This document shows, one piece after another, positions 1 through 64,000 of a DNA stretch of 64,000 nucleotides. Every line of letters starts with the position of its first letter. The first letter of the stretch is position 1. The stretch lies in the IMG/VR virus record IMGVR_UViG_3300020202_000070, positions 1 to 64,000 of that record; one strand, written 5' to 3'. The notes below the pieces were generated by a model. The model had not been told where the DNA came from, did not search any database, and saw only the letters and a program-made list of their open reading frames with translations. The stretch comes from a virus. The position numbers and the translations under genes are program-made.

Positions 1-50
1 TGTACGACGGCGAGCAACACCGCGACGCCGAGTACGCACGAGCGACGATC

Positions 51-668
51 ATGGCCCGCAAGTCCCCCAAGCCCACCCCGCCCAGCTTTCTCCAAGACGC
101 CATCGCCGGGATCGAGGGCCAGACTGCCCCGACGCCCAGCACGCTCGACATCCTCGCCGCACAGGCCGCGGCCGCCCCCGCCGACGACACCCTCCAGCTG
201 GTCTATGCCGACTGTCTGGACGAGCACGACAAGGCGGTCGAGGCCGCGACGATCCGCGCGGCCGTCAGCATCCGCCAGGCCGCCCGCGCCAAGATGGCCG
301 CCCTCCAGTCGGCCGCTGCGGAGGCGCGGGCGGCGAACGTCGCCGCGTACCGGGCGCTGGCCCTGGAAGGTGTCGCCCAGGACGATCCGGCCTACCCCGT
401 CTGCCTCTTGCTCGCGCGATCCATCACCGTCGGCCGCGAGTCCGACGGCTACCCGACGGTCAACATCCCCGATCCCGTGAAGGCGATGCTCCGCCAGGCG
501 CGGAACGCGGGCATGATCCGGTGCGAGGCCGGGTACATCTACTGCGGCAAAATCAAGATGCACTCCGACGCGTCCGGGCTCGTGGGCGAGTACCCCGCGC
601 AGGCGGCCGACTACCAGGCGTGGCGCGAGGCCGACCGCTACCACGACGACAACAAGGCCGTGCTGTGA
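51..668 (+). CDS. TIGR02996-like domain protein, start uncertain
   Basis: A 205-residue protein from the ATG at 51. A degenerate TIGR02996 core, APADDTLQLVYADCLDE, lies near residues 41-57, so the protein belongs with the planctomycete repeat-companion family, whose role is unknown. The rest is Ala/Arg-rich helix followed by a C-terminal region with two cysteines. The reading frame stays open to the left edge of the window and no ribosome binding site precedes the ATG, so the gene may start further left. A strong hairpin follows the stop codon. Confidence 0.6.
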   Translation: MARKSPKPTPPSFLQDAIAGIEGQTAPTPSTLDILAAQAAAAPADDTLQLVYADCLDEHDKAVEAATIRAAVSIRQAARAKMAALQSAAAEARAANVAAYRALALEGVAQDDPAYPVCLLLARSITVGRESDGYPTVNIPDPVKAMLRQARNAGMIRCEAGYIYCGKIKMHSDASGLVGEYPAQAADYQAWREADRYHDDNKAVL

Positions 669-680
669 GCCCCACCCACA

Positions 681-703
681 GGCCCCGGCAAAGTGCCGGG
701 GCC
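681..703 (+). terminator. hairpin between two rightward genes
   Basis: A perfect 10-bp inverted repeat (GGCCCCGGCA / TGCCGGGGCC) with an AAG loop lies 13 bases after the stop at 668 and is followed by GTCCCTT. It looks like a terminator or attenuator ahead of the next gene's GGAGG ribosome binding site at 714-718. The T-tract is weak. Confidence 0.55.
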
Positions 704-724
704 GTCCCTTACCGGAGGCTGACC

Positions 725-1222
725 GTGCCCGAAACCCCCTACTACAAATTCCGGCTGCCGCCCGACACGCTCGACCAGCTCAACGCGCTGGCCGCCTCCA
801 ACGGCGGCAACAACACGCTGGCGCTCAAGGAGGCGGTCGCGCAGTGGCACGCGCTGGTCGCCGAAGCGGGGCGGACCAACGCCGAGGAACTGTCCCGCGA
901 GGACTGGCACCGGCTGGCGCACCTCAACGACCCGGACCCGTTCGGCGACCTGATCGACGGCTCTCCGGCCCTGTCGCGCGACTGGTCGCAGATGCTCGCA
1001 CAGGAGCTGGTCGGGATGTGGGAAGGCCGAGAAGTCGTCCTCCCAGCGCACAAAACCGAGGTTAAGGAGTGCCGGGTACTGGCCCGCCGCGTCGCCGCGC
1101 TGGGGCGCGTCCGCGGGTACGCACTCATGGCCGCGCTGCGGTACTTCTGGCGCGAGCCGTCGGCTGGCATCGAGGCGTGTGCGGCGCCGGAGGTGTGGCT
1201 GACGCCGACGGCGAAGGACTAA
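725..1222 (+). CDS. hypothetical protein with RHH-like N-terminus
   Basis: A 165-residue protein starting at GTG 725 behind GGAGG (714-718). An upstream in-frame ATG at 521 overlaps the previous gene and reads as low-complexity shadow sequence. Residues 5-45 (FRLPPDTLDQLNAL, then a helix ending in KEAVAQWH) have the strand-helix-helix pattern of ribbon-helix-helix DNA-binding proteins. The remainder is unrecognised. It runs head-on into the leftward late block, whose last gene ends at 1219, so the two overlap by 4 bases. The regulatory role is inference only. Confidence 0.6.
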   Translation: MPETPYYKFRLPPDTLDQLNALAASNGGNNTLALKEAVAQWHALVAEAGRTNAEELSREDWHRLAHLNDPDPFGDLIDGSPALSRDWSQMLAQELVGMWEGREVVLPAHKTEVKECRVLARRVAALGRVRGYALMAALRYFWREPSAGIEACAAPEVWLTPTAKD

Positions 1223-1929
1223 CTCAGCAGCTCCAATTCCAGGCTCATGAGCTGATCGAGCCGCTCCGGGTTGCGGAAGCCGGTCACCGTATAGCCCTGC
1301 ACGCTGGCGACCGCCCCGCCGGGGCTCGCGTACGTCGTCACGTTGAACACGTCCTTCGCCCGGACCGCGAGCGGGCGCTCCAGGTACGCCGCGAACTTCC
1401 GCACGACGGTCCGGCGGCCCTGGTGGTCGCCGGCGTCGGAGTCGAGCGGCTGCACGCGGCAGCGGACCGTCTCCCCCACCTGCGAGTAGCTCGTCAGCGC
1501 CGAGCGGCCGGCCGCGTCCTGCGCGTTCGACGGCCGCGTCAGCACGCCGGTGGCCGACAGCTCGTACACGACCGCGAGCGCGATCGTGACGCACCGGTGC
1601 GTGTTGCCGAACTTGCCGACGGTCGCTTCGAGGATTGTGTGGTCGATCTCCTCACCGGTGGCCGTCTCGATCGCGCGGATCTGGTCGCCGGCGCGCGGCT
1701 TGACGTTTTCGAGCAGGTTGGCGTCGGGGATGAGCCAGACGAGGTTGCGGCTCGTGACGGCGCCGGCGCTCGCGGTCATCTCTTTCCAGTTCGGCGCTCG
1801 CCTCTTGCAGCTTCCCCCCGTCGCCTTGAGCGGGTGCGAGTCGTACACGCCGAGGGCCGTCTGCTTGCGCAGGACCACATTCTCGCGGTCCGGCCAGAAC
1901 TGCCATTCGTTCCTCGTCATGCTCGCCAT
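1219..1929 (-). CDS. late-block protein, probably virion-associated
   Basis: A 236-residue protein from ATG 1929; GTG 1935 is an alternative, closer to the GAGG. It is the last gene of the leftward late block and follows the repetitive fibre-adaptor gene by 16 bases. It is soluble and beta-rich in appearance, with no signal peptide and no motif I can assign. Position alone suggests a structural or head-tail joining role. Confidence 0.55.
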   Translation of the reverse strand: MASMTRNEWQFWPDRENVVLRKQTALGVYDSHPLKATGGSCKRRAPNWKEMTASAGAVTSRNLVWLIPDANLLENVKPRAGDQIRAIETATGEEIDHTILEATVGKFGNTHRCVTIALAVVYELSATGVLTRPSNAQDAAGRSALTSYSQVGETVRCRVQPLDSDAGDHQGRRTVVRKFAAYLERPLAVRAKDVFNVTTYASPGGAVASVQGYTVTGFRNPERLDQLMSLELELLS

Positions 1930-1945
1930 CGTCACGGGCACATCC

Positions 1946-3463
1946 TCACACGGCGTTGCGGACGGCGACCTTCCCCTGCACGACCGCCACACTTCCCGTG
2001 CTCAGGGTGACGGCGCACTCGACGAGCACGTCGGAGCCGGCCGAGCCGCCGGCGAGCGTACACTGCACGCCCTTGCCGGCGGCGACCGTATTGCCGTCGC
2101 CGTCGATCACCGCGGCGGCCGAGAGCACCGCGGGCGTGCCGGCGACGAGGCCGGAGAGCGCCTGCCCGCCCGGCCCGGAGACGACGGCCGAGCTGATGGT
2201 CGCGCCGGCGACGACCTCCGGGAAGTTGGTGAAGTCGAAGACGAACAGCACCACTTCCGTGGGCGTCTTCGTGCGCGTCAGGTAGGCCAGGCTCGCGGCA
2301 CTCATCCTCGGAACCCTCTTGAAGAGCCGGCTCGTGTCGGCCCGGCGGAACCGGCCGCCGGGCCGGGTCGCGACCGTCGGCGGGATCGCCCCGGCCGCCC
2401 AGCCCGTCAGCACGAGCGCCCGGCCGCGGGCGATCCAGTCCGGCGGCGGCGCCTCGGCCCACGCCACGAGCACGCGGCCGGGGAGTTGCTGCGCGTCGAG
2501 GTGCAGGAGCGGCAGGCCGCGGAGGGTGAGCGCCCGGCCCTCCGGCGGCGCGTGCGGCCCGGCCAGCGCGACGAGCGACACCGTCGGCCGCGGCGGCGGC
2601 GCCACCTGGACCCACGCCCGCAGGAGCGCAACGGCGCCCCCCGCGGGCGGCGGGTCGGCGGGGCGGACCAGGAGCGGCCGGCCCGGCGGCGACGTGTGGA
2701 ACACGACGCGCAGGGAGACGGCCCGGCCCGGCTCCGGCGGCGGCTCCTCGGCGCGGGCGAAGTGCGGCCGGAGCACGTACCGGTCGGACGGCACCCGCGG
2801 CCACTGGCGGACGTAGCACCGGCCGGCGAACGGGACCGGCTCCTCGGCCGCGGCCACGCGAGTCACGCCGGCGGGCTGCTGCGGGCTCAGGTCCGGCGGC
2901 GGCGACTTCGCGACGGTGGCGCGGCCGGGTGCGGGCGTTCGCACCTCGGGCGCGGCCACGAGCGCGCGGACCGGCCGCGGCGGCACCGCGAAGCCCGCGC
3001 CGGCGGGCCTCGTCACCCGGCCGCGCTCCGGGGGCGGTTCCTCGCGGGCCGCGACGGTGACGACGGTGCGGCCGGTCGGGGTCGGGCCGAACGGCGGCCG
3101 GGCGCCGCTCTTGGCGACGCGGCCCGGTTCGGGGTGCGGCTCCTCGGCCGCGGCGACGACGGGGGCGGTCGGGCGCCGGACGGGCTGCACGAGGCCCCAC
3201 GGGGCCTGGGTGACGCGGCCGGGGAGCAGGTCGGGCGGCGGGTGCTCCGGCTGCCGGAAAACGCGCGCGGGGCCGGGCGGCTGCGGGACGGCGACGAACC
3301 CGCCGACGGGCGAGACGACGGCGCGGCCGGCCAGGGCGAGCGGCTCGAAGGCTTCCGTCGGGCGGAAGACGAGCACGCGGCCGGGGGCGCCCTGCGGCGT
3401 GACGGAGTCCGGCGGCGGGGCGGTGACGAGCGGGCGGCGGGGGCCGAAGACGACGCGGCGCAC
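1946..3463 (-). CDS. proline-rich repeat protein with fibre-adaptor-like C-terminus
   Basis: A 505-residue frame in two parts. Residues 1-370 repeat a degenerate unit of 25-30 residues around PPPExGR with hydrophobic beta segments between, like a stiff fibre. Residues 387-505 resemble phage fibre-tail adaptor domains (TEVVLFVFDFTNF, Gly/Ala/Val-rich beta sequence). An internal ATG at 2305 has a good binding site (GAGGG, 8 bases upstream), so the 119-residue C-terminal domain may also be made on its own. It starts 4 bases from the TIGR02996 gene stop upstream, so the two are coupled. Confidence 0.6.
   Translation of the reverse strand: MRRVVFGPRRPLVTAPPPDSVTPQGAPGRVLVFRPTEAFEPLALAGRAVVSPVGGFVAVPQPPGPARVFRQPEHPPPDLLPGRVTQAPWGLVQPVRRPTAPVVAAAEEPHPEPGRVAKSGARPPFGPTPTGRTVVTVAAREEPPPERGRVTRPAGAGFAVPPRPVRALVAAPEVRTPAPGRATVAKSPPPDLSPQQPAGVTRVAAAEEPVPFAGRCYVRQWPRVPSDRYVLRPHFARAEEPPPEPGRAVSLRVVFHTSPPGRPLLVRPADPPPAGGAVALLRAWVQVAPPPRPTVSLVALAGPHAPPEGRALTLRGLPLLHLDAQQLPGRVLVAWAEAPPPDWIARGRALVLTGWAAGAIPPTVATRPGGRFRRADTSRLFKRVPRMSAASLAYLTRTKTPTEVVLFVFDFTNFPEVVAGATISSAVVSGPGGQALSGLVAGTPAVLSAAAVIDGDGNTVAAGKGVQCTLAGGSAGSDVLVECAVTLSTGSVAVVQGKVAVRNAV
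2928..2945. repeat. dispersed 18-bp palindrome copy
   Basis: GGTGCGGGCGTTCGCACC, one of the scattered copies of an 18-bp near-palindrome; here it is translated as VRTPAP within the repeat protein. Confidence 0.75.
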
Positions 3464-3466
3464 GGG

Positions 3467-4039
3467 TCAGCCCTCCCCGACTTCGTCGGCCGGGGCGTAG
3501 AAGCGGACGCCGGCCGGCCCGGCGCCGGCGGCCCAGAGTTCGATCGCTCCGCCGGGATCGCCGACGGTGTCACCTTGCGGGTAATCGACCACCCCGCCCG
3601 GCGCGGTCTCAAATGTCAAAAGCAGCACGCCGGACGAGCGGCGCAGATCGACGCGGATCAAGGCCCGGTCGCCGACGCCGTAATCGCAACTGAACACCTT
3701 GCGCCCGACCAGCCGGACGCGGCCGCCGCCGGACGGCCGGAGCCGGAACAGCGGCCGGGCGAGCGGGAAGAGTCGCACGACGGCCCCGAAGTTTGCGGCC
3801 CGCGGGCCGGTCCCGTCGGTGCTGTAGGTCGGGAACGCGTCGAGCGGCTCATCGACCGGCGGGTACAGCAGCGTCAGCACGTCGGCCGGCTCCGCCCACC
3901 GCACGTACTCCGCCCGCCCGTCGTCGCGGTCCTGGAGCCAGTCGGCCAACACGAGCCGGTGCGTCCGCTCCTCCGGCTCGGCGCACATCCGCGCGAGGAA
4001 GCTGTCGAGGTCGGCGGCGTCGAGGGTGGCGAGCGGCAT
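3467..4039 (-). CDS. TIGR02996 domain protein
   Basis: A 190-residue protein. The N-terminal 50 residues carry a clear TIGR02996 domain (RTHRLVLADWLQDRDD). The C-terminal 130 residues are beta-rich and unassigned, ending in VRFYAPADEVGEG. It lies inside the late block just upstream of, and probably translationally coupled to, the fibre-like repeat gene, so it may be a virion or assembly component, although the family is not known to be structural. Confidence 0.65.
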   Translation of the reverse strand: MPLATLDAADLDSFLARMCAEPEERTHRLVLADWLQDRDDGRAEYVRWAEPADVLTLLYPPVDEPLDAFPTYSTDGTGPRAANFGAVVRLFPLARPLFRLRPSGGGRVRLVGRKVFSCDYGVGDRALIRVDLRRSSGVLLLTFETAPGGVVDYPQGDTVGDPGGAIELWAAGAGPAGVRFYAPADEVGEG

Positions 4040-4061
4040 GGCGGAAGTATACCCTCCGCCG

Positions 4062-4514
4062 TCAGGCCGAGTGGCGGCCGCGGAGGGCGGCGCGGTGGTG
4101 CAGGTGGCGGGGCAGTTCCTCGTGCCGCTGAATTCGCTCGTCGTAGCGCAGGTAGTGGTCCCGCGACGCCGCCTCGGAAGGCGGGTAGAAGACCAGCTCG
4201 CCGTTCTCCTCGCGGCGGTCCCACTTCGCGACCCCTTCCGGGAGCGGGCTCTCGACGCGGAGAAGGGGGTCGGCGGCGTCGGCGTCGATCAGGTGCAGCG
4301 AGTGGACGCGGTGGTCCTCGGTGAGGACGTAGTAGAAGTAGAACGTCCGCGGCCCGCGCAGGTGCGGGTTGTACTTCGCGCCCTTGCATCGGCACTCCAT
4401 CGGCAGGCCGGGGAAGACGAGCCACCGCTCGCCGCACTTCGGGCACGTCCAGTTATCGGGCGGCCCCAGGTGGTCGAAGGTGGGCGTCGGCGGGTTGAGC
4501 AGTTCGGCGGACAC
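4062..4514 (-). CDS. zinc-ribbon hypothetical protein
   Basis: A 150-residue protein read from GTG 4514, whose start lies 2 bases after the TGA of the upstream gene (4517-4519). A zinc ribbon WTCPKCGERW followed by ECRCKG lies at about residues 18-45, then a beta-rich region and a His/Arg-rich tail. No enzyme motif is seen. The tight spacing argues for translational coupling. Confidence 0.55.
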   Translation of the reverse strand: MSAELLNPPTPTFDHLGPPDNWTCPKCGERWLVFPGLPMECRCKGAKYNPHLRGPRTFYFYYVLTEDHRVHSLHLIDADAADPLLRVESPLPEGVAKWDRREENGELVFYPPSEAASRDHYLRYDERIQRHEELPRHLHHRAALRGRHSA

Positions 4515-4516
4515 GC

Positions 4517-4987
4517 TCACTCCTCCAGCGGCAGCCCGGAGACGCCCAGACCCTCGGCGTAGAGCGCGTGAAGGACGTCGTTCCAGTAATCGCGGCGCAC
4601 CCTGAGCACCGGAACGCCGTCGTCGTTCGCGAGTCCGCCCGCGGTGGCGCCGCCGAAGAGCGACGGAACGATGCGCGTGACGAGCTTCCGCTCGGTGCCG
4701 GTGAGCGTCGCCGGGTCGAGCTTCTCGGCCCTCTTCGCCCACGCATTGAGGGCGGCCGCGACCCGTTCGGCGTCCGACCCGGCGAAGAGCACCCACTCGT
4801 CGAAGCGGTCGGTGAAGTAGACGACATGCTCGGACAGCCGCGGCAGACCGTTGCGCTGCGGGGCCGCGAACAGGTCTGGCCGGACGACATTGCGGTCGTC
4901 GTCGTGGTAGCCGGACCCCTTGACCGACTCCAGCACCTTCGCCTTCGTCCGGACGGCGTCGGCCCGTTCGACCAGCTTCGCACTCAT
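4517..4987 (-). CDS. hypothetical protein of the late block
   Basis: A 156-residue protein from ATG 4987 with a purine-rich site (GGGAGCGG) upstream. It is acidic/basic mixed and soluble, with no recognised motif. It is the first gene left of the homing endonuclease insertion. Its upstream region is shared back-to-back with the endonuclease promoter. Confidence 0.55.
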   Translation of the reverse strand: MSAKLVERADAVRTKAKVLESVKGSGYHDDDRNVVRPDLFAAPQRNGLPRLSEHVVYFTDRFDEWVLFAGSDAERVAAALNAWAKRAEKLDPATLTGTERKLVTRIVPSLFGGATAGGLANDDGVPVLRVRRDYWNDVLHALYAEGLGVSGLPLEE

Positions 4988-5031
4988 CACCGCTCCCGCT
5001 TGACTGAGATGGGGCGACCCGCACCCGCCGC

Positions 5032-5076
5032 TATAATGAGCGAGCCGGGCGGGTGCTGGTAACACCCGTCCGGCTC
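5032..5076 (+). promoter_or_regulatory. promoter-like TATAAT and leader hairpin of the homing endonuclease
   Basis: A perfect TATAAT at 5032-5037 is followed by a 14-bp stem (5042-5055 with 5063-5076, one G-T wobble, loop CTGGTAA). The nearest TTGACT (5000-5005) is 26 bases away, too far for a standard -35. The hairpin would sit at the very start of the transcript, 30 bases ahead of the endonuclease start codon. Confidence 0.5.
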
Positions 5077-5106
5077 TGACCACAACCCGTATGTGAGGTA
5101 CGAGTC

Positions 5107-5685
5107 ATGGCTACGAGCCAGTCTATCCCGCCCTTTCCGTCCGACATCGACCGCGACGCCTTCGGGCACTGGCTGTCGGGCTTCACCGACGGCGAGGGCA
5201 ACTTCAAGCTCACCTGGCACCGCACCAAGCCGCGCGGCCCACGCGGCACGATCTACACTGTGCCCGGTGCGCGATTCGAGATCGGCGTGCGGGACGACGA
5301 CTCTGCGGTCATCGAACTGATCCGGTCCTACTTCGGCGTCGGCCGCCTGGCAACGCGACCGGCCAGGGGCAACCACAAGCCGCTCATTCGGATCATGGTC
5401 GCCAGCGCCGCCGATCTCATGGCCGTCGTCGTCCCGCACTTCGACCGCTTCCCGCTGAGGGCGAAGAAGCGGCGAGATTACGAACTCTGGCGACGGGGCG
5501 TCGCACTACTCCACTCCGTTCTCATCCGCCCGTCGATCCCGCGGACCGACGGCATTCGGGGCACGCGTCCGAAGTGGACGCAGGACGAGCGAGAAGAGTT
5601 TCACCGCCTCTTTCTCGCAGTGAAGGCGGTCCGCGAGTACCCGTGCGCGCCTACTCCTCGCCGACCAGCCCCCCGCTGTAGTTGA
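5107..5685 (+). CDS. LAGLIDADG homing endonuclease, free-standing
   Basis: A 192-residue protein with one LAGLIDADG motif, LSGFTDGEGNF, at residues 23-33, followed by the usual beta saddle (YFGVGRL near residue 77). Single-motif members work as homodimers that cut long DNA targets and spread their own gene. A GAGG site lies 8 bases before the ATG. The gene is on the opposite strand to the late operon it interrupts, and its 3' end overlaps the next leftward gene by 35 bases. No intron boundary is visible, so it looks free-standing. Confidence 0.85.
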   Translation: MATSQSIPPFPSDIDRDAFGHWLSGFTDGEGNFKLTWHRTKPRGPRGTIYTVPGARFEIGVRDDDSAVIELIRSYFGVGRLATRPARGNHKPLIRIMVASAADLMAVVVPHFDRFPLRAKKRRDYELWRRGVALLHSVLIRPSIPRTDGIRGTRPKWTQDEREEFHRLFLAVKAVREYPCAPTPRRPAPRCS

Positions 5686-6175
5686 CGTTATTCGGGCTGG
5701 TGATGCGGAGCACGCACCCCTGGGCGCCGATGACGATGAAGGGCGAGGCGAACGGGAACATCTTCACCAAGCACCCGTTGTACTGGCCTACGTCGAGCGA
5801 CTGCTGGAGCGTCAGTGCCGTCGGCTCGGTCGTCCACGTCTTCGCCGCGGTGGCCTGAATGGTTTCCGCGCGGCCCGTGTCGCGCTTGGGCGGCGTCACG
5901 CTCGTGGAGTTCGTGCCCGGCGGGTTCGCTCCGAACGTGCTCTGCATGAATTCGCAAACGGCCGGCGCGTTCGTGCTCGTGGCGCCGTCGAAGCTGATCG
6001 ACAGTTCCGTGACCTTGACGCACACGTTGGTCGCGGCCTTGATGCCGACGACGCTCTTCGCGGTCGTCGCGGTGAGGGCCACGGTCGTGGCCGGCACGTC
6101 GAACTGGTTGTGGGCGCCGCGGCAGAGCACTGCGGCGAGGACGATCACGAGCAGTGTTGCCACGACGACGGTCAT
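5651..6175 (-). CDS. probable virion protein with hydrophobic N-terminus
   Basis: A 174-residue protein with AAGGAG 6 bases before its ATG. Residues 2-18 are strongly hydrophobic (VVVATLLVIVLAAVLC), either a membrane anchor or a signal. The body is Ser/Thr-rich beta sequence ending in ITSPNNVNYSGGLVGEE, a style common in phage surface proteins. It follows other small virion genes. The family is not recognised. Confidence 0.55.
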   Translation of the reverse strand: MTVVVATLLVIVLAAVLCRGAHNQFDVPATTVALTATTAKSVVGIKAATNVCVKVTELSISFDGATSTNAPAVCEFMQSTFGANPPGTNSTSVTPPKRDTGRAETIQATAAKTWTTEPTALTLQQSLDVGQYNGCLVKMFPFASPFIVIGAQGCVLRITSPNNVNYSGGLVGEE

Positions 6176-6193
6176 CGGAAACTCCTTAAATGG

Positions 6194-6772
6194 TCACTCG
6201 GTAAAAATCGGGTCGGTCGGCTGTTCGGCGCGGCGGCAGACGGTCTGGACGCCGGGCTTCGCGCCGGCGGCGGCCTCGGTGTAGTACACCGTGACCCGCA
6301 CGTGGTCGACCCGCGCCGTCCCGCCGCTCGCCCCGCCCTGCGCCGCGATCGCCGCCCCGAAGCCCGCGTCGTTGACGTCCGCGGCGGTCCAGGTCAGCCC
6401 CCACAGGTCCGCCACGCCGCCGTAGCTCCGGTAGGCCTCCAGCGAAGGCCAGTTGCCGGCCGCCGACTTGTCGTCCCCGCCGGCCACGCCGCCCTTGACG
6501 ATCTGGACGGCGGCGTCGGAAATCGTGTCGGACACCAAGCTGCACGACCGCTCGATCTCGACCGCGATGCCGTCGATCGTGGCGCCGCCGGGGACCGCAA
6601 ACCCGAAGCTCGTCGCCTTCAGAAAGCGGGACGAGTCGGAGGGCGCCAGCACGACCGTTGCCCGGCTGTCGTCGGAGGCGAAGCAGTTGGTCGGGTCGGA
6701 CCAGTTGTTGGCCCCTGGCCCGCCCGAATTCCCGGTCGCCGCGGCGGGCGAGTTCGGCCCCTCGCTCGGCAC
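6194..6772 (-). CDS. probable virion beta-sandwich protein
   Basis: A 192-residue Gly/Ala/Ser-rich protein starting at GTG 6772, right after the preceding stop. A segment ending VDHVRVTVYYTE is a common closing strand of phage surface beta-sandwich domains. Glycine-rich N-terminus suggests a flexible arm. Function inferred from position in the late block and composition. Confidence 0.55.
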   Translation of the reverse strand: MPSEGPNSPAAATGNSGGPGANNWSDPTNCFASDDSRATVVLAPSDSSRFLKATSFGFAVPGGATIDGIAVEIERSCSLVSDTISDAAVQIVKGGVAGGDDKSAAGNWPSLEAYRSYGGVADLWGLTWTAADVNDAGFGAAIAAQGGASGGTARVDHVRVTVYYTEAAAGAKPGVQTVCRRAEQPTDPIFTE

Positions 6773-6775
6773 GGC

Positions 6776-7105
6776 TTACGACCCCGCCGGGACTTTGTCG
6801 TACACCACGTACCCGCCGACCGTCGTCCCGCCGGCGGACAGGAACAGGTTGAGCGCCTCGCCGGGCTCGGTCTCGAACTGCGCCGGCTGCTTGGCGGGCA
6901 GCGGCGGCAGGGCCGGGGACGGCGCCACGACGCCGGCGGCGCCGTAGACGAAGCCCGTCTTGTCGGTCGAGGCGCTCCGCCACTTCGCGTTCACGCTCCC
7001 GCTGAAGGCGAGCAGGAACGCGATCACGCGGTACTTGTACCCGGCGGCCGCGGCGACGATCTCGTTGTTGCCGTTGGAGGCGGCGGCGAGCGCAACGGTG
7101 ATCAT
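6776..7105 (-). CDS. small probable virion protein
   Basis: A 109-residue protein from ATG 7105, which overlaps the stop of the upstream gene (ATGA). It begins MITVALAAASNGNNEIVAAA, a pattern seen in small phage beta-barrel proteins that line neck or fibre junctions. No catalytic motif. Confidence 0.55.
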   Translation of the reverse strand: MITVALAAASNGNNEIVAAAAGYKYRVIAFLLAFSGSVNAKWRSASTDKTGFVYGAAGVVAPSPALPPLPAKQPAQFETEPGEALNLFLSAGGTTVGGYVVYDKVPAGS

Positions 7106-7344
7106 CACGCCCTCCCCCGCGACCGGACGGTCCACGGCGCCGACAGCTTGTTAATGAGGTCCGTCAGGTCCTGGATCGCCTTCGTCTTGGAGTCGAGCCA
7201 GCCGTTCCAGTCGTAGCTCTCGCCGTCCACGCTGAAGGTCGGCGGGCAGCCGGCCGCCACCCAGGCCGCCGTCTGGGCTTTCACGACCGCGATCAGGTTG
7301 GATCGCGTCGTCCGCAGGTCGGCCACGTCTTGCGCGTTCGCCAC
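7105..7344 (-). CDS. small hypothetical protein
   Basis: A 79-residue, mainly helical protein with no motif. It ends in a 4-base ATGA overlap with the next gene, so it is part of the late transcript. Function unknown. Confidence 0.5.
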   Translation of the reverse strand: MANAQDVADLRTTRSNLIAVVKAQTAAWVAAGCPPTFSVDGESYDWNGWLDSKTKAIQDLTDLINKLSAPWTVRSRGRA

Positions 7345-7359
7345 GACTCACCTCGTCCG

Positions 7360-7377
7360 GGTGCGGGCGTCCGCACC
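7360..7377. repeat. dispersed 18-bp palindrome copy, mostly intergenic
   Basis: GGTGCGGGCGTCCGCACC, a perfect-looking copy touching the stop codon of the gene that ends at 7377 and sitting in the short gap before the next gene. Confidence 0.75.
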
Positions 7378-7760
7378 TACCGCGCGGCCTCGGGCTCCGG
7401 CACCGCCCCGTCGAAGCCGCACACCCCGCACCGCGCGTCGGCCTCGGCCTCCTCGATCGCGGGCTCGTGCTGCGAGCTGCGGACGCCGGTGACGCGCTTG
7501 AACGCCTCGAACGGGTGCTCGCCGGGCCGCGGCTCGACGACGGCCGCCGGGCCGTCCGGGAGGCTCACGCGGTACTTCCGGCCGCCGGCGTACTCGCGCG
7601 GGGCCGCGGCCTTCAGCCGCGCGTTCTCCTCGCGGAGCCGGGCGATCTCCTCGTCGCGCGGGTCGGCCGCCGCCGGCGTCGGCGCGGCGAAGTCCGCCGG
7701 CGTGACGTCGTCGGCCGGTCCGGTCGTGCTCGCGGCCGGCTTCCTGTCTCGCTTCGCCAT
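7377..7760 (-). CDS. hypothetical protein with coiled coil and CxxC
   Basis: A 127-residue protein just after the capsid gene. A short coiled coil (EIARLREENARLKA) lies at residues 38-51, and the C-terminus has CGVCG. A head-assembly accessory role is possible from position only. Confidence 0.5.
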   Translation of the reverse strand: MAKRDRKPAASTTGPADDVTPADFAAPTPAAADPRDEEIARLREENARLKAAAPREYAGGRKYRVSLPDGPAAVVEPRPGEHPFEAFKRVTGVRSSQHEPAIEEAEADARCGVCGFDGAVPEPEAAR

Positions 7761-7819
7761 CGCGTCTCTCGCTCACCGGGGGAGGGCCGCACGCGCCCGC
7801 GCGTGCGGCGGGCGGGTCG

Positions 7820-9154
7820 TTACGCCTTCGAGCGGACCACGCGGCGGGGATCCTTCCACGCCGGCACGCCGCGCTCGTCGGCCTTCGTGTACATCACGAC
7901 GCCGCGGTCGATCAGATCGACCTGGTTCGGGGCGGCCGACTGCGTCCGCAGCGGCCAGTTCTGCACGTACACGTGGGTCTTGGGGCCGCTCTCGAACATG
8001 AACCACAGCTTGCCGGAGGCGTCGGCCGACAGGTTGAGGCCGTCGGCCGCCCGTGCCCGCTGGTAGACGAGCGGGCTCTCCATCACCGTGAACTTGCCCT
8101 TGTACGCCGGGTCGGCGATGTTGATCTGGTGCGCGCTCGACGTCGCGTCGCGGAACTGGTAGCCCTGCGCCGTCGGCCCCAGGATCGTCATGGCCGTCCG
8201 CGTCTTCTCGCGGTTGACCAGGATGCAGTTGGGGTTGATGAGGATGCGCGTCCCGGTGTCCGGGTCGGTCATGTCGCGGAACTTGATGAGCACGTTCTCG
8301 ACGTCGTCCTCGTGCAACAGCTCGTTGCCGGAGGTGATGTCGTTGTCGTAGTAGCCGGCGGCGATGTACGTGTTGTAGCTCGTGCCCTTGTAGTTGTAGC
8401 TGTTGGTGACGCCGATGAACGAGTCGATGATCCGCAGCTCCTTGCGGTAGCCGAGCCACTCGCCGACGCCGGCGGCGCCGGCGTGTTCGGCGAGCTGTCC
8501 GCCGGTGAGGTCGAGGAAGAGCGCCTCCTGCGTGATCTCGCAGGACAGGCTGTGCTCGACCGTCCGCGGCTGGGTGATCCACCGCTCGCCGACCTGGACG
8601 CGCTTGGTCGGCATGCCCGGCTGCCGCTCCTCGGCCCCGTCGCCGATGCGCGACACGCCGATCGTCTTGCGGCCCTCGAACTGCTTCGACGGCTCGACCG
8701 GCGCGAGCTTCTCGCCGATGAACTCCGGGTTCTGGTACGCTTCGAGGATCGCGACTTCCAGGAGGCCGCTGCCCACCGCGGTGAACGCGTTGATGTTCGC
8801 GAACGCCGAGGCCATGACGGCGCCGGCGCCGTTGTCCTCGAGCAGCGACCGCTCCCAGCCGAGGTCGGCCTCGAGGAGCGGGCGCAGCGTGCCGAAGGCC
8901 CGGAGCTGGCGGACGGTGAGGTCGCCGTCGTCGCCGCAGAGCGCCTCCATCAGGCCGCGCACGCTGATCTCGTCGGGCCGCAGCCGCGGCTGGCCCGGCG
9001 CCGGGTCGCGCAGCTCGCGGTTGCCGCCGCGGCCGTAGTGGTAGCGGCCGGCGGGGTCGGTCAGCCCCAGGAGGTGCGTGATCCGCCGGCCGAACGAGCG
9101 GGCGTCGCCGCCGTGGCTCTCGAGCAGGTTGCGGAAGCCGGTCTTCGTAATCAC
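7820..9154 (-). CDS. major capsid protein
   Basis: A 444-residue protein. The first 110 residues are charged and helical, like a capsid N-terminal arm or delta domain. The rest has the alternating beta/helix pattern, large C-terminal P-like domain and closing strand (DLIDRGVVMYTK) seen in HK97-fold phage capsids. It lies in the expected place after the prohead protease and decoration/fibre genes. The fold assignment is by size, order and pattern, not by a diagnostic motif. Confidence 0.7.
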   Translation of the reverse strand: MITKTGFRNLLESHGGDARSFGRRITHLLGLTDPAGRYHYGRGGNRELRDPAPGQPRLRPDEISVRGLMEALCGDDGDLTVRQLRAFGTLRPLLEADLGWERSLLEDNGAGAVMASAFANINAFTAVGSGLLEVAILEAYQNPEFIGEKLAPVEPSKQFEGRKTIGVSRIGDGAEERQPGMPTKRVQVGERWITQPRTVEHSLSCEITQEALFLDLTGGQLAEHAGAAGVGEWLGYRKELRIIDSFIGVTNSYNYKGTSYNTYIAAGYYDNDITSGNELLHEDDVENVLIKFRDMTDPDTGTRILINPNCILVNREKTRTAMTILGPTAQGYQFRDATSSAHQINIADPAYKGKFTVMESPLVYQRARAADGLNLSADASGKLWFMFESGPKTHVYVQNWPLRTQSAAPNQVDLIDRGVVMYTKADERGVPAWKDPRRVVRSKA

Positions 9155-9366
9155 GGTACGCTCTCCGTGGGCGGTTCGGTCGGTCCCTGCTCGTCCTCGC
9201 CGGCGCCGGCCTGGTCCTTCGCGGCCAGCGCGGCGGTCACGATCTTGTTCTGCGCCTCCAGCTCCTCGACCCGGCGGCGGGCGCGGTCGAGTTCAAGCCG
9301 GAGCTGGCGGATCTCCACCGCCTGCTCGCCGATCTGCATCACCAGCACGTGCGGGGTCACGTTCAC
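9151..9366 (-). CDS. small coiled-coil protein before capsid
   Basis: A 71-residue protein with one long coiled coil (residues 12-45, IRQLRLELDRARRRVEEL) and an acidic tail. It overlaps the capsid start by 4 bases (ATGA) and the previous gene by 74 bases. Such proteins can act as scaffolding helpers; this is inference. Confidence 0.5.
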   Translation of the reverse strand: MNVTPHVLVMQIGEQAVEIRQLRLELDRARRRVEELEAQNKIVTAALAAKDQAGAGEDEQGPTEPPTESVP

Positions 9367-9538
9367 GTTCGGCCCTTTCCCGCTGGCGGGCGACGACCGC
9401 GGCCAGCTTCCCCAGGTACTCCTCGACCAGTGCCGCCTGCTCGGCGGTCATGGGCGGGGCGGTCGCGTCGGCGTCGTGGGCGATCACCATGCCCGCCAGC
9501 CCGCCCAGCCCGTTGACCAGCCACCGCCACGCGTTCAT
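9293..9538 (-). CDS. small hypothetical protein with hydrophobic N-terminus
   Basis: An 81-residue protein starting 5 bases after the stop of the fibre/decoration gene. N-terminal residues 4-20 are hydrophobic, the middle helical and charged. Its 3' 74 bases overlap the next gene in another frame. Function unknown. Confidence 0.45.
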   Translation of the reverse strand: MNAWRWLVNGLGGLAGMVIAHDADATAPPMTAEQAALVEEYLGKLAAVVARQRERAERERDPARAGDADRRAGGGDPPAPA

Positions 9539-9542
9539 GGCG

Positions 9543-10700
9543 TTAGCCCACCAGGCCGAGGGCCTGGAGGTCGTCGATCACCGCGTTGAGCGCCTGCTTG
9601 ATGTCCGTCACTTCCGCCAGGAACTCCTGGAAGTTGTTCATGATCGCGCCGGACACGTCGCCGCCCATCGTGTTGCCGACCGTTTCGAGCGCGCCGTTGG
9701 CCGTGCCGCCGAGCGTGCCGACCGTGATGATCGCCGCGAGCGTCTTGTCCGCCGTCGAGTACGTCTGCGTGTACGCGGACGGCTGGACCACCGGCGTGGC
9801 GTTGAAGAAGCCGAGCTTCTGTGAGGTCGCCGTGCCGATCTTCGTGCCGGTCGTCGCGTTGACCGCGATGTTGAACGCGTCCTTGAGCGTGAGCAACCCG
9901 GCGGCCAGCGTCATCTCGGTCGCGCCGTCGAGCTGGAACAAGAGGCCGCCGGAGGCGACGTTGATCTTGGCGTTGGTCGCGTCGTGGTTGCCGATCTCCA
10001 TGTAGTCGGTGGCCGGCGTCGTGTTCGAGTGGATGGCGACGGTCGGGTGCGTCTTGGCGGCGACGTTCCAGTCGGTCGCCTTCGCGCCCACGTCGGTGAC
10101 GTGCAGGGTCTGGTTCGTGTCACCGAGCGCGAGCACCGAGCTGTGGTTGTCGGCGTCGGCGGTGGACCAGAGGAGCTGGAAGTCCGACGAGTCGCCCATC
10201 GCGAAGGCGTCGTCGTCGCCGTAGCTGCCGGCCAGGATGGCGCGGACCGCCTGCGGCGTGTACCGCGAGATCAGGCGCACCCACACGCTCGTGATCGACG
10301 TGCCGGCCTCGACGCAGTAGCCGATGGCGAGACTGGGGTCGGTGACCTTCTCGACCTGCTGGTTTTCCAGGCCGTCGCCGCCGGAGTTCTCGCTGGCGCC
10401 CACGAGGTCGCCGACCGCCCAGGTGGTCGAGGGGCAGGTGACCTTCACGACGGCGTCGGTGCGGACGGTGCGGGTGGCCGTGCCGGTCTCGGTCGAGAGC
10501 CGCTGGTCGGCCGCGAGGCCGAGGAACAGGCTCGCGAAGAGCGCCTGGTTGAGGGCCTCGGTGCCCTGGTCGGCCTGCGCGCTGGCTTTGGCGGCGACGC
10601 CGGAGTTGTTGTAAAGCAGGTCGTTGGCCGCGATCGCCGTGGCGCTCGGGAAGGTGAACTTGATCGTCTTGTCATCGACCTTGAACGCCTCGACGGTCAT
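9543..10700 (-). CDS. head decoration/fibre protein
   Basis: A 385-residue protein. Residues 1-160 resemble phage capsid decoration proteins (long runs of Ala/Thr/Val and SLAIGYCVEAG). Residues 230-320 are beta-helical fibre-like repeats (TGTKIGTATSQKLGFFNATP), and the last 40 residues form an amphipathic helix. It sits between protease/scaffold and capsid, where decoration and head-fibre proteins are usual. Confidence 0.6.
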   Translation of the reverse strand: MTVEAFKVDDKTIKFTFPSATAIAANDLLYNNSGVAAKASAQADQGTEALNQALFASLFLGLAADQRLSTETGTATRTVRTDAVVKVTCPSTTWAVGDLVGASENSGGDGLENQQVEKVTDPSLAIGYCVEAGTSITSVWVRLISRYTPQAVRAILAGSYGDDDAFAMGDSSDFQLLWSTADADNHSSVLALGDTNQTLHVTDVGAKATDWNVAAKTHPTVAIHSNTTPATDYMEIGNHDATNAKINVASGGLLFQLDGATEMTLAAGLLTLKDAFNIAVNATTGTKIGTATSQKLGFFNATPVVQPSAYTQTYSTADKTLAAIITVGTLGGTANGALETVGNTMGGDVSGAIMNNFQEFLAEVTDIKQALNAVIDDLQALGLVG

Positions 10701-10763
10701 GGCTCAGCTCCTCGGCCGGCGGGTTCGGGTGTGGGGCGGCCGCACGCGGCGGGCGCGCGGGGT

Positions 10764-12056
10764 TCAACCGTTGCGCAGGGTCGCCAGGTCGCTCTCGACG
10801 GCGGCCTTGCGGTCGGCCTCGCTCTCGAGCGTGTCGCGCGGCCTGTCCTTCTTCGGATCCTTCGGCGCGTTGACCGTGCCGGGCGCCGCGGAGCGAGCCG
10901 GCTTGGGTCCGCCCGGCTTGGCCGGGTTGCCGGCGTCCTTCGGCTTGAAGCTCTCGGCCAGTTCCCTCTGCCGCTTGTCGCCCCTGACGCCGGCGACGGC
11001 CTCGACCTGGAGCGTGGTCGGCACGAAGCCGAGCGACTCGCACAGCTCGCGGGCCTTCTTCTCGGCCTTGAACTGCTTCAGCTCCTCGCTCTCCATCGCG
11101 TCCTTGTCCTTCTTGTCGTCGCCGTCCTCGCTCTCGGAGGCGTCCTTCGCGGGCGGCTCTTCGGGCTCGTCGGAGCCGGTGAGCTTCTTGTGGGCCTTCA
11201 GGTACTCGGTCACCTGCTTGCCCACTTCCTTCTCGTCCATGTCGCCGGACACGTACTTGTCGAACAGCTTGTCGATGGCCGCCTTGAAGCCGGCCCACAG
11301 CGCGTCGTGCTCGTCGCCGTCGTCGGCCGGCGCATCGACCGGCGCGTCCATGAGCGGGGCCATGCCGTCGTCTTCGAGCAGGCGGTCGGCCCACAACTGG
11401 CGCGGCTTCGACCAGTCGCCGTAGCGCGCCTCCAGGAGTTCGCGGAGATTGGTCGTCTTCGGGGCGGGCATCTCGCTCTCCCAGAGGGTGCGGTTCGTTG
11501 CCGGCTTGTCCACGAGGTCCACGGACCTCACCGTCGCCAGTTCTTCAATTACCAGACGCTTGTTCGCCCGGTCGAATCGCTCGCGCTTCGCCGCAGCGTT
11601 GTGCGACAGGCCGTAGACGCCGAGGCCCTTCTTCACGTCCTCGACCACGCGCGGGGCCATCGGGTGCGAGGTCAGGTAGTGCAGGTCGGCCCACACCGCC
11701 GGCTCGCCGTTCTCGTCGTCCTCCAGGAGCACGTTGCGCAGCACGCCGAACGTGTCCTCGACCGGCCGCTCCTTGCCCGGCTGCGACCGGTCCGCCGGGT
11801 GGTTGCACTTGACCTTCTTGCCCTCGTACTCGCCGATCGCCTGCCGCATGCACGGCAGGTAGTCCGTGCCGTTCTCGGCTTCCGTCAGGCCGTGGTTGTT
11901 GCGGCTGAACCGGCCGAGCACCTTCACACGGAAGATGATGCCGGCCTCTTCGTCGATCTCCAGCGGCGAGGTGTGGACGCCCGCACCGAACGCGACGGCC
12001 TCGAAGAGGGCGCGCTGGTGTTTGGTGGGCGGTTTGGTCTTGGTCCGCGAAGGCAT
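10764..12056 (-). CDS. prohead protease with C-terminal scaffold domain
   Basis: A 430-residue protein from ATG 12056. Residues 10-180 match the phage capsid maturation protease type, with a conserved-looking stretch GLGVYGLSHNAAAKRE and the closing EELATVRSVDLVDKPA typical of these serine proteases. The C-terminal 230 residues are highly charged (Asp/Glu/Lys) helix, like a fused scaffold removed during maturation. The gene lies upstream of capsid genes. I cannot name the catalytic residues with certainty. Confidence 0.7.
   Translation of the reverse strand: MPSRTKTKPPTKHQRALFEAVAFGAGVHTSPLEIDEEAGIIFRVKVLGRFSRNNHGLTEAENGTDYLPCMRQAIGEYEGKKVKCNHPADRSQPGKERPVEDTFGVLRNVLLEDDENGEPAVWADLHYLTSHPMAPRVVEDVKKGLGVYGLSHNAAAKRERFDRANKRLVIEELATVRSVDLVDKPATNRTLWESEMPAPKTTNLRELLEARYGDWSKPRQLWADRLLEDDGMAPLMDAPVDAPADDGDEHDALWAGFKAAIDKLFDKYVSGDMDEKEVGKQVTEYLKAHKKLTGSDEPEEPPAKDASESEDGDDKKDKDAMESEELKQFKAEKKARELCESLGFVPTTLQVEAVAGVRGDKRQRELAESFKPKDAGNPAKPGGPKPARSAAPGTVNAPKDPKKDRPRDTLESEADRKAAVESDLATLRNG
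11970..11987. repeat. dispersed 18-bp palindrome copy
   Basis: GGTGTGGACGCCCGCACC, translated in the protease gene as GAGVHT. Confidence 0.7.
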
Positions 12057-12070
12057 GGTGCGATAATGGG

Positions 12071-12098
12071 CCGGCGCACGAGGCCGGATCAAATCGCG
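12071..12098. repeat. 28-bp direct repeat, copy 1
   Basis: Starts CCGGCGCACGAGG and ends CAAATCGCG. An identical copy lies at 12322-12349. The pair brackets a small membrane-protein gene. Confidence 0.8.
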
Positions 12099-12134
12099 AG
12101 GGGCCGCGAACGAATACCGCGGCGGAGGTGGTCC

Positions 12135-12281
12135 ATGATGACCGCGCTTGAGGTGTTACGGTTTCTGGCCCTCTGCGCCGTGGTGGTGTTCCTCTTGCTG
12201 TCACGCCGGGCGGCGAACCGCGCGGAGCGGATCAGGCACGAGTGGGAAGAGTCGCGGCGAAAGTACGGGAGGCGGCCATGA
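12135..12281 (+). CDS. small single-span membrane protein
   Basis: A 48-residue protein behind GGAGG (12124-12128). Residues 9-21 (FLALCAVVVFLLL) form one membrane span, followed by a strongly basic tail. It is the first gene of a rightward cluster that interrupts the leftward late block. Holin-like size, but no lysis partner is adjacent. Confidence 0.6.
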   Translation: MMTALEVLRFLALCAVVVFLLLSRRAANRAERIRHEWEESRRKYGRRP

Positions 12282-12364
12282 CGCCGGAAGAGCGGGCGCG
12301 GTCGGTGGCGGAATTCGCCGTCCGGCGCACGAGGCCGGATCAAATCGCGGGAGGTGCGGGGTGA
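12278..12364 (+). CDS. 28-residue mini-gene
   Basis: A short frame starting ATG 12278 in a 4-base overlap with the preceding stop and ending in a GTGA overlap with the next start at 12361. It encodes MTPEERARSVAEFAVRR and contains the second 28-bp direct repeat. It may be a real peptide or just a coupling frame. Confidence 0.35.
   Translation: MTPEERARSVAEFAVRRTRPDQIAGGAG
12322..12349. repeat. 28-bp direct repeat, copy 2
   Basis: Identical to 12071-12098, 251 bp away; here it lies inside the mini-gene and adds the segment RRTRPDQIA to it. Confidence 0.8.
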
Positions 12365-12630
12365 CCGAGAAGCAGATCGCGGAAGTGGCGCGCGCCGTCG
12401 CGAAGACGCTCCTCCCGCACCCGAGTACCGCGGACCAGGAAGTGGTCGCCGCGGCCGTCCGCGAGGCCGTGGCCGCCGAGCGGGAGCGGTGCGCGAGACT
12501 CGTGGAGGGCTGCCGGGGCGAAGTGGACGAAGACGGCGGCGCCGTGTCCGATCAGTTCGGCCACTGGGAGGGGGAGTGGTTCATCCCCGACACCGACGCG
12601 ATCGCCGCCGCCATCCGCGAGGGCAACTGA
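12361..12630 (+). CDS. hypothetical protein
   Basis: An 89-residue protein from GTG 12361 (GTGA overlap). Helical first half with AAAVREAVAAERERCARLVE, a pattern seen in many small phage proteins, then an acidic C-terminal part ending in IAAAIREGN. Function unknown. Confidence 0.55.
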   Translation: MTEKQIAEVARAVAKTLLPHPSTADQEVVAAAVREAVAAERERCARLVEGCRGEVDEDGGAVSDQFGHWEGEWFIPDTDAIAAAIREGN

Positions 12631-12631
12631 C

Positions 12632-13843
12632 GTGAGCGACGAAGCCGCCCTGCTGGCCGCCATTCTCGCGTTCCCCGACGAGGACACGCCGCGGCTGATC
12701 TACGCCGACTGGCTGCAGGAGCACGGCCAAGAGGAGCGGGCGGAGTTCGTCCGCGTGCAGTGCGAGCTGGCGAAACTGCCGGAGCCGGAAGAAGTCACCA
12801 TCTTCCGCGCCGACGGTGGGCCGGTGTGCAAGGCGTGTATGCGCGTCCGCGGCGGAAGCGGGTTGTGTCGCTATCACGAACTCGGCCGCCGCGAGCGGGA
12901 GTTGCTCCGCGATTGGACTCGCGCGCTGTTGGAGCCCCGGCCCCCGGGCATGTACAGCTTCATGGGCGACGGCAGTTTGGGCTGGGGCACTCCCAGCGGC
13001 GACATCCCGGTCGAGTTCCGCCGCGGCTTCGTGGAGTCGCTCACCTGTACCGCCGCCGACTGGTTCACGCACGGCGACACGATCCGCGAGCGGCACCCGG
13101 TCACGCGCATCACGCTGACGACGCGACCGCGACTCTTGGAAGACGCGGACGGTGCCCTGCTACTCGGCGACCTGCGCTCCCTGTGGATCGCCTGGACGGA
13201 AGTGGCGAAGCACCACAGCGACGACGACCCGATGCCCGACCGCTGGCTGCTGGCGTTCCTGCGCTGCCGCTGGCCGGGGGCCGAGTTCGAGGTGCCAGAG
13301 CGAGTCGCCGGCGTCGATCCCGCCAGCTCGGAGGGCGACTTCACCGCCATGTACGAAGCCGGCGCGGCCGCCGCGATGCAGCAGGAGCAGGCGGTGATGG
13401 ACGCGTTCCTCGGCGCCGACGCGCCCGGCAAGGGCTTGCCCGTTGCCGGCTGGCTGATGGAGCCGGTGGCCGTCGGCAACCTCCGCGGCATGCGAATGAG
13501 CGTCACGGTTCCAGGACCGGCGGTTACGCACGCGGAAGGCTCGCGGTTCGGCCCGGTGCGGGGCGTGACGATCACCGGCGCGGAGCACCGCTGCCGCGCG
13601 AGGCTGACGGAGGTGGTCGAACTGCTGGGGTTGACCACGTACCGCGCGATCTCGGAAGGAGTGGTGGAGGCGATCCCAGCGACGAACCAGGCCGAGTTCA
13701 ACGCGATGGTGGGCGGCATCCTGGAGCACATGATCACGCAGGACGGGCTGCTGCCGGGGCCGGACGACGAGGAGGATGAGGACGGGGACGACGAAGAGGG
13801 CGACGGCACCGGCGGCGCCGACGAGCACCTCAGCTACCCGTAG
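12632..13843 (+). CDS. TIGR02996 domain protein
   Basis: A 403-residue protein from GTG 12632, one base after the previous stop. Residues 4-45 are a textbook TIGR02996 domain (EDTPRLIYADWLQEHGQ). A small cysteine cluster (CKACMRV, then GLCRYH) follows at about residues 67-82. A middle region resembles the Gemmata type 'GFVESLTC' companion, and the tail is very acidic. It runs head-on into the MuF gene with a 14-base overlap. Rightward cargo within a leftward operon. Confidence 0.7.
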   Translation: MSDEAALLAAILAFPDEDTPRLIYADWLQEHGQEERAEFVRVQCELAKLPEPEEVTIFRADGGPVCKACMRVRGGSGLCRYHELGRRERELLRDWTRALLEPRPPGMYSFMGDGSLGWGTPSGDIPVEFRRGFVESLTCTAADWFTHGDTIRERHPVTRITLTTRPRLLEDADGALLLGDLRSLWIAWTEVAKHHSDDDPMPDRWLLAFLRCRWPGAEFEVPERVAGVDPASSEGDFTAMYEAGAAAAMQQEQAVMDAFLGADAPGKGLPVAGWLMEPVAVGNLRGMRMSVTVPGPAVTHAEGSRFGPVRGVTITGAEHRCRARLTEVVELLGLTTYRAISEGVVEAIPATNQAEFNAMVGGILEHMITQDGLLPGPDDEEDEDGDDEEGDGTGGADEHLSYP

Positions 13844-14672
13844 CCAGGATCGGTTCGAGCCAGCAGCGGCACGAGAAAGCCCAACTGCCATCCGCCTCCC
13901 GCGGCGGGTGCGGGCATTCGCTCAACCCCTTCTGCCCCGGCCCCGGCTTGCAAAAGAACTGCTGGCCGTCGCGCTTGCGGTGCTCCGGCCGCGTCCGGCT
14001 GTCGAGCACCGCCCGCACCGTGTAGCCGAGGATGAGGTCGCCCTCGATCCGCGCGTACACCTCGCGCTCGGCCTGGTGCGCGACGTACAGCCCGGCGGTG
14101 CGGGCCACGCGCCGCGCGGTCGTCTGGACGTCCTGCACGAGCGGCCGGATCGCCACGGCGATCTTCTGCACGCTCAAGCCCTGCTGTACGCCGCTGGCAA
14201 TTTGCGCCGCGAGCGAGTCGGGGGCGGCCAGTGCCGTCAGCGCCTGGAACGCCCCCCACCACCCGCTGCCGTACACGACGCGCGCCACCGCCTGCTCGTC
14301 GAGCGGCGGCAGCAGCATCCCCACGAGCAGGTCGGTTTCCGCGGCCACGTCTTCCAGGAGGCCGCGCCGGCGGAGCAGCTTCAGCCGCGCCGCCCGCGGC
14401 AGGGTCGCGGCGAGCTTCTCGGCACCCCACTTCGCGGCGTCGCGGTGGGCTTTGGTGAGGTCGGCGGCGACGTCGTGGGCGACGGCCGGCAGGAGCCGCA
14501 GGACGCGGCCGGCGCGGGCGTAAACGTGCAGCCAGGGGCCGCCATCACGGATGACGCGCAGGAGCTGGAGCCACACGCGGCGAACGCCCAGCTCGGCCTG
14601 ATTGGCGGTCTGATCGGCGCGGGCGAGCAGCTTCGCCTGGTGCTCCTCGACGGCCGGCAGCGTGCGGGGCAT
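13830..14672 (-). CDS. MuF/SPP1 gp7-like minor head protein
   Basis: A 280-residue protein from ATG 14672. The C-terminal 120 residues carry the hallmarks of the phage Mu F domain: RTAGLYVAHQAEREVYAR, then VRAVLDSRTRPEHRKRDGQ, then a Cys/His-containing end (CPHPP ... FSCRCWLEPI). These proteins sit inside the head near the portal and help assembly. The N-terminal 150 residues are helical. Context between portal and protease agrees. Confidence 0.8.
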   Translation of the reverse strand: MPRTLPAVEEHQAKLLARADQTANQAELGVRRVWLQLLRVIRDGGPWLHVYARAGRVLRLLPAVAHDVAADLTKAHRDAAKWGAEKLAATLPRAARLKLLRRRGLLEDVAAETDLLVGMLLPPLDEQAVARVVYGSGWWGAFQALTALAAPDSLAAQIASGVQQGLSVQKIAVAIRPLVQDVQTTARRVARTAGLYVAHQAEREVYARIEGDLILGYTVRAVLDSRTRPEHRKRDGQQFFCKPGPGQKGLSECPHPPREADGSWAFSCRCWLEPILATGS

Positions 14673-14674
14673 CG

Positions 14675-14878
14675 TCACTCCGCCTTCGGTGCGGGCGTCT
14701 GCACCGGCTCCCCGCCCAGCTCGCACGTCTGCCGCGGCCGGTCGCCGCTCGCGCGCAGGTGGCCGCAGTAGCGGGGGCGGGCGTCGTGCGGCAGGGTGAA
14801 CGTGGCGACGCGAGCCTTGCACGCCGGGCAGGCGACGACGGGCGGCAGCGTGTTCGGCGGGCCGTCGGGCGTGACCAC
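14675..14878 (-). CDS. small zinc-finger protein
   Basis: A 67-residue protein with VACPACKARV and further Cys/His residues (RYCGH, QTCEL), probably one zinc site. It ends 2 bases before the MuF start. A copy of the 18-bp palindrome encodes VQTPAP near its end. Confidence 0.5.
   Translation of the reverse strand: MVTPDGPPNTLPPVVACPACKARVATFTLPHDARPRYCGHLRASGDRPRQTCELGGEPVQTPAPKAE
14688..14705. repeat. dispersed 18-bp palindrome copy
   Basis: GGTGCGGGCGTCTGCACC near the 3' end of the small zinc-finger gene. Confidence 0.7.
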
Positions 14879-14887
14879 GGGTTGCTC

Positions 14888-15478
14888 CTAGCAGCTCGTC
14901 AGCACGCCGTCCCGCAGCCAGCCGTGAAAGCCGTCGGGCGCGCTGATGAAGATCGACGGGTTCGCGGCCACGTTCGGCGGCTCACCGGTGCGGGTCCAGC
15001 CGGGGCCGTTGGTGCTCGGCCCGTCCACCATCCAGTCGGCCACGCCAGAACCATCGGGCCTTGCCGGGCAGCGGACGACGAGGCAGCGACCGTCCGGCCC
15101 CTTCGTGTGCGGCATCCAGTCGGCGAACCACATCGCGCCTGCGGGCGCCGCCGGTAGGGCTAGGTCGCCGTTCGTGTGGATCGTGAACGGCTTGCCCGCG
15201 TCATCCACGTAGACTGTCAGCGGGAACACTTGCCACTGGTCCTCGTCGCGGAAGACGTACCCGCACCCGCACTGCTTCGGCCACCGCGGGTCGTCGTGCG
15301 GCGGCGCCGGTCGCTCGCCGTCGGCCGGCCCGTCTTCGATCCGAACGCGGGCGCAGTGGTAGCCCATCGGGCCGGAGCACTTCGCGTCGGGGCTGTGGTC
15401 GCCGCTGGACCGGTATCGCCGTAGATACCGGGCCTCGGTGTCCGTCGGCTTCAGCAGAAAGCACTTGATCGGTTGCAT
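14888..15478 (-). CDS. conserved phage hypothetical protein
   Basis: A 196-residue protein from ATG 15478, which shares its A with the stop of the upstream gene (TGATG). It begins MQPIKCFLLKPTDTEARYLR and has an internal cysteine pair (QCGCGYVFRDEDQW) and Trp-rich beta segments. I recognise the style as a small phage protein but not a function. Confidence 0.55.
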   Translation of the reverse strand: MQPIKCFLLKPTDTEARYLRRYRSSGDHSPDAKCSGPMGYHCARVRIEDGPADGERPAPPHDDPRWPKQCGCGYVFRDEDQWQVFPLTVYVDDAGKPFTIHTNGDLALPAAPAGAMWFADWMPHTKGPDGRCLVVRCPARPDGSGVADWMVDGPSTNGPGWTRTGEPPNVAANPSIFISAPDGFHGWLRDGVLTSC

Positions 15479-15735
15479 CAGCACTCCTTCCACACGCCAC
15501 GGTGCAGGTGCCCGTGCCAGCTCAGCCCGCCACCGCCCGTGAGGATCGACGGCGCGGCGGTAATCGTCCCGTCCGCGTGCACGTGGATCGCGTGCTGTTG
15601 CAGGCACGCGAGCAGCCCGTTGGGCGTGACGCCGTACCAGCGACCGGCCGCGTCCTGCCAGTAGTCGCCGGGTCCGTACGGGCATTGCCCTTCGGCCCAC
15701 GAGTCGGGTGGCGTCGGAATGCGTCTACCTTTCAT
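15478..15735 (-). CDS. small hypothetical protein
   Basis: An 85-residue protein from ATG 15735, coupled to the next gene by TGATG. Aromatic and glycine-rich with no motif. Confidence 0.5.
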   Translation of the reverse strand: MKGRRIPTPPDSWAEGQCPYGPGDYWQDAAGRWYGVTPNGLLACLQQHAIHVHADGTITAAPSILTGGGGLSWHGHLHRGVWKEC

Positions 15736-15742
15736 GGCTGGC

Positions 15743-16141
15743 TCACCCCGTCGTCGCCGGTTCGGGCTCGGGGGACGGCAGCAGCGCCGCGCACAAGCGC
15801 GCCACCTCCGCCTCCATCCGCCCGCGGTCGCCGGACGCCGCCGCGGCCTCGTCGGGGACGAAGTCGGCGCGGACGAACCGGGCCTGCCCGCGACAAGAGA
15901 CTTGGAAACGGGGCTCGCCGTCGAGGTCATTGACCACGACGTTCGGCGGCCAGTTCTCCAGCCAGGCGGGCTCGTACCCCGCCGGCGCCGGCCCGAGTGC
16001 CGCCACCCGCTCGGCGATGAACTCTTCGAGGAGCAGGAGCGACTCCTTGACCTCCCGCTCGGTGCCGCAGCGGTACTCGCGGTGCTCGGTGGGCACCGCG
16101 TCGCCGTGGGTCAGGTATCTCGTCTTGATCGTCCGCGCCAT
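15743..16141 (-). CDS. hypothetical protein
   Basis: A 132-residue protein; ATG 16141 is preferred over 16156 because GAGG lies 7 bases before it. Mixed alpha/beta with a helix ESLLLLEEFIAERVAALG and no assigned motif. Confidence 0.5.
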   Translation of the reverse strand: MARTIKTRYLTHGDAVPTEHREYRCGTEREVKESLLLLEEFIAERVAALGPAPAGYEPAWLENWPPNVVVNDLDGEPRFQVSCRGQARFVRADFVPDEAAAASGDRGRMEAEVARLCAALLPSPEPEPATTG

Positions 16142-16160
16142 TTCGTCGCCTCGCATCGGA

Positions 16161-16370
16161 TTACGCTTTCGCCTTCGGCTTCACTTCCGCTTTCAGCCGC
16201 GCCGCCTCGCCCTCGGCCAGCCCGCCCCACAGGTCCGCGAACTCGTCGTCGCTCTGGGCCGGCGGCCGGCCGGCGCGGAGGTTGTTGCAGCTCCACTCGT
16301 AGCGCCCGGTCTCGCGGTCCCAGGCGAGGTCGAGCGGGCGGCCGCAGCGGACGCAGATCGGGCGACGCAC
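16161..16370 (-). CDS. small zinc-ribbon protein
   Basis: A 69-residue protein from GTG 16370 (GAGGAG upstream). It starts with a zinc ribbon, ICVRCGRPLDL then YEWSCNN, and ends with a Lys-rich helix. Several neighbouring genes also have zinc ribbons. Confidence 0.5.
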   Translation of the reverse strand: MRRPICVRCGRPLDLAWDRETGRYEWSCNNLRAGRPPAQSDDEFADLWGGLAEGEAARLKAEVKPKAKA

Positions 16371-16393
16371 GGGCTCACTCCTCGGCCGCGGCG

Positions 16394-16603
16394 TCAGGGC
16401 CGCGGTGCCCACACCTGAATCTCGCTGCCGGCGTTCGCGTCGCGACAGGCGAGCGCCGACGTCTCCGAGGCGAACACGTCCACGATCCGCACGCCGCCCT
16501 CGGCGCTCACCTGCACGTACACGACGTACACCCACGGCGGCGCCGGCTGCACGGGGCCGGGCGGCTGCGGGTCGGGCATGACGGGCGTCGGGTCCGGGCT
16601 CAC
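16394..16603 (-). CDS. small hypothetical protein
   Basis: A 69-residue protein with a Pro-rich N-terminus and a beta segment VYVVYVQVSAEGGVRIV. GTG 16603 follows GAGGAG; ATG 16579 is an alternative start. Function unknown. Confidence 0.45.
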   Translation of the reverse strand: MSPDPTPVMPDPQPPGPVQPAPPWVYVVYVQVSAEGGVRIVDVFASETSALACRDANAGSEIQVWAPRP

Positions 16604-16606
16604 GGG

Positions 16607-18274
16607 TCACTCCTCGGTCTCGTCGTCCGCCGGCCCCTCCGGCTCCGCCTCGACCGCGGCGTCGGCCAGTTCGACCGCGCGCATCGCGTCGCCGCCGGTG
16701 TGGGCGAGCGCCGCGCAGAACAGCGCGACGTACCAGTCGCTGTCGAGGTCGCTGCGGCCGATCCTGTCCGCGAGCATCCCCGCCAGCTCCGGGCCGACGC
16801 GAATGGGGTCGCTCTCGCTCTCGGTCGCCGTCCGGGCGAACGTCGCGGCCACGACCTTTTTCGCCGCCCGGAGCGTCGCCAGGGGGTTGCGGGCTGTGCT
16901 GTACGCGAGATACGCGACGCTGACGCTCGGCATCACCGCCGCCACCTTCGCGGCGATCGGGCCGGCGACCGCGAGCGCCGCCCCGCCCGTCGCGTAGCCG
17001 CCGAAGAAGTCGGCCACGTGCAGCGCGTGCCGGAGCTTCGTCGCGGCCTCCTCCGACAGCCCCCGCTCCTTCGCCGCTTCCGCCGCGACCTCCTGCACCT
17101 TCACCGCGGCGTACATCAGCCGGCGCTCGACGGCGTGGAAGATCGCCAGCCCGCCGCGGCCCAGCGCCAGCACCGCCCGCCCGCCGCGCGAGCCTTCGAG
17201 CTTCGCCACGAGCTTGTCCTTGACGCGCGCCAGCCGGCCCCTCTCGGCCGCGGGCAGCGCGTCGTGGTGCGCGTCGGCGGCCGCGGTCTCGGCCTCGGCC
17301 GGGTCGGGGGTGTTGCCGGTCGGGGGGGTGCGTGCGTCCGCACCGGCGTCGCCGCTCCCCACGTGCTCGCCGTCCACGTACCGCTGCTTGCGCCCGGCGG
17401 CGTCGGTGATCGTGCCGGAGAAGCCGTGCTCCAGCAGCCAGCGGTGCGAGGCGTCGGCGTCGGCGGCGGCCTCGGATTCGGTGCGCCCCGGTGCAGGCGC
17501 AGGCCGCGCCCCGCCGGCGTTGGCCGCCCGCCACAACTCCCGCAGCGTCTCCTCGTCGTAATAGACCGGAACCGCGGTCGCCTCGGCCCGGATCGCCCCG
17601 GCGACCCGGTGGTGGCCGTCGGTCACCTGCGGGCGGAGTTCGGGGTGGTCGGCCGTGCCGCGCAGGAGTACCGGCGTGATCGGCTCGCCCCGACCGACCG
17701 CCTCGGCGATCCGGGCGACCTTCTCCTCCCCGCCGGTTTCGCCGCGGCCCACCTCGGACCAGTCGTCCGCCTCGCTCGGGTCGATGTCCGCCACGCGCAC
17801 GACGTCGTGCGGCGGCGGCACGCGGTCCCCCGCACGCTCGGCCGCGTGCCGGTCGAGGAAGGCGTCGAGGCTCAGGCCGCGGGCGTCGGACCGCAGGGCC
17901 GGGAGCCCGACCGGGTCGGCGTGGATCGGGGCGGGCTTCTTCACGCCTCCAGTATTCGTCCCGTCCCCAGGCTTTCCAGTCCTTTCCGCGGGACGAGGGG
18001 CGCCAGCTTGCGGCCCCTTTGCCGGCACGGGTCGGCCGTTCTTCATCGTGTACCACCGGCCGGTGCCACCACGCCACACCTCGCCCTCGCGGCGATGACC
18101 GCCCTCGCTCTCGAGCGCCTCGCCGTGCTCGGCCCCAGTCGCCTCGCCGGCGGTCAGTTCCGCGAGCGCCTCCGGGTCGTCGCCCCGCTCCGCCAGCCAC
18201 GCGGCCAGCTCCGCGTCGCCGTCGGCGTGCGCCGCGAGGATCATCTCCTGGAGCGTGTCGAGGGCCTGGCTCAT
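16607..18274 (-). CDS. ParB-like domain protein linked to the portal
   Basis: A 555-residue protein from ATG 18274, overlapping the portal stop by ATGA. Residues 64-86 hold a motif also present in the portal protein (GRWYTMKNGRPVPAK). Residues 155-238 look like a ParB/sulfiredoxin fold (VTDGHHRVAGAIRA). The C-terminal 180 residues form Ala/Gly-rich hydrophobic helices (AALAVAGPIAAKVAAVMP), as in ejected internal proteins or membrane-active domains. ParB-like domains bind nucleotides or cut DNA; here the activity is unknown. A virion cargo role is inferred. Confidence 0.6.
   Translation of the reverse strand: MSQALDTLQEMILAAHADGDAELAAWLAERGDDPEALAELTAGEATGAEHGEALESEGGHRREGEVWRGGTGRWYTMKNGRPVPAKGPQAGAPRPAERTGKPGDGTNTGGVKKPAPIHADPVGLPALRSDARGLSLDAFLDRHAAERAGDRVPPPHDVVRVADIDPSEADDWSEVGRGETGGEEKVARIAEAVGRGEPITPVLLRGTADHPELRPQVTDGHHRVAGAIRAEATAVPVYYDEETLRELWRAANAGGARPAPAPGRTESEAAADADASHRWLLEHGFSGTITDAAGRKQRYVDGEHVGSGDAGADARTPPTGNTPDPAEAETAAADAHHDALPAAERGRLARVKDKLVAKLEGSRGGRAVLALGRGGLAIFHAVERRLMYAAVKVQEVAAEAAKERGLSEEAATKLRHALHVADFFGGYATGGAALAVAGPIAAKVAAVMPSVSVAYLAYSTARNPLATLRAAKKVVAATFARTATESESDPIRVGPELAGMLADRIGRSDLDSDWYVALFCAALAHTGGDAMRAVELADAAVEAEPEGPADDETEE
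17327..17344. repeat. dispersed 18-bp palindrome copy
   Basis: GGTGCGTGCGTCCGCACC, translated as GADART in the ParB-like gene. Confidence 0.7.
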
Positions 18275-21200
18275 ATGATCGCCCTCGCGCCGCGGTAGAC
18301 GATCTCCGCCAGTTCGTCGGCCGTCGCCATGCGCTTGTTGCCCGCCGGGTCGGTGACGCCGTAGAAGGTCGTCTTCGACTTGAGGTCCGTCTTCCCCTCG
18401 CCGAAGTGGAACTGGTAGCCCATCTGTTCGAGCGCCGCCCGCATCGGGCCGACGTTGAGCCGCTTGCGGCTCCTCGGCAGCTTGACGTCGTGGGTCCGCT
18501 CGCCCGGCTGGGGCGGCATCTCGGCCAGTGACCCCCAGCCCGCGGGCGCCGCCCCGTCCCTCTTCAGCACGTCGGCGTGGCCGCCGTCCGTGCCCACCTC
18601 GACCCGCTCCTCGAACACCTCCGGGAGCGTCGCGCCCGGCGTGCCGGCGCGCTCCTCGGTCGGCCACAGCCCGCGCGCCTTGAACACCGCCGTACACTTC
18701 GGGAACTCGCGGGCGATCTGCGCGTGCGGCACGTCGGACGCGTACACGAGGCGGCCGAACTCGGCCATGCCCTCCTGGGGCTTGGTCGTCGCGTAATAGG
18801 AGAGGGGCGGCTCGCCGCGGTCGTAGGCGGCGGTGCCCTGGTCGATCTCGCTCTTGAACGCGTCGGCCCACTCCGGCGAGAAGCTGATCTCGTGGCCCGG
18901 CCCGTCGATGGCGTGCGTGAACTCGTGGGCGTAGAGGCCCGGCGCCTTGTCGAACCCCTCGACGTGGCGGCCGGGCTGGCGCGACTCCGCGTCGTTGTCG
19001 CCGTCCACGTGGACGTGCCGGAAGCCGTTCATGTACACGCCGCCGATCCGCTTCTTCTTCAGGAACGCGTACTGGTTGCGGACGAACTCCCGCTGCTCGG
19101 CGTCGAGCCCCGGCTGGTCGACGAGCTGCGCGATCATCGCCTCGGGGATGTCCGCGATCGACTTGTGGAACGTCACCCCCTCGAGGTTGGCGTGGACGCG
19201 GTCGAGCGCCGCCTTCGGCATGGTCTTCACCACACGGGCGAGCGCCCTGCCGTAGTGCTCGCGCTGGTCGTCGGTAAGGGGTGCGGCGTTGAGCGCGAGC
19301 ACGAGCTTCCGCGCCGCCGGGTGCGGGCCGTCGTCCGGGGCCGGGGTTGGCTTCGGCTCCTCCTTCGGGGCCGCCCGCGCCAACTCGGCCTCGGCGTCCG
19401 CGAGGCGCTGGGCGTACTCGTCCACGACGGCGCGGCGGTCGTCGTACCCGCGGCCGAACTGCGGGCGATTGCCCGTCTTGGCCGCCTCCGGAAAGGCGCG
19501 GTCGAGTTCGGCCTTCGCCTCGGCGTGGAGGCGCTTGTAGCGGTCGCGGAGCTTCGTCAGGTGCTCGACGTCCGGCGGGGCGGCGGGCGTCGGCTCCTCC
19601 TTCGGAGCGGGCGCCGGCTTCTTGGCCGGCTTCCCCTTCGCCGCCTTCTTCTCCGCGTCCGCCTGTTTCTTCTTCTCCTTCGCCCTCGCCAGCAGGCCCG
19701 CGATCGCGTCGGCCTTCGTCTTGCCGAGCTTCGCGGCGTGCTCCTTCGCCAGGGCCACGACCTGATCCTTCTTCAGCGTGCCGAGCTGCTCGTTGAGCTT
19801 CTTGACCGCCGCCGGCGTCAGCTTCGCCGCGTCGCCGGAAAGCTGCGCCTTCACCGCCGCCACGGTCGCGGCCGGGTCGGGCTTGGCGGCTTTGGCGGCC
19901 GGCTTGGCCGCGGACCTCTTCGGCTCCGGCTTCGCGCCCTTGCCCTGCGGTGCGGGCTTCTCCTTCGCGGCCGGCTTCTTCGCACCGCCTTCGCTGCCGC
20001 TCGGTGCCTTCGCGGGCACGACGCGGCCGTTCTTCTTCGTGAACCACCGGCCGCTCTGGCCCTTCCAGACGGCGCCCTCCTCGCGCGCCGGGCCGGCCTC
20101 GAGCAGGTCCGCGGCAAACGACTCCAGGAGCGACTCGAACGCCGCGAAGGGGTCGTTCGGCTCCTCGCCCGGCGTCGGCTTCGGTGCGGGCGTCTGCACT
20201 CCCCCGCCCCCGCCCGGCCCGCCGCCCTGGTCCGGCGGAACTTCCGTCGGCAGCGGCTGGCCCGGCGTGCCGTGCTCCTCCTGGTACACGCGGTTGTCGG
20301 CCTCGATCTGGTCGTAGTCGCGGCCCTGGCGCTGGGCGAACTGCTGGCGGCTGTCGAGGTCGAGCGGAATCTCGATCTGCGCCCGCTGGGTCTCCACCAG
20401 CTTGTTCCGCGTCTCCGGGCTGGGCGCCTCGACCAGAAGGTCGATGAGCGGCTCCAGCTCCTCCCAGGTGCAAACCTTGTAGCTGCCGCCCTCTTGCGGA
20501 ACCCGCAGGCCGTGCGTGCGGACGTAGTGCCGCAGCGCGTACCAGATCGGCTTCTTGAACGCCTCGCGGTAGCCGCGCTGCTCCTGTAGCACGCGGCGCA
20601 CGAACGGCGACTCGGCGGTGAGCGAACTGGCGTAGTTGTTGTTGGACGCGTCGGCCGAAATGAGCCACTCGAACCCGTTCCACTTGACGACCGCGCCGCG
20701 CAGGCACGCCTGCAACACCTGAATGTGGATGGGCGTGCTCGTGGCGATCGGACCGGGGACGTACTGCATCCCCTTCGGGATGTCCTCCCACGAGCCGCGG
20801 CGGTGCCGGCGGATCGGCTCCTGTGCGCCGGTGACCGGGTCGGTGCGGGTGAACTCGGCGTCGGCGCCCACGAACGCCTGCACGTCCTCCTCGGCGGCCG
20901 TCTCGTGCTGACGGACGGCCACGATCGCGGCCTGCTGCGCCGCCGTGTCGCCGAGGTTCGTCTGCAGCCGGCCGGCGAGGTAGATGGCGTCGTAGGCGCC
21001 GAAGCAGAACTCGGTGACGCCGCGCTTCATCGACCGCCGCACGTTGCGCCGGTAGTGGGTCACCTCGTCGGGGTCGTACTCGTCGCCCTCGGCGGGGCCC
21101 TCGCCGAACTGGAAGTAGTACTTGAGCACCCGCTGCACGTCGTCCCGCGGCGTGCAGACGCCGAAGCCGTACTCGCGAGCGTCCGAGCCCGGCGGCTGCG

Positions 21201-21852
21201 TCAGCTGCTCGCACTCCTGGGTACGGAAGTCGGTCCACCCGTCGTCGCGCGGGTGGTGCGTCAGCAGGAACTCGCCGTCCTCCAGGCTGCGCTCGAACAA
21301 CTCCGGCTCCATCGCCGGCTGCTCGCCGCCGTGCCACTGGTTCATGCGCAGGATCTCGTCCACGACCCGCTGGGCCGCGTCGATCACCTCCTGCTCGACC
21401 TGCTGCCGCTTCTGCCGTTTGGCGATCCGGTACGTGCAGCCGGAGGAGACGACGTAGCTGGACAGGCCGTGGACCATGCCCTGCGCGTAGGTGTTGGTCG
21501 CGACGAGCAGCCGCGCCGGGGCGCGGAGGAGCGACAGCTCGGCCTCGGTCTGGTAGACGGGCCAGTTGCGCCCGGCCTTGCGGTGCCAGTACGCCGCGGG
21601 GCCGCTCACCAAGGGGTCGCCGGTGTGGCGGGCCAGGTCGAGCAATTCGGCGTAGGGCGTGACCCAATCGAGCGAGAGGCTCTCGCGCAGTTCGCGGCGG
21701 TGCTCGGCCGCGTAGGCGCGGGCCAGCCGCCGGGCGCGCAGCCGCTCGGCGGCGAGGCGGTTCTCCTCGCGCAAGCGCAGCAGTTCGGCGCGGGAGGTGC
21801 GAACGCCCGCACCGAGGAGGCGGGCGTGGCCGTTGCCGTTGGCCGTGGACAT
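18271..21852 (-). CDS. portal protein fused to a zincin-type metallopeptidase domain
   Basis: A 1193-residue protein. Residues 1-530 fit a phage portal (clip, stem and crown pattern; HIQVLQACLRGAVVKW; a C-terminal basic helix). Residues 540-850 are a long Lys/Ala/Pro-rich linker that includes GRWFTKKNGRVVPAK at about residue 600. Residues 870-1110 hold a zincin: HEFTH near residue 975, with a downstream EGMAEFGRLVYA (third ligand Glu) near 1027, as in anthrax lethal factor-like proteases carried by phage heads. Usual portals are 450-550 residues, so this is a large fusion. It probably delivers the protease with the DNA; that is inference. Confidence 0.75.
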   Translation of the reverse strand: MSTANGNGHARLLGAGVRTSRAELLRLREENRLAAERLRARRLARAYAAEHRRELRESLSLDWVTPYAELLDLARHTGDPLVSGPAAYWHRKAGRNWPVYQTEAELSLLRAPARLLVATNTYAQGMVHGLSSYVVSSGCTYRIAKRQKRQQVEQEVIDAAQRVVDEILRMNQWHGGEQPAMEPELFERSLEDGEFLLTHHPRDDGWTDFRTQECEQLTQPPGSDAREYGFGVCTPRDDVQRVLKYYFQFGEGPAEGDEYDPDEVTHYRRNVRRSMKRGVTEFCFGAYDAIYLAGRLQTNLGDTAAQQAAIVAVRQHETAAEEDVQAFVGADAEFTRTDPVTGAQEPIRRHRRGSWEDIPKGMQYVPGPIATSTPIHIQVLQACLRGAVVKWNGFEWLISADASNNNYASSLTAESPFVRRVLQEQRGYREAFKKPIWYALRHYVRTHGLRVPQEGGSYKVCTWEELEPLIDLLVEAPSPETRNKLVETQRAQIEIPLDLDSRQQFAQRQGRDYDQIEADNRVYQEEHGTPGQPLPTEVPPDQGGGPGGGGGVQTPAPKPTPGEEPNDPFAAFESLLESFAADLLEAGPAREEGAVWKGQSGRWFTKKNGRVVPAKAPSGSEGGAKKPAAKEKPAPQGKGAKPEPKRSAAKPAAKAAKPDPAATVAAVKAQLSGDAAKLTPAAVKKLNEQLGTLKKDQVVALAKEHAAKLGKTKADAIAGLLARAKEKKKQADAEKKAAKGKPAKKPAPAPKEEPTPAAPPDVEHLTKLRDRYKRLHAEAKAELDRAFPEAAKTGNRPQFGRGYDDRRAVVDEYAQRLADAEAELARAAPKEEPKPTPAPDDGPHPAARKLVLALNAAPLTDDQREHYGRALARVVKTMPKAALDRVHANLEGVTFHKSIADIPEAMIAQLVDQPGLDAEQREFVRNQYAFLKKKRIGGVYMNGFRHVHVDGDNDAESRQPGRHVEGFDKAPGLYAHEFTHAIDGPGHEISFSPEWADAFKSEIDQGTAAYDRGEPPLSYYATTKPQEGMAEFGRLVYASDVPHAQIAREFPKCTAVFKARGLWPTEERAGTPGATLPEVFEERVEVGTDGGHADVLKRDGAAPAGWGSLAEMPPQPGERTHDVKLPRSRKRLNVGPMRAALEQMGYQFHFGEGKTDLKSKTTFYGVTDPAGNKRMATADELAEIVYRGARAII
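20183..20200. repeat. dispersed 18-bp palindrome copy
   Basis: GGTGCGGGCGTCTGCACT in the portal linker, translated as VQTPAP. Confidence 0.65.
21796..21813. repeat. dispersed 18-bp palindrome copy
   Basis: GGTGCGAACGCCCGCACC near the portal start, translated as GAGVRT. Confidence 0.75.
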
Positions 21853-21885
21853 GCCCCGAAAGTACCGGGGCGGGGGTGGCCGGGG

Positions 21886-22503
21886 CTAAGAGGTGGCCGG
21901 TATGACGTGCGGAGCGTCGGCCTTCGGGGCCTCCGCCCGCACCGACTCGAAGTGCCGCCGGATGCCGTCCCACAGTCGGCCGCTGATGGGGTGCGCCTCG
22001 TACAGCACCGCGAACAGCTCGCCGTACCGCACGCCGAAGCGGTCGGCCCAATCGGCGACGGGCTGGCCGCTGGCGGCGATGTGGTCGCGGAGTGCCTTCG
22101 CCATGCCGGCGTCGATGCGCGCCTGCTCGACCCGGAACTGCCGCACGGTCTGGAGCAGCTCGTCCAGGTCGGGCGCCTCGGCGGTGGTCGTGGTGGTGCC
22201 GGCGGTGTTGTAGGTCGCCGGCCCGTCCGGCACCCCGGACGCGGCGGCCTCCGCCATGATCGCCGCGACGACGCGATCCGCGGCCCGCTGTGCCGCCGCG
22301 GCAGCGCGTTCGTCGGGCGTGGTGCCGGGGACGCGCGGCAGCTCCCGCGGCGCGGCGCAGGCGTTCAGCTTCTCGCACTCCGCGCGGGCCTGCGCCGCGG
22401 TGCCGACGGGGCCGAAGGCGGCATTCGTCCGCAGGCCCATGACGCACCACTCGTCGTCGGGCCGGCCCGTGACGCGGACGGGGATCCAGTCGCCTGCGGC
22501 CAT
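21886..22503 (-). CDS. hypothetical protein between terminase and portal
   Basis: A 205-residue protein from ATG 22503, 2 bases after the terminase stop. Ala-rich, with a Thr run (AGTTTTTAEAP) and a C-terminal domain starting DELLQTVRQFRVEQARID that looks helical. Unrecognised; position suggests a packaging or head accessory. Confidence 0.55.
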   Translation of the reverse strand: MAAGDWIPVRVTGRPDDEWCVMGLRTNAAFGPVGTAAQARAECEKLNACAAPRELPRVPGTTPDERAAAAAQRAADRVVAAIMAEAAASGVPDGPATYNTAGTTTTTAEAPDLDELLQTVRQFRVEQARIDAGMAKALRDHIAASGQPVADWADRFGVRYGELFAVLYEAHPISGRLWDGIRRHFESVRAEAPKADAPHVIPATS

Positions 22504-22505
22504 CG

Positions 22506-23996
22506 TCACTTCCTCGCCGGGTGTTTGCCGTTCCACAGCCGCACGGCCAGCCGCCGGGCGTACTCCAGCGCGTCGGGGCCGTCGTCGAAATCGGCCACCG
22601 GGAACTCCTGGAGTTGGCGCACCAGCATACGCGTTCCGGGCGTCGCGCGGAAGCGGATGTTCTTGCGGGTGACGTCGGCCGAGAGCCGGCGGATGCGCAC
22701 CTCCTTCGGCACGTTGCCGGTGAGCATCTTGTACATCGGCAGGGCGAAGCCGGCGGCCCGCGTCTGCCGCACGAACTCGTCGGCGAGCAGTTCCTGGAAC
22801 TGGTCGCTCTCGCACCCGAAGCCCTCGAGGTCGAGGCCCGTCTCCTCCTGCACCCGCCGGGCGAACTCGATGCCGTCGGTCACGATCCGCGGCGTCGGCC
22901 GGCGGGCGAGGTCCGCCTCCACCCACAGCCCGCCGGCGCGGTCGCGGGCCAGGGCCACGAGCGCCGAGTAGTCGCCGTGGGCGGCATCCTTGCCCTTCGA
23001 CGGGTCGAGCGCGATCACGAGGAGCTGGAGGTCATCGGCCGGCGGCCAGTCGTCGAACCAGATCGAGTTGGGGAAGCACGCCGCGTCCCACTCGGTGCCG
23101 CCCTCGGCGCGCGGATCCTGCTGGTCGAGGGCGTAGAAGTCGCGCGGCTCGAGCTTGCGCCTCTGCTCCCACTCCTCGGCCGTGCGGAACCACGGCCAGA
23201 GCGACTCGCCGGGCAGCCGCCAGTCCTCGGGGTGCGGGGCGTCGGTGGCGAGGGCCGGCAGGGTGAGCACGTCGAACGGCTCGCTCTCGCCGGCGGCGAC
23301 CTTGCGCTTCAGCCGGCCGATCAGGTCGTCCTCGTGCCAGCGGGTCGCGGTGATGAGGATACCGGCCCCTTTGGCCTGCCGCGTGTGGAAGACGGACGTG
23401 TACCACCGCCACACCCGCTCGCGGTGCGCGGGGGAGTTCGCCTCCTCGCGGTCCTTGCAGTAGTCGTCGATGACGCCGTGGGTGAAGCCGCGGCCGGACA
23501 GGCCGCCGCCGATGCCGACCGCCTTGAAGCTGCCGCCGCCGGCGACGTCGAACAGGTCCGCCCGGTCGCGGTCCCGCCTGCCGAGGGTGAGGCCGGCGGC
23601 CGGGAACACCTCGCGGTAGCGGTCGCCGTCGAGGATCGTCCGCACGTCGCGGCTCATCTCGTTGGCCAGGTCCGCCGTGTGACAGGCCAGGACGACGCGG
23701 GCCTTCGGCACCTTGCCGAACAGGTACGCCGGCAGCCGGCGCGAGGTCGCCTCGCTCTTGCCGTGCCGGGGCGGCATCTCGACGATGACGCGCTTGCGCC
23801 GGCCGCGGGCGAAGTCGTCGATGTAGCGGTACAAGAGCTCGTGGTGCTTCCACCAGTCGTAGTCGGCCGGGGCGGTGAACTTGGCGAACGAGTACAGGTG
23901 CTCGCGCGAGCGGCGGACGGCCCGCTCGTGCAGCACCGCCCGCAGCGCGAGCTTAGACGCCCTGGAGGCGTCGGATTTCGGCGTCGAGGTCGTCAT
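22506..23996 (-). CDS. terL: terminase large subunit
   Basis: A 496-residue ATPase-nuclease that cuts and pumps phage DNA into the head. Walker A is MPPRHGKS at residues 74-81, the Walker B region GVIDDYCKD lies near residue 180, and the coupling motif is ITATRWHEDD. The nuclease domain has LDPSKGKDAAHGDYS near residue 335 and DFDDGPDALEYARR near the end, giving the acidic metal site. Length is normal. The small subunit overlaps its start by 44 bases. Confidence 0.92.
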   Translation of the reverse strand: MTTSTPKSDASRASKLALRAVLHERAVRRSREHLYSFAKFTAPADYDWWKHHELLYRYIDDFARGRRKRVIVEMPPRHGKSEATSRRLPAYLFGKVPKARVVLACHTADLANEMSRDVRTILDGDRYREVFPAAGLTLGRRDRDRADLFDVAGGGSFKAVGIGGGLSGRGFTHGVIDDYCKDREEANSPAHRERVWRWYTSVFHTRQAKGAGILITATRWHEDDLIGRLKRKVAAGESEPFDVLTLPALATDAPHPEDWRLPGESLWPWFRTAEEWEQRRKLEPRDFYALDQQDPRAEGGTEWDAACFPNSIWFDDWPPADDLQLLVIALDPSKGKDAAHGDYSALVALARDRAGGLWVEADLARRPTPRIVTDGIEFARRVQEETGLDLEGFGCESDQFQELLADEFVRQTRAAGFALPMYKMLTGNVPKEVRIRRLSADVTRKNIRFRATPGTRMLVRQLQEFPVADFDDGPDALEYARRLAVRLWNGKHPARK

Positions 23997-24441
23997 CGGT
24001 CGCGTCGGCGTACTGGATGGGGCCGCCGTTCTTGCCGGTGTGCTCGTGCTGCTGCTTCTCCACGTACCCGCGATCCTTGCCGAGCGTCTTCAAGATGAGC
24101 GTCACCGCCCACCCCTCGCCGGCCAAGACCGCGCGGTCGAGCGAACTCTCGGCGTTGTCCAGGCGCGTCTCGCGGGCGTCCTTGACCACGGCCTTCAGCT
24201 CGTCGTGGGCCTCGACGTAGCCCCAGACGGAGCCGCGGGTCACGCCGAAGGAGCGGGCCACCGCGGCGAGGTTGCCGGCGTACTTCGGGATCGCCTCGCG
24301 CAGCGCCGCGACGGACAGGGGGCGGACCTGAACCGGGGCCGGGGGGCGCGCTGGTTTGTCCGGTTCGGCCGCCGGCGCCGGCGGAGCTTTCTTCGCCGCG
24401 GCCGGCCGCTTCGCGACGGGCTTCTTACGCTTCGCGCTCAC
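23953..24441 (-). CDS. terS: terminase small subunit
   Basis: A 162-residue protein. After a Lys/Ala/Pro-rich N-terminus, residues 48-80 form a helix-turn-helix (AAVARSFGVTRGSVWGYVE), followed by a helical oligomerisation part and a motif LGKDRGYVEKQQHEHTG common in small terminases. It should recognise the packaging site. It overlaps terL and is overlapped by the methyltransferase gene. Confidence 0.8.
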   Translation of the reverse strand: MSAKRKKPVAKRPAAAKKAPPAPAAEPDKPARPPAPVQVRPLSVAALREAIPKYAGNLAAVARSFGVTRGSVWGYVEAHDELKAVVKDARETRLDNAESSLDRAVLAGEGWAVTLILKTLGKDRGYVEKQQHEHTGKNGGPIQYADATDDDLDAEIRRLQGV

Positions 24442-25666
24442 AGGACAGGCCCTCGGCCTCGGCTCGGCGCAGGATGGTATCCGCCCATCGACAATCCAGT
24501 TCGCAGCCGTACACGGTTCGGTTCAGCCGGTGTCCCGCGATCAGCGTGGTGCCGCTGCCGAGGAACGGGTCGTACACGACGTCGCCCTCGGCGCCGTGGT
24601 TGCGGATCGGCCGGGCCATGCACTCGATCGGCTTCTGGGTGCCGTGGTCGCTGTCGAAGGAGTCGTCCTTCTTCGGGATCTTCCACAGCGACGTCTGGCT
24701 CCGGTCGCCGCACCAGCGGGCCGTCGAGCCCTTCCGCACGGCGTACCAACACGGCTCGTGCTGCCAGTGGTAGTGGCCGCGGCTGATCACGTGGCCGTCC
24801 TTCGCCCACACGACCTGCAGCCGGATCTCGAACCCGGCCGCCTCGAGCGACGCCTGCACGCTGCTGGCATGCCGACCGGCATGCCAGCAGTACACCACGT
24901 CGCCGGGGAAGAGCTTCCACGCGTCGGTCCAGTCGGCGCGTTCGTCGTTGGCGACTCGGCCCAAACGCCGCTCGGCGTTTGGGCCGAGTGCGTCCTGCCG
25001 CCACTCCGGGTCATACTCCACGCCGTACGGCGGGTCCGTCACCATCAGGAACGGCTTCGCGCCCGCGAACAGCCGCGCCACGTTCCCCTTCACCGTGCAG
25101 TCGCCGACCAGGAGCCGGTGCTTCCCGCCGATCACCCACAGCTCGCCCGGCTTCGTGCGCGTCGGCCCCTCCTCCGGCGTCGCGTCGAAGTCGTCGCCCC
25201 CGCCGCCGGCCGTCGCCCCTTCCGGCGCAATACCCGCGGCCGTGGCGAGCGACTCGAGCAGTTCGTTGATGGGGCCGCTGTCGGTGCTGACGCCCGCCAG
25301 GAGCGACGCCAGGGCCGCGGAATCGGCCTCGGCCAAAGCCCCGATCGGATCGAGTGTCGCGAGGATGAGGCGCTCCTGCTCCTCGGTCCAGCTCCCGATC
25401 ACGACCGGCACCGGTGCGTCGCTCTTGGCCGCGAGCTTTTTCCGGGCGTGACCGTCCACGAGCCGGCCCGTCGCTTCATTGAGAAGCAGCACGCCGGCCC
25501 AGCCGACCTCGGCGATCACGTCCGCCAGGGCGTCGAGCTGCTTCTGCGGATGCGTCTTCCAGTTCGCGGGGTTGTCGGCCAGCTCCGAGGGCCTGCGGTA
25601 TTCGAGCCGCAAGGGCTGAGGGGCCGGTTTCTTCGCCGCACGCTTCGCTTGCTTCGCCTTCGCCAT
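24425..25666 (-). CDS. ParB-like domain / DNA adenine or N4-cytosine methyltransferase
   Basis: A 413-residue fusion. Residues 15-110 are a ParB-like domain (PQKQLDALADVIAEVGW, then GRLVDGHARKKLA). Residues 170-410 are a beta-class amino-methyltransferase with motif IV DPPYG and motif I DPFLGSGTTLIAG. Such enzymes often protect phage DNA from host restriction and are encoded next to terminases. Two perfect inverted repeats lie inside the methyltransferase part. Confidence 0.85.
   Translation of the reverse strand: MAKAKQAKRAAKKPAPQPLRLEYRRPSELADNPANWKTHPQKQLDALADVIAEVGWAGVLLLNEATGRLVDGHARKKLAAKSDAPVPVVIGSWTEEQERLILATLDPIGALAEADSAALASLLAGVSTDSGPINELLESLATAAGIAPEGATAGGGGDDFDATPEEGPTRTKPGELWVIGGKHRLLVGDCTVKGNVARLFAGAKPFLMVTDPPYGVEYDPEWRQDALGPNAERRLGRVANDERADWTDAWKLFPGDVVYCWHAGRHASSVQASLEAAGFEIRLQVVWAKDGHVISRGHYHWQHEPCWYAVRKGSTARWCGDRSQTSLWKIPKKDDSFDSDHGTQKPIECMARPIRNHGAEGDVVYDPFLGSGTTLIAGHRLNRTVYGCELDCRWADTILRRAEAEGLSCEREA
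24861..24890. repeat. perfect inverted repeat in methyltransferase gene
   Basis: 14-bp arms (CTGCTGGCATGCCG and its complement) separated by only AC. It lies within the segment coding for WHAGRHASS. Confidence 0.85.
24954..24989. repeat. second perfect inverted repeat in methyltransferase gene
   Basis: 17-bp arms (ACTCGGCCCAAACGCCG and its complement) separated by only CT. It codes for part of GPNAERRLG. Confidence 0.85.
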
Positions 25667-26011
25667 GCACTTGAGGCTACCGGCGGCGTGCGGCCGGGTC
25701 GCTTGGCGGCGGACCGCTAATGCGGGAGGAGGGGTATAGGTACACCCCCGGTGTCTTCTAAGGGGATAAGGACAAGGAGGAGAGTACGAGGAGGATATTG
25801 TCTTAGGGGCCTACCGGGCTCGTCCCGCTACCGACCGTTCCCTTTAGGCAAGCTGCGCAATCCCGCCCCCGCCCGGAGGCTGCCTTTCTGGCAGCTTCGC
25901 CGCGCGTGAAACCAACCGCCTTCGTAATGACGGGGGTTGCCGGCGCGAAACGCCGCGAGCCGGCGCCGCGCGGGGCGGGCCGGCTTCGGGGTCGAGACGT
26001 GGGGCCGCGGG
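25667..26011. promoter_or_regulatory. 345-bp noncoding region upstream of the packaging genes
   Basis: No gene is seen here. It holds an unusually purine-rich stretch around 25725-25800 with several GGAGG-like runs, a short inverted repeat (TACACCCCC next to GGGGTATAGGTA at 25733-25750) and a weak 6-bp hairpin at 25879-25895. As the only long gap ahead of the terminase operon, it is the natural place for the late promoter and packaging (cos/pac) site. No convincing -35/-10 pair was found. Confidence 0.4.
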
Positions 26012-26278
26012 TCAGCCGGCCGGCGGTTGGTCCGCCGGGACCATGTGCGGCTCCTCGCGGCTCAGGCGCATGATCCGCTCGAACTGCCAGACGACGTGTT
26101 CGACCTCGGCCCGCTCGATGAGCAGAGCGTGGTCCAGAACGATGTGCTGGCCGTCCGGGTCGGGCAGGCCGCCGCCCTTGACCGACAGGGTGAGCGGCGG
26201 GGCTTCGAGCAGCTTCTTCAGCCGCGCGACAGTGGCCTCGACCGTGAAGTCTTCGTTCGTGACGGGTACGGTGCTCAT
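26012..26278 (-). CDS. small hypothetical protein
   Basis: An 88-residue protein from ATG 26278. Residues 15-70 look like a small alpha/beta domain (EATVARLKKLLEAP). It overlaps the stop of the upstream gene by ATGA. Function unknown. Confidence 0.5.
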   Translation of the reverse strand: MSTVPVTNEDFTVEATVARLKKLLEAPPLTLSVKGGGLPDPDGQHIVLDHALLIERAEVEHVVWQFERIMRLSREEPHMVPADQPPAG

Positions 26279-26436
26279 GGCCTCTTGCTCTCCAGTCGTT
26301 CGACCTCTTTCTTCAACCCCTCGATCTCCGTCTCCAGCTTCGTGACCTCGTCTTCGATCCCGGCCTGCTCCCCCGGCCCCAGCGACGGTCGCGTGTAGTC
26401 GTGGCACTCGATCGGCTCGTAGAACGGCACCGGCAT
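26275..26436 (-). CDS. small coiled-coil protein, MPVPFYEP family
   Basis: A 53-residue protein. The first 15 residues, MPVPFYEPIECHDYT, nearly match the start of the 184-residue protein ending at 55739, and the rest is a heptad coiled coil (LETEIEGLKKEVERL). The shared N-terminus suggests a sorting or binding tag. Confidence 0.55.
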   Translation of the reverse strand: MPVPFYEPIECHDYTRPSLGPGEQAGIEDEVTKLETEIEGLKKEVERLESKRP

Positions 26437-26437
26437 C

Positions 26438-26635
26438 TCAGCTCCCCTCCACGATGTGCGGCGTGTCCGCCTCCCCGCTGTCGGGCGGCGCACCGTCGAG
26501 CTGCACGAGGTACTTCCACGACCCCTTCGGCCAATTCACCTTGAGTACCACCCTGCCGTCGGCCCGGTACTCAAGCACTTCCCAGGACGTGCAGCCGTGG
26601 AAGTGCCGCGCGACGAACGCTTCGATGTCGCTCAT
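26438..26635 (-). CDS. small hypothetical protein
   Basis: A 65-residue protein from ATG 26635, overlapping the TIGR02996 gene stop (ATGA). One helix then beta strands (VVLKVNWPKGSWKYLV). Unrecognised. Confidence 0.5.
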   Translation of the reverse strand: MSDIEAFVARHFHGCTSWEVLEYRADGRVVLKVNWPKGSWKYLVQLDGAPPDSGEADTPHIVEGS

Positions 26636-27450
26636 ATCTGCTGGCCCTCGATCTCCCCACCGAGCAGTTCCTCCGGCCCCGGCCAGCGGTCGCCGGCGCG
26701 GCGCTGCAGGTCGAGCGCGACGGAGAGCGACAGCGCCGGCAAGAGGCGGGCGTCGCCGCACAGCTCCTCGCGGGAGAGCCCGTCGGGCCGCTCGGCGGCG
26801 GTCGGGCTGATCGCCGTGAGCCGCGTGGGCTGCGTGGGCCGGCCCGCGACCCCGGCGACGAGCGCGGCGTTGCGCGAGGGCAACTCCAGGTCGCCCGCCA
26901 GCCGCCAGCCCGGCGCGTCCGGCCCCGCGATCGTGAGCACGAGCCCCGGCACGTCGAGCACCTCGATCCGCTCCAGCGGGCACACCGCGAGCACCGCCGC
27001 CCCGACGCGGCGCCACTCGGCGAAGGTCAGCCGCAGACCGCAGAGCATGCCGCGCTCGTACACGGCCCGCGGGCCGACCGTGTGGCGCGGCAGCAGGCTC
27101 TTGCCGCCGACCCAATCGGGCATGTGCGCCGCCGTGAGCCGGTCGGGCTTGTAGGCGTCCTGGTCCCACGCGACCCGCTCCCACTCCCAGCCGAGCACCG
27201 CCTTGAGCTGGGCCGCGAGCGCCCGCGGCCCCGTCTCCTCCAGGTCGCGGGCGGCGTCGAAGAACATGCCGTCGGTCACCGGCTCCGTGCCGCGGAAGCG
27301 GCTGAGCGTCACGCCGGCCCACACGAAGCGGCCGAGCTGTCGCACGGCGGGGGTGTCGCTCTCGCGCAGGTGGTCGGCGTAGACCAGGCGCGCGGTGTCG
27401 TCCGCCGGCTGGGCGAGGCAGTGCGCGAGGAGTGTAGCGCGGTCGGTCAT
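26632..27450 (-). CDS. TIGR02996 domain protein
   Basis: A 272-residue protein. Residues 5-45 hold the TIGR02996 core (DDTARLVYADHLRESD). The rest resembles the leucine-rich companion region found after this domain in Gemmata proteins (ERIEVLDVPGLVLTIAG). It is the first of two such genes in the early block. Function unknown. Confidence 0.65.
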   Translation of the reverse strand: MTDRATLLAHCLAQPADDTARLVYADHLRESDTPAVRQLGRFVWAGVTLSRFRGTEPVTDGMFFDAARDLEETGPRALAAQLKAVLGWEWERVAWDQDAYKPDRLTAAHMPDWVGGKSLLPRHTVGPRAVYERGMLCGLRLTFAEWRRVGAAVLAVCPLERIEVLDVPGLVLTIAGPDAPGWRLAGDLELPSRNAALVAGVAGRPTQPTRLTAISPTAAERPDGLSREELCGDARLLPALSLSVALDLQRRAGDRWPGPEELLGGEIEGQQI

Positions 27451-27451
27451 G

Positions 27452-27703
27452 TCACATCTCCGGCAGCGCCGCCACCTCGGCGTCGGTCATCTCAACGCGC
27501 TTCACCTCGACGGTGAAGTGGTCGCCCTCCTGACCGCCGAAGTCGTTGCCGATCTCGCCCGTGAGGAACCCGCCCAACACGTTCGAGAGGTGCTGCCACT
27601 CGGACACCGGGGCGCCCGGTGCCGGAATCGCGCCGCAGCACTGCCACGGTTCGCCGCTCTCCGGGTTGCGGAGGAAGAGGCGCGGTCGCTTCGGGTCGGT
27701 CAT
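27452..27703 (-). CDS. small hypothetical protein
   Basis: An 83-residue protein from ATG 27703. It has WQCCGAIPAPG and an acidic C-terminus. It overlaps the upstream stop by ATGA. Unrecognised. Confidence 0.5.
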   Translation of the reverse strand: MTDPKRPRLFLRNPESGEPWQCCGAIPAPGAPVSEWQHLSNVLGGFLTGEIGNDFGGQEGDHFTVEVKRVEMTDAEVAALPEM

Positions 27704-27882
27704 GTCAGCCTCACGAACCGGTTCCACAGGTAGAAGTCCTCGACGCAGCAGTAACAGAGTTCCCGCTTCGGGTCGTCTTCGTAGTGCCACCACGGCGAAT
27801 CGGGTCCGGGTCCGACGATGACGATGACGCGGTTCGTGTCCGTCTCGCGCCACCGCGACCCGATGGGGATGTCGCCGGTCAC
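27700..27882 (-). CDS. small hypothetical protein
   Basis: A 60-residue protein from GTG 27882, coupled by GTGA to the gene upstream. Trp-rich with CYCCVED. It resembles small SH3-like phage proteins by its GSRWRETDTNRVIVIVG pattern; the assignment is weak. Confidence 0.5.
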   Translation of the reverse strand: MTGDIPIGSRWRETDTNRVIVIVGPGPDSPWWHYEDDPKRELCYCCVEDFYLWNRFVRLT

Positions 27883-28010
27883 GGGGCACCTCCGAAGTCG
27901 ATGACCAGCCCGCAGCACGGGACGGGCAGGACGTACAGGCGGCGCTTGGCGCGGTCGTAAAAGACGCCCACCCACAGGTCGTACCAAGCGAACAGCAGTC
28001 TCACTCGCAT
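27879..28010 (-). CDS. small conserved phage protein
   Basis: A 43-residue protein, MRVRLLFAWYDLWVGVFYD and so on, with CC near the end. The 'WYDxWVGxxxDR' pattern is common in small early proteins of many phages. It overlaps both neighbours (ATG inside the upstream gene, GTGA at its end). Function unknown. Confidence 0.6.
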   Translation of the reverse strand: MRVRLLFAWYDLWVGVFYDRAKRRLYVLPVPCCGLVIDFGGAP

Positions 28011-28279
28011 CGGGCGCTCTCCTGTTGGAGACGCTGTTCCAGGGCACTCAGGTCGGGCGCGGGCGGCAACGGGTGGGCGAGGTCAACGATTCGCAGGCAC
28101 ACTCGCTGAAGCTCCGCCAATTCGGGGTCCGTGCCCGGCGTGTCCTGCCGGATGAGTTCGGCGCGGCGGGCGTTGAGCCGCCGGAAGCGGGCGCGTTTGA
28201 CGACGCGCCGAGCGCCGCCCTGGGTCTGAACGCGGTCGAGCGCCGCGATGTCGGTTTTCTGCTGTGCGGTCAGTCGCAC
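28001..28279 (-). CDS. small helical protein
   Basis: A 92-residue basic helical protein from GTG 28279. Begins VRLTAQQKTDIAALDRVQ and has an Arg-rich middle. It overlaps the stop of the TIGR02996 gene. Possibly nucleic-acid binding by charge; unproven. Confidence 0.45.
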   Translation of the reverse strand: MRLTAQQKTDIAALDRVQTQGGARRVVKRARFRRLNARRAELIRQDTPGTDPELAELQRVCLRIVDLAHPLPPAPDLSALEQRLQQESARCE

Positions 28280-28686
28280 GGGTGCGCCTCCGTGAGAAGC
28301 CCCAGGAGTTCGGCACGGCGTTCGGGCGAGAGCTTGGAGAAGGCGATTGCGGCTTCGTCGTCGGCTGTTCTGCGGTGGTACATCGAGTCGCCCACAGCCG
28401 CCCATCCGATGCTTCCGTCCAGACACCACCCCCAGCCCAACCGCTTTAGCGCGTCGTGCCAGTCCGCACCGAGGTAGTGGCGGTCACTCTGTTCACCCGA
28501 ACCCAGCCATCTCCAAGCGCCCGTGGCGTGGTCCCGTTGTGGGCACTTTCTCAACACCCCCAGCGCGCGGTATCCCTCCGCGCGCACGTCGCCGCGCTCC
28601 TCCAACCAGTCGGCGAACACGAGCCGCGTTTGCCAGTCGGCCGGGTCGGCGTCGAGCGCGGCCTGGAAGTCGTCCTCGGTGGTCAT
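28270..28686 (-). CDS. TIGR02996 domain protein
   Basis: A 138-residue protein from ATG 28686. The first 45 residues are a clear TIGR02996 domain (WQTRLVFADWLEERGD). The rest has WHDALKRLGWGWCLD, close to segments seen in related planctomycete proteins. Function unknown. Confidence 0.65.
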   Translation of the reverse strand: MTTEDDFQAALDADPADWQTRLVFADWLEERGDVRAEGYRALGVLRKCPQRDHATGAWRWLGSGEQSDRHYLGADWHDALKRLGWGWCLDGSIGWAAVGDSMYHRRTADDEAAIAFSKLSPERRAELLGLLTEAHPCD

Positions 28687-28871
28687 TGGGCCTCCACGAC
28701 GTCGAGTCGCTCCCGCGCCGGGTCGAACGGGTACAGCCGCTGCGCCTCGGCCTCCGCCGCACTCGGGCTGTCGGCCGTCACGACGCCGCAGTAATCGACC
28801 AGTCCTCGGCCGACCAGGACGCGGTACACCTCGTACCTGCCGGCGGCCCTGGAGTCGTCCTCGGTGGTCAC
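28683..28871 (-). CDS. small hypothetical protein
   Basis: A 62-residue protein from GTG 28871 in an ATGA/GTGA chain. Its start, VTTEDD, repeats that of the next gene (MTTEDD), which suggests a local duplication of the translation start. Confidence 0.45.
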   Translation of the reverse strand: MTTEDDSRAAGRYEVYRVLVGRGLVDYCGVVTADSPSAAEAEAQRLYPFDPARERLDVVEAQ

Positions 28872-29065
28872 GCCGCACAGCCCTCCTTCGCCCGCCCCGC
28901 CGCCCAACCCTGCGCCCCGTCGAGCGTCGGGAACGGGTCGCTGAGCCCCGCCGCCGGCCCCGCCGCGCGGTCGAGGGCGACGTACCCTTCGGGGATCGCG
29001 TACACCACGAACCGCCCGCACACGCTGCGGGCCTCGCCGCCGCCCTCGGTCACGTACCAGTCCAT
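28868..29065 (-). CDS. small hypothetical protein
   Basis: A 65-residue protein from ATG 29065, beginning MDWYVTEGGGEARSVCGRFV. It has a beta hairpin then helix pattern, and no known motif. Confidence 0.5.
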   Translation of the reverse strand: MDWYVTEGGGEARSVCGRFVVYAIPEGYVALDRAAGPAAGLSDPFPTLDGAQGWAAGRAKEGCAA

Positions 29066-29088
29066 CGCTCCGCCTCCGTTGCTTCGCG

Positions 29089-30210
29089 TCACGCCGACAC
29101 GCCCGCCGCCTGCTTCGCCAGCTCCTTGCCCGCGTCCGTGAGCGACCACAGGTCGCCCTGCTTGAGGAAGTACCGCAGCACGCTCTGGTTGAACGCGTCG
29201 GGGCCGTGCTTCTTCAGCCGCTTGTCCACCGCCTCCGGCGGCAGCCCGCTCTCCCGCGCGATCGCCTCGGCCGTCATCGGCACGGGGCTGTCCGCGAGCG
29301 TCTCGGCGATGAGGCACGCCTGCGCCCGGGCGCGCTGGGCCTTCTCCGACGGCACCGCGTCGAAGCGGCCGGCGTTGGCGGGACGGGGCCTCGCGGGCGG
29401 CTCCGGGGGTGGACCAGTTTCGGCAACAGTTTCCGGAATCGGGCCGGTCGTTGCCGGATCGCCGGGATTTGTTGCCGGTTCGGGTGGACTAGTTTCCGCC
29501 CGGTGAGCTTCGGCCTCGGCCGCGGTCGGCACGATGTACCCCTCCTCGCGCAGCGCCTGTCGGCCGGCGTCGGTGAGCCCGCGCTTGGTGGCGCCGCCGC
29601 GGCCGATCATCTCGAACCAGTCGCAGCCGAGCAGCCCGCCCCGGCTCACCAGCGTCATTACCGGGATGTCGAGCGCGTTGGCGATCTGTGTCGAGGACTG
29701 CGGCCCGTTCGCCAGGTAGCGGGCGATTCGCAGCCGCTTGTCGCGGGCCTCGCGCTGAGGCCGGTCCGGTTCCCCCTTCGCGACCGGCGCCTCGGCCATC
29801 GGTTGCGGCGGCTCCGGCTGCGGCTCGGGCTCCGCGTCCGGGTCGGGCTGCGGCTCCGGCACGGCGGGGATCGCGGCCGGTGGCTCGATGCCGGAGGGCG
29901 CGTCGTCCTCGGTCGGGTCGGGAATGGTCGTCACGCCGTCGGGGAGCGCCTTCCACTCGCCGCGCCGGACGGGCCGCTTCGCCAGTTCGGCGGCCAGCGC
30001 TTCGGCGTCCCCCTCGGACAGCTTGGCGGCGAACACGGTTCCGCGCCCCGCCTCCGCGGCCCGCTTCAGCTTGCGGCCGACCAGGAACAGCCACTGGCAC
30101 ACCTCGTCGGCCTCGTCGGCCGTCAGGTCCGGCGGGAACGTGAGCTGCGCCTGCCGGCCGTCGCCGGCGAGGCTGAAGATGTCGTGGCGGTTGTCGAGGA
30201 TGCTGGACAC
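29089..30210 (-). CDS. two-winged-helix hypothetical protein
   Basis: A 373-residue protein from GTG 30210 behind GGAAGGAG. Residues 160-235 (SSTQIANALDIPVMTLVSRGG ending at GLTDAGRQAL) and the C-terminal 70 residues (MTAEAIARESGLPPEAVDK ending at SLTDAGKELA) are two winged helix-turn-helix domains. A Pro/Glu-rich linker separates them from an N-terminal 80-residue domain. A DNA-binding regulator of early genes is likely; the target is unknown. Confidence 0.6.
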   Translation of the reverse strand: MSSILDNRHDIFSLAGDGRQAQLTFPPDLTADEADEVCQWLFLVGRKLKRAAEAGRGTVFAAKLSEGDAEALAAELAKRPVRRGEWKALPDGVTTIPDPTEDDAPSGIEPPAAIPAVPEPQPDPDAEPEPQPEPPQPMAEAPVAKGEPDRPQREARDKRLRIARYLANGPQSSTQIANALDIPVMTLVSRGGLLGCDWFEMIGRGGATKRGLTDAGRQALREEGYIVPTAAEAEAHRAETSPPEPATNPGDPATTGPIPETVAETGPPPEPPARPRPANAGRFDAVPSEKAQRARAQACLIAETLADSPVPMTAEAIARESGLPPEAVDKRLKKHGPDAFNQSVLRYFLKQGDLWSLTDAGKELAKQAAGVSA

Positions 30211-30242
30211 GGGCGATGCTCCTTCCTGGGTGTCGGTGCGGG

Positions 30243-30530
30243 TCACTTTGCGGCCCACACGTCCGGCTCTGCCTCCCGCACCAGACCGCTGTCCGTGAGG
30301 TGCCGCCGAGCTACGACGGCATCCATCAGCAGCTTGTCGGTCGCCTTCAGCCGCTCCGAGACGACACGGTTGTAGGCCACGCGGTACTGCTCCGTCGTGA
30401 AGCAGCCGGTGTCGTTGCCCGCGAGCAGCGTGCGGACGGTCAGGCGGGCCATTGGCAGGATGCAGTTGCGGTAGAGCCACGCGAAGGTTTCGCGGTCCTT
30501 CGCCTCGTCAATCGGGTCGTCGGCGCTCAT
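30243..30530 (-). CDS. hypothetical early protein
   Basis: A 95-residue helical protein with no motif, between the ParB-like gene and the winged-helix gene. Function unknown. Confidence 0.5.
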   Translation of the reverse strand: MSADDPIDEAKDRETFAWLYRNCILPMARLTVRTLLAGNDTGCFTTEQYRVAYNRVVSERLKATDKLLMDAVVARRHLTDSGLVREAEPDVWAAK

Positions 30531-30563
30531 AGGGCGCGTCCTCCGAGTCGGTGCGGTGCGGGG

Positions 30564-33347
30564 TCACTTCTTCGCGGCGGCCTTCTTGCCGGCCGGCTTG
30601 CCGTTGGCCGCGGCCCGGTCGGCTTCGGGCCGGAAGTCGATGAGGGCGTCGCCGGCCTTGAGCACGACGTCTTCGGGCGTGCCGAGGTCGCGGAGCACGT
30701 CGTAGACGGTGGCGTTCTCGCGACCCCGCTTGTCGCGCAGGTGGGCGAGCTGGTCGTCGATGTCCGCGACGGTCGCCGGGGCCGGGGAGAACTTGGTGTC
30801 GAGGTGCGCGGCCGCCTTCGCGGGGAAGTTCGGCACCGCGGCGAGCGGGGTGTAGACGCCGTCGGTCGCCGGCTTGGCGGCGCGGTCGGGTTCCTTCGTG
30901 GTCAGCTTCCGCTCCTCGCTCGCCGGGCCGAGCACGTACTCCTGCTTGCCGACCCGGACCCGCAGCCCGAAGTACGCGTTGGCCCGCTCCTCGTCGGTCA
31001 TGGTCGGCTTGAACTGCGGCTTGAGCGACCGCGTGCGGTCGGGGAACTTCTCCTTGAACCGCGTCGGCTGGTAGAGCGGCGCGAAGTCCATGCCCGAATG
31101 CCCGTACTGCATCGAGCCGCCGGTGCTGACGTAGGGCGTCCCGTCGAGGGTGATGGGCCTGACCGATACCGGCTCCTTGAGCTTGTCGGTAAGCTTCTCC
31201 AGCGGCAGGCGGGCCTTCTCGAAGTCGGCCAGCTCGACGCCGAGGTCGCCGATGTACTCGCCCTCGAAGGCGGCGATGGGCACGCACGCGCTACAGAGGT
31301 CTTCCTCGTCGTTGACCCACTCGCACGGCATCCCGATCTTGGCGACGCACTTCGCGCAGTTGTCGTCGGTGCAGCCGCACACCCGGCAGCGGCGCACCTC
31401 GACGCACGCCGGCCCGTCGGCCGCCTTCGCGGCTTCGGCCTTCGCGACCTTCTCCTCGGCCGACTCGCCGCCGGAGAGCACGCGCCGGGCCTGCTCCCGG
31501 AGGGTGTCCCAATCCAGCTCGGCGAATGCCAGGAGCGCCTTGCCGGTGGTGCGGGTGGGGCCGTCGAACTGTAACTCCATCGTCGTCGCCAGTTCGACCA
31601 TGAGGCCGACCATCTGCGACGGCTTCATCCCGGCGAGGGCCGCGTCGATCCGCTCGCCGATGGCCGACCGCTTGCCGACCCGGTCGCCGAACCGCTCCTC
31701 CATGAGTTGCGAGCAGGCTTCGCCGTGTTGCATCACCGCGTCGTAGCAGTACGCCCGCAGCGCCAGTTCGAGAGCACCGCGGATCGGCCCCTCCTCGTGG
31801 GCGTCTTCGTGCTCGTCCAGGGCCGAGCACTGGTCCTCCGTGTACTCGCGGAGGACGGTCGCCGCGAGCTTGGTCGCCTTCTCGTCCACCTCCCACTCGC
31901 CGACGGTGACCGGCTTGCCGTCCTTGCCCTTCGCGCCGGCGGGTGCCTTCTCGGTTCGCGCCGCCGGCCTCTCGCCCTTCGGCCGCTCCGGTTTCTTGAG
32001 CGTCCCGTTGTCCCGCAGCGCCTTTCGCAGCTCGCCCGTCTTCGCGACGAGGCGGAGCTTGTGCTTGTGGTCGAGCACCGCGTACACGTCCACTGCCGCC
32101 GAACTGACGTCCGCGGTGCCGAGCAGGTGGAGCAGAACCTCCTCCCGCTTCTTGGAGCCGCCGAAGTTCTCGGCCAGCTCCGACAGGCCCGCCGGCTGCT
32201 TGACGTCGCACCAGCCCCGCGGCGGGCTCGTCTCGGAATACGGCGGCCACGCGAATTCTTCTGGGGGCGGTAGCGCCCCCTTCACCGTTCCCTTCTTCAG
32301 TTCGCGCGCGTCGTGCGCCGCGACCTTCTGCCGGTAGCAGTCCGGGTCGAGGCACACGTCGGCCCGCGTCCCCTCCGCGGTCGCCTCGGCGTCGTTGCCG
32401 GCGCGCTTCGGGCACGCCTCGCAGCTTCCGGCTTCGGGGACGAGGTCGAGCGCCTTGCGGTCGAAGGGGGCGCCCTTCAATTCGACGGTGAAGTGGTTGC
32501 GGATCAGGTCTTTGGCGTCGCGGTAGGAGAGCGGGTCGAGGTGGTCGCGGGTCAGGTTCGGGCGGTCCGGCGTGCCGACGAGGTGCTCCGGGTTCAGCAC
32601 GCCCTGGAGCACGCACGCCGCCGCGACCTTCCGCGCCTCCTCGCCGGGCACGCGGGCCACCACCTCCGCCGTCGCCCGCGGCAGCACGCCGGCGTCGAGG
32701 GCCGGCATCACCCACGGCGGCAGCTTCGCCAGCCGCAAAACGCTCCGCACCTGCCCGACCGACTCCGCACCCACGAGGGCGGCGAGCGCCTTGTCGTCGG
32801 GCAGGCCGGCGCGCACCTGGACGTAACCCGCGACCAGCTCCGACACCGACAGCGGCCGGCTCTGCTCGCGGCTGACGAGCATTCGCTCCCGCACCTTCTC
32901 GTCGGAGAGCGGCCGGATGATCACCTGGACCTTCTCGCAGGCGTGCGCCTCCTCGGGGTAGTGCTCGCAGATGTAGTGCAGGGCGCGCAAGCGCCGCTCG
33001 CCGTCGGTCAGTTGGAAGTGATCGACGCCCTCCCACCGCCGGCCCTTGTCGTCCCAGACCGGGGCCTCGTCTGTGCCGACGGGCCGCACCTCGAGAGGCT
33101 GCTGCAGCCGGTCGGCGCGAATCGACTCCGCCAGCCCGGCGATGTCGGCGTCGTCGAAGCGGCGGCGCAGGTTGAACGGGCAGACGCGGATCGACGCGAG
33201 CGCCACGTCGGCGCCGCTGTCCGGGCCGGAGGTGGCCGGCACGCCCGCGGAGACGGGCGGCCCGGCCGGGGTGCGGGCGTTCGCACCGGGCTTCGGCTTG
33301 GCGGCGGACTTGGCTTTGGGCTTCGCGGTCCTGGTCGCGGTCGGCAT
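30564..33347 (-). CDS. large ParB-like protein with cysteine cluster
   Basis: A 927-residue protein. Residues 48-220 are a ParB N-terminal domain (ASIRVCPFNLRRRFDD, LTDGERRLRALHY and the helix-turn-helix part LSVSELVAGYVQVR). A Cys-rich region near residue 320 (SCEACPKR and VCLDPDCYRQK) and another near 655 (CRVCGCTDDNCAKC) probably bind zinc. This layout resembles the long ParB-like proteins of plasmids and phages with a replication or partition role. The N-terminal 40 residues carry a palindrome-encoded GANART. Confidence 0.7.
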   Translation of the reverse strand: MPTATRTAKPKAKSAAKPKPGANARTPAGPPVSAGVPATSGPDSGADVALASIRVCPFNLRRRFDDADIAGLAESIRADRLQQPLEVRPVGTDEAPVWDDKGRRWEGVDHFQLTDGERRLRALHYICEHYPEEAHACEKVQVIIRPLSDEKVRERMLVSREQSRPLSVSELVAGYVQVRAGLPDDKALAALVGAESVGQVRSVLRLAKLPPWVMPALDAGVLPRATAEVVARVPGEEARKVAAACVLQGVLNPEHLVGTPDRPNLTRDHLDPLSYRDAKDLIRNHFTVELKGAPFDRKALDLVPEAGSCEACPKRAGNDAEATAEGTRADVCLDPDCYRQKVAAHDARELKKGTVKGALPPPEEFAWPPYSETSPPRGWCDVKQPAGLSELAENFGGSKKREEVLLHLLGTADVSSAAVDVYAVLDHKHKLRLVAKTGELRKALRDNGTLKKPERPKGERPAARTEKAPAGAKGKDGKPVTVGEWEVDEKATKLAATVLREYTEDQCSALDEHEDAHEEGPIRGALELALRAYCYDAVMQHGEACSQLMEERFGDRVGKRSAIGERIDAALAGMKPSQMVGLMVELATTMELQFDGPTRTTGKALLAFAELDWDTLREQARRVLSGGESAEEKVAKAEAAKAADGPACVEVRRCRVCGCTDDNCAKCVAKIGMPCEWVNDEEDLCSACVPIAAFEGEYIGDLGVELADFEKARLPLEKLTDKLKEPVSVRPITLDGTPYVSTGGSMQYGHSGMDFAPLYQPTRFKEKFPDRTRSLKPQFKPTMTDEERANAYFGLRVRVGKQEYVLGPASEERKLTTKEPDRAAKPATDGVYTPLAAVPNFPAKAAAHLDTKFSPAPATVADIDDQLAHLRDKRGRENATVYDVLRDLGTPEDVVLKAGDALIDFRPEADRAAANGKPAGKKAAAKK
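33270..33287. repeat. dispersed 18-bp palindrome copy
   Basis: GGTGCGGGCGTTCGCACC, translated as GANART near the start of the ParB-like protein. Confidence 0.75.
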
Positions 33348-33348
33348 G

Positions 33349-33879
33349 TCAGGTCGCTCCGGCTGGAGGGGGGAACGGTTGCGGTTTCACACCGTCGGGG
33401 ACGCGGTGTTTGCCGCGGGCCAGGGGGTGCTTCGGGCAGCCGTCGGCGGTAAGTCCCAGGTGCTCGACGCACGCCGTCGAGCCGATCAGCTTCCGCACGG
33501 CGCGGGCGCGCTCGGCCCACTTCGGGTGAGGCCACTTCGAGGCCACGCCGCCCCAGGCCGCGACGACCGTCCGGCCGGCGCACTGTCCCGCGATGTGGTA
33601 GTCGTTGTCCGGCCCGATCGGGTCGGCCGAGCGCCGCAGCTCCGAGGGGTCGGTGGCCCGGAGAGCGAACAGGTTGACCACCACGAGCCGGCCGTAGCCC
33701 CAGGCGTCCGCGAACGCCACGCACCGGCGGATGGTCGGGTCGTCGGCCCGGTGGTCGGCGGTCGAGGGGTTGAGCATCACGAACGCGACCGCGCCCCGGT
33801 CCGGGTTCCACGTCCGGGTGAGGAGGTAGCGGTACAGGCCGCAGGGCGAGAGCACGGCGTCGGCTTCGAGGTAGGTCAC
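33349..33879 (-). CDS. DUF1643 family protein
   Basis: A 176-residue protein from GTG 33879, in a GTGA overlap with the small membrane gene. It carries the DUF1643 pattern: YLLTRTW, then VMLNPSTADHRADDPTIRRCVAFA, split here as VMLNPSTAD and DDPTIRRC, then VVVNLFALRATDP. The family is common in phages and islands and has no proven function. Confidence 0.85.
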   Translation of the reverse strand: MTYLEADAVLSPCGLYRYLLTRTWNPDRGAVAFVMLNPSTADHRADDPTIRRCVAFADAWGYGRLVVVNLFALRATDPSELRRSADPIGPDNDYHIAGQCAGRTVVAAWGGVASKWPHPKWAERARAVRKLIGSTACVEHLGLTADGCPKHPLARGKHRVPDGVKPQPFPPPAGAT

Positions 33880-33986
33880 AGTTCCGGCCCCCACCGCCAC
33901 CAGGCGTAGACGATAAAGGCGAAGGCCGCAATCGCCGTGCAGGCGACGGCCGCTTCTGGCCAGTTCATCTCGGCGAACAGCGTCAC
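33876..33986 (-). CDS. 36-residue membrane peptide
   Basis: A small gene from GTG 33986, in GTGA overlaps on both sides. Residues 13-28 (AAVACTAIAAFAFIVYA) span a membrane. Holin-like or regulatory; unproven. Confidence 0.5.
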   Translation of the reverse strand: MTLFAEMNWPEAAVACTAIAAFAFIVYAWWRWGPEL

Positions 33987-34480
33987 GACTTGGCCTCCAC
34001 CGTCGCCCGGCCCGCGTACCCCGCCGCCTCCGCGACCGCGTGCCGGTAGCCGCGGCGCACCAGCTCCCTCGCGTACTCGGTCGCGGCCTCGGCGAGCTTC
34101 TCGGAGGCGCGCTCCGGCACCACCTTCACGAGCGCCGTCAGGGCGCACCCGCCGGCGACCGTTTCGAGCTTGCCCTTGTCGTTGACGCTCAAGGGCCACA
34201 GCGTGCCGTGCAGGTCCTCGGCGAAGACGTTGAGGCCCCGCGGGACGCGCCGCTCGACGTGCGGCGGCACCGGCCCCCACGGCAGCCGCAGCTCGCACTG
34301 CTCGCGCAGGCTCGCGAGCGCGGCCGCCACTGCGACCTTCCGGCGCGTCGCCGGGCCGCCGTCGGCGTCGTCCACCGCGCACTCGGCCTTCCTGCCGCAG
34401 CGGGCGCACTCGGCCATCACGAGCGTCGGCGTCGCGTCGATGTGAACGGGCACGGTCGGGGGAACGCGGTCGTCGGCCAT
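33983..34480 (-). CDS. hypothetical protein with CxxC
   Basis: A 165-residue protein from ATG 34480. It has one [10 protein letters not shown] cluster at residues 24-33 and a helical C-terminus. Function unknown. Confidence 0.55.
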
Positions 34481-34484
34481 CGGG

Positions 34485-34706
34485 TCACTCCTCCGCTTGT
34501 TCACCGTCGGTTCCGTTCCGCACGTCCGCGATCCACCAGTTGCCGCCCGCGTCGATCAGGGCCACGGCCTCGGCGTAGCTCGCCACCGCCGCCACCCGCT
34601 TCCACCGCGAGCCCTTCGCGCTGGAGCGATACCGCAACTCGTAGCCCGCGGGGGCAGGTGCGGGCGTCCGCACCGCGGGGGTCGCCGGTCCGTCGGCGTC
34701 GGGCAC
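34485..34706 (-). CDS. small hypothetical protein
   Basis: A 73-residue protein whose N-terminus contains a palindrome-encoded VRTPAPAP, followed by [17 protein letters not shown], a small domain of the kind that reads like a degenerate DNA-binding fold. Its start overlaps nothing; its stop is 4 bases before the next start codon region. Confidence 0.45.
34657..34674. repeat. dispersed 18-bp palindrome copy
   Basis: GGTGCGGGCGTCCGCACC near the start of the small gene, translated as VRTPAP. Confidence 0.75.
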
Positions 34707-34710
34707 GGGC

Positions 34711-35718
34711 TCACTCCCGTCGGTCCACTTCGAGCAACTGCCACAGCGCCCAGTCCGCGGCGGTCCACTCCTCGGCGTCCTGCTGCAGGTGAGCGATCAG
34801 CTCCGGGTGGTCGCAGCCGGCGTCCTGGAGCGCGTCGGCGAGGATCGGCATCCGGTCGAAGGCGCGCTCGGCGACGATGCCGCGGGCCAGCGCCACGGCC
34901 GTGGTGGTCCGCCAGGCCGGATCGAACTGCAAGTCCCGCGGGCCGCATGCGTGCCGGTAGGTGGCGTAGAGCCACCGCCAGCGCTGCTTTTGAACGTACG
35001 CCGCGTCCGCCGCGTCCGCCGCGTTCGCCGCGAACGCCGCGTTCGCCGCGTACGCCGCCGCGTTCGCCGCGAACGCCGCGTTCGCCGCGTACGCCGCCGC
35101 GTTCGCCGCGAACGCCGCGTCCGCCGCGTTCGCCGCGTACGCCGCCGCGTTCGCCGCCGCGTCCGCCGCCGCGTCCGCCGCGTACGCCGCGTTCGCCGCC
35201 GCGTCCGCCGCCGCGTCCGCCGCGTACGCCGCGTCCGCCGCCGCGTCCGCCGCCGCGTCCGCCGCGTACGCCGCGTCCGCCGCCGCGTTCGCCGCGAACG
35301 CCGCGTTCGCCGCGTCCGCCGCGTACGCCGCCGCGTTCGCCGCGAACGCCGCGTCCGCCGCGTTCGCCGCCGCGTCCGCCGCGTCCGCCGCGTTCGCCGC
35401 GAACGCCGCGTTCGCCGCGTACGCCGCCGCGTCCGCCGCGTACGCCGCGTCCGCCGCGTCCGCCGCGTACGCCGCGTCCGCCGCGAACGCCGTAATCACC
35501 TTCTCGGCCGCTTCGATGGCTTCGCGCGGCCGGAGGTCTTTCGGAAACCTGGCCTCGAAGATCGGCAGCACGCGCCAGGCGTCCTCGACGGCCCGGCGCG
35601 CCCACTCGAAGGCCAGCAGGCGCCGCACGGCCGGCGGGAGCTTGGCGAGCGCGGTGCGGCGCTCCTGCCACTCGTCCCAGGTCCAGCCCTTCGGCAGCTT
35701 CTCGGTTCGCGTCGCCAT
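34711..35718 (-). CDS. alanine-rich repeat protein
   Basis: A 335-residue protein from ATG 35718 (GGAG upstream). N-terminus: [17 protein letters not shown] then [20 protein letters not shown]. Residues 75-240 are almost only Ala with Asp, Asn, Tyr and Phe, in 3- and 5-residue steps ([15 protein letters not shown]). The C-terminus ends in [20 protein letters not shown], a module often seen in Gemmata proteins. The organisation resembles immunity-type proteins with long Ala repeats in toxin-linked loci, but no toxin gene is adjacent. Function unknown. Confidence 0.65.
34997..35491. repeat. 495-bp low-complexity tandem repeat
   Basis: Units of GCCGCGTTC, GCCGCGTAC, GCCGCGTCC and GCCGCGAAC alternate with no fixed order, producing the alanine-rich stretch. 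Because only a few triplets are used, other frames are also open here and give Arg-rich shadow proteins. Confidence 0.85.
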
Positions 35719-35720
35719 GC

Positions 35721-36271
35721 TCACTCCTTCTGCTGGCCCTCGCGCCGGGCCGCGTCCGCGCGGGCCTTGCACCGCGAGAGCAGCTCGTACTCGATGGCGT
35801 CGGTGCCGTGGCGGGCCACCACCTCGGCGTAGCCGGGGCCGGCGTGCCAGTCGCCGATCACGGTCTTGAGCTTCGGCCGGCCGAGATCATCGACGCGCCA
35901 CGTCACCTTGCTCGCACCTTCCCCCTGGTCCTCGTCGGGGTCGTCCTCGCCGCGGTCCACCGTGTCGATGCCCGAGAGCATGTGGTCGAGCAGGGCCTCC
36001 CGCTGGCCCGGCCGGAGCTGCTCGTACTCGGCCCCGTCGATCACCAGCTCGGCGTCGTACTCCTTCGTGAGGCGGTCCTTGAGCGGCACCGGCCGGATGT
36101 GCGCCAGCACCTCGTACCCGTTGCGCTTTTGAGCGCCGGGCCGTCCGGGTTGCGCGCCAGAAGCACGCCGACGCGCACCTCGGCGGCACGGAGCCGCGGG
36201 TGGTAGCGGGCCATGACGCGCGCGAGGAGGGTGAGCACGTCGGGGTCGGCGAGCGAAAAGGTCGTCGGCAT
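35721..36271 (-). pseudogene. putative phage metallopeptidase gene, frameshifted
   Basis: The N-terminal part (from ATG 36271, FSLADPDVLTLLARVM) and the C-terminal part (AHIRPVPLKDRLTKEYDAEL to the stop at 35721) are in different frames joined at an A4 run (36127-36130 on the plus strand). Adding one A restores a single protein of about 180 residues that resembles phage putative metallopeptidases. The expected zinc motif reads LLDHMLSGID instead of LLDHELCH, so catalysis looks lost. Deletion, programmed -1 slippage or sequencing error would each explain it. Confidence 0.55.
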
Positions 36272-36483
36272 TACCAGGTCTCCCCCTTGTCGTTCTCGGG
36301 CATGGGTCCGATGTTCGCGCGCCAGCGGATGTAGCTGGCGATCCGCTGCGGGCGCCCGGCGTCCTCCCACTCCTGCCGCACCCGCGTGCACTCGGCGCCG
36401 CCGAGGCCGTCGCAGTGGGAGCGGGCGGCTAGGGCCGCCCAGACGCGGTCGAACAGATCAGGTTCCGCAGAGGTTTCGGCCAT
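36271..36483 (-). CDS. small hypothetical protein
   Basis: A 70-residue protein from ATG 36483, overlapping the start of the metallopeptidase gene by one base. Acidic and helical. It is the first gene after the iteron-like region, so it may share its promoter. Confidence 0.5.
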   Translation of the reverse strand: MAETSAEPDLFDRVWAALAARSHCDGLGGAECTRVRQEWEDAGRPQRIASYIRWRANIGPMPENDKGETW

Positions 36484-36503
36484 CGTGTCACTCCATTCGC
36501 GGT

Positions 36504-36647
36504 TGAAACCGAGACACCGAAACACCGAGAGTCCGTGCATATTGACCGGGATTACTAGGCCGGTCGGTGTCTCGCCCCGGTCGGTGTTTCGGCCGAAGGT
36601 CCGCGGGTTCGGTGTTTCGGTCCTTCGGTGTTTCGGTCCCTCGGTCG
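36504..36647. promoter_or_regulatory. iteron-like cluster, candidate origin or operator
   Basis: Six units of the consensus TCGGTGTYTCGG lie here: four direct (36564, 36581, 36609, 36625) and two inverted and overlapping (36509 and 36517). They flank a relatively AT-rich stretch around 36536-36560. No gene crosses the region. It sits directly downstream of the RepA-like helicase gene, and iterons next to a Rep/helicase gene often mark a replication origin. A repressor operator is the alternative. Confidence 0.6.
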
Positions 36648-37823
36648 CTATTCCGAGATCGTGACCGGCCGGCGCTTCCAGTGCATCGGGGGGCCGATTC
36701 CGCTCCACCAGTCGTTGTCCTTGTCGCCGCCGAAGTTGCGGTTCACGATCTGGCCGGTGCCGTTCTTGCCGAGGGCGGCCTTCGCGTCCCGGATCGTCGA
36801 GGGTGCGAACTGTGCCTGCCGGCCCGCCTCCTCGATCTCGGCCGAGGGGTAGGCGTACTCCTTCAGGAATCCGAGCAGCCACGCCTTGCACTGGTCGAGC
36901 TTCGACGCGGCCGGCGACTTACCCGCCTCGCGCCCGCTGGTGTCGATCCCGTCCTGCGCCGGCCCCAGCACCCAGCGACAGCACTCCTTCTGGAAGGTGA
37001 GCGGGACGGTCTGGTCGGCGAGGTCGCGGCCGGTCATGAACAGCTTGGCCGTGTCGCTGCCCCGCTCACGGTCGAGCACCCACAGCGTGTCGGCCGCGCC
37101 GCTGATGCCGAGGGTGCCCGACAGCTCGTCGAACGGGTCTTCCGCCCTCAGCTTCCGCGTGTGGTGGATGAGCAGCCCCGACGCCCCGTAGTAGTCGAGC
37201 AACTCCTTCAGCCCGCCCACCGCCTCGTAGTCCTCCTGGTAGCTGTTCCCGGCGCCCTTCGGCGGCTGCCGGAACTTCGCCAGCGTGTCCACGATCACCA
37301 GCCGCGCCGGCGCCGCCCTGTTCGCTTCGAGCCACTCGGCGAGGTAGTACAGCCCCCGCTGCTCCTCGGTGGCCCGCGGCCAGCGGGTGTGCAGCGTCAG
37401 CCCCGCCGGCGGCACCCAGCCGAGCCCCTGCGAGAGCGTGAGGAGGCGAGACTTCAGCCGCGGCCGGGTGTCCTCCATCGCCAGGTAGATCACCGCCCCC
37501 GGCGTCGCCGTCCGGCCGTCGAGGTCGTGCTCGCCCGCGACCGCCCAGCCGATGAGCAGCGACAGCCAACTCTTGCCCTGCTTGGGTCGCCCGCCGAGCA
37601 CGGTCAGCCCCTCGGGGAGCAGGCCGTCGATAGCGAACCGCGGCGGGGGGAAGTCGGTGGCGACCAGGTCGGCTGCCGACAGGCCCGGCCCCGGCGAGCC
37701 GTCGGCCGCCTGCGCCTTGCGCCAGGGCGGCGTCTCAGCCGGCTTGCCGTTCGTCTCCGTCGGACGCCCCGGTCCGCCCCCCAATAGCTGCTTCGCCCTC
37801 GCTGTCGTTGTTCCGGGCGGCAT
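36648..37823 (-). CDS. RepA-like RecA-fold helicase/ATPase
   Basis: A 391-residue ATPase. Walker A is GGRPKQGKS at residues 78-86, a Walker B-like VIVDTLAKF lies near residue 175, and IHHTRK is a sensor-like motif near residue 220. This is the arrangement of RSF1010 RepA-type and phage AAA_25 proteins that load or unwind DNA for replication. The C-terminal 100 residues hold a helix-turn-helix-like end (APSTIRDAKAALGK). It starts inside the previous gene (89-base overlap). Confidence 0.75.
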   Translation of the reverse strand: MPPGTTTARAKQLLGGGPGRPTETNGKPAETPPWRKAQAADGSPGPGLSAADLVATDFPPPRFAIDGLLPEGLTVLGGRPKQGKSWLSLLIGWAVAGEHDLDGRTATPGAVIYLAMEDTRPRLKSRLLTLSQGLGWVPPAGLTLHTRWPRATEEQRGLYYLAEWLEANRAAPARLVIVDTLAKFRQPPKGAGNSYQEDYEAVGGLKELLDYYGASGLLIHHTRKLRAEDPFDELSGTLGISGAADTLWVLDRERGSDTAKLFMTGRDLADQTVPLTFQKECCRWVLGPAQDGIDTSGREAGKSPAASKLDQCKAWLLGFLKEYAYPSAEIEEAGRQAQFAPSTIRDAKAALGKNGTGQIVNRNFGGDKDNDWWSGIGPPMHWKRRPVTISE

Positions 37824-38298
37824 CGGTCGGTCGCTCCGTCTCGGCCATCCGCTGTTCCAGTGCGGCCAGCGCGTTTGCCAGCCGCCACGTTTCCGCTCGC
37901 GCCCGCTTCGCCTCGTCCTCGGCCGCGGCCACCCGCCGGCTCATCGCCAGCCACTGCTCGGCCCCGCCGGGTTTCGAGCTGACGAGCCACGTCAGGACGT
38001 CCTTCCACATCACCTCGTCGGCCGCGGCCTGCACCTGGCCGAAGAGCGCCCCCGGCCGCTCGGCCACCGCGCTCCGCAGTAGGAGCAGGAACACGTCGGC
38101 CAGGTCGCCCCGCAGCGTCCGCTCGCGGCCGAGGGCCTCCTCGAGATCGAAGGCCGCCCGCGCCCGGTCGTCGGGGTCGCCGGCGCCGAAGGCCAGCTCG
38201 GCGGCGCGCTCGGCCTCGATCCGGGCGTACACCGCCTCGGCGTACGCGTCCCACGGCCAGCCCATCCCCTTCGCGGTTTCGACCGTCGCCGCGTCCAT
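37735..38298 (-). CDS. hypothetical protein of the replication block
   Basis: A 187-residue helical protein that overlaps the RepA-like start by 89 bases in another frame. Composition is Ala/Glu/Arg-rich with long helices (EAKRARAETWRLANALAAL). A replication accessory is possible from position. Confidence 0.5.
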   Translation of the reverse strand: MDAATVETAKGMGWPWDAYAEAVYARIEAERAAELAFGAGDPDDRARAAFDLEEALGRERTLRGDLADVFLLLLRSAVAERPGALFGQVQAAADEVMWKDVLTWLVSSKPGGAEQWLAMSRRVAAAEDEAKRARAETWRLANALAALEQRMAETERPTDAARNNDSEGEAAIGGRTGASDGDERQAG

Positions 38299-38307
38299 GC
38301 CCGCTCC

Positions 38308-38568
38308 TCAGTTCGCCTCCGGGCTCTGCCCCAGCCAGCTCACCAGCTCCTTCGCCTGCTCGGCGGTCATCGCCGGCAGCCGGCCCGTCGGGGCGCAGCC
38401 CTGGCACACCGGCCGCAGGAGGCCGTCGGCGACGTGCCTGGCGGTCGCGGGCGAGGCGATCACCTTCACCCGGCAGCAGGAGCAGCGGAGCGTCTTCGAG
38501 CCGGGCGGGGGCGGCATGTCGGCCGGAGCGTCCTTCACGCGGACGCAGAGCACCGGGTGTGCGTCCAT
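38308..38568 (-). CDS. small zinc-finger protein
   Basis: An 86-residue protein from ATG 38568, sharing one base with the exonuclease stop (TGATG). Zinc site from CSCCRVKV and VCQGCAPTG. Coupling to the exonuclease suggests a recombination helper. Confidence 0.55.
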   Translation of the reverse strand: MDAHPVLCVRVKDAPADMPPPPGSKTLRCSCCRVKVIASPATARHVADGLLRPVCQGCAPTGRLPAMTAEQAKELVSWLGQSPEAN

Positions 38569-39311
38569 CAGATCACCTCCGCCGCGAACCGCTCGTCGGC
38601 CGCCGGAGCGGCCTTCGCCGCTTCCGCCGCGAGCGCCTCGCGGGCTTCGAGCACCTCGAACCAGAACCGCGCCGCCTCGGTGTAGAGCCACGCCTGCTGG
38701 TCCGGGTCGGCCGCGACCGGCACCACCGCCAGCCAGTCGGCCGGCGCCTCGGGCCGCGACCGCTCCGGCAGCGCCCGCCACTCCTCCCACGCGACCGCGC
38801 CCGCCGGCGTGAAGCGTTTCGAGGGGTTGAACGTGGCGAAGTCGGCGCGACTCAGGCCGCACACCAGGAGCTGCCACTGGACCTGCGCCGCGTAGTAGTC
38901 GGGCACCACGCCCGCGAGCGCCGCGGAATGCACCTCCCAGCTCGGGCACTTCAGTTCGAGCAACCAGTCGAGCCGCTCGCCGGGCAGCACCGCGCCGTTC
39001 GTACACAGCCCATCCAGGCTGACGCGCGCCCACGGGCAACCCAGCATCTCGACGCAGCACGGCGGGGCCGGGAACCGCGTGCGGAGCGTGTACAGGTGGC
39101 GGGCGTGCGGCTCCAGGACCGTGCCGCGGTACATCGCGCCGTTGACCGGTCGCTCCCACGCGCCGATCTTCTCGCGGAGCACGTTCGCGCGGGTCGCGTC
39201 CTCGAAGGGCGCGAGGCCGACGACGGCGGCGATGTCGCTGCCGCCGACCCCGGCTTGCCTCCAGGCGCGCCAAGCGTCGGTTCCCTGCGCGAGGTCGCGG
39301 ATGATGTTCAT
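38568..39311 (-). CDS. YqaJ/lambda-type recombination exonuclease
   Basis: A 247-residue nuclease of the PD-(D/E)xK class. It shows GGSDIAAVVG at residues 23-32, EPHAR near 67, the catalytic Asp of VSLDGL near 100, ELKCPSWEVH at 119-128 (Glu and Lys of the active site) and VPDYYAAQVQWQLLV near 138. It resects double-stranded ends for phage recombination. It is the gene immediately downstream of the CRISPR-like array on the leftward transcript, with only 38 bases between them. Confidence 0.88.
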   Translation of the reverse strand: MNIIRDLAQGTDAWRAWRQAGVGGSDIAAVVGLAPFEDATRANVLREKIGAWERPVNGAMYRGTVLEPHARHLYTLRTRFPAPPCCVEMLGCPWARVSLDGLCTNGAVLPGERLDWLLELKCPSWEVHSAALAGVVPDYYAAQVQWQLLVCGLSRADFATFNPSKRFTPAGAVAWEEWRALPERSRPEAPADWLAVVPVAADPDQQAWLYTEAARFWFEVLEAREALAAEAAKAAPAADERFAAEVI

Positions 39312-39349
39312 GCGGACCCTTCGCTTCAGTCGTCACGAATCAGCTTCGA

Positions 39350-39824
39350 CCTGCACCTTCGCGATGTTCGGCCGCGAGGTTCAGGGCGGCGGACATCCGG
39401 TGGCGGCAGTTCGGACAGCACCTGCACCTTCGCGATGTTCGGCCGCGAGGTTCAGGGCGGCGGACATCCGGTGGCGGCAGTTCGGACAGCACCTGCACCT
39501 TCGCGATGTTCGGCCGCGAGGTTCAGGCGGGGTAGGTGGCGAGCGCGTGCTCCTTCACCTGCTGCCTGCACCTTCGCGATGTTCGGCCGCGAGGTTCAGG
39601 GACAAGGACAACGAGCCGCGCGTCTGCCCCAAGTGCCTGCACCTTCGCGATGTTCGGCCGCGAGGTTCAGGCAGCCCGTGCAGGGCCCTGGTGCTCGCAG
39701 CCTGCTGCCCCCTGCACCTTCGCGATGTTCGGCCGCGAGGTTCAGGCATCCCAGACGAAATGGGAAAATGGCAACTGGAAGCCTTTGGCCTGCACCTTCG
39801 CGATGTTCGGCCGCGAGGTTCAGG
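39350..39824. CRISPR. CRISPR-like array, seven 36-bp repeats
   Basis: Seven identical 36-bp repeats start at 39350, 39421, 39492, 39565, 39636, 39711 and 39789. Spacers are 35, 35, 37, 35, 39 and 42 bp; the first two are identical and the others differ. Each repeat is nearly a full inverted repeat: CCTG/CAGG ends, ACCT/AGGT, then CGCG/CGCG around a 9-base loop (ATGTTCGGC), with one mismatch and one bulged T. No repeat is degenerate, so the leader end is unclear. If transcribed leftward with the TnpB/Cas12-like gene, the leader would lie at 39825-39972. Confidence 0.88.
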
Positions 39825-39972
39825 GGTCCGCGCCGGAAGCGCCCGCCCTGAAACGGTTTTGGGGACTTCTGGCGAGCGGCACCCGGCGGCCCGCGCCGGA
39901 CCTGACCCGCCCTCGGCTTTGCAGTAGCCGCAACATGCTGTGACCTCAGCAAGTAGGTTTACGCGAGAGGTA
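39825..39972 (-). promoter_or_regulatory. gap between effector gene and array, candidate leader
   Basis: 148 bp with no gene, somewhat less GC-rich than its surroundings. On the minus strand it runs from the effector stop to the first repeat. No convincing promoter, anti-repeat or terminator could be picked out by eye, so it may be a leader on a shared transcript. Confidence 0.35.
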
Positions 39973-41295
39973 CTACGCTTCGCTCTCGCCCGCATCCGCT
40001 TCGGACGCATCGTGTTGGAACGCTAAACCCTCCTCGTTGCACAGACACCGCAACCGCTCTCGCAGCGCGTGCCACGGCAGGCTCGGTACGAACGATCGCT
40101 CCGCGTCGCGGTAGACGAGTACCCCGCACCGCTGCCGCCGGGCGAACCCGACGACCGCCGCGGCGATCTGCTTCAGCTCCGAGTCGATCCGCCCGTGCTG
40201 CCGTTCGATGTGCGCCGCGGCCCCGCCCGCGACCATCCGGCGGCGCTTCCGGGCCGGCCACCGCTTCTCGTGCTTCATGTCGTTGCGGTAGCGAGCGAGC
40301 CAGCGGGTGTGACCGTACACGGCGCCGCGCACCTGATCGCCGGAGATGACGAACGGGTCGCGGTCGGGCACTTCGACGGTAATCAAGTTCTCGGCGCCGG
40401 TCGTGACCGTCGCGACGCGCTCGGTCTGTTGCGGCGCCGGGGTGCGCGGAAATCGCCCCGCGATGATCGCCTTGACCCCGACGACCCGGCCGCCGCGCGA
40501 GACGGGTACGAGCTTGAGGTCGGCGCCGCGGGCCGCGCCCGTCACGAGGGCGTCGAAGTCGCGCAACTGCCACTTGAGTTCGGGCGAGCGGTCCAGTTCC
40601 AGGAGATACCGCCCGCCGAGGAGCGGCACCGCGACGCGCGGGATGCGCCCGCCGGGGTCGTCGTGCCAGCCCGCCCACCAGTCGCCGGCGCGGATGGGGA
40701 AGGGGTACGGGTAGCCGAACACCATCGGCCGCGCCTTGCCCTGCCAGAGCACCGCCAGCCGGCCGAAGCTCTTGTGCCCCTTCCAGGCGTCCTCGACGGC
40801 CGTGAGGACCGTCAGCGCGCTGCCCGTCGCACCGTCCCACAGTTGCCGCCACGCCAGCGGCATCACCGACTGGTCGTTCCACAGGGAGTACAGCGTGCCG
40901 ACCTGGGGCGCCTTCGGGTCGGCGCCCTTGCGCTTGAGCCTGCGCTTGAATGTGCCGAACATGGCGGCCGGGTCGTACTTCGGCAGCGTTTCCATCTCCG
41001 GGGTGCGGCGCACGTCCCGGCGGGCCAGTTCGCGGATCGCCCAGTTGGCGAGGTCGGTCGCGGCCCGCCACGCCGGGTGGAAGTGCCGCAGGAACCCCTC
41101 GGTGAACTCCACATCGTCGCCCCGCGCGTCGAGCCGGCCGACCACCCGCGCCACCGGCAGCGAGATCGCCCGCACGCAGTAGTCCGCCGCCAGACAGGCT
41201 CCGCAGATGGGGCCGCCGTAATCCTTCCACCCGCGCGGCAGGCGATTGGAGACGACTTCGGCCGCACAGCGGGCGCAGGCGAACGCACGGCTCAT
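39973..41295 (-). CDS. compact TnpB/Cas12-like protein, probably nuclease-dead
   Basis: A 440-residue protein. Residues 7-34 hold an added zinc finger (CARC then CGAC). Residues 40-280 fit the helical and wedge regions of TnpB/Cas12. Residues 294-430 align with the TnpB RuvC core: VTTGAENLITV stands where (I/V)G(I/V)D(V/L)G is expected, DPFVISGDQV where PFIINGxxL is usual, then a basic bridge-like helix (RWPARKRRRM), GVLVYRD at RuvC-II and FVPSLPWHALRERL. The RuvC-I Asp is missing, the RuvC-II Glu is unclear, and the chain ends before the zinc ribbon and RuvC-III Asp. It likely binds guide RNA and DNA without cutting. Confidence 0.72.
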   Translation of the reverse strand: MSRAFACARCAAEVVSNRLPRGWKDYGGPICGACLAADYCVRAISLPVARVVGRLDARGDDVEFTEGFLRHFHPAWRAATDLANWAIRELARRDVRRTPEMETLPKYDPAAMFGTFKRRLKRKGADPKAPQVGTLYSLWNDQSVMPLAWRQLWDGATGSALTVLTAVEDAWKGHKSFGRLAVLWQGKARPMVFGYPYPFPIRAGDWWAGWHDDPGGRIPRVAVPLLGGRYLLELDRSPELKWQLRDFDALVTGAARGADLKLVPVSRGGRVVGVKAIIAGRFPRTPAPQQTERVATVTTGAENLITVEVPDRDPFVISGDQVRGAVYGHTRWLARYRNDMKHEKRWPARKRRRMVAGGAAAHIERQHGRIDSELKQIAAAVVGFARRQRCGVLVYRDAERSFVPSLPWHALRERLRCLCNEEGLAFQHDASEADAGESEA

Positions 41296-41858
41296 CGCGG
41301 CACCTCCACACGGCTCTCCAGGTCCGCCGCCGCGTTCTTGAGCGCCGCCACCGCGGCCCGCGGGGCGCAGTGACCCGTGTAGTACGCCTGGCCCGTGCGG
41401 TCGAAGAGCACCAGGAAGAACATCGGGTCGGCGACGCCGCGGGCGGCCAGCGCGTCGAGCAGCACCGGGCGCAGCGCGTCGAGCAGCGCCTCGATCTCGG
41501 CCTGCGGGGTCGCTTCGAGGGGGCGCGGCCCGGGCGGTTCACTGCCGGCGAGTTGCACCGCCCGCTCGTGCCCGGCCTCCGCCTCGGCGAGGGTGTAGTA
41601 CCGCTGTTGAAAGTCCGCGTGCGGGCCGCCGAAGATCATCGTCTCGAAGAGAACGGGCCGACCGTCTTCGCGGGAGCTGTGGTCGATGCCGAGGAACACG
41701 GTGGAAACCGTGACGCCGCCGGGCAGCTCGGTCCGGCCGACGATCTGGCCGCCCTCGTGGAACGGACGGCGAGCCCCGGCCGATTCGATCCAGCTCGCCA
41801 TCTCCACGAGGTGCGACGGACGGAAGCTCCCGTCGCCGGTGGGAACGTAGTACCTCAT
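41292..41858 (-). CDS. small phage protein of unknown function
   Basis: A 188-residue protein from ATG 41858, overlapping the effector start by ATGA. It has the pattern STVFLGIDH then LFETMIFGGPHADFQQRYY, and AEAEAGHERAV, which recurs in small phage proteins of unknown role. The overlap makes co-translation with the effector likely. Confidence 0.6.
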   Translation of the reverse strand: MRYYVPTGDGSFRPSHLVEMASWIESAGARRPFHEGGQIVGRTELPGGVTVSTVFLGIDHSSREDGRPVLFETMIFGGPHADFQQRYYTLAEAEAGHERAVQLAGSEPPGPRPLEATPQAEIEALLDALRPVLLDALAARGVADPMFFLVLFDRTGQAYYTGHCAPRAAVAALKNAAADLESRVEVPR

Positions 41859-42046
41859 TCCGCCGCTCCTTCCCGCCGGCACACCCGGCAGCACAGCCTC
41901 ACGCCCGGCCGCAGCCCGGCCCGGTCGCCGCGGGCGGCCCGGCAGGCGTAGTGCCCGCAGCCGAGCTTGGCGATCACGAGCCGGCTGCCGGCCTTGTTGG
42001 TGATGAGCTTCTGGCCGGCGACGGGCCGGCGGGGTTTGCGCCTCAC
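41855..42046 (-). CDS. small zinc-binding protein
   Basis: A 63-residue protein from GTG 42046 in a GTGA overlap with the ATPase stop. Cys/His residues in GCGHYACRAARG and LCCRVCRREG suggest one zinc site. Unknown role. Confidence 0.5.
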   Translation of the reverse strand: MRRKPRRPVAGQKLITNKAGSRLVIAKLGCGHYACRAARGDRAGLRPGVRLCCRVCRREGAAE

Positions 42047-43515
42047 GTCGTCGCTCCTTCCTTCGCCGCCTTGTTCGCGGCCCGCTTGTCGCGCCGGGCC
42101 TGCTTCTCGTTCGCCACCTTCGTCAGCGCCTCGAACAGCTTGAGCGCCGCCGACGGCATCAGCCCCGGCACCTTCAGCGTGGGGCTGGGCACGAACCCGC
42201 AGTGCCTCGCGATCCCGCCGCCCTCGCACGGCCGCAGCTCGGCGTCGAGCTTGTCGTCGCGGACCTGAGTCCAGTCGAGGCCGGTGGCGTCGCCGAACAG
42301 GCCGACGATGCGCTTCACGATGTCGCCGCCGGCGAAGTTGGGTTTGGGCTGCGCCGCGGTGGCGCCGCTCGCGGACGCTTCGGTGCGCCGCTCGGCCGCG
42401 GGCATGGGCTTGGACTCAGCCTTCGCCGGCGTAGAGGTCGCCGCAGAACTTGCAGGCGCGGCGGTACTCGTAGCCGTGGACGGGGCAGAAGGGGTCGTGG
42501 CGGGAGGGTCCGCGCGCTGCTCACCCTCCCCGTCGAGCGGCGGGCCGTCGGCGCTCATGCGCTGGAGTTCGGCGAGCTTCGCCTGCGTCTCGGCGTCGGC
42601 CGCGGTCAGTGCCGCCTTGCGGGCGTCCTTCCGCTTGCCGAGCTGGTCGATCTGGAAGGCCGTGAGCCGGCCCGCCTTCGCGTCGGCGTTCACCTTCTCC
42701 ATGACGCCCCTGAGCGCCTCGATCGAGGCCGCGGCGTCGATGGCCCTGCCGTGGGCGTCGCCGAGTTCCCCCTGCGAGAGCGGGGCCGCGACCGGCTCGG
42801 CGGACAGCCACCAGTCGAACAGCGGCCGCCAGAACTCCGGGCCGGGTTTGGTGCAGCTCTTGTTGTCCATCGCCGAGCAGCCGCGGACCTTCTCGACGTG
42901 CGCCTCGTGGCCGGCGTCGAGGCGCAGCACGCAGTCGAACTCGTACTCGGTGTTGTCGCGCTGGTCGGTCTTCATGCCGACCTTCTTGATCTGCGCCCGG
43001 CCGTTGCCGTCCACCGTCCGCTCGTACTCGCTCTTCACCCGCATCGTGACGATACAGTGCGCCCGCAGGTCGGTGAGCGTGGTGAGCATGGTCCGCTGTT
43101 CGGGGGTGACCTTCGCCCACCCGCCGAACTTGTCGCCGCGGTTGGCGCGGGCGTACTCGTCCACCTTCTCCATCGCCCCGTGCCAGGCGTGGGAGAGGGA
43201 ATCGAAGATGATGAGGTCGAAGCCCTGGCCGACGAGGTACTCGTAGCACTCGGCGTAGCCGGCCGGGTTCTGCTTGTCGTGCGGGATGGCGCACGTCTCG
43301 TACTGCCAGGTCTCGCCGTCGATGTGGACGCCGTCGTAGAGGCCCGCCGACTCGTTCTCGCTGTCGGCCACCACGATCCGCTTGCCGATCCCCGCGCGCC
43401 GCATGGCGAACGCGAGGCGCAGGGCCGTGTACGTCTTGCCCGAGCCGGAGAGGCCCTCCAGGCTGATCTTGAGCGGGCGGCGCTGGCGCTTCGCCTTCTT
43501 GACCTCGAAGGACAT
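42043..43515 (-). CDS. RecA-fold ATPase (phage AAA/Sak-like)
   Basis: A 490-residue protein from ATG 43515. Walker A is EGLSGSGKT at residues 20-28, then VVADSENESAGLYD, and Walker B is LIIFDSLSHAW near residue 100. The core resembles phage RecA-like single-strand annealing or recombination ATPases often found beside a YqaJ exonuclease. The C-terminal 250 residues are low-complexity Ala/Pro/Thr-rich sequence with a small domain at the end. Starting further upstream would read through the tRNA-like gene. Confidence 0.75.
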   Translation of the reverse strand: MSFEVKKAKRQRRPLKISLEGLSGSGKTYTALRLAFAMRRAGIGKRIVVADSENESAGLYDGVHIDGETWQYETCAIPHDKQNPAGYAECYEYLVGQGFDLIIFDSLSHAWHGAMEKVDEYARANRGDKFGGWAKVTPEQRTMLTTLTDLRAHCIVTMRVKSEYERTVDGNGRAQIKKVGMKTDQRDNTEYEFDCVLRLDAGHEAHVEKVRGCSAMDNKSCTKPGPEFWRPLFDWWLSAEPVAAPLSQGELGDAHGRAIDAAASIEALRGVMEKVNADAKAGRLTAFQIDQLGKRKDARKAALTAADAETQAKLAELQRMSADGPPLDGEGEQRADPPATTPSAPSTATSTAAPASSAATSTPAKAESKPMPAAERRTEASASGATAAQPKPNFAGGDIVKRIVGLFGDATGLDWTQVRDDKLDAELRPCEGGGIARHCGFVPSPTLKVPGLMPSAALKLFEALTKVANEKQARRDKRAANKAAKEGATT

Positions 43516-43568
43516 GGTCAGACTCCGAAACTGAGGAACGGGAACCGGAACACGCAGGAACAACCCAG

Positions 43569-43641
43569 AACGACCGCCGAGAATTGAACTCGGCCCTCCG
43601 CCCTGCTGGCAGGCGGCGCTCTTCCGCTGAGCTACGGTCGC
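43569..43641 (-). tRNA. tRNA-like gene with enlarged anticodon arm
   Basis: The minus strand folds as a cloverleaf: acceptor GCGACCG/CGGTCGT, D arm GCTC-AGCGGAA-GAGC, T arm CCGAG-TTCAATT-CTCGG. The anticodon arm is 19 rather than 17 bases: stem CCGCC/GGCGG around the 9-base loop TGCCAGCAG, or a 6-bp stem around GCCAGCA. A GCC (Gly) or CAG (Leu) anticodon is possible, but the usual T at position 33 is absent in the second reading. No encoded CCA. Confidence 0.6.
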
Positions 43642-43825
43642 AAGTTGCCGGATCGCGCTTTTGCACCCTCGCGTCGCGCCCGTCCGGCCGGGCGGCCGCC
43701 CCACGAGGGCGGCGGTCACACTCTGATCGAGCCCCGTTCCGTCTCACCCCCGCACGGGACCACGCGGGTCGTTGGCGGCCACGTCCGCCGGTCCCATCGC
43801 CGGCATTCGGCCGCCGGTGATCGCG

Positions 43826-44188
43826 TCACGCGCTCCTGAGCACGTCACCGGCCTCGCCCAGCCGGTCGGCGAGCTTCACCGGGCCGACGGCCTTCGCGGC
43901 GAGGGCCGCCTTCTCCTCGGCCGACAGCTCGCCGAGCGGGGCCAGGTCGATCCCGTTGGCGACCATGAAGCGGAACAGCCCGGCGCGGGTGACGCGGCGG
44001 AACTTCGAGCCCGGCACCCGGAAGCCCGCCAGCCGGCCGGCGTCGAAGCAGCGGATCACGCTCTGCTGGCTGATGCCGCACATCTTCGCCACGGCCCCGG
44101 TCGTGTAGGTCGGCGCCGCCGGGGCCGCCCCGCTCGGCTGAACGGCCGGCGCCGGCCCGGACACTTCGCGCGCGTCGATGACGCCCAT
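43826..44188 (-). CDS. helix-turn-helix regulator or excisionase
   Basis: A 120-residue protein with a MerR/excisionase-type helix-turn-helix at residues 28-80 (YTTGAVAKMCGISQQSVIRC then FDAGRLAGFRVPGSKFRR). This planctomycete-style HTH with a wing is common in mobile elements. It probably controls early genes or assists excision; the target is unknown. Confidence 0.7.
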   Translation of the reverse strand: MGVIDAREVSGPAPAVQPSGAAPAAPTYTTGAVAKMCGISQQSVIRCFDAGRLAGFRVPGSKFRRVTRAGLFRFMVANGIDLAPLGELSAEEKAALAAKAVGPVKLADRLGEAGDVLRSA

Positions 44189-44224
44189 TGCAACACTCCT
44201 CGCCTCGTGGGTTCCGTCCCTCGG

Positions 44225-44539
44225 TCAGGCCGCCACGCCGGCGGCCGCACAGATCGCCTTCCGCCGGGCCGGCAGCAGCATGCCGTGCCGCTTGATCGCC
44301 AGGCTCCGGGGCAGGTCGAAGGCCAGCTTCACGTTGTTGTCCCCCGGGTGGTGCCGGGCGAACATCACCCGCCCGCCGGCCAGCTCGACCGCGCCGTGCA
44401 GGGGCAGCGTGTGGACCGCCTCCCGGCCGCCCTCCCAGACCCGCAGGGTCGCCTCGGCGGGCGACCACCAGTCGAGCTGCACCACGCACGCGGGGCCAAC
44501 GTACACTCGCTCCCGTGCCCGGACGCCGAGTACCAGCAT
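44225..44539 (-). CDS. CsrA-like protein with insertion
   Basis: A 104-residue protein. It begins MLVLGVRARERVYVG and contains VKLAFDLPRSLAIKRHGML at residues 70-88, close to the start and end of CsrA (MLVLSRK... and VRLGIDAPRSV...R). About 40 extra residues lie between those parts. CsrA dimers bind GGA in mRNA leaders; a phage version could alter host or phage translation. Assigned by eye. Confidence 0.55.
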   Translation of the reverse strand: MLVLGVRARERVYVGPACVVQLDWWSPAEATLRVWEGGREAVHTLPLHGAVELAGGRVMFARHHPGDNNVKLAFDLPRSLAIKRHGMLLPARRKAICAAAGVAA

Positions 44540-44571
44540 CGCCGTCGCCCTCCGTGCGCCGCCGCGGTCGG

Positions 44572-44967
44572 CTACTTCTCGTCGAGCACCGTCGGCTCGT
44601 CCGGGTCCGGGCCGTCGTCCTCGGCGTACAGGTCGAACGTCTCGGCCGCGGGCACCGGCGGCCCGACCGGATCGCGCTGCGCGATCCGGTCGTCCATGTC
44701 CCACGCCTCGCCGCCCGCGGCCTCGGCCTCCGCCTTCGCCTTGCACTCCGCGGCGGTGCGCTTCGCCACCTTCTTCTGCACTTCGAGCAGGTGGTGGAGC
44801 TTCAGCGCGTGGAGCTGCGGCAGCGTGCAGCGTTCGAGCAGGGCCAGGGCGCACTCGAACGCGTCGCCCAGTTCGACCAGTCGCACCAGCGCCTCGCGGT
44901 CGGCGGCGATGAAGTCGCCGCCCACGTCGCGGTCGGCCTCGAACACGAACAGCTTGGTCTGGGACAC
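44572..44967 (-). CDS. hypothetical protein
   Basis: A 131-residue protein from GTG 44967. Helical with acidic tail; contains QKKVAKRTAAECKAKAEAEA. Unrecognised. Confidence 0.5.
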   Translation of the reverse strand: MSQTKLFVFEADRDVGGDFIAADREALVRLVELGDAFECALALLERCTLPQLHALKLHHLLEVQKKVAKRTAAECKAKAEAEAAGGEAWDMDDRIAQRDPVGPPVPAAETFDLYAEDDGPDPDEPTVLDEK

Positions 44968-44977
44968 GGTCGGCTCC

Positions 44978-45230
44978 TCAGAACTCCGGAAGGTCGTCGT
45001 CGCGGTCCTCGGCGGCCTCCTGCTCCTCCAGCCGCAGCTCGCGCTCGCGGATGTCCAGCGCCCGGCGGGCCTGCTCGATCCGCTTCTCCTCGACCGCGAC
45101 CTCGCGCCGCCGCCTCGGGCAGCCCGGCGATCACGCCGCGGAGGAAGACGGAGACCGCGTGGGCGATCACCACGGCCGCCGTGCCGGTGCAGACCCACAG
45201 GACCGTGAGGCCCCACTCGACGGGCGTCAT
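44978..45230 (-). pseudogene. membrane plus coiled-coil gene with apparent frameshift
   Basis: From ATG 45230 (AAGGAG upstream) the frame encodes MTPVEWGLTVLWVCTGTAAV and one membrane helix. A long charged coiled coil (EVAVEEKRIEQARRALDIRE ending at DDDLPEF) lies in another frame ending at TGA 44978-44980. They would join in a run of GCGGCGGCG near 45104-45116. The second frame has no start codon of its own, so a frameshift (real, programmed or sequencing) is likely. Confidence 0.45.
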
Positions 45231-45441
45231 CGCGTACTCCTTCGCGTACAGGCGGCCGGCGGGGTACGACCCCCAGGCCCGCGTGCTGTTCCGCACCACG
45301 CGGCCCGGCCGTCACCGGCTCACCGGAAGCCCGCTCGGAGCCGCCGGTCCCGCCGTGGGGCCGGGTTTCTTTCCCCCCGGCGAAGTCGGGCGGTTCGGGC
45401 GCCCCACCCTCCCGTCGCATCCGTGCGGCGAGTCTCACGTC

Positions 45442-45642
45442 TCACACGCCCCGCGACAGCCGCTCCTCCGCGGCCTCGACCACCTGTTCGATCAGCACCT
45501 TCTGCTGCCTGAGCAGGCCGCGCAGCCGCTCGTTCTCTTCGCACAGCCGGCGGCACCGGTCGGCCAGCCGGTCGGCGCAGACGAACAGGGCGAAGATCGC
45601 GGCGGCCATCGCGGCGAAGGCGAACCTGAATTCCGGCCCCAT
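45442..45642 (-). CDS. membrane-anchored coiled-coil protein
   Basis: A 66-residue protein; ATG 45642 is preferred over 45651 for spacing to GAGAGG. One membrane span (residues 6-22, FAAMAAAIFALFVCA) and then a coiled coil (ENERLRGLLRQQKVLIEQV). Spanin-like architecture but no partner is evident. Confidence 0.5.
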   Translation of the reverse strand: MGPEFRFAFAAMAAAIFALFVCADRLADRCRRLCEENERLRGLLRQQKVLIEQVVEAAEERLSRGV

Positions 45643-45675
45643 CGGACACATCCTCTCTCGCGTGCGGGGTCCGGG

Positions 45676-45927
45676 TCAGGCCGCGGCGGGCAGGGCCGCA
45701 CTGGCGGCCGGCGGCGTGCGGGGCGGCACCCTCGGGACGTCGCCCCGCCGGGCCTGGGCGATCGCGCGGTCGAGCAGTTCGCGCAGGTCTTCGGCCTCCT
45801 CGACCGTGTACCGCCGCGACGTGTCGCCGTCGGAGAGCGCGATGCGGATCACCGCGTCGGGCCGGGCGTTCGCCGACGCCTCCAACACGTCCACCCGCGG
45901 CCGGAACTTGCGGTACTTGTTCGACAT
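45676..45927 (-). CDS. small hypothetical protein
   Basis: An 83-residue protein with a basic N-terminus and a helix TVEEAEDLRELLDRAIAQA. Unrecognised. About 205 bp to its right holds nothing I can support. Confidence 0.5.
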   Translation of the reverse strand: MSNKYRKFRPRVDVLEASANARPDAVIRIALSDGDTSRRYTVEEAEDLRELLDRAIAQARRGDVPRVPPRTPPAASAALPAAA

Positions 45928-46132
45928 CGCGATCTCCTTTCGTCCTTTCGCCTCTCGCTCAAACGCGCCGGGCCGCCGCGGGTGCGGGCGATTGGGGGAG
46001 CGCGGCCTCGGGTGCCCGCGTCTCGATGCGCCCGCCGTCGTCGCGACCCGCGCCGGCGGTGAGGGTCGCCGGTGGGGGATGGGGCCGGGCCGTCCGCACG
46101 CTGCGGGGGCCGCGACCCGGCGCGCCTGATCC

Positions 46133-46474
46133 CTACGGGGCGCGGCCGCGGCGGGTCAGCCGCTTCCGCGCCATCAACTCCCGCGCCGCGTCCTCGCTCA
46201 CGGCAAGCGCGGCGATCTCGTCGGGCAGGTAGTACACCGGCTTGCCCGGCCCCTTCCCCTTCGGCCGCACCTGCGAGCACAGGCCGCGGGCGGCGTGACC
46301 CTCCAGCGTCGTCCGCTTGCACGCGAGCTGGGCGCACGCCTGGGCCGTGGTGAGGCGCAGCGGCCTGGCGGCCGGGTTCGCTTCCGGGGTGCGGACGCCC
46401 GCACCGGCGACCAGCTTGGCGAGCGCGGCCTCGATGCGGTCGAGGCGATCCAGGATCGCGGGATCGGCGGACAT
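46133..46474 (-). CDS. small helix-turn-helix protein
   Basis: A 113-residue protein with an HTH at residues 42-100 (LTTAQACAQLACKRTTLEGH then PVYYLPDEIAALA), typical of excisionase-like proteins. It lies beside the divergent control region. Confidence 0.6.
   Translation of the reverse strand: MSADPAILDRLDRIEAALAKLVAGAGVRTPEANPAARPLRLTTAQACAQLACKRTTLEGHAARGLCSQVRPKGKGPGKPVYYLPDEIAALAVSEDAARELMARKRLTRRGRAP
46388..46405. repeat. dispersed 18-bp palindrome copy
   Basis: GGTGCGGACGCCCGCACC, translated as GAGVRT in the HTH gene. Confidence 0.7.
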
Positions 46475-46477
46475 GGG

Positions 46478-46699
46478 TCAGGCTCCGGCTTCGCCGGTCT
46501 CCACCGGGTGCAGTTCGTCGTGCATCTCCTTCACGACTCGGCGGTACTCCCGTTCGATGCCGGGGCCGCCGAATTGCTGGATCGCCTCGGCGATGCTGCA
46601 CCCGTGGCGGTCACGGATCACCTTCACCTGGGCGTGGAAGCTCTTGAAAACCTCCACGAGGGTCTTCTCTTCGGCGGTCACTTCGGCTGCGTCACTCAC
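46478..46699 (-). CDS. first early gene, hypothetical
   Basis: A 73-residue, mostly helical protein starting just inside the divergent control region. Begins MSDAAEVTAEEKTLVEVFKS. Unrecognised; a regulator is possible from position. Confidence 0.5.
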   Translation of the reverse strand: MSDAAEVTAEEKTLVEVFKSFHAQVKVIRDRHGCSIAEAIQQFGGPGIEREYRRVVKEMHDELHPVETGEAGA

Positions 46700-46713
46700 T
46701 TGCCGTCCTCTTA

Positions 46714-46856
46714 GAACCTTTCGGTTCGCCGGGGCAACTTATTCTCAGAACCTTGTACCCCGGAGAATTGAAATAGTCAAGGTGGTCGTGCGAATAAATT
46801 TCTTGAGTCCTTGTGGAACCCAAGTCAGGCGGGCGGTAGCCTGAACCCATAGGTTC
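46714..46856. promoter_or_regulatory. divergent control region with paired operators
   Basis: AT-richer DNA between a leftward and a rightward gene. Two palindromes of the form GAACC-N4-GGTTC lie at 46714-46727 and 46843-46856, near the two ends of the region, with further GAACC half-sites at about 46748 and 46816. A leftward promoter fits TTGACT (46779-46774) and TACAAG (46757-46752) with a 17-base spacer. The right-hand operator would sit just ahead of the rightward start at 46891. This resembles a lysogeny switch. Confidence 0.6.
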
Positions 46857-46890
46857 GGGGCCGAAATCGGCTCCGAGGGGAGATGTTTCC

Positions 46891-47172
46891 GTGCCGGTCG
46901 CCACTATGCCGAATCCGAAGGGCCAGAAGAATCAGCCGCCCGCAACGTCAGACGACGCGGGCGGTCAGCAACCCGACGAGACGGGTAAGGAGAAGAGCAC
47001 GTTGAAGGTGGACCCGGAGGATGCGCGGCTCGTGGGTAAGATCGCCGCACACCGGGGGAAGAGCGTCGCGAAGTTGTTCAAGGACAAGGATGTGCAGGAC
47101 TTCTTCAATCACCTGCTTCTGGAGGAGATGCGTAAAGAATCTGAGCGGATTCAGGGGAAGAAGAAATCATGA
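46891..47172 (+). CDS. small basic protein, possibly RHH repressor
   Basis: A 93-residue protein from GTG 46891 with GAGGGGAG upstream. A Lys/Gln/Asp-rich N-terminal half is followed by STLKVDPEDARLVGKIAAHR and a helix, as in ribbon-helix-helix DNA-binding proteins. Its place next to paired operators suggests it could be the repressor. Confidence 0.55.
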   Translation: MPVATMPNPKGQKNQPPATSDDAGGQQPDETGKEKSTLKVDPEDARLVGKIAAHRGKSVAKLFKDKDVQDFFNHLLLEEMRKESERIQGKKKS

Positions 47173-47308
47173 TCTCGGCCGTACCGTCGGCGGCCCGCCG
47201 GAGGTAGCCGTACCCGACAATCTCCCCGGTGCGGTCACGCAGTATTACCGTTCCCGTCGCCCACGTCGGACACGCCGCCAGCGCTTCGCTCAGGCTTTTC
47301 TCGTTCAC
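47105..47308 (-). CDS. small hypothetical protein
   Basis: A 67-residue protein on the opposite strand, overlapping the 3' end of the previous gene by 68 bases. Strand pattern TGTVILRDRTGEIVGYGYLR looks protein-like. Uncertain. Confidence 0.4.
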   Translation of the reverse strand: MNEKSLSEALAACPTWATGTVILRDRTGEIVGYGYLRRAADGTAEIMISSSPESAQILYASPPEAGD

Positions 47309-47431
47309 GTTCGCGTCTCCCTTCCGCCTTCCAGCTTCCCCGCACCCGACTCTACGCGGTCGCCCAAGATCATAGAAGCCCGTTGCGTCTGCTCACCCGA
47401 ATTGGGCAGTCGTCCGCCCCGGAGCCCTCCC

Positions 47432-48268
47432 ATGAAACTCCCCGCGACCCTCAACCAGACCCTCGCCCGAGTCGCCCGCGAAGTGTTCGAAGCGCTCCAG
47501 GCCGACGACCGCGACACCCTCAAGTGGGGGCTCGACATCGGCGACCGCCGGGTCACGATCGGCATGCGGGCGGCCGCCGAGGACGCCGCCCCGGCCGCGG
47601 CGGACCTGCCCGAGGCGCTGCGCCACCGCTCGCGGCCGGCCACCCGCGAGGTCTACTACGCCCTCCGCGATCTGCGGGACGACGTCGGCCCCGACGCCGT
47701 CGTGCGGCCGGCCGACGTGAAGGCCTGGATGGAGCGCAACGACACCCTCCCCAACGCGCAGTCGATCCACACGATCAACCACGCCCTCAAGGATCTGTTC
47801 GACCGGGACCTCGCCTTCTCGCACCCGGCCCGCGGCTGGGTGCTCGGCTGCCGGCAGCCGTCTCTGCCCATTTCGGGTGGGCAGACCGACCGACCTCCCG
47901 CCCCGGAACTGCGCGCGTACGCTTCTGGCATGGCGGACGCCGGTGTCCGCCGCTTCGCCGGCGCCGCGCTGGCGAACCCCCAGAGGGTCTGGGTGCCGGG
48001 CGAACTGTCGGAGTACGGCGTGCTGATCACGGACCTCGACACCGGCGAGCCGGTGGCCGTCGCCGAGCGGACGGGCCGGATGCAGGTGCTCGACCGCTCA
48101 GGCCGGCTGCGCAGCGTTCCGGCCGCCCGCGGCGAACTGGTGTCGGCCGACCGCGGCCGGGCCGTGGTCCGCTTCGCCCGCGGCGTGCGGGCCACCGTCC
48201 GCGTGCTGGGCGACTGGCAGCTCCGCGGCGAGACCGCCCCCGGACCCGACGAGCCCGCGGTCGCCTGA
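47432..48268 (+). CDS. winged-helix hypothetical protein
   Basis: A 278-residue protein from ATG 47432. Residues 75-145 look like a winged helix (VVRPADVKAWMERNDTLP then HTINHALKDLFDRDLAFSH), and the C-terminal half is beta-rich with LDRSGRLRSVPAARGE. Precedes the integrase on the same strand. Possibly a regulator of integration; unproven. Confidence 0.5.
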   Translation: MKLPATLNQTLARVAREVFEALQADDRDTLKWGLDIGDRRVTIGMRAAAEDAAPAAADLPEALRHRSRPATREVYYALRDLRDDVGPDAVVRPADVKAWMERNDTLPNAQSIHTINHALKDLFDRDLAFSHPARGWVLGCRQPSLPISGGQTDRPPAPELRAYASGMADAGVRRFAGAALANPQRVWVPGELSEYGVLITDLDTGEPVAVAERTGRMQVLDRSGRLRSVPAARGELVSADRGRAVVRFARGVRATVRVLGDWQLRGETAPGPDEPAVA

Positions 48269-48295
48269 CCGCACCCGTTCACCAGGAACTACCCC

Positions 48296-48664
48296 ATGAG
48301 ACGCAAACCGCCCGCCGGCCGCGAAGCCGGCGCGACGCCCTACGGCACCGCCCGGCTCACCGTCTGGGTGCCGGGCGAACCCGGCAGCGGCCCCTTTGCC
48401 GTCACCGTCCGAGACGCCGTGACCGGCCAGACGTACCTGATCGGCGCCGGCAAGCTCGGCCTGCTCGAAGTTCCCGACGGGGAGGGCGGCTGGTACACGG
48501 TGTGGGCGGCCCGCGGCGACTACGAGGGGACCGACGGCCGGCACGCGCTCGTCCGCATGGTGGACGGCGCGCTCCTGCGCGTCGCGATCCTGTGGGCCAA
48601 CCAGTTTTTCGACGGCCGGCGGCCGGCACCCTGGACCCTCGGCCCGCGGAGGCCCGCCGCGTGA
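48296..48664 (+). CDS. hypothetical protein
   Basis: A 122-residue basic protein overlapping the next gene by GTGA. Tryptophan-rich C-terminal part (YTVWAARGDY). Unrecognised. Confidence 0.5.
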   Translation: MRRKPPAGREAGATPYGTARLTVWVPGEPGSGPFAVTVRDAVTGQTYLIGAGKLGLLEVPDGEGGWYTVWAARGDYEGTDGRHALVRMVDGALLRVAILWANQFFDGRRPAPWTLGPRRPAA

Positions 48665-49143
48665 CCGGCCCCTTCGAGGACCGCCGGCCGCCCTTCTGGG
48701 TGTTCGTCACCGGCCACCCCGACGCGATCCCGTCGGGGTACTGGCAGCACTCGCCGTCAGGCCGCCAGTCGCTCGACGTGCCCGGCGTCGCCGAGCTGCG
48801 CTCGTACCTCGACGCGGTCCTCTACCGCCGCCGCGACCGTCACCGCCTGGCCGTGCTCTGCCGCGGCGGGCGGCCGTGCGAGGCCGGCGTGGACGCCGCG
48901 GTGCGCGCCTACTGCGAGGCCCGGGGGATCGCCTGCCTCGTGCAGTTCGCCGAGCCGGACCTCTACGGCCCCGAGGCCGAGTACCGCCGCGACCTCGACG
49001 CCGTGGCCCGCGCGCACGCCGTCGTCTGGTTCGGCCCGCGGGTCGAGCGCGACCCCGTCACGCTGGCCGCGTTCCTGGGCGTCCCGTGCCGCGTCGCGCC
49101 GGTGCGGGCGCCCGCACTCGCCCTCGAAGAGGAGGACGCCTGA
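48661..49143 (+). CDS. Rossmann-like protein, possibly SLOG family
   Basis: A 160-residue protein from GTG 48661. Pattern FWVFVTGHPD, LAVLCRGGRPCEAGVDAAV, CEARGIACLVQ and AHAVVWFGPR resembles nucleotide-binding SLOG/DprA-like Rossmann folds. It ends one base before the integrase ATG. Palindrome-encoded VRAPAL near its end. Confidence 0.5.
   Translation: MTGPFEDRRPPFWVFVTGHPDAIPSGYWQHSPSGRQSLDVPGVAELRSYLDAVLYRRRDRHRLAVLCRGGRPCEAGVDAAVRAYCEARGIACLVQFAEPDLYGPEAEYRRDLDAVARAHAVVWFGPRVERDPVTLAAFLGVPCRVAPVRAPALALEEEDA
49101..49118. repeat. dispersed 18-bp palindrome copy
   Basis: GGTGCGGGCGCCCGCACT in the Rossmann-like gene; here in a different frame, translated within PVRAPAL. Confidence 0.65.
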
Positions 49144-49144
49144 C

Positions 49145-50449
49145 ATGGCCCACGTCCACCGGCAGACCTACACCAAGCCGATTCCCGCCGGCGCCGAGCG
49201 CGTCACGGTGAAGAAAACGCCGTGCGTCCGCTGGCGGGGCCGAACCGGCGAGTGGGTCGTGGCCGAAGTGATCCCGGAGAAGCCCGGCCGGTGCCGCTGC
49301 CAGTCGGCCAAGTGGTACGTCACCTACTACGACCACGCCGCCGGCCGCGAGCGAACCGTGCCCGGCTACACCGACCGGGCCGCCACCGACGCCCTGATGG
49401 TGAGTCTCGTGAGGACCGCCCAGCGGGTCGACGCCGGACTCCTGCCGCCGGAGGCCCAGCGCGAGCGCCTGACGATGGCGGAGCTGCTCGACCGCTGGCA
49501 GCGGTTCATCCGGCACAAGGGCGCCACGGAGGCCGGCGCGCACCGGCGGCGGCAGCGGGCCGGGGCGGTGGCCGAGGGCGTCGGGGCCGACCGCCCCGCG
49601 CAGCTCACGCCCTCGGCGGTGCTGGAGTGGGCCGGCGCGGCGAAGGAGGAGCACGACTGGAGCGACGGCTCGGTGATCGCCTACCTGTCCGCGGTCAAGG
49701 GGTTCACCAAGTGGCTCGCGCAGGTCGAGCGGCACGAGCCGGTCGACCACCTCTCCGCCCTGCCTTGCGGCTACGAGCCGGCCGAGGTCCGCCGCGTCCG
49801 CCGGGCGCTCTCCCCCGAACAACTGGAGGAACTGCTCGCCGCCGCCCGCGCCAGCCCGGACACCGTCCGCGGCCTCACCGGCCCCGAGCGCCACGCGCTC
49901 TACCTGACCGCCGCCTCGACCGGGCTGCGGGCGGTCGAGCTGTCTCGCCTCACCGCCGCTGACCTCGACGCGGCCGCCGGCGCGGTCACCGTCCGCCGGC
50001 CGGCCAAGGCGCGCGGCCGGCGCACCGACGTCGTGCCGCTCGACCCCGAGGTGATCCGCCTCGTGCTCGCGGTCTGCCCGGCGGAGGGCCACCTCTGGCC
50101 GGCGCGGGAGCTGAAGACGACGCACTGGTACTTGCAGGGCGCCGAGATGATCCGCCGCGACCTGGCCGCCGCCGGCATCCCCTACCGCGACGCCGAGGGC
50201 CGCGTGTTCGACTTTCACTCGCTGCGCGGGCAGTTCGCGACGGATTTGGACCGCGCCGGCGTCACGCTCCAGCGGGCGCAGAAGCTCATGCGCCACGCCG
50301 ACCCGGCCATGACCGCCAAGCACTACACGCGCCCGGAACGCGAGGAACTGGCGAAGGAGGCAGCCAAGCTCGGCCGCGGCAAGCTAGCGCGACAGGCGCG
50401 GCCGGCGCTTGGGGTGGCGCTTGGGAGGAGACCCCGTAAGAGGCCGTGA
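49145..50449 (+). CDS. int: tyrosine recombinase (phage integrase)
   Basis: A 434-residue recombinase. The N-terminal 110 residues form a DNA-binding part (RWRGRTGEWV and a Cys-containing segment). A SAM-like core domain follows, then the catalytic domain: TGLRAVELSRL (Arg near residue 260), HSLRGQF (His-x-x-Arg near 358-361), LMRHADPAMTAKHYTRPE (His and the nucleophile Tyr near 394). It would integrate the element into the host. A palindromic terminator lies about 150 bases downstream; an attP core is expected nearby. Confidence 0.92.
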   Translation: MAHVHRQTYTKPIPAGAERVTVKKTPCVRWRGRTGEWVVAEVIPEKPGRCRCQSAKWYVTYYDHAAGRERTVPGYTDRAATDALMVSLVRTAQRVDAGLLPPEAQRERLTMAELLDRWQRFIRHKGATEAGAHRRRQRAGAVAEGVGADRPAQLTPSAVLEWAGAAKEEHDWSDGSVIAYLSAVKGFTKWLAQVERHEPVDHLSALPCGYEPAEVRRVRRALSPEQLEELLAAARASPDTVRGLTGPERHALYLTAASTGLRAVELSRLTAADLDAAAGAVTVRRPAKARGRRTDVVPLDPEVIRLVLAVCPAEGHLWPARELKTTHWYLQGAEMIRRDLAAAGIPYRDAEGRVFDFHSLRGQFATDLDRAGVTLQRAQKLMRHADPAMTAKHYTRPEREELAKEAAKLGRGKLARQARPALGVALGRRPRKRP

Positions 50450-50599
50450 AAGGTCGGGGAAGTGGACTCGCGGCGGCGGTGTCGGCGGGGGCGGGGCGGG
50501 GCCGGGAATCGTTGCGAAACGACGCGATTTCGGGGCCGCGGGCGGGACGGGTCAGGGGCGGCGGCGGTGTCTGTCCCCGGCACTTAGTGAAGTGGCTCA

Positions 50600-50620
50600 A
50601 CGCCCAGGAATCCTGGGCGT
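50600..50620. terminator. palindromic hairpin after integrase
   Basis: A 10-bp stem (ACGCCCAGGA / TCCTGGGCGT) around a single A, followed by TTTCGCGTTT. It can serve as a terminator for both the integrase and the convergent gene ending at 50650. The 200-bp gap holds nothing else I can support. Confidence 0.5.
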
Positions 50621-50649
50621 TTCGCGTTTACGGCGGCGGGCGCTTGGGT

Positions 50650-51240
50650 TCAGGCTTGGGGGAACGGACGGATTGTCCCCGATCGGCGGTCCCACACCTT
50701 CTTGTCGCTCCAGTCCTGAGTCCGCACCCGCACGGCCCGCAGTGCGACGATCTCCTCCGGCGTCAGGGGGACACTGAGGTACGGGTTGATGTCGCCGCAA
50801 GCGGGGGCCGTGAGAACCCCGCGGCGGTTGCGGTTGCAGGTCGGCTGCAGGAACCGAATGAATCCGCCCTCGACGCCCGTCACAGCGGGCGGCGGGACGG
50901 CGATCCAGTACCAGCGATCGTAGACCTTGCTCCCGATGTGCTGGGCGGCCCGGCTGTAGACCTCGCACGAGCTGCCGACGTAGGCGACCTCCGGCCCGTC
51001 GCAGAGGAAGTACACGCCCGGCCCGCACGCGCGTGGGCCGACCGGCCCCGCAAGCAGCCCCTTGATGCGCGCGAGCGATTGCGGCGGGGTGGGCCTGACG
51101 AGGACGGCCGCGTTCGCGTACTTGTCGGCGAGATAGCCGATCACCCGCAGTCGCACGGCCTCCGGAAGTCGCTCCAGGCTTTGCCCGCACGCCGTGAGCG
51201 TGCGCAGTTCCAGGTCGGCACCCGTCTGCTCGTCGTTCAT
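50650..51240 (-). CDS. GIY-YIG nuclease
   Basis: A 196-residue protein. GVYFLCDG and AYVGSSCEVYSRAAQHI give the GIY-YIG pattern (here GVY...YVG) with the following Arg, and GGFIRFLQPTCN fits the Glu-less Asn end of such nucleases. This family includes homing endonucleases and repair nucleases; free-standing here. The first 70 residues are an extra helical part. Confidence 0.75.
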   Translation of the reverse strand: MNDEQTGADLELRTLTACGQSLERLPEAVRLRVIGYLADKYANAAVLVRPTPPQSLARIKGLLAGPVGPRACGPGVYFLCDGPEVAYVGSSCEVYSRAAQHIGSKVYDRWYWIAVPPPAVTGVEGGFIRFLQPTCNRNRRGVLTAPACGDINPYLSVPLTPEEIVALRAVRVRTQDWSDKKVWDRRSGTIRPFPQA

Positions 51241-51288
51241 GGGCTCTCCTTGCGTCGTATCGACTCGGTATAGCGTGGGCGCCGGGGC

Positions 51289-51465
51289 TCACACCTCTTC
51301 GGCCAGCGGCAGCGCCCGCCCCTTGCGCCTTCTTGCCAGCAGGTCGCGGCACCGCCGCAGCTCCCGCCGGCGGCCGGCGTCGTAGGCGCGGGCGACGAGC
51401 TTGGCGGCACCCCAGGCCAGGGCGCCCCAGAACAGGACCAGGCGGAGGAGGGCGAGGGCGGTCAC
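51289..51465 (-). CDS. small membrane protein
   Basis: A 58-residue protein from GTG 51465: one membrane helix (residues 4-21, ALLRLVLFWGALAWGAAK) and a strongly basic tail. Found by reading the gap between the nuclease and the next gene. Function unknown. Confidence 0.5.
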   Translation of the reverse strand: MTALALLRLVLFWGALAWGAAKLVARAYDAGRRRELRRCRDLLARRRKGRALPLAEEV

Positions 51466-51493
51466 GGTGCGGGCTCCGGGGTGTGGGGTGGGG

Positions 51494-51811
51494 TCAGGTT
51501 CCGTCCGCGTGCGGCAGCAGCGCCGCCGGCACGACGAGCCAGCCGGCCGCGTCCTGTAGCCACCGGCACTTCACGCCGGCGGTCGTCTGCGCGACGACGC
51601 ACGCGACGTAGGCCGCGGCCAGCGTGTTGCACACGAGCGCCGGCCCGACGGCCTCGCTGAAGCCGGTGCCGTCGAGCCAGGTCAGGGGCGGCCGTTCGTA
51701 TGGGGAGAAGTCGCCCATCTGGGCGGCGGTAATGAGGTTCAGCGCGGCGGAGAGCTTCTCGTCGCGAAGCTCGCGGTTGGCCCGCGCGGCGGTTGCTTCG
51801 TACTCGTTCAC
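51494..51811 (-). CDS. hypothetical protein
   Basis: A 105-residue protein from GTG 51811. Helical N-terminus and a hydrophobic C-terminal half with TLAAAYVACVVAQ. Unrecognised. Confidence 0.5.
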   Translation of the reverse strand: MNEYEATAARANRELRDEKLSAALNLITAAQMGDFSPYERPPLTWLDGTGFSEAVGPALVCNTLAAAYVACVVAQTTAGVKCRWLQDAAGWLVVPAALLPHADGT

Positions 51812-51864
51812 GGCTGCTCCAGGTTCGCGGCCGGTGCGGGCGCCCCCGCCGGCGGGGGCGCCGG

Positions 51865-52260
51865 TCACTTCTTCGCGGCCTTCGCCTTCTTCGCCTTCAG
51901 GAACGCGGGCTGGATGCCGGCGGCCTTGCGCTGCGCGGCCTGGTCGCGGGCGACGCGCTTGCGGACTTTGGTCGTCAGCGCATCACGCTGGCGGGCGATC
52001 GCGTCGGCCACTTCGGGCGGGATCGCGATGCGGACCGAGCCGGTGCCGTCCACGTAGACCAGGAAGATCGTGTCGCCGACCTCGCGCTGCCGGAGCGTCT
52101 GAACGACGAAGGTCTGCGCCTCGCCGATGAGGGGCGTGTGGACGGTGAGGGTCGTGGGCTTGGTGCGCGTCACGTCCGGCAGGTCGATCAGCGCGCCCAT
52201 CATCCGGTCGAACTTGTCCACCGTCTTGTACTGCCGGCCGTTGTCTTCGGGCTTCGACAT
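51865..52260 (-). CDS. hypothetical protein
   Basis: A 131-residue protein with a beta N-terminal part (VVQTLRQREVGDTIFLVYVD) and a Lys-rich helical C-terminus ending in KAKKAKAAKK. Possibly nucleic-acid binding by charge. Confidence 0.5.
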   Translation of the reverse strand: MSKPEDNGRQYKTVDKFDRMMGALIDLPDVTRTKPTTLTVHTPLIGEAQTFVVQTLRQREVGDTIFLVYVDGTGSVRIAIPPEVADAIARQRDALTTKVRKRVARDQAAQRKAAGIQPAFLKAKKAKAAKK

Positions 52261-52299
52261 GGGAACTGCCTCCGGTTAGGGCCTTTCGGCCGGGCTGGG

Positions 52300-52554
52300 T
52301 CACTTCGTCTCGGCGAACGGGTCCGGCACGAGGTGCTCGGCCCGCCCGCGGACCGTGTCCTCGGTGTCCGCGAACGTCCCCGCCTTGTCGTCCCGGATCG
52401 CCTCCAGGTCGTCCACTTGCAGCCCCTCGAGGTAGGACTTGCCGCCGTACTCGCGCAGCAGGCAGAGGGCCGTCCCCTCGCTCGGGTCGAACGCGAACAC
52501 TCGCTCGACCTTGTCGTAGCTGCCGTACTTCTTCCGCAGGATCACCTTCGCCAT
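52300..52554 (-). CDS. small hypothetical protein
   Basis: An 84-residue acidic protein beginning MAKVILRKKYGSYDK. No motif. Confidence 0.5.
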   Translation of the reverse strand: MAKVILRKKYGSYDKVERVFAFDPSEGTALCLLREYGGKSYLEGLQVDDLEAIRDDKAGTFADTEDTVRGRAEHLVPDPFAETK

Positions 52555-52603
52555 CGTCGCTCCTCCGGGTTGGGGGCCGGCGGGTGCCGGCCCTAGTGAT
52601 CGC

Positions 52604-52912
52604 TCACACGCTCCGCAGTCGCGCGCAAATCTCCCGGACCGCCGCGTTCCGCACCTCCCCCGGACACCGCCAGCACTCCGGATGGTCCTCGATCCAGTCG
52701 GCCAGGATCGCCGGCGGCAGCTCGCCGCGGACCGCCAGCCGGGCCACGCACTGCGCCTCGGCGGAGCCGTCGAGGAACAGGAACCCGACCCCTTCGAGCC
52801 GGCCGCCGGGGTGCCGGACGGCGGCCACGCAGCGGACGCTGTACGCCCACAGCTCGACCGTCACCGGCCGGCACGGTCCGCCCGTCTCGCCCCAAGTCCG
52901 CTCGGTCGGCAT
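52604..52912 (-). CDS. hypothetical protein
   Basis: A 102-residue protein with a cysteine pair PECWRCPG and a segment LADWIEDHPE that recalls the TIGR02996 core. Could be a degenerate member of that family. Confidence 0.45.
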   Translation of the reverse strand: MPTERTWGETGGPCRPVTVELWAYSVRCVAAVRHPGGRLEGVGFLFLDGSAEAQCVARLAVRGELPPAILADWIEDHPECWRCPGEVRNAAVREICARLRSV

Positions 52913-52946
52913 TGGGAGACTCCTGTCGGGGTGCTGTTGGACCGCG

Positions 52947-53363
52947 TCACCCCCGAACGAAGCGATACGTCGCCCCGGTCGTGCAGACCGGCGGGCACTT
53001 CGGGTCGAGGGTCGCGAGCATGTTGTGACGCATCCCCTCGGCGGTCCAGCAGTGGTGGCCGCGGATGCGCTCCCACGTCTTCGCGTACTCGGGGTCGGTG
53101 TGCTCGATCCGCGTCTCCACGCCGGTCGCCCGGTCGGTGCGGACGATCGGGTAGAACTTCAGGTCGCGCTCGGCGTGCCGCACGATCACCGTCCGCACGC
53201 CGTCGTCAACGCCGCGGTCCTCCGTGTCGAAGCCGCGGGTCGCCGTCTCCGGGCTGACCTTGTCGAGCCACGCGCACGCCTCGTCGTAGCTGGCGAAGCT
53301 CTCGTCCCGCACGCCGGCCACCGCCAGCCAGATCGTCCGCTTCCGCTTCTTCTGCCGCGTCAT
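52947..53363 (-). CDS. hypothetical protein
   Basis: A 138-residue protein starting MTRQKKRKRTIWLAVAGVRD. Beta-rich with basic N-terminus and a Cys-containing end. Unrecognised. Confidence 0.5.
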   Translation of the reverse strand: MTRQKKRKRTIWLAVAGVRDESFASYDEACAWLDKVSPETATRGFDTEDRGVDDGVRTVIVRHAERDLKFYPIVRTDRATGVETRIEHTDPEYAKTWERIRGHHCWTAEGMRHNMLATLDPKCPPVCTTGATYRFVRG

Positions 53364-53387
53364 GGGATGCCTCCGTTGGGGTTGGGT

Positions 53388-53639
53388 CTACCGCCAGCAG
53401 TTCCGGCACTTGCCGGCCCGGATGTCCGCGATGGTTTCCAGCATGTCGCGGACGCCCTCTTCGCGCGTCCGCGCCCGGTGGATCATCTCGTCGCCGTCGA
53501 AGTACGCCTTGCAGTGCCAGTCGCCGGCGTAGTCCACGCCGAGGAACAGGCAGCCGGGCGTCGGCCGGAAGAAGGTGAACCGCACGCCGTCGACCTCGCA
53601 CGTCCAGCCGCCGTTCGCCGTTCGCTTGTAGCTCGCCAC
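53388..53639 (-). CDS. small hypothetical protein
   Basis: An 83-residue protein from GTG 53639 (GGAGGG upstream). Starts VASYKRTANGGWTCEVDGV and ends KCRNCWR. Transcribed away from the HTH gene through a shared promoter region. Confidence 0.5.
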   Translation of the reverse strand: MASYKRTANGGWTCEVDGVRFTFFRPTPGCLFLGVDYAGDWHCKAYFDGDEMIHRARTREEGVRDMLETIADIRAGKCRNCWR

Positions 53640-53648
53640 GTTTCGCCC

Positions 53649-53733
53649 TCCCGCTTGCAACCTTCGACCGTCCTGCGTATACTATTCGTACTTGCGAACA
53701 GTTGCAAGGCGGGAAGCGGAGGAATCTTGAAAA
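53649..53733. promoter_or_regulatory. divergent promoter region with inverted repeat
   Basis: An inverted repeat (CCCGCTTGCAAC at 53650-53661 and GTTGCAAGGCGGG at 53701-53713) flanks the AT-rich centre. A leftward promoter fits TTGCAA / 17 bases / TAGTAT. GGAGG ahead of the HTH start serves the rightward gene. The arrangement fits autoregulation by the HTH protein. Confidence 0.5.
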
Positions 53734-54000
53734 ATGTTCGCACCAACGAATAATGGCGGGATGACCCAACTACCCGCGGGCGATTGGATCACCGTGGCCG
53801 AGGCCGCGGACCTGTTGGAAATCAGCAAGCGGCGTGTGCAGAAGCTGATCGAAGAGGAGCGGCTGAAGGCGACGCGGATGACCCCGCGCCTCTACCTGCT
53901 GCTCCGCGAGGATGTGCTTGCGTTCGCGAAGGAGGATCGGCCGCCGGGTCGGCCGACGGACAAGAAGAAGAGTCGCAAGCAGGCGAGAGGGGGCAAGTGA
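53734..54000 (+). CDS. small HTH regulator
   Basis: An 88-residue protein with a MerR/excisionase-type HTH (WITVAEAADLLEISKRRVQK then RLYLLLREDVLAFAK). Its stop overlaps the next start (TGATG), so it is co-translated with the GIY-YIG-like gene. Confidence 0.65.
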   Translation: MFAPTNNGGMTQLPAGDWITVAEAADLLEISKRRVQKLIEEERLKATRMTPRLYLLLREDVLAFAKEDRPPGRPTDKKKSRKQARGGK

Positions 54001-54425
54001 TGCCGTTCGTCTACCTGCTGCACGACTCGGGGCGCGGCCTGTACCGCGTCGGCAGAACGAAGCTCCTTCGCGACCGCCTGATGCGCCACTACAGGGGCCG
54101 CTGGGGCGAGCTGCGCTTCGTCTGGTACATCGCGACCAATTCGGCGGTGCGGCTCGAACGATACGTCATGGCTCAGTGGGCGGCGCAGCGGGTCGAGGGC
54201 GAGTGGTTCGCGTTGACACCCGAGCAGGTTGCGGCCTTCCGCGGAGTGAGCACGGTGGAGTGGCACGGTCGCCCTCCCCTGACCGAAAGGGGCCGCAACC
54301 CCTGGCGCCCCCACCACTGTCCTCGCGTCACCAACCGCGGGGCGAAGCCGCTGTTCATCATCAGGGTCGGCGAACTAATCCGCCCCGTGGCCGACCTCCC
54401 CAAGAAGCGAGACAAGAAGCCGTGA
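54000..54425 (+). CDS. GIY-YIG-like (T5orf172-type) protein
   Basis: A 141-residue protein from ATG 54000. VYLLHDSGRGLYRVGRTKLL, ERYVMAQWAAQRVEG and GEWFALTPEQVAAF match the T5orf172/MUG113-like GIY-YIG pattern. Such genes often follow an HTH gene in phages. Enzymatic activity is not proven. Confidence 0.65.
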   Translation: MPFVYLLHDSGRGLYRVGRTKLLRDRLMRHYRGRWGELRFVWYIATNSAVRLERYVMAQWAAQRVEGEWFALTPEQVAAFRGVSTVEWHGRPPLTERGRNPWRPHHCPRVTNRGAKPLFIIRVGELIRPVADLPKKRDKKP

Positions 54426-54634
54426 ACATCCAGGCGGTTCGCAAGCTGCTTTCGGATTTCGAGTACCTGAGCGGCTGCGAGTTCGAGTTGCGCCTTCGGT
54501 CGGCCGGCCAGGTCGTCTTGAAGGCTGTCGGAGCCGGCGGCGGGCCGACGCTGAAGTTCGACACCTGGAACGCGTGCATCGACTACATGCGGAACGCGCT
54601 GAACCCGCCCGAACCGACGGAGGCCAAGCCGTGA
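54422..54634 (+). CDS. small hypothetical protein
   Basis: A 70-residue protein from GTG 54422 in a GTGA overlap. It has a small alpha/beta look (VVLKAVGAGGGPTLKFD). Unrecognised. Confidence 0.45.
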   Translation: MNIQAVRKLLSDFEYLSGCEFELRLRSAGQVVLKAVGAGGGPTLKFDTWNACIDYMRNALNPPEPTEAKP

Positions 54635-54942
54635 GCACGCGCATCGTCAACGCGCTCTCGACCGACGACGTGCGGATCGAGCTGGTGGGCGAGGCCCGCG
54701 CCGTCACGGCGCTCGGAAGCCGGTGGGTCGAGTTCTACGACGCGGTCCGCCCGTTGCAGACCTGGACCGACACGCCGCCCGTGGTGGCGGGGTGGTACTG
54801 GCTTCGGACGCTCGGCGGCGGCGACGTGCGCGCCGTCTCGGTTCGCATGTACGGCGGCCGGCTGTGCGTCGGCAACACGCCACTCACGAGCTACTACCAC
54901 GCGTACGAGTGGTGCGGGCCGATCCCGGAGCCGCCGCCATGA
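54631..54942 (+). CDS. hypothetical protein
   Basis: A 103-residue protein from GTG 54631 with a beta-rich middle (VEFYDAVRPLQTWTDTPP). Overlaps the TIGR02996 gene start. Unrecognised. Confidence 0.45.
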   Translation: MSTRIVNALSTDDVRIELVGEARAVTALGSRWVEFYDAVRPLQTWTDTPPVVAGWYWLRTLGGGDVRAVSVRMYGGRLCVGNTPLTSYYHAYEWCGPIPEPPP

Positions 54943-55742
54943 CCGACCTCGCGCTCCTGCACGCCGCGATCCTGGCCGAGCCGGGCGAGGACACGCCGCG
55001 GCTCGCGTACGCCGACGCGCTCGATGAGCGGAACGAGCCCGGCGACGCCGACCGGGCGGCGTTCATCCGCATCCAGTGCGGCCGGCCGCGGCGCGACGGC
55101 GACCGGCCGGAGCACCTGTGGCTCGAAGCGCAGCGGATGCTCGCGAGGTACGGGGCCGAGTGGCGGAAGTGTCCGTGCCCGGCGTGCGGCGGGAGCGGCA
55201 AGGCGAAGGGGCCGCTCAAGAGCGTCCGGCTCGACCAGATCGCCGCGGACCCGAGCGGCCCCGGGTCCGCGGTCAAGTGCGACGCGTGCAAGGGCACCGG
55301 CGACGTCGGCGCGCTGGCCAACGCGAACTGCGAGTTCCGCCGCGGGTTCGTGGCGCGCATCGACGCGCCGCTGGCAGCGGTGATGAAGAGGAAGTACTAC
55401 CTGGCGGCCGCGGGCACCGACAAGCCGTGGGAGCCGACGGACCGGGCGCGGGCGTGGATCGCAGCGCACCCGGTGGAGGAAGTGTGGCTGACGGACCGGG
55501 TGCCGCGCGAGCGGCCGGCGGCGGTGGACTTCGTGCAGATGTGGTTCTGGTACGACGGCCGCGGGACCGGGATATCGGGCCTGTCCGGCTCCGCGCATCA
55601 CATCCCCGCCGCCGTGTGGGATCTGCTCGAAGGCGGCCAGCGGCGGGCGAGCCACCCACACTGCATGTACTACCCCACCGCCGACGCCGCGCACGCGGCC
55701 CTGGCCCGCGCCGTCGCGAAGTGGCTCTGCTCCTTCCGCTAG
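54939..55742 (+). CDS. TIGR02996 domain protein with Cys-rich finger
   Basis: A 267-residue protein from ATG 54939. Residues 4-45 form a TIGR02996 domain (EDTPRLAYADALDERNE). Residues 78-130 hold a CxxCxGxG-type zinc finger (CPACGGSGKAKG and CDACKGTGDVG), like the DnaJ central finger but with only two arms. It is the sixth clear TIGR02996 gene in the window. Converges with the next leftward gene. Confidence 0.65.
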   Translation: MTDLALLHAAILAEPGEDTPRLAYADALDERNEPGDADRAAFIRIQCGRPRRDGDRPEHLWLEAQRMLARYGAEWRKCPCPACGGSGKAKGPLKSVRLDQIAADPSGPGSAVKCDACKGTGDVGALANANCEFRRGFVARIDAPLAAVMKRKYYLAAAGTDKPWEPTDRARAWIAAHPVEEVWLTDRVPRERPAAVDFVQMWFWYDGRGTGISGLSGSAHHIPAAVWDLLEGGQRRASHPHCMYYPTADAAHAALARAVAKWLCSFR

Positions 55743-56293
55743 CCCTCCTCCGCCCAACCGACCACCTTGACGCCCGAACCGTTGGCCCGCTGCACGACCT
55801 TCAGCCCGCGATCGTGAGCCCCATGCGCGGTCGCGTCTCCCTTCACCGTCACCGTCCGCCGCTGCGCCACGCGGAACGCGTACTCGGCGATCCGGTCGGC
55901 CGAGCCCGGCGCCGTGCCGCTGGCCTTCGCAGGCTTGCGCCCCTCCGACGGGTCGGCGTACGCCTCGGGGTTGAGGATGCGCTGCCAGAGGGCCAACTCG
56001 GCGATCGTCACGTCGAGCGCCTCGCACGGCATGTCCTCGTCGCAGACCACGATGAGCCCGGCCTCGATCGCCGCCTCGATGCGGTCGTCGATGATCGAGG
56101 CGCACTGCGGCGACAGCTTGGCGGCCGGCTTCTTCGGCTTCTTCGCCGCCCGCTTCTTCGGCCGCGGCTTCTTGCGCGAGGGGGCGGCCTTGCGCCGCGG
56201 CGTGGGGGCGGCCGGGCACTTCGACCGCACGGCCGGTGACGGCGGCGCGGTGTAGTCGTGGCAGACGATGGGCTCGTAAAACGGGACCGGCAT
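55739..56293 (-). CDS. Lys-rich protein, MPVPFYEP family
   Basis: A 184-residue protein from ATG 56293. The first 15 residues, MPVPFYEPIVCHDYT, match the start of the 53-residue protein at 26275. A very basic Lys/Pro/Ala stretch and a helical C-terminus follow. It could bind nucleic acid or another protein through the shared tag; unknown. Confidence 0.55.
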   Translation of the reverse strand: MPVPFYEPIVCHDYTAPPSPAVRSKCPAAPTPRRKAAPSRKKPRPKKRAAKKPKKPAAKLSPQCASIIDDRIEAAIEAGLIVVCDEDMPCEALDVTIAELALWQRILNPEAYADPSEGRKPAKASGTAPGSADRIAEYAFRVAQRRTVTVKGDATAHGAHDRGLKVVQRANGSGVKVVGWAEEG

Positions 56294-56361
56294 ACACACC
56301 CGCCCCGCAATGGGGTAAAAGGGAAGTGTGTACGCCGGCTCGTGGGCGAGGGGCGTCTACG

Positions 56362-56394
56362 GGTCCGGGCCAGTGAGCGAGACTGGCCCGGACC
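56362..56394. terminator. strong terminator hairpin
   Basis: A perfect 13-bp stem (GGTCCGGGCCAGT / ACTGGCCCGGACC) around GAGCGAG, followed by TTCTTCG. It lies in the 235-bp gap between leftward genes; it can stop transcription in either direction. Confidence 0.65.
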
Positions 56395-56528
56395 TTCTTC
56401 GTTTCGTCGCGTCGCTGCGGAGAGGCGGCCAGTGTACCACACCCCGGCGCGGTGCGGGCGCCTCTCCCACTCTCCCACTCGCCCGCACGCCGCGCCAGGA
56501 GCGAACGCGGCTGCCGCGCCGGGGTTGG

Positions 56529-56744
56529 TCACTCGAAGAGCCGGCCGCCCTCCTCCACGATCCCGGCGTACCGCGTGACCCGGTCGGCGTGTCCGACGAC
56601 CTCCGGGCGGCAGGCGTGGTCGTCGGCGTGAATCTCGGCCAGTCGCTCCATCACCGCGCGGCAGGCGGCGCAGTGCCGGCGGGTCGGCCGCCCGCCGTCG
56701 AGCGGGAGCTTCTCGCCGCACACCTGGCACCGCAGCCCGCCCAC
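56529..56744 (-). CDS. small zinc-ribbon protein
   Basis: A 71-residue protein: LRCQVCGEKLP then HCAACRAV give one zinc ribbon, followed by a His-rich helix. Unknown role. Confidence 0.5.
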   Translation of the reverse strand: MGGLRCQVCGEKLPLDGGRPTRRHCAACRAVMERLAEIHADDHACRPEVVGHADRVTRYAGIVEEGGRLFE

Positions 56745-56753
56745 GGCGTCACC

Positions 56754-57068
56754 TCACGCGCCGACGACGGCGTCGTACTCGCGGCCGGTCATGGCCGGCG
56801 GCGGCCCCTGTCCGCGGGCCGCCGCGGCGAACTCCCCGGCCCGCGCGAGCGCCGCCCGCTCGCAGGCCGCCAGCGCCCGCCGCCGGGCGAACTGCCAGAC
56901 GTAGAGCCGGCCGCGGGCGCGGGCGAACACGTCGTGGATCGCCAGCGCGCAGTCGTCGGGGCAGACCGCGGCCATCTCCGCCTCGACCTCCCGCAGCAGC
57001 TTCCGCAGCCAGTCCACGATGAGCGGCAGGAACTTCACCAACAGGTCGATCAAGACGGCCCAGGTCAT
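56754..57068 (-). CDS. hypothetical membrane-associated protein
   Basis: A 104-residue protein. Residues 1-28 form an amphipathic/hydrophobic helix (VLIDLLVKFLPLIVDWL) and the rest is helical with CPDDCA. Possibly membrane-linked. Confidence 0.5.
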   Translation of the reverse strand: MTWAVLIDLLVKFLPLIVDWLRKLLREVEAEMAAVCPDDCALAIHDVFARARGRLYVWQFARRRALAACERAALARAGEFAAAARGQGPPPAMTGREYDAVVGA

Positions 57069-57122
57069 GACGGTCTCCGGTTGGGCGCCGGGGCGGGGCC
57101 GACCGGCCCCGTTCGGTCACCC

Positions 57123-58040
57123 TCACTTGCCGGGCGCGCAGCCCGGCGGGTACACGAGGCGGTACTCGACTCCGGCCGGCCGGCCGAAGCGGTCGTACTT
57201 CTGGTGGGGCACCCAGGCCGGGCCGACGGCCCTCGGCAGCTCGGCCGGCGCCGCCGGCTTCGGCACTTCCGCCGACCGGACGTCGAAATTCGGCGCCGGC
57301 TTGACGGCCGTCGCCTTCGGGGCCGCTTCGGGGGACGCCAGTCCCGCGACGTGCCAGGGCAGCGGGTCGGAGAGGACCGTGTCACCGCCGGGCACGAGGC
57401 CCGCGTCGTACTTGCCCGTCCCCGCCTCGGCGTGACAGGAGCTGCACGACACCTTGAGGCCCGCGTACCCGGCCGGGAACTGCGCCTCGTCCTTGTGCCA
57501 CACCTCCGAGAGCCAGCGGCCGGCGCGCTTGGTCCGCACGCGGTGCTCGAACACCTTGCCCGTCGCGGCGTTCACCAGCAGCTCGTCGAACCGCGTGCCG
57601 TCGGGGTACTCCCGCTGAATGCTGCGGTTGAACTGCCTGTAGTGCTCCGGTGTGCCGTCGGGCTTCAGGCGCCCGGTCGGGATGGAGTTCTCGACCTCGA
57701 CGTTGCCGACCCACGTCCGGACCGGGCCGGGCAGGTGGCGGTAGCGCTCGCTCCGCCAGCCGGAGACGCCCTCCAGGCCGCCGGGCTGGTGCCAGCGGCG
57801 GTCGGGCAAGCTCGCGATCGTGTGCGGGGCGATCCGGTCGCGGTCGTTGACGACGGCGATGTTCTGGGTGTACCGGGCCGACTCGTACGGCTCGGCCCCG
57901 TCGGGCAGGAGCGGGTCGTACTCGGGCGCGGCCGCGGGCGGGCCCACCACGAGGAAGCCCGGCCGGACGTCGAAGTCGGCGGCCGCGCCCGCGGACGCGA
58001 GCGCGGCGAGGACCAGGAGGGCGAGGGCGTATCGGCTCAT
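57123..58040 (-). CDS. secreted protein with CxxCH haem-binding motif
   Basis: A 305-residue protein. Residues 1-21 form a signal peptide (YALALLVLAALASAGAAA). Residues 45-240 are a folded domain with VSCSSCHAEAGTG near residue 205, the CxxCH site of c-type cytochromes. The C-terminal part is Pro/Ala-rich. A c-type cytochrome-like protein is unusual in a phage; other explanations include a host gene captured by the phage. The haem has not been shown. Confidence 0.6.
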   Translation of the reverse strand: MSRYALALLVLAALASAGAAADFDVRPGFLVVGPPAAAPEYDPLLPDGAEPYESARYTQNIAVVNDRDRIAPHTIASLPDRRWHQPGGLEGVSGWRSERYRHLPGPVRTWVGNVEVENSIPTGRLKPDGTPEHYRQFNRSIQREYPDGTRFDELLVNAATGKVFEHRVRTKRAGRWLSEVWHKDEAQFPAGYAGLKVSCSSCHAEAGTGKYDAGLVPGGDTVLSDPLPWHVAGLASPEAAPKATAVKPAPNFDVRSAEVPKPAAPAELPRAVGPAWVPHQKYDRFGRPAGVEYRLVYPPGCAPGK

Positions 58041-58083
58041 TGAAGCAGGCTCTCCGTTTCGGGTCGGGCGAACGGGCGGGCGC

Positions 58084-58872
58084 TCAGGCGGCGACGGCGA
58101 CGCGCGGGCTGACCGCGTCGTCGGCGAGGATCCGGCGGCCCTGGCGGACGCCGCGGCCCTCGTGGCCCCAGTCCTCGCTCCACGAGTTGTCGAACTCGAC
58201 GGCGATGGCCCCGTCGAGCCACCGGGCGCGTCTGTCGCACACCTCGTGGCGCCAGTAGTTGAGGCCCACGGCGACCGCGTAGCCGCGCAGGAGGCAACTG
58301 ATGTGCTGGTCGAGGTTGCCGGGCTCCAGCTCCCACCACTCTGTCGTGCGGTAGTCGAGCGCGGCCCGCCAGTTCTCCTCGGTCGCGTACCGCCGGTCGA
58401 TGGCCGCGTCGGGCCAGCGGTCGGAGGGCACCGCGCCGTGACTGGCCAGGCGGGCGAGCGCGTTTCGGCCCCACCCGCCCTGGTTGCGGTAGCCGTTCAA
58501 GGGGCAGGCGACGGACGCCGGCGAGAGGCTGAACGGCCGGCCGTCGGGGCCGAGCAGGCCGTGCCGGAGGCGGACGTACTCCAGCGCCCGGACCGGCCCG
58601 AACGCCCAGCAGAAGTTGGTGGACTTCTGGTTCTTGACGCCCAGGCGGTGGCGCGCCGCGACGGCCGCGAGGTCGGTCCCCCGCTCCTCCTGCTCCTCAA
58701 TGAGTCCCTGCCAGTCGGAGCGCGGGATCAGAAGCTCGTCGGGGAAGGGGTCGGCCAAGCCGCCGTAGGCGAACCCCTCCGGGCGCTCGGAAAGCTCCAG
58801 GCCGCGCGACATCCCGGCGGGCTCCTGGAGGAGCCGCTCCGGGGTGCCGTCGTCGATCACAAAGAGCGGCAT
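58084..58872 (-). CDS. papain-like cysteine protease
   Basis: A 262-residue protein with a C1 peptidase layout: QKSTNFCWAFGPVRAL carries the catalytic Cys in FCWAF near residue 88, an oxyanion Gln lies just before, His is in GLNYWRHEV near residue 207 and Asn in VEFDNSWSEDWGHEGRG near residue 228. The spacing fits papain-family enzymes. No signal peptide is seen. It may act in the virion, in host takeover or on the cell surface; unproven. Confidence 0.7.
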   Translation of the reverse strand: MPLFVIDDGTPERLLQEPAGMSRGLELSERPEGFAYGGLADPFPDELLIPRSDWQGLIEEQEERGTDLAAVAARHRLGVKNQKSTNFCWAFGPVRALEYVRLRHGLLGPDGRPFSLSPASVACPLNGYRNQGGWGRNALARLASHGAVPSDRWPDAAIDRRYATEENWRAALDYRTTEWWELEPGNLDQHISCLLRGYAVAVGLNYWRHEVCDRRARWLDGAIAVEFDNSWSEDWGHEGRGVRQGRRILADDAVSPRVAVAA

Positions 58873-58873
58873 C

Positions 58874-59728
58874 TCACTTCCCCTCGGCGTGGCGCTTCAG
58901 GAGGGCGAGCAGCTCGGCCTCGGTCGTCACCGGGTAGACCCGCGCGTCGCGGCCGACCGCGACGACGACGGCGGGCAGCACCTTCTTGGCCTCAACGAGT
59001 GACGTCGCGAACAGCTCCTTCAGGGTCGGATTGAAACCCGGCCCGAACTGCTGCTGCGGGTCGAAACTGTTCCACTCCGGCCGCCCCTTCGCGTCCTTGG
59101 CACACCGCTCGTTCAGGTATTTCTCGACGACCGGCGAGCGGATCGCCGCGTCCTGCTCGCGCGAGAGCGGCTTGTTCGACTCGAAAACGAAGATCACCCG
59201 CAAGGGGCCGACGACGGGGTCGGGCTCCGGGGGCTTCGGCGTTGGCGGATCGACGGGCTTCGGCGGCGGGATCGGCCCCTTCCCGCTGTCCACGTCCACC
59301 GTCCGCCGGATCACTTCCTTCTCACTCGCCGCGCCGACCGGCACGACGAGCAGCTCGACCCGCCCGCTCGCCACGGCCTCGACGACGTAAACGTGCTTGC
59401 CCTTGTAGGTGCGGGTCTCAACCTTGCCCGCGCCGTCCACGAACCGGCCCTTGAGCTTCACGGGGCCGGCCTCCTCGGAGACCTTCACGAGCCCCGCCGG
59501 GCTGGCCAGGACGATGAGCGGCACGTCGGAGTCGATCACGTACCACTGGTCGGCGGAGAGCTTCGACGGGTCACCGGCGGGTGCGGGCGCCGGTGCCGGC
59601 GGGGCGACCGGCGCCGGCGCGACGGGCGCGGCCGGTAGCCGCACGGCCGGCGGCTTGGCCGGCTCGGCCGCGGGGCCGGGCGGGGCGGACAGGGCCGCGG
59701 CCAGGGTGAGTGCGTGGAGCCCGCGCAT
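58874..59728 (-). CDS. secreted hypothetical protein
   Basis: A 284-residue protein from ATG 59728. Signal peptide at residues 1-20 (LHALTLAAALSAPPGPAA), a long Pro/Ala linker, a beta domain and a thioredoxin-like end (VVVAVGRDARVYPV). It starts directly before the papain-like gene, so the two are probably made together. Confidence 0.5.
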   Translation of the reverse strand: MRGLHALTLAAALSAPPGPAAEPAKPPAVRLPAAPVAPAPVAPPAPAPAPAGDPSKLSADQWYVIDSDVPLIVLASPAGLVKVSEEAGPVKLKGRFVDGAGKVETRTYKGKHVYVVEAVASGRVELLVVPVGAASEKEVIRRTVDVDSGKGPIPPPKPVDPPTPKPPEPDPVVGPLRVIFVFESNKPLSREQDAAIRSPVVEKYLNERCAKDAKGRPEWNSFDPQQQFGPGFNPTLKELFATSLVEAKKVLPAVVVAVGRDARVYPVTTEAELLALLKRHAEGK

Positions 59729-59913
59729 CAGCGCTCCTTCGGGGTGTTGTGCCAGCCGTGCCCGCACGCCCGGCAGACCCACTTGGAGTGGACGACCCGC
59801 TCGGTCGCGCGCGACCGACAGGCCGGGCACCGCGGCGCGTGCAGCCGGGCGTACACGAGCGCCAGGAGCGCGAAGGCGAGGAGCCCCAGGGTGAGCCAGC
59901 CGGCGGGGCTCAC
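59728..59913 (-). CDS. membrane-anchored zinc ribbon
   Basis: A 61-residue protein from GTG 59913 (GTGA overlap). One membrane helix (WLTLGLLAFALLALVYARL) then CPACRSR and CRACGHGWH. Function unknown. Confidence 0.5.
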   Translation of the reverse strand: MSPAGWLTLGLLAFALLALVYARLHAPRCPACRSRATERVVHSKWVCRACGHGWHNTPKER

Positions 59914-60245
59914 GGCAGCGGCCCGTGGCCGTCGGTCTTGTCCTTCTTCCGGGCGATCTGACTCTTCAGGTCGTCGATCTGCTTCTGGAGGTCGGCCTTG
60001 TCGCGCGCGTCGCGGGCCGCCAGGTCGCGCCGCGTCGCTTCCAGGAGCGACTCGGCCCCGGCGTGCTTCTTCTCGCACTCGGCGATCCGGGCCGCCTGGA
60101 CCGCGAGTTGCGCCGCCTGCTGCTCGTTCTGCGCCTTCAGGTCGGCCGTCTTCTGGTCGTACCGCCTGTTCACCAGGAGCGTCAGCACGCCCAGGAGTCC
60201 GGTCACCGCCAGCGAGGCCAGCCCGATCCACCCGCCGTCGTTCAT
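59910..60245 (-). CDS. membrane and coiled-coil protein
   Basis: A 111-residue protein from ATG 60245. One membrane span (WIGLASLAVTGLLGVLTLL) and a long coiled coil (QQAAQLAVQAARIAECEK, then a Lys-rich end). Resembles Rz-type spanins or membrane scaffolds. Confidence 0.5.
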   Translation of the reverse strand: MNDGGWIGLASLAVTGLLGVLTLLVNRRYDQKTADLKAQNEQQAAQLAVQAARIAECEKKHAGAESLLEATRRDLAARDARDKADLQKQIDDLKSQIARKKDKTDGHGPLP

Positions 60246-60265
60246 CTCATCCCCATCGGTCTGAG

Positions 60266-60283
60266 GGTGTGGACGCCCGCACC
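60266..60283. repeat. dispersed 18-bp palindrome copy, intergenic
   Basis: GGTGTGGACGCCCGCACC in the gap upstream of the coiled-coil gene. Confidence 0.65.
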
Positions 60284-60369
60284 GCGGCCGAACCGCCGAC
60301 ACGCGCCGCCCGGAAGCAAGGCCGCAGCAACACGCGCGAGGGTAGCAGAGGGGCGGGGGCCGGGGCGCG

Positions 60370-61218
60370 TCAGGGGAGCTTGACGTAGTACAGCGCGGGC
60401 GCCGTCGTGTGGAGGTTCGTGGCCGGGAACACGCCGCCGTTCACGGCGCCCGCGGCGACGCTCTGCCAGGACGGCGCCAGCGCCGTCCGCGTGCGGGCGG
60501 CCTGGAGCGTGACGGTCACCGGGAACGTGTCGCCCGCGCCCGGGACGGCGAAGGTGACGAAGTGCCCGCCGCCCATCCGCACCCGATCGCCCTCGACCAG
60601 CGCGACGAGCAGCCACGCGCTCGCTTCGGAGACGCCCGCCCCGGGGTAAAGGCTGGCTACGGGCGGGGTCGTGGCGACGCGCGCGAAGACCGTGGCGGAC
60701 TCCCCCGCGGGGACGGGCGCGACCAGTGCCGCGCCGGCGTGGAGGTGGCCGGAGATCTGGTAGAGGCCGGCCGAGGGCAGCTCCACCGAGCACACGTCCA
60801 CCCACACCCCGTCCGCCGTCAGGGCCACGCCCTGCGGCGTCTGGCTCACGGCGCCGCGGACCGTGGCGGCGCCCGAGACGTACACGAACCCGTAGCCGGC
60901 GGCGGAGCGCAAGGGGAAGAGGCGCACGACCACGGTGCCGTCGGTAGGGACGTCCGTGCGGCCGGTGACCTCGTAGAGCGGAGCGGTGTAGAGCTGGTCG
61001 GCGAAGGCACCGGCGATCGAGGGGAAGGTAGCGGGCTGGCCGTCATCGACGCGGGCGTAGGTGTACTCGTTCGCGGCCGTGCGGCCGGTGATCCTCGCGA
61101 AGATGTCCTGCGGGCGCGTGTCGTGGAGTTGCCAACCGAAGCCGGACGGGCCGGAGCCGACCGGCGCTAGGTCGCCGGAGCCGGCGAGGTCTTCGGGGCG
61201 GATACGGCGCGGGGTCAT
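60370..61218 (-). CDS. probable virion protein
   Basis: A 282-residue beta-rich protein. Starts MTPRRIRPEDLAGSGDL and has Gly/Val/Thr-rich strands (VVVRLFPLRSAAGYGFVYV). Similar in style to the small virion proteins near 6 kb, so it may be a tail or fibre component encoded apart from the main late block. Confidence 0.5.
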   Translation of the reverse strand: MTPRRIRPEDLAGSGDLAPVGSGPSGFGWQLHDTRPQDIFARITGRTAANEYTYARVDDGQPATFPSIAGAFADQLYTAPLYEVTGRTDVPTDGTVVVRLFPLRSAAGYGFVYVSGAATVRGAVSQTPQGVALTADGVWVDVCSVELPSAGLYQISGHLHAGAALVAPVPAGESATVFARVATTPPVASLYPGAGVSEASAWLLVALVEGDRVRMGGGHFVTFAVPGAGDTFPVTVTLQAARTRTALAPSWQSVAAGAVNGGVFPATNLHTTAPALYYVKLP

Positions 61219-61250
61219 GCCCCGACGATAGCCGGGGCGCGCGGGCCGGG

Positions 61251-62570
61251 TCAGGTGGCGGCAGCGCGGATCGCGGCGAGGGCGGCTTCGGCTAGGTGGC
61301 GGTTCTCACGGCCACGAATGCGAAGGGAGCGGGGTTGGCCCTCTGCCACGAGGTAGTACCAGCCATTACGGTCCTCGCGGAACCAGGGATGGTGCCCAGG
61401 CTGGCGTCGGGGCGGAAGGATGGCATTGGGCTTGAGGAGATCAGCCACGGCCCGTTTTGCACCTTCGACGTCCAGCCGATCGCGCACTTTGAGCGAGATC
61501 GCCCGCCCGCGAATCCTGACGTACCAACCCCGCTTCTCAGTGTGCCACCACGGGTGATAATCGGGCGACTCTTTAGAATGACAGATGGACCGGTTCAGTG
61601 AGGTCAGAGGCATTGCGAGGATGCGATCCACGGCCGGCTTCTTTCGATCAAGCCATACCGTTGCCCCTGTGTAGAGCAGCCTCGCAATTGCCTGAACTGC
61701 AGAGAGGCGTGCATACGCAACCTGGGTCATCCCCTCGGTCGAGTGGTGGGGATGGAAGGAAGACGGCGCGGCACCCGTGGCCTCGTAGACGAAGTCACGA
61801 AACGCCGCGCCAACCTCGTCTGTCGCGACCAGGCTCACCGAGTAATACGCCCGCCGCTGCTTGCCGGTGGCGATCTGGTGGGACCAAGTCCCGTCGCCAT
61901 CCAGCAGGCCGCGGTAAAAGGCAGGCAGCAACGAAGTGGGTCCGTGCCAGGGCGGCATGGTCAGGGATTTTCTCTCCGTTAACCCCTGCCGCTCCAGATC
62001 CGCGACAACCCGAACCGAGCTGAACCGCAGTGCGGACTGAATGCTGCCTTCGCAGTCGCGGCGGTAGAGCGGGGCCGTCGGGACGATCACATCGCGGAAC
62101 TTCGCGAGATGAGACTCGTCGCCACGTTGAAGAGCGATTACCACCTCGTGACGCCCGCCCCGCTTCGAGATACATCCGTCGGCGGCGATGAAGCCGAGCC
62201 AGTACGCCTTTTCGTCCGTGTCGATAGCGGAAAAATAATCGTCCCGAACAAGGTACTGGCGGCGCTCTACCCTCCGCGGGATGCCCCGCCGCCTCAAGAC
62301 GACAAGAACGGTGTGCTGAGGTCTCCCGACAGCCTCGCCCACCTCATGCGAGTTAAGCCCCGAAAGGTAGAGGGCGATGATTTCGTCCTCCTCGGCGGGC
62401 AAAACTCTTGGAGCCGCCCGAGATGGCTGAACGCCACTGCGACGAATAGCTTGCTGAATCGAGTTCTTGGGGATGCCGTGGCGATCGGCCATGACACCGA
62501 GCGGAACGCCTCGCACGTAGTCGTCGGCAAACCGCCGAATCGTCCTGACATCGAAGTGCTTGCCCTTTGG
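61251..62570 (-). CDS. LAGLIDADG homing endonuclease with HTH
   Basis: A 439-residue protein; GTG 62570 has GGAG upstream, while ATG 62654 also reads open. An N-terminal HTH (RRFADDYVRGVPLGVMADRH) is followed by two LAGLIDADG motifs, YWLGFIAADGCIS near residue 120 and FYRGLLDGDGTW near residue 215. Two-motif members act as monomers. The C-terminal 120 residues hold WYVRIRGR-type repeats that probably bind DNA. Its lower GC in places suggests recent arrival. Confidence 0.85.
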   Translation of the reverse strand, partial: PKGKHFDVRTIRRFADDYVRGVPLGVMADRHGIPKNSIQQAIRRSGVQPSRAAPRVLPAEEDEIIALYLSGLNSHEVGEAVGRPQHTVLVVLRRRGIPRRVERRQYLVRDDYFSAIDTDEKAYWLGFIAADGCISKRGGRHEVVIALQRGDESHLAKFRDVIVPTAPLYRRDCEGSIQSALRFSSVRVVADLERQGLTERKSLTMPPWHGPTSLLPAFYRGLLDGDGTWSHQIATGKQRRAYYSVSLVATDEVGAAFRDFVYEATGAAPSSFHPHHSTEGMTQVAYARLSAVQAIARLLYTGATVWLDRKKPAVDRILAMPLTSLNRSICHSKESPDYHPWWHTEKRGWYVRIRGRAISLKVRDRLDVEGAKRAVADLLKPNAILPPRRQPGHHPWFREDRNGWYYLVAEGQPRSLRIRGRENRHLAEAALAAIRAAAT

Positions 62571-62718
62571 CACATCGTTCTCCGCTCTTCGAGGGAGGTC
62601 CGCGCTGGTGTCGTTTACCGTCGAGATGTTCGCTCCTCTTCCCCGCGTCCGCAAGCCCCGTAGCGTGCTTTCCCGCGGTGGCGTCCGCGACGCCTCAGTG
62701 GTATGCTCTGCGTGTGGC

Positions 62719-62813
62719 CGGCGGGAGTAGCTACCCGCCGCAAGCCGCGGTCGCCGTCCGGGTCAGGTGTCCTCCCCGGGTGCGGCGACCGCGGCCCGCC
62801 GCGCGAGGACACC
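62719..62813 (+). promoter_or_regulatory. structured 5' leader with possible pseudoknot
   Basis: Three inverted repeats precede the ATG at 62817: CGGCGGG/CCCGCCG (62719-62725 and 62734-62740), CCGCGGTCGCCG/CGGCGACCGCGG (62745-62756 and 62783-62794) and GGTGTCCTC/GAGGACACC (62766-62774 and 62805-62813). The second and third cross each other, so they form a pseudoknot or are alternatives. The last arm ends 3 bases before the start codon. Confidence 0.6.
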
Positions 62814-62816
62814 ACA

Positions 62817-63194
62817 ATGGCGACACACTTGCCGGCGGAGTTTTTCCGCCGCGGCGGGACGTGGTTCGTGGCGGGCCTTCCCATCACAGAGACGGAGGAT
62901 GTGGCGCTGGATAAGGCGCACGCCGTCCGTGTTGAGGAGAAGACCTGTCTGCCGCTCTTCACCTCACGTGAGAACGCGCGACAGTATGCGAGCGTTGTCC
63001 TCGGTGACGGGTACGACGCGGTCGGGTTCAACGACCTTCAGCGGCAACTACAGACCCTGGACGCCTTCGCCCAATCGGGGTGTACTCATGTCGTCTTCGA
63101 CCCGCGACCAGAGGGAAACGTCTTCGTCCCCATCGGGGACGCCGCCGACGCCCTTCGGCGATTTCTGCTCCAGCCCCCTCCATCTGCAAATTAG
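62817..63194 (+). CDS. hypothetical protein, SseB-like
   Basis: A 125-residue protein from ATG 62817. LPLFTSRENARQYASVV recalls the SseB N-terminal family, and VFDPRPEGNVFVPI fits a beta ending. Assignment tentative. Downstream of the structured leader. Confidence 0.5.
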   Translation: MATHLPAEFFRRGGTWFVAGLPITETEDVALDKAHAVRVEEKTCLPLFTSRENARQYASVVLGDGYDAVGFNDLQRQLQTLDAFAQSGCTHVVFDPRPEGNVFVPIGDAADALRRFLLQPPPSAN

Positions 63195-63303
63195 CAACGC
63201 CGCCGTCGCCGCCGCGGCAAAACGCCAGGGGCTCGATCCGTCTCTGGAATCGTTCCTCGCCGGCCTCGTGCTCGGTGACGCGCAGAACGGGAGCGGCCAG
63301 TGA
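63088..63303 (+). CDS. small frame overlapping the SseB-like gene
   Basis: A 71-residue frame that overlaps the previous gene by 107 bases. Only its C-terminal 40 residues (AAVAAAAKRQGLDPSLESFL) look protein-like, and no good start lies nearer. Its stop overlaps the next start (GTGA). Confidence 0.3.
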   Translation: MSSSTRDQRETSSSPSGTPPTPFGDFCSSPLHLQISNAAVAAAAKRQGLDPSLESFLAGLVLGDAQNGSGQ

Positions 63304-63629
63304 GCGAGGAGCAGAACGGCCCGCCCTTCTGGGTTCGCCGCCGGGGCCGCAACCTCCCGCGGTGGGAGCCCATCCCGCCGGGCCTGGCGTACATCCCGTA
63401 TCAGCCGCGCACCGATGAAGAGCGGCGACTGATGGACCAAAAACACATGCACGCAGCGCTCGCCGCGGCGCGGCTCGATCTGATCGACAACCCGCCCGCC
63501 GAGGTCCGGAGGATTCCCTTCGAGGAGGTGATGAAGGTTCTCCGCGAGCTGTTCACGCAGCCGTCTCCCGACGCCCCGCACATCGTCGAGCAGCCCCAAC
63601 CCCTTCCGCCCGCCACTCCCGCCGAGTAA
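63300..63629 (+). CDS. hypothetical protein
   Basis: A 109-residue protein from GTG 63300 with a Pro-rich middle (EPIPPGLAYIPYQPR) and acidic/Pro-rich end. Unrecognised. Confidence 0.5.
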   Translation: MSEEQNGPPFWVRRRGRNLPRWEPIPPGLAYIPYQPRTDEERRLMDQKHMHAALAAARLDLIDNPPAEVRRIPFEEVMKVLRELFTQPSPDAPHIVEQPQPLPPATPAE

Positions 63630-63688
63630 GCTCAATGCCGCGCGACCCGGCCGTCGGGGGACGGTGCGGGCCGCGCGACCCGCGGGCC

Positions 63689-63706
63689 GGTGCGTGCGCC
63701 CGCACT
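63689..63706. repeat. dispersed 18-bp palindrome copy, intergenic
   Basis: GGTGCGTGCGCCCGCACT in the gap before the last gene. Confidence 0.6.
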
Positions 63707-63726
63707 TGCCTACGGCCGGAGGGAAC

Positions 63727-64000
63727 GTGGAAGGCTGGATGATCCTCTCCGGGCTGTGCGTCTCGGCCCTCGTCGGCCACCTCCTCGGCAAATCGAAGGG
63801 CAAGCCGGTCGCCGGCGCGCTCATCGGCTTCTTCTTGGGGCCGCTCGGCTGGCTGCTCGTCTCGCTCTCGCCGGACGCTCGTCCGAAGTGTCCGCACTGC
63901 AAGGGCGCGATCGTCGCGGGCGCTAAGAAGTGCCAGAACTGCGGCTCGGAGATTCCGCGATGTCCGGCGTGCGGCAAGCAGGTGGGCCTGAAGCACGCGG
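63727..64000 (+). CDS. membrane and zinc-ribbon protein, partial
   Basis: Starts at GTG 63727 behind GGAGGG and runs off the right edge (91 residues seen). Two hydrophobic stretches around a glycine turn (VAGALIGFFLGPLGWLLV) and then three CxxC units (CPHC, CQNC, CPAC) that form zinc ribbons. Resembles small membrane zinc-ribbon proteins. Confidence 0.55.
   Translation, partial: MEGWMILSGLCVSALVGHLLGKSKGKPVAGALIGFFLGPLGWLLVSLSPDARPKCPHCKGAIVAGAKKCQNCGSEIPRCPACGKQVGLKHA

What the first reader, a model, noticed from the sequence alone, without database searches (positions are those of the whole stretch)
39350..41295. Phage-encoded minimal CRISPR-like locus: array plus one TnpB/Cas12-like gene
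Seen: seven identical 36-bp repeats with 35-42-bp spacers lie 148 bases from a 440-residue protein with a TnpB/Cas12 RuvC-type core, on what would be one leftward transcript. No cas1, cas2, cas4 or other cas gene is visible in 64 kb. Known: compact type V-U/V-F/V-M systems can consist of just an effector and an array, and some phages carry mini-arrays. Inference: the phage uses RNA-guided binding against rival mobile elements or host genes.
Basis: partly seen in the sequence, partly recalled or inferred. Interest (0 to 1): 0.96.

Follow-up and report, generated by a model that had tools for sequence, protein, structure and literature searches.

The report
Phage CRISPR array beside dead TnpB-like protein
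A phage that probably infects Gemmata-like planctomycetes carries a small CRISPR array next to one gene for a TnpB/Cas12-type protein that has lost its DNA-cutting site, so it most likely uses guide RNAs to bind and block DNA rather than cut it.

Summary
In detail: seven identical 36-bp repeats (39350-39824) with six spacers of 35-42 nt (two identical) lie 148 bases from a 440-codon gene (39973-41295, minus) in a temperate-phage record related to Gemmata phages. Standard profile scans find nothing for the protein, but remote methods show a TnpB/Cas12f relative: tblastn and hhalign matches, the only hit among 595 open frames of the window to an HMM of 80 viral TnpBs, and an AlphaFold model (guided by 39 TnpBs) whose top PDB matches are Cas12f, then TnpB. 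The RuvC-I Asp is Thr, the Glu motif is replaced, and the protein stops before the zinc-finger (TNB) domain and RuvC-III. It also has an N-terminal Cys4 motif that the aligned TnpBs lack. No Cas1, Cas2, Cas4 or TnpA profile match in the record. The repeat was not found in IMG/VR (22-mer) or sampled planctomycete genomes, which speaks against borrowing a host system. No protospacer was found. Best reading: a minimal, cleavage-dead type V-like system acting by RNA-guided DNA binding, like Cas12m or an array-fed TldR. The pairing of array and protein rests on one locus. New variant of a known kind.

The parts
39350..39824 (-). CRISPR-like array: 7 identical 36-bp repeats, 6 spacers (35-42 nt; spacers 1 and 2 identical). 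Strand given as that of the adjacent gene; direction of transcription is inferred
39386..39420 (.). spacer 1 (identical to spacer 2 at 39457-39491)
39528..39564 (.). spacer 3
39601..39635 (.). spacer 4
39672..39710 (.). spacer 5
39747..39788 (.). spacer 6, 50% G+C in a window of 72% G+C (0.6% of window 42-mers are as low), so probably foreign DNA
39825..39972 (-). 148-bp stretch between gene and array (possible leader or guide-RNA scaffold); no Rfam match at E up to 1, no consensus promoter, no significant fold when folded with the first repeat and part of a spacer
39973..41295 (-). 440-aa TnpB/Cas12f-like protein, catalytic positions lost and C-terminal part missing, with an extra N-terminal Cys4 motif (C7, C10, C31, C34)
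41292..41894 (-). 200-aa protein without Pfam or PHROG match; its stop overlaps the ATG of the TnpB-like gene by 4 bp (probable operon partner)

Best explanation
A phage-borne, minimal type V-like CRISPR system. The array is transcribed leftwards together with, or just downstream of, the gene; the hairpin repeats of the pre-crRNA are recognised by the 440-aa TnpB/Cas12f-like protein; the complex binds DNA that matches a spacer. Because the catalytic residues and the TNB/RuvC-III part are absent it should not cut, and it acts as a roadblock to transcription or replication of rival mobile elements (or of chosen host genes). The phage has no adaptation genes that could be found, so it does not acquire spacers by itself. 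Shown: array, gene, remote homology, loss of catalytic motifs, no Cas1/Cas2/Cas4 profile match. Inferred: pairing of array and protein, RNA processing, DNA binding, silencing, targets.
For: Array is real with a structured repeat. The protein is a TnpB/Cas12f homologue: tblastn E 2e-3 to a phage TnpB (13), BLASTP over residues 293-424, hhalign E 1.8e-5 at probability 78% against 10 TnpBs versus E 0.48-0.94 for three other window proteins, the only one of 595 open frames of the window hit by an HMM of 80 viral TnpBs (E 0.013, 9.5 bits; the protein alone scores 10.0 bits against at most 2.3 in 2000 shuffles; 88), blastp E 4e-6 to L067 of the 80. The alignment with 39 TnpBs runs from the N-terminal helix to the strand before the TNB domain. 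AlphaFold with those 39: mean pLDDT 80-96 per ten residues over 291-430, 65.7 overall; top PDB matches Cas12f E 8.4e-9, TnpB E 4.5e-5; VIA-align Z 15.5 for Cas12f (rmsd 7.8, 282 residues), 13.2 for TnpB (7.4, 302). Catalytic loss: RuvC-I Asp in 39 of 39 TnpBs, Thr298 here; the EE of EESYTS in 38 and 39 of 39, Ala430-Ser431 here; RuvC-III Asp in 39 of 39, beyond the end of the protein here. The frame is intact and coding-like (GC3 0.91, 24) and overlaps the preceding gene by 4 bp. Repeat not found in 95 Gemmataceae genomes, among BLAST matches in 95 and 392 planctomycete genomes, or as an exact 22-mer in IMG/VR (17). Dead type V effectors that silence by binding are described in PMC12669027, PMC11656645 and PMC10442227 (passages seen).
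Against: One locus only: no second phage with this gene or array was found, so the pairing has no comparative support. No protospacer found. Ready-made profiles miss the protein; the AlphaFold model was guided by TnpB rows, so its likeness to TnpB/Cas12 is partly built in, and without them the model is poor (mean pLDDT 37.6). 32 of the 43 strongly conserved TnpB columns that it covers are changed, a few conservatively, so guide-RNA binding may itself be altered or lost. No promoter-like site was found, though 0.1 was expected by chance. None of 80 IMG/VR TnpB loci shows an array of exact 20-mers in the flanks held (up to 3 kb a side, less at contig ends).
Confidence: 0.62

Rival explanations
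1. The array is a mini-array that feeds a host CRISPR system, and the TnpB-like gene beside it is unrelated.
For: Viral mini-arrays carry repeats identical to those of the host system (PMC11656645, passage).
Against: Repeat not found at up to 3 mismatches in 95 of 95 Gemmataceae genomes, nor among BLAST matches in 95 Gemmataceae and 392 planctomycete genomes (only the best 7 and 2 candidates per genome were scored). Seven repeats is large for a mini-array, which the review describes as one or two spacers. The true host is not known.
Confidence: 0.15
2. The protein works as a TldR-like repressor with a single guide RNA of its own (scaffold near its 3' end), and the array evolved from, or is independent of, that guide.
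For: TldRs are nuclease-dead TnpBs, one clade in temperate phages, that repress genes (PMC13418256, passages). This protein has lost its catalytic site and sits in a temperate phage (integrase).
Against: No significant RNA fold in the 148-bp gap plus first repeat (z -0.7) and no Rfam guide-RNA match there. The array supplies the obvious guides.
Confidence: 0.1
3. The gene is a decaying or repurposed TnpB with no RNA-guided role, and the array is a remnant.
For: Most conserved TnpB positions are changed (32 of 43 covered columns).
Against: Intact 440-codon frame with phage-typical codon use, 4-bp overlap with the preceding gene, added N-terminal Cys4 motif, seven repeats without a mismatch.
Confidence: 0.08
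4. The repeats are protein-binding sites (partition centromere, iterons or operator array) rather than CRISPR.
For: The repeat is an imperfect palindrome and the phage encodes a protein with a ParB N-terminal domain at 30564-33347.
Against: Spacers of similar length but unrelated sequence, one spacer-repeat unit duplicated exactly, one spacer of foreign base composition, and a TnpB/Cas12 relative beside it.
Confidence: 0.05

Closest known systems
Cas12m / type V-M CRISPR-Cas (Cas12m2)
   Same: Compact type V effector that binds and silences instead of cutting; on plasmids and some prophages (PMC10442227, PMC11656645; passages).
   Different: Cas12m2 has 596 residues with a TNB zinc finger and an His-Asp-Asp site; this protein has 440, lacks TNB and RuvC-III, and its structural matches rank Cas12f and TnpB above Cas12m2 (Z 15.5 and 13.2 against 9.9). 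No direct sequence comparison with Cas12m was made.
TldR (TnpB-like nuclease-dead repressors)
   Same: Nuclease-dead TnpB descendants, one clade in temperate phages, that act as RNA-guided DNA binders (PMC13418256, passages).
   Different: In the passages seen a TldR has one guide-RNA cassette beside the gene; here a seven-repeat array is beside it.
Phage TnpBs of the EESYTS clade (BE04, phage G, L051-L130)
   Same: Best sequence relatives found; same order from N-terminal helix to RuvC.
   Different: Catalytic motifs present in the 39 aligned; no exact-20-mer array in the flanks of 80 of 80 loci; no N-terminal Cys4 stretch in the 39 aligned.
Phage-encoded TnpB or type V-like genes beside arrays
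   Same: A landfill survey reports two viral TnpBs (401 and 433 aa) near CRISPR arrays, 114 of 450 array-bearing viral elements with a type V homologue, and short clades with weak or no detectable RuvC motifs (PMC12607003, passages).
   Different: The two TnpBs there have all three RuvC motifs; I could not compare its motif-poor proteins with this one.
Cas12b3 (inactivated V-B variant on a plasmid)
   Same: Inactivated Cas12 with a mini CRISPR array on a mobile element (PMC12669027, figure legend).
   Different: Cas12b lineage, different from TnpB/Cas12f.
TIGR-Tas
   Same: Often phage-borne array of interspersed repeats plus a single effector (PMC12045711, abstract and passages).
   Different: TIGR uses Nop-domain proteins and units of edge and loop repeats with short split spacers; here one 36-bp repeat per unit and 35-42 nt spacers.

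Membership tests
Type V CRISPR-Cas (unclassified, V-U-like) | CRISPR array with identical repeats and unique spacers | tested here: met
   7 identical repeats, 6 spacers of which 5 unique
Type V CRISPR-Cas (unclassified, V-U-like) | Effector homologous to TnpB/Cas12 with RuvC fold | tested here: met
   hhalign, HMM, blastp, alignment, model and fold search; the RuvC fold only up to the strand before the TNB insert
Type V CRISPR-Cas (unclassified, V-U-like) | Association of effector and array in more than one genome | tested here: inconclusive
   no second copy of gene or repeat found
Type V CRISPR-Cas (unclassified, V-U-like) | Protospacers in mobile elements | tested here: inconclusive
   none found; planctomycete phages are thinly sampled, spacers 3 and 5 were not scanned in IMG/VR
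Type V CRISPR-Cas (unclassified, V-U-like) | crRNA processing and RNA-guided DNA binding | not testable with these tools
   needs RNA sequencing and binding assays
Type V-M (Cas12m) | TNB zinc finger and third RuvC segment, as in Cas12m2 | tested here: not met
   the protein ends before them
Type V-M (Cas12m) | Sequence family Cas12m | tested here: inconclusive
   no PADLOC or NCBIfam match at E up to 10, but what these libraries hold for Cas12m was not checked; Cas12m2 appears in the fold list at Z 9.9
TldR | TnpB homologue with inactivated RuvC | tested here: met
   Thr298, Ala430-Ser431, no RuvC-III
TldR | Own guide RNA adjacent to the gene | tested here: inconclusive
   no Rfam match and no significant fold in the 148-bp gap; a family-specific scaffold could be missed
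Transposon-borne TnpB (IS200/IS605) | Intact catalytic site and TNB domain | tested here: not met
Transposon-borne TnpB (IS200/IS605) | TnpA (Y1 transposase) partner | tested here: not met
   no PF01797 match at E up to 1 in the record, control rings in 10 of 14 genomes; that many TnpBs lack TnpA is recalled
Host-dependent viral mini-array | Repeat identical to that of a host CRISPR system | tested here: inconclusive
   not in 95 Gemmataceae genomes at up to 3 mismatches nor among BLAST matches in 392 planctomycetes; the true host is not known
TIGR-Tas | Units with paired edge and loop repeats and short split spacers | tested here: not met
   one repeat per unit, spacers 35-42 nt
TIGR-Tas | Nop-domain protein | tested here: inconclusive
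   no Pfam family at E up to 1, but that scan also missed the TnpB relationship

The most novel reading that the evidence does not exclude
A lineage of phage TnpB that lost cutting altogether (catalytic residues plus the whole TNB/RuvC-III part), gained an N-terminal zinc-binding module, and independently acquired a multi-spacer CRISPR array: in effect an array-programmed TldR and one of the most reduced type V-like effectors, showing that TNB and the third RuvC segment are dispensable for RNA-guided silencing.
Probability: 0.35. Interest if true: 0.8.

Novelty: new variant of a known kind. Interest (0 to 1): 0.64.

Why it matters
Type V systems are thought to arise repeatedly when TnpB meets an array (about 50 inferred events, PMC12669027, passage). 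This locus would be a case where cutting was lost and the protein shortened while an array was kept, in a phage of the planctomycetes. It would tell which parts of a TnpB are needed for guided binding alone and give a very small natural DNA-binding effector.

Tried and rejected
Led nowhere: ready-made profile scans of the protein; close-relative scans of viral contigs and genome contigs with the protein; plasmids and phages beyond two TnpBs; protein search in 95 Gemmataceae (3 of 95, E 1.1e-4, 7.8e-4 and 5.1e-3) and 392 planctomycetes (1 of 392, E 9e-5). Of these four hits I looked at the frames of L011 and L014 by eye only and saw nothing TnpB-like; L012 and L013 were not opened; all were set aside as chance. 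Single-sequence AlphaFold was poor (mean pLDDT 37.6) and was not searched.

Spacer targets: none in the window and no match in GenBank phages, with 8 weak plasmid matches (E 0.01-0.6) that were set aside. Codon-degenerate patterns for parts of spacers 6, 4 and 2 had no exact match in IMG/VR; these demand the same peptide in one chosen frame, and spacers 3 and 5 were not scanned there. In 95 Gemmataceae genomes 54 had array matches at E up to 0.1, far more than the E-values promise, which shows how permissive they are in G+C-rich DNA; the best inside a spacer are spacer 4 (24 bases, 96%, E 0.0026) and spacer 2 (29 bases, 90%, E 0.003). In 392 planctomycetes 6 had matches at E up to 5e-4 and all six run across a spacer-repeat border. 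Only the best 7 and 2 candidates per genome were scored. In the loci held, spacer 2 (27 of 35 in L027) and spacer 4 (26 of 35 in L023) exceed five shuffles each (at most 24), but these loci were fetched because they matched the array. A single-copy coding stretch in L016 matches the repeat at 30 of 36 bases (shuffles at most 26); it has no array and was judged chance.

A frameshift as cause of the short protein was considered: the 148 bp before the array are too short for the missing TnpB end and no significant TnpB profile match lies there, though a CxxC occurs in another frame. An Rfam CRISPR-DR20 match inside the gene (24 bits, cut-off 42) was taken as chance. Families missing from the VIA list are not excluded; its own note warns that helical models can reach Z about 13 without kinship.

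Limits of controls: TnpBs L051-L130 were fetched by a pattern on the EESYTS-like motif and are the best 80 of 117, so conservation of that motif is by construction; the two Asp positions were not in the pattern. The 11 of 43 retained columns (5000 shuffles: mean 1.9, at most 9) come from an alignment fitted to the protein, so that comparison flatters it. The hhalign E-value is for one comparison, and the first row of that TnpB set was the tblastn hit itself.

Full report
What is there. The window is the first 64,000 bases of a 65,941-bp virus record. It carries terminase (22506-23996), portal (18271-21852) and integrase (49145-50449) matches and replication/recombination genes, so it is a temperate phage. 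Terminase relatives were found in four IMG/VR contigs (L006-L009, identities 82, 76, 63 and 30%) and one contig of a Gemmata MAG (L010, 56%), so the host is probably a Gemmata-like planctomycete; this is inference. The array (39350-39824) has seven identical 36-bp repeats and six spacers, two of them identical. The gene at 39973-41295 overlaps the stop of the preceding gene by four bases, so it is probably translated from the same message. Array and gene lie between a YqaJ-type exonuclease gene (38568-39311) and, two small genes further, an AAA_24/Sak4-like gene (42043-43719), that is, inside the phage's recombination block.

What the protein is. Ready-made profiles and phmmer against the PDB gave no TnpB/Cas12 match. 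tblastn against 50,697 phage records found two records, both the TnpB of Staphylococcus phages (E 2e-3 and 3e-3, residues 293-424); one of these has the Pfam domains OrfB_IS605 and Cas12f1-like_TNB. Against ten TnpBs hhalign gives E 1.8e-5 at probability 78%, while three other proteins of the window give 0.48-0.94. An HMM of 80 IMG/VR TnpBs hits one of the window's 595 open frames, this one, with E 0.013 (9.5 bits); the protein alone scores 10.0 bits and 2000 shuffles of it at most 2.3. Each test alone is modest; together they agree on the same region and register. The alignment with 39 TnpBs extends through the N-terminal helix, the Trp-Lys helix and RuvC to the strand before the TNB domain. 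AlphaFold on that alignment gives 80-96 per ten residues over 291-430 but poor values for 1-49, 182-216 and 224-250 (mean 65.7). Foldseek's first matches are Cas12f structures (best E 8.4e-9), then TnpB (4.5e-5), Fanzor, Cas12g, Cas12k and Cas12m2 (9.1e-4); VIA-align gives Cas12f 15.5, TnpB 13.2, Cas12m2 9.9 (rmsd 7.4-9.0 over 282-319 residues). The model leaned on TnpB rows and is poor without them, so this is consistent with, not independent of, the sequence result.

Why it should not cut. The RuvC-I Asp is present in 39 of 39 TnpBs; here it is Thr298. The EE of the EESYTS motif is present in 38 and 39 of 39; here Ala430-Ser431. The RuvC-III Asp is present in 39 of 39; here the protein has ended. 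That the Glu of this motif is catalytic in this clade is recalled, not tested. The missing end includes the TNB zinc-finger domain. It is not a simple frameshift: the next 148 bases are too short and show no significant TnpB match. At the N-terminus are four cysteines (7, 10, 31, 34), spaced like a zinc finger, in a stretch that the 39 TnpBs lack; zinc binding is inferred.

How it most likely works. Repeats form a hairpin in either orientation. Gene then array on one strand suggests one leftward transcript; no sigma-70-like promoter was found where 0.1 was expected by chance, which says little. The protein would bind the repeat hairpins, be guided by spacers, and block DNA. Cas12m silences without cutting and occurs on plasmids and in prophages (PMC10442227, PMC11656645; passages), RuvC inactivation in type V occurred several times (PMC12669027; passages), and phage TldRs repress genes (PMC13418256; passages). 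Cas1, Cas2 and Cas4 profiles find nothing in the record, while their controls ring in 10, 10 and 9 of 14 genomes, over the cut-off in 9, 7 and 8, so new spacers would have to come from elsewhere. One spacer has 50% G+C where the window has 72%, so it probably derives from other DNA.

What speaks against it. There is only one example. The gene was not found again in IMG/VR or GTDB contigs by exact peptide patterns, in 95 Gemmataceae or 392 other planctomycete genomes beyond weak hits, or in six related viral fragments and one MAG (an answer without a positive control); nor was the repeat. No target was found. Of 43 strongly conserved TnpB columns that it covers, 32 are changed, some conservatively, more than catalytic loss alone needs. 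None of 80 viral TnpB loci shows an array of exact 20-mers in the flanks held, so this TnpB clade does not usually go with arrays.

Rivals. A mini-array for a host system is made less likely by the absence of the repeat from sampled relatives of the presumed host, but the real host is unknown. A TldR with its own guide is not excluded; the 148-bp gap has no significant fold and no Rfam match. A decayed gene and a non-CRISPR binding-site array fit the details less well.

Novelty. Phage type V-like loci, dead type V effectors and dead TnpBs are all known. A landfill survey reports two viral TnpBs of similar size near arrays, but with all three RuvC motifs, and short protein clades with weak or no detectable RuvC motifs (PMC12607003, passages); the latter might include something like this and could not be compared. 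I did not find a paper describing a TnpB-like protein without the three catalytic sites and the TNB part beside an array in a planctomycete phage; this rests on seven searches of the open-access library and the passages read. Key papers were not held (TnpB/Cas12 classification) or not looked up (TldR discovery, Cas12m in Mol. Cell). I therefore call it a new variant of a known kind.

Noticed in passing
window 39386-39420 and 39457-39491: Two neighbouring spacer-repeat units are exact copies, at the end of the array farthest from the gene.
   Followed up: partly
window 38568-39311: YqaJ-type exonuclease (Pfam E 2e-19) directly beyond the array; part of the phage recombination block. The Cas4 profile finds nothing in the record.
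   Followed up: partly
window 39825-39972, minus strand, another frame: A CCGYCKAEGG stretch (one CxxC knuckle) just downstream of the gene's stop; no significant TnpB profile match, probably chance.
   Followed up: partly
window 43568-43641: tRNA-Leu (CAG) on the minus strand; it overlaps the 5' part of the predicted frame 42043-43719.
   Followed up: no
window 30564-33347 and 24425-25666: A 927-aa protein with ParB N-terminal domain, and a protein with both ParB-like and DNA-methyltransferase PHROG matches.
   Followed up: no
window 33349-33900: DUF1643 protein (Pfam E 4e-43).
   Followed up: no
L016:1502-1537: A single-copy coding stretch in a Gemmataceae genome matches the phage repeat at 30 of 36 bases.
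   Followed up: partly
fold search in BFVD, entry A0A1P8DIN8: Best structural match among viral models (E 1.2e-9, 16% identity, 467 aa) has no name in the tables; it could be a closer relative of the phage protein. Its sequence was not obtained.
   Followed up: no

What the first reader, a model, noticed from the sequence alone, without database searches (positions are those of the whole stretch)
39350..39824. Repeats fold into an almost full-length hairpin
The 36-bp repeat pairs end to end (CCTG/CAGG, ACCT/AGGT, CGCG/CGCG) around a 9-base loop. Typical type V repeats have only a short stem at the 3' end. A fully paired repeat looks more like class 1 or a protein-binding site and might allow guide processing by host RNase III or by the small effector without a tracrRNA. 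No anti-repeat was seen nearby.
Basis: seen in the sequence. Interest (0 to 1): 0.62.

Follow-up and report, generated by a model that had tools for sequence, protein, structure and literature searches.

The report
Phage CRISPR array with dead Cas12f-like protein
A virus that probably infects planctomycete bacteria carries a small CRISPR array whose repeat can fold end to end, next to a shortened Cas12f-like protein that has lost its DNA-cutting residues; a second virus has the same pairing of protein and array, so this looks like a phage guide system that binds DNA instead of cutting it.

Summary
Seven identical 36-bp repeats (39350-39824) fold on either strand into a 13-pair hairpin joining first and last base. 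It is only moderately unusual in this 72% GC sequence (3/200 shuffles; about 1.2% of random window 36-mers close end to end). The inference "more like class 1" is not supported. The neighbouring 440-aa gene (39973-41295, minus), an orphan in every single-sequence library search, belongs to a small family found here in another virus contig (L118) and two Planctomycetia genomes. A profile of the family hits Cas12f structures (E 3e-9), and the L118 homologue's model matches AsCas12f (Foldseek about 1e-16, VIA Z about 20) up to residue 363 only. The intact members lack the RuvC-I Asp, the RuvC-II Glu, the RuvC-III segment and the C-terminal zinc domain, so the effector is very probably nuclease-dead. 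L118 also has an array downstream, but its repeat folds as two hairpins and an anti-repeat-like stretch precedes it. The full-length hairpin is therefore not a family trait, and a tracrRNA-free guide is possible but unproven. Best reading: an adaptation-less, phage-borne, Cas12f-derived RNA-guided DNA binder. No protospacers were found.

The parts
39350..39824 (-). CRISPR array: 7 identical 36-bp repeats, 6 spacers; the proposed transcript is the minus strand (repeat CCTGAACCTCGCGGCCGAACATCGCGAAGGTGCAGG)
   Evidence: orientation inferred from the minus-strand gene order and from L118, where the array runs with the effector and the distal repeats are decayed
39350..39385 (-). repeat (distal end of the proposed transcript); the other copies start at 39421, 39492, 39565, 39636, 39711, 39789
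   Evidence: hairpin fold
39386..39420 (.). spacer 1, 35 nt, identical to spacer 2 at 39457-39491; minus-strand frame reads CCPNCRHRMSA
39528..39564 (.). spacer 3, 37 nt; minus-strand frame QQVKEHALATYP with GC3 of 1.0
39601..39635 (.). spacer 4, 35 nt; plus-strand frame DKDNEPRVCPK with GC3 of 1.0
39672..39710 (.). spacer 5, 39 nt
39747..39788 (.). spacer 6, 42 nt, 50% GC (lower than the other spacers)
39825..39972 (-). 148-nt non-coding gap between effector stop and array: presumed leader; no anti-repeat above chance and no unusual fold
   Evidence: local alignment score reached by 83/100 shuffles; z 0.55
39973..41295 (-). 440-aa Cas12f/TnpB-like effector, predicted nuclease-dead and C-terminally truncated; N-terminal CxxC...CxxC; its start overlaps the stop of the upstream gene
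   Evidence: coding GC3 0.91; homologues; profile to Cas12f 3e-9; fold of the L118 homologue
38568..39311 (-). YqaJ/RecE-type exonuclease gene directly downstream of the array on the same strand
41292..41894 (-). 200-aa protein of unknown function, overlapping the effector start by 4 nt (likely same operon)
42043..43515 (-). AAA_24 / Sak4-like ssDNA annealing protein of the same recombination module

Best explanation
This is a phage-borne, adaptation-less relative of type V-F CRISPR. A nuclease-dead, C-terminally shortened Cas12f-like protein and its array are transcribed together on the minus strand inside the phage recombination operon. The pre-crRNA is cut within or beside the repeat stem, the repeat-derived stem serves as the protein-binding handle, and the complex binds matching DNA, blocking transcription or replication of competing phages, plasmids or host genes instead of cutting it. 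SHOWN (in silico): array, hairpin, the protein's Cas12f/TnpB kinship, loss of catalytic positions and of the C-terminal domain, recurrence of protein plus array in a second virus. INFERRED: co-transcription, RNA binding, guide processing, DNA binding and silencing. In this phage the end-to-end repeat may make a separate tracrRNA unnecessary; in the relative L118 a tracrRNA-like anti-repeat is present.
For: Homologues: L118, 32% identity, E 5e-28; L116 E 5e-10 and the broken L117 E 4e-10; direct BLAST of the window protein against L118 3e-26 and L116 6e-19. The family profile hits Cas12f 9nzq E 3e-9, Cas12f1 9i8y 7.6e-5 and several TnpB/Cas12f chains; the three-row profile still gives 1.3e-7. 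The model of the L118 homologue (mean pLDDT 67) matches Cas12f with Foldseek 1.2e-16 and VIA Z about 20, above TnpB (13), Cas12k (13) and Cas12m (12). Alignment with AsCas12f stops at residue 363; stop codon, ParB-like gene or array follow with no coding zinc ribbon. Catalytic positions: window VTTGAENL, L116 CRTTGDAF, L118 VMPGEECL where Cas12f has GVDLG/GVDMG; the Glu of IQMEDL aligns to R or L. L118 has a seven-copy array 3' of its effector on the same strand, with the copies farthest from the effector decayed. No Cas1 in either virus record. Precedents for binding without cutting: Cas12m (PMC11013384) and several inactivated type V subtypes (PMC12669027).
Against: No RNA data; no sigma-70-like promoter found; no protospacer for any spacer in phages, plasmids or 392 Planctomycetota genomes, and no hit of a codon-degenerate spacer-6 pattern in viral contigs, so target and PAM are unknown. 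L116 has a homologue but no array within its 5-kb contig. The window protein itself was only folded alone and badly (pLDDT 38); the usable model is of its relative, is of moderate confidence, and its RuvC half is the weaker part.
Confidence: 0.62

Rival explanations
1. Same dead Cas12f-like system, but guides are made the usual V-F way: a tracrRNA pairs with the repeat and RNase III or the effector cuts; the hairpin in the window repeat is incidental to a GC-rich near-palindrome and the tracrRNA was simply not recognised.
For: L118 has an anti-repeat-like stretch, including the 10-mer TCGGGAATGC, just upstream of its array; 0/100 shuffles reach the score and it is the best of 442 segments of the locus. 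Cas12f enzymes use tracrRNAs (established knowledge). Repeats this stable are common in the window, and most repeats do not keep their own hairpin in the modelled full transcript.
Against: The window gap has no anti-repeat above chance and no unusual fold.
Confidence: 0.42
2. tracrRNA-free guide: the repeat's own end-to-end stem replaces the crRNA:tracrRNA duplex, and RNase III or the effector cuts it.
For: 13-pair hairpin on both strands; no anti-repeat in the window; Cas12m shows that a small Cas12 can process pre-crRNA without a tracrRNA (PMC11013384).
Against: The shape is not conserved in L118; the hairpin is weakly kept in the modelled array transcript; the closest relatives by fold are tracrRNA users (established knowledge).
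Confidence: 0.3
3. The array is a phage decoy or mini-array used by, or against, a host CRISPR system (borrowed host Cas proteins, RNA anti-CRISPR, or a crRNA-sequestering dead Cas protein as proposed for phage Cas9c).
For: Viral mini-arrays, single repeats and a RuvC-dead phage Cas9 with such proposed roles are described (PMC11656645). The repeat might match an unsampled host.
Against: No related arrays in 102 Gemmatales genomes, only isolated single weak hits; six spacers exceed the one or two of mini-arrays; an own effector sits next to the array here and in L118.
Confidence: 0.13
4. The repeats are DNA-binding sites (iteron- or parS-like inverted repeats) for a phage protein and not an RNA feature.
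For: Near-palindromic 36-bp sites; a ParB-like gene lies between effector and array in L118 and a ParB_N protein is encoded in the window.
Against: Intervals are sequences of varying length (35-42 nt), several reading as codon-like fragments with high GC3; the L118 repeat is not a full-length dyad; the recurrent partner is a Cas12f-like protein.
Confidence: 0.07

Closest known systems
Type V-F CRISPR, Cas12f (AsCas12f, SpCas12f1, OsCas12f)
   Same: Cas12f fold over nearly the whole protein (VIA Z 18-20, Foldseek 1e-16 to 1e-12); compact single effector next to an array; anti-repeat-like stretch in L118
   Different: RuvC-I Asp, RuvC-II Glu, RuvC-III segment and C-terminal zinc domain missing; an extra N-terminal CxxC...CxxC; no tracrRNA found in the window; phage-borne without Cas1
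dCas12f (PDB 9n9c, 9n9m)
   Same: nuclease-dead Cas12f; matches the L118 model at Z 17.5 over 187-191 residues at about 3 A
   Different: To my recollection natural dCas12f works with a partner sigma factor; no sigma-factor hit in the neighbouring genes tested. Here there is a multi-spacer array in a phage recombination operon
Type V-M, Cas12m
   Same: small Cas12 with a degenerate RuvC that binds without cutting; repeats with two stems; own pre-crRNA processing without a tracrRNA (PMC11013384)
   Different: Clearly weaker structural match (Z 12 versus 20); Cas12m keeps its C-terminal RuvC part and zinc finger (PMC11013384)
TnpB and nuclease-dead TnpB-like regulators
   Same: shared TnpB/OrfB-type fold (Z about 13)
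   Different: Multi-copy CRISPR array next to the gene in two viruses instead of a single omega-RNA
Phage Cas9c with inactivated RuvC
   Same: phage-borne dead class 2 effector (PMC11656645, PMC12669027)
   Different: Cas9 family, proposed to act on host crRNAs; here Cas12f family with its own array

Membership tests
Type V-F (Cas12f) | Cas12f-type effector by sequence profile and fold | tested here: met
   profile E 3e-9; Foldseek 1e-16, VIA Z about 20 for the L118 homologue
Type V-F (Cas12f) | RuvC D-E-D catalytic triad | tested here: not met
   no Asp at RuvC-I and no Glu at RuvC-II in three intact members; alignment ends before RuvC-III
Type V-F (Cas12f) | C-terminal target-nucleic-acid-binding zinc domain (PF07282) | tested here: not met
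   no Pfam match in the window protein (one of five members weakly, E 0.027); no coding zinc ribbon after the stops
Type V-F (Cas12f) | CRISPR array adjacent to the effector | tested here: met
   window 39350-39824 and L118 4874-5290; absent beside L116
Type V-F (Cas12f) | tracrRNA with anti-repeat | tested here: inconclusive
   present-looking in L118, not detected in the window
Type V-F (Cas12f) | asymmetric effector dimer on one guide | not testable with these tools
   needs a complex prediction or biochemistry
Type V-M (Cas12m) | effector closest to Cas12m | tested here: inconclusive
   Cas12m chains align at Z 12 against about 20 for Cas12f
Class 1 (Cas6-processed repeat hairpin) | Cas6 and Cas5/Cas7 genes with the array | tested here: not met
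   adjacent genes are YqaJ, AAA_24, a Cas12f-like and an unknown protein; no Cas hit in the genes tested; distant genes of the window were not all scanned
Host-repeat viral mini-array | repeat identical to a host CRISPR repeat | tested here: inconclusive
   no array in 102 Gemmatales genomes; true host not known
dCas12f-sigma transcription systems | sigma factor gene next to dCas12f | tested here: not met
   Pfam on neighbours of the effector gives no sigma domain
Autonomous CRISPR-Cas with adaptation | Cas1 | tested here: not met
   PF01867 absent from the 65.9-kb record and from the L118 record, both possibly fragments; control genomes ring

The most novel reading that the evidence does not exclude
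A phage lineage has turned Cas12f into a stripped, nuclease-free, multi-guide DNA binder, with catalytic residues, RuvC-III and C-terminal zinc domain gone and a new N-terminal zinc knuckle. In the window's phage the repeat has become a self-complementary stem that makes the tracrRNA dispensable, a transition from tracrRNA-dependent to single-RNA guides within one family.
Probability: 0.27. Interest if true: 0.78.

Novelty: new variant of a known kind. Interest (0 to 1): 0.6.

Why it matters
It would be a virus-borne RNA-guided binder with fewer domains than the Cas12f structures it matches: about 390-440 residues with no C-terminal zinc domain and no complete RuvC domain. It would show how phages recycle CRISPR effectors as programmable silencers without cutting, and two relatives with different repeat architectures, one with and one apparently without an anti-repeat, would make the gain or loss of tracrRNA dependence directly testable. 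The window member is invisible to Pfam, NCBIfam, PADLOC and PHROGs, so such systems are likely missed by routine annotation.

Tried and rejected
Single-sequence searches of the effector: nothing in Pfam, PADLOC, PHROGs, NCBIfam, PDB, phages, plasmids, viral contigs or genome contigs. In 102 Gemmatales and 392 phylum genomes weak hits were checked and judged chance; the first true relatives appeared in 398 Planctomycetia genomes. A search alignment with invented variant rows (A1), used only to make degenerate patterns, found nothing and plays no part in the evidence. Exact-arm repeat pattern in viral contigs: none. Covariance model of the repeat: only isolated single hits in Gemmatales, no array. 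Protospacers: only chance-level matches; a codon-degenerate pattern for spacer 6 gave no hit. A 14-nt match of spacer 4 to the phage's own AAA gene (36712-36725) lies at the PAM-distal end in the proposed orientation and is probably coincidence. Rfam CRISPR-DR20 hit inside the effector gene (24 bits, gathering 42) rejected. Single-sequence AlphaFold of the window protein was uninformative. TIGR-Tas considered from memory and rejected: 36-bp repeats with 35-42-nt spacers do not resemble TIGR arrays as recalled. PF07282 search of five planctomycete genomes found none.

Full report
WHAT WAS CHECKED. The window is 64,000 of the 65,941 bases of one IMG/VR virus record. Its genes include terminase-like (by eye), YqaJ exonuclease, Sak4-like and integrase genes and several proteins with a domain typical of Gemmataceae; a stretch of that domain used as a query returned mostly Gemmata and other planctomycete genomes, so a planctomycete host is likely, though inferred.

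THE HAIRPIN. Folded alone, the repeat pairs from first to last base on both strands (-15.8 and -16.3 kcal/mol, z -2.7 and -3.0). In a 72% GC sequence this is notable but not extreme: 1.2% of random 36-mers of the window also close end to end with 12 or more pairs, and 9.7% are as stable. In a modelled full array transcript only two of seven repeats keep their own hairpin with high probability. The shape therefore deserves a test but cannot by itself assign the system to a class.

THE EFFECTOR. The gene upstream of the array on the minus strand (39973-41295, 440 aa, GC3 0.91) had no match in any library. BLAST in 398 Planctomycetia genomes gave two real relatives: a full-length one in L116 and a broken one in L117. 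The three-row profile then reached one virus contig, L118, with E 5e-28. The family profile finds Cas12f in the PDB (9nzq, E 3e-9; 9i8y, 7.6e-5; then further Cas12f/TnpB chains). A model of the L118 protein (mean pLDDT 67, five sequences) has Cas12f as its best matches by Foldseek (1.2e-16) and by VIA (Z 20.3, 261 residues), above TnpB, Cas12k and Cas12m. The rmsd over the whole length is large (8-14 A), so the two lobes are placed differently or uncertainly; over residues 37-249 the match to dCas12f is tight (2.9-3.1 A, Z 17.5).

WHY IT IS PROBABLY DEAD. The alignment to AsCas12f ends at residue 363 of a chain of about 420, before RuvC-III and the zinc domain, in a protein whose stop codon is followed by the array or by another gene; no coding zinc ribbon follows. 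At RuvC-I the Cas12f GVDLG/GVDMG motif is VTTGA (window), CRTTG (L116) and VMPGE (L118). At RuvC-II the Glu aligns with Arg or Leu, although a neighbouring Asp is invariant and could be an alternative. All three intact members share this. An N-terminal CxxC...CxxC is conserved and lies outside the Cas12f match.

THE SECOND LOCUS. L118 encodes the homologue (2799-3992), a ParB-like gene by eye (4006-4689; no Pfam hit) and an array of seven copies (4874-5290) on the same strand, with copies 6 and 7 decayed (4 and 10 mismatches). This places the older end away from the effector and supports transcription in the effector's direction. Read that way, the repeats of the two phages end alike (...AAGGTGCAGG and ...GGAGCGCAGG). 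The L118 repeat, however, folds as two hairpins, and the gap before its array holds an anti-repeat-like stretch, CCCGGGCTCTTCGGGAATGCCGGT (score 27, reached by 0 of 100 shuffles; best of 442 segments of the locus, though 27 also occurs elsewhere). The equivalent 148-nt gap in the window has none (score reached by 83 of 100 shuffles) and no unusual fold. So the full-length hairpin is not a family trait, and the question of tracrRNA is open for the window.

HOW IT MOST LIKELY WORKS. Effector, array and YqaJ gene lie in one direction; the effector start overlaps the upstream stop. I infer one transcript, guide RNAs cut from it, and a dead Cas12f-like protein that binds matching DNA and blocks transcription or replication. 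Several inactivated type V effectors act this way (Cas12m: PMC11013384; survey: PMC12669027), and phages use CRISPR parts against rivals and host defences (PMC11656645). Spacers 1, 3 and 4 read as codon-like fragments with high third-position GC and spacer 6 is lower in GC, which fits coding targets from more than one source; no protospacer was found. No Cas1 is present in either virus record, so spacers are presumably gained elsewhere or by recombination; the duplicated spacer fits recombination or slippage.

VERDICT. Observation confirmed; interpretation partly supported. The hairpin alone is of moderate interest. The larger result is a phage-borne, nuclease-dead, truncated Cas12f-like family with arrays that none of the searched libraries annotates: a new variant of a known kind. 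Steps shown here are all computational; RNA binding, processing and silencing are inference.

Noticed in passing
L118:2799-5290: Second virus contig with a homologous dead Cas12f-like gene, a ParB-like gene and a seven-copy array whose repeat folds as two hairpins and whose distal copies decay.
   Followed up: yes
L117:172-1205: A broken homologue of the effector (two pieces in different frames) sits in a planctomycete genome next to housekeeping genes; its RuvC-I region reads VRTDKD, so an ancestor may have kept an Asp near that position.
   Followed up: partly
L116:2096-3484: Intact homologue beside a D5-type primase gene but without an array on its 5-kb contig.
   Followed up: partly
window 34995-35492: Tandem array of 9/48-bp units encoding an Ala/Asp/Asn/Tyr-rich ([11 protein letters not shown]...) stretch inside the protein 34711-35772.
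   Followed up: no
window 43568-43641: tRNA-Leu (CAG) on the minus strand, just upstream of the Sak4-like gene; could be an attachment-site remnant or a phage tRNA.
   Followed up: no
window 36712-36725: First 14 nt of spacer 4 match the phage's own AAA_25 gene exactly; PAM-distal in the proposed guide orientation, so probably chance.
   Followed up: partly
window 51-668, 3467-4039, 12632-13843, 26632-27450: Several phage proteins carry the short 'RLVYADWL..' domain (TIGR02996-like) that is common in Gemmataceae genomes; its role in a phage is unclear.
   Followed up: no
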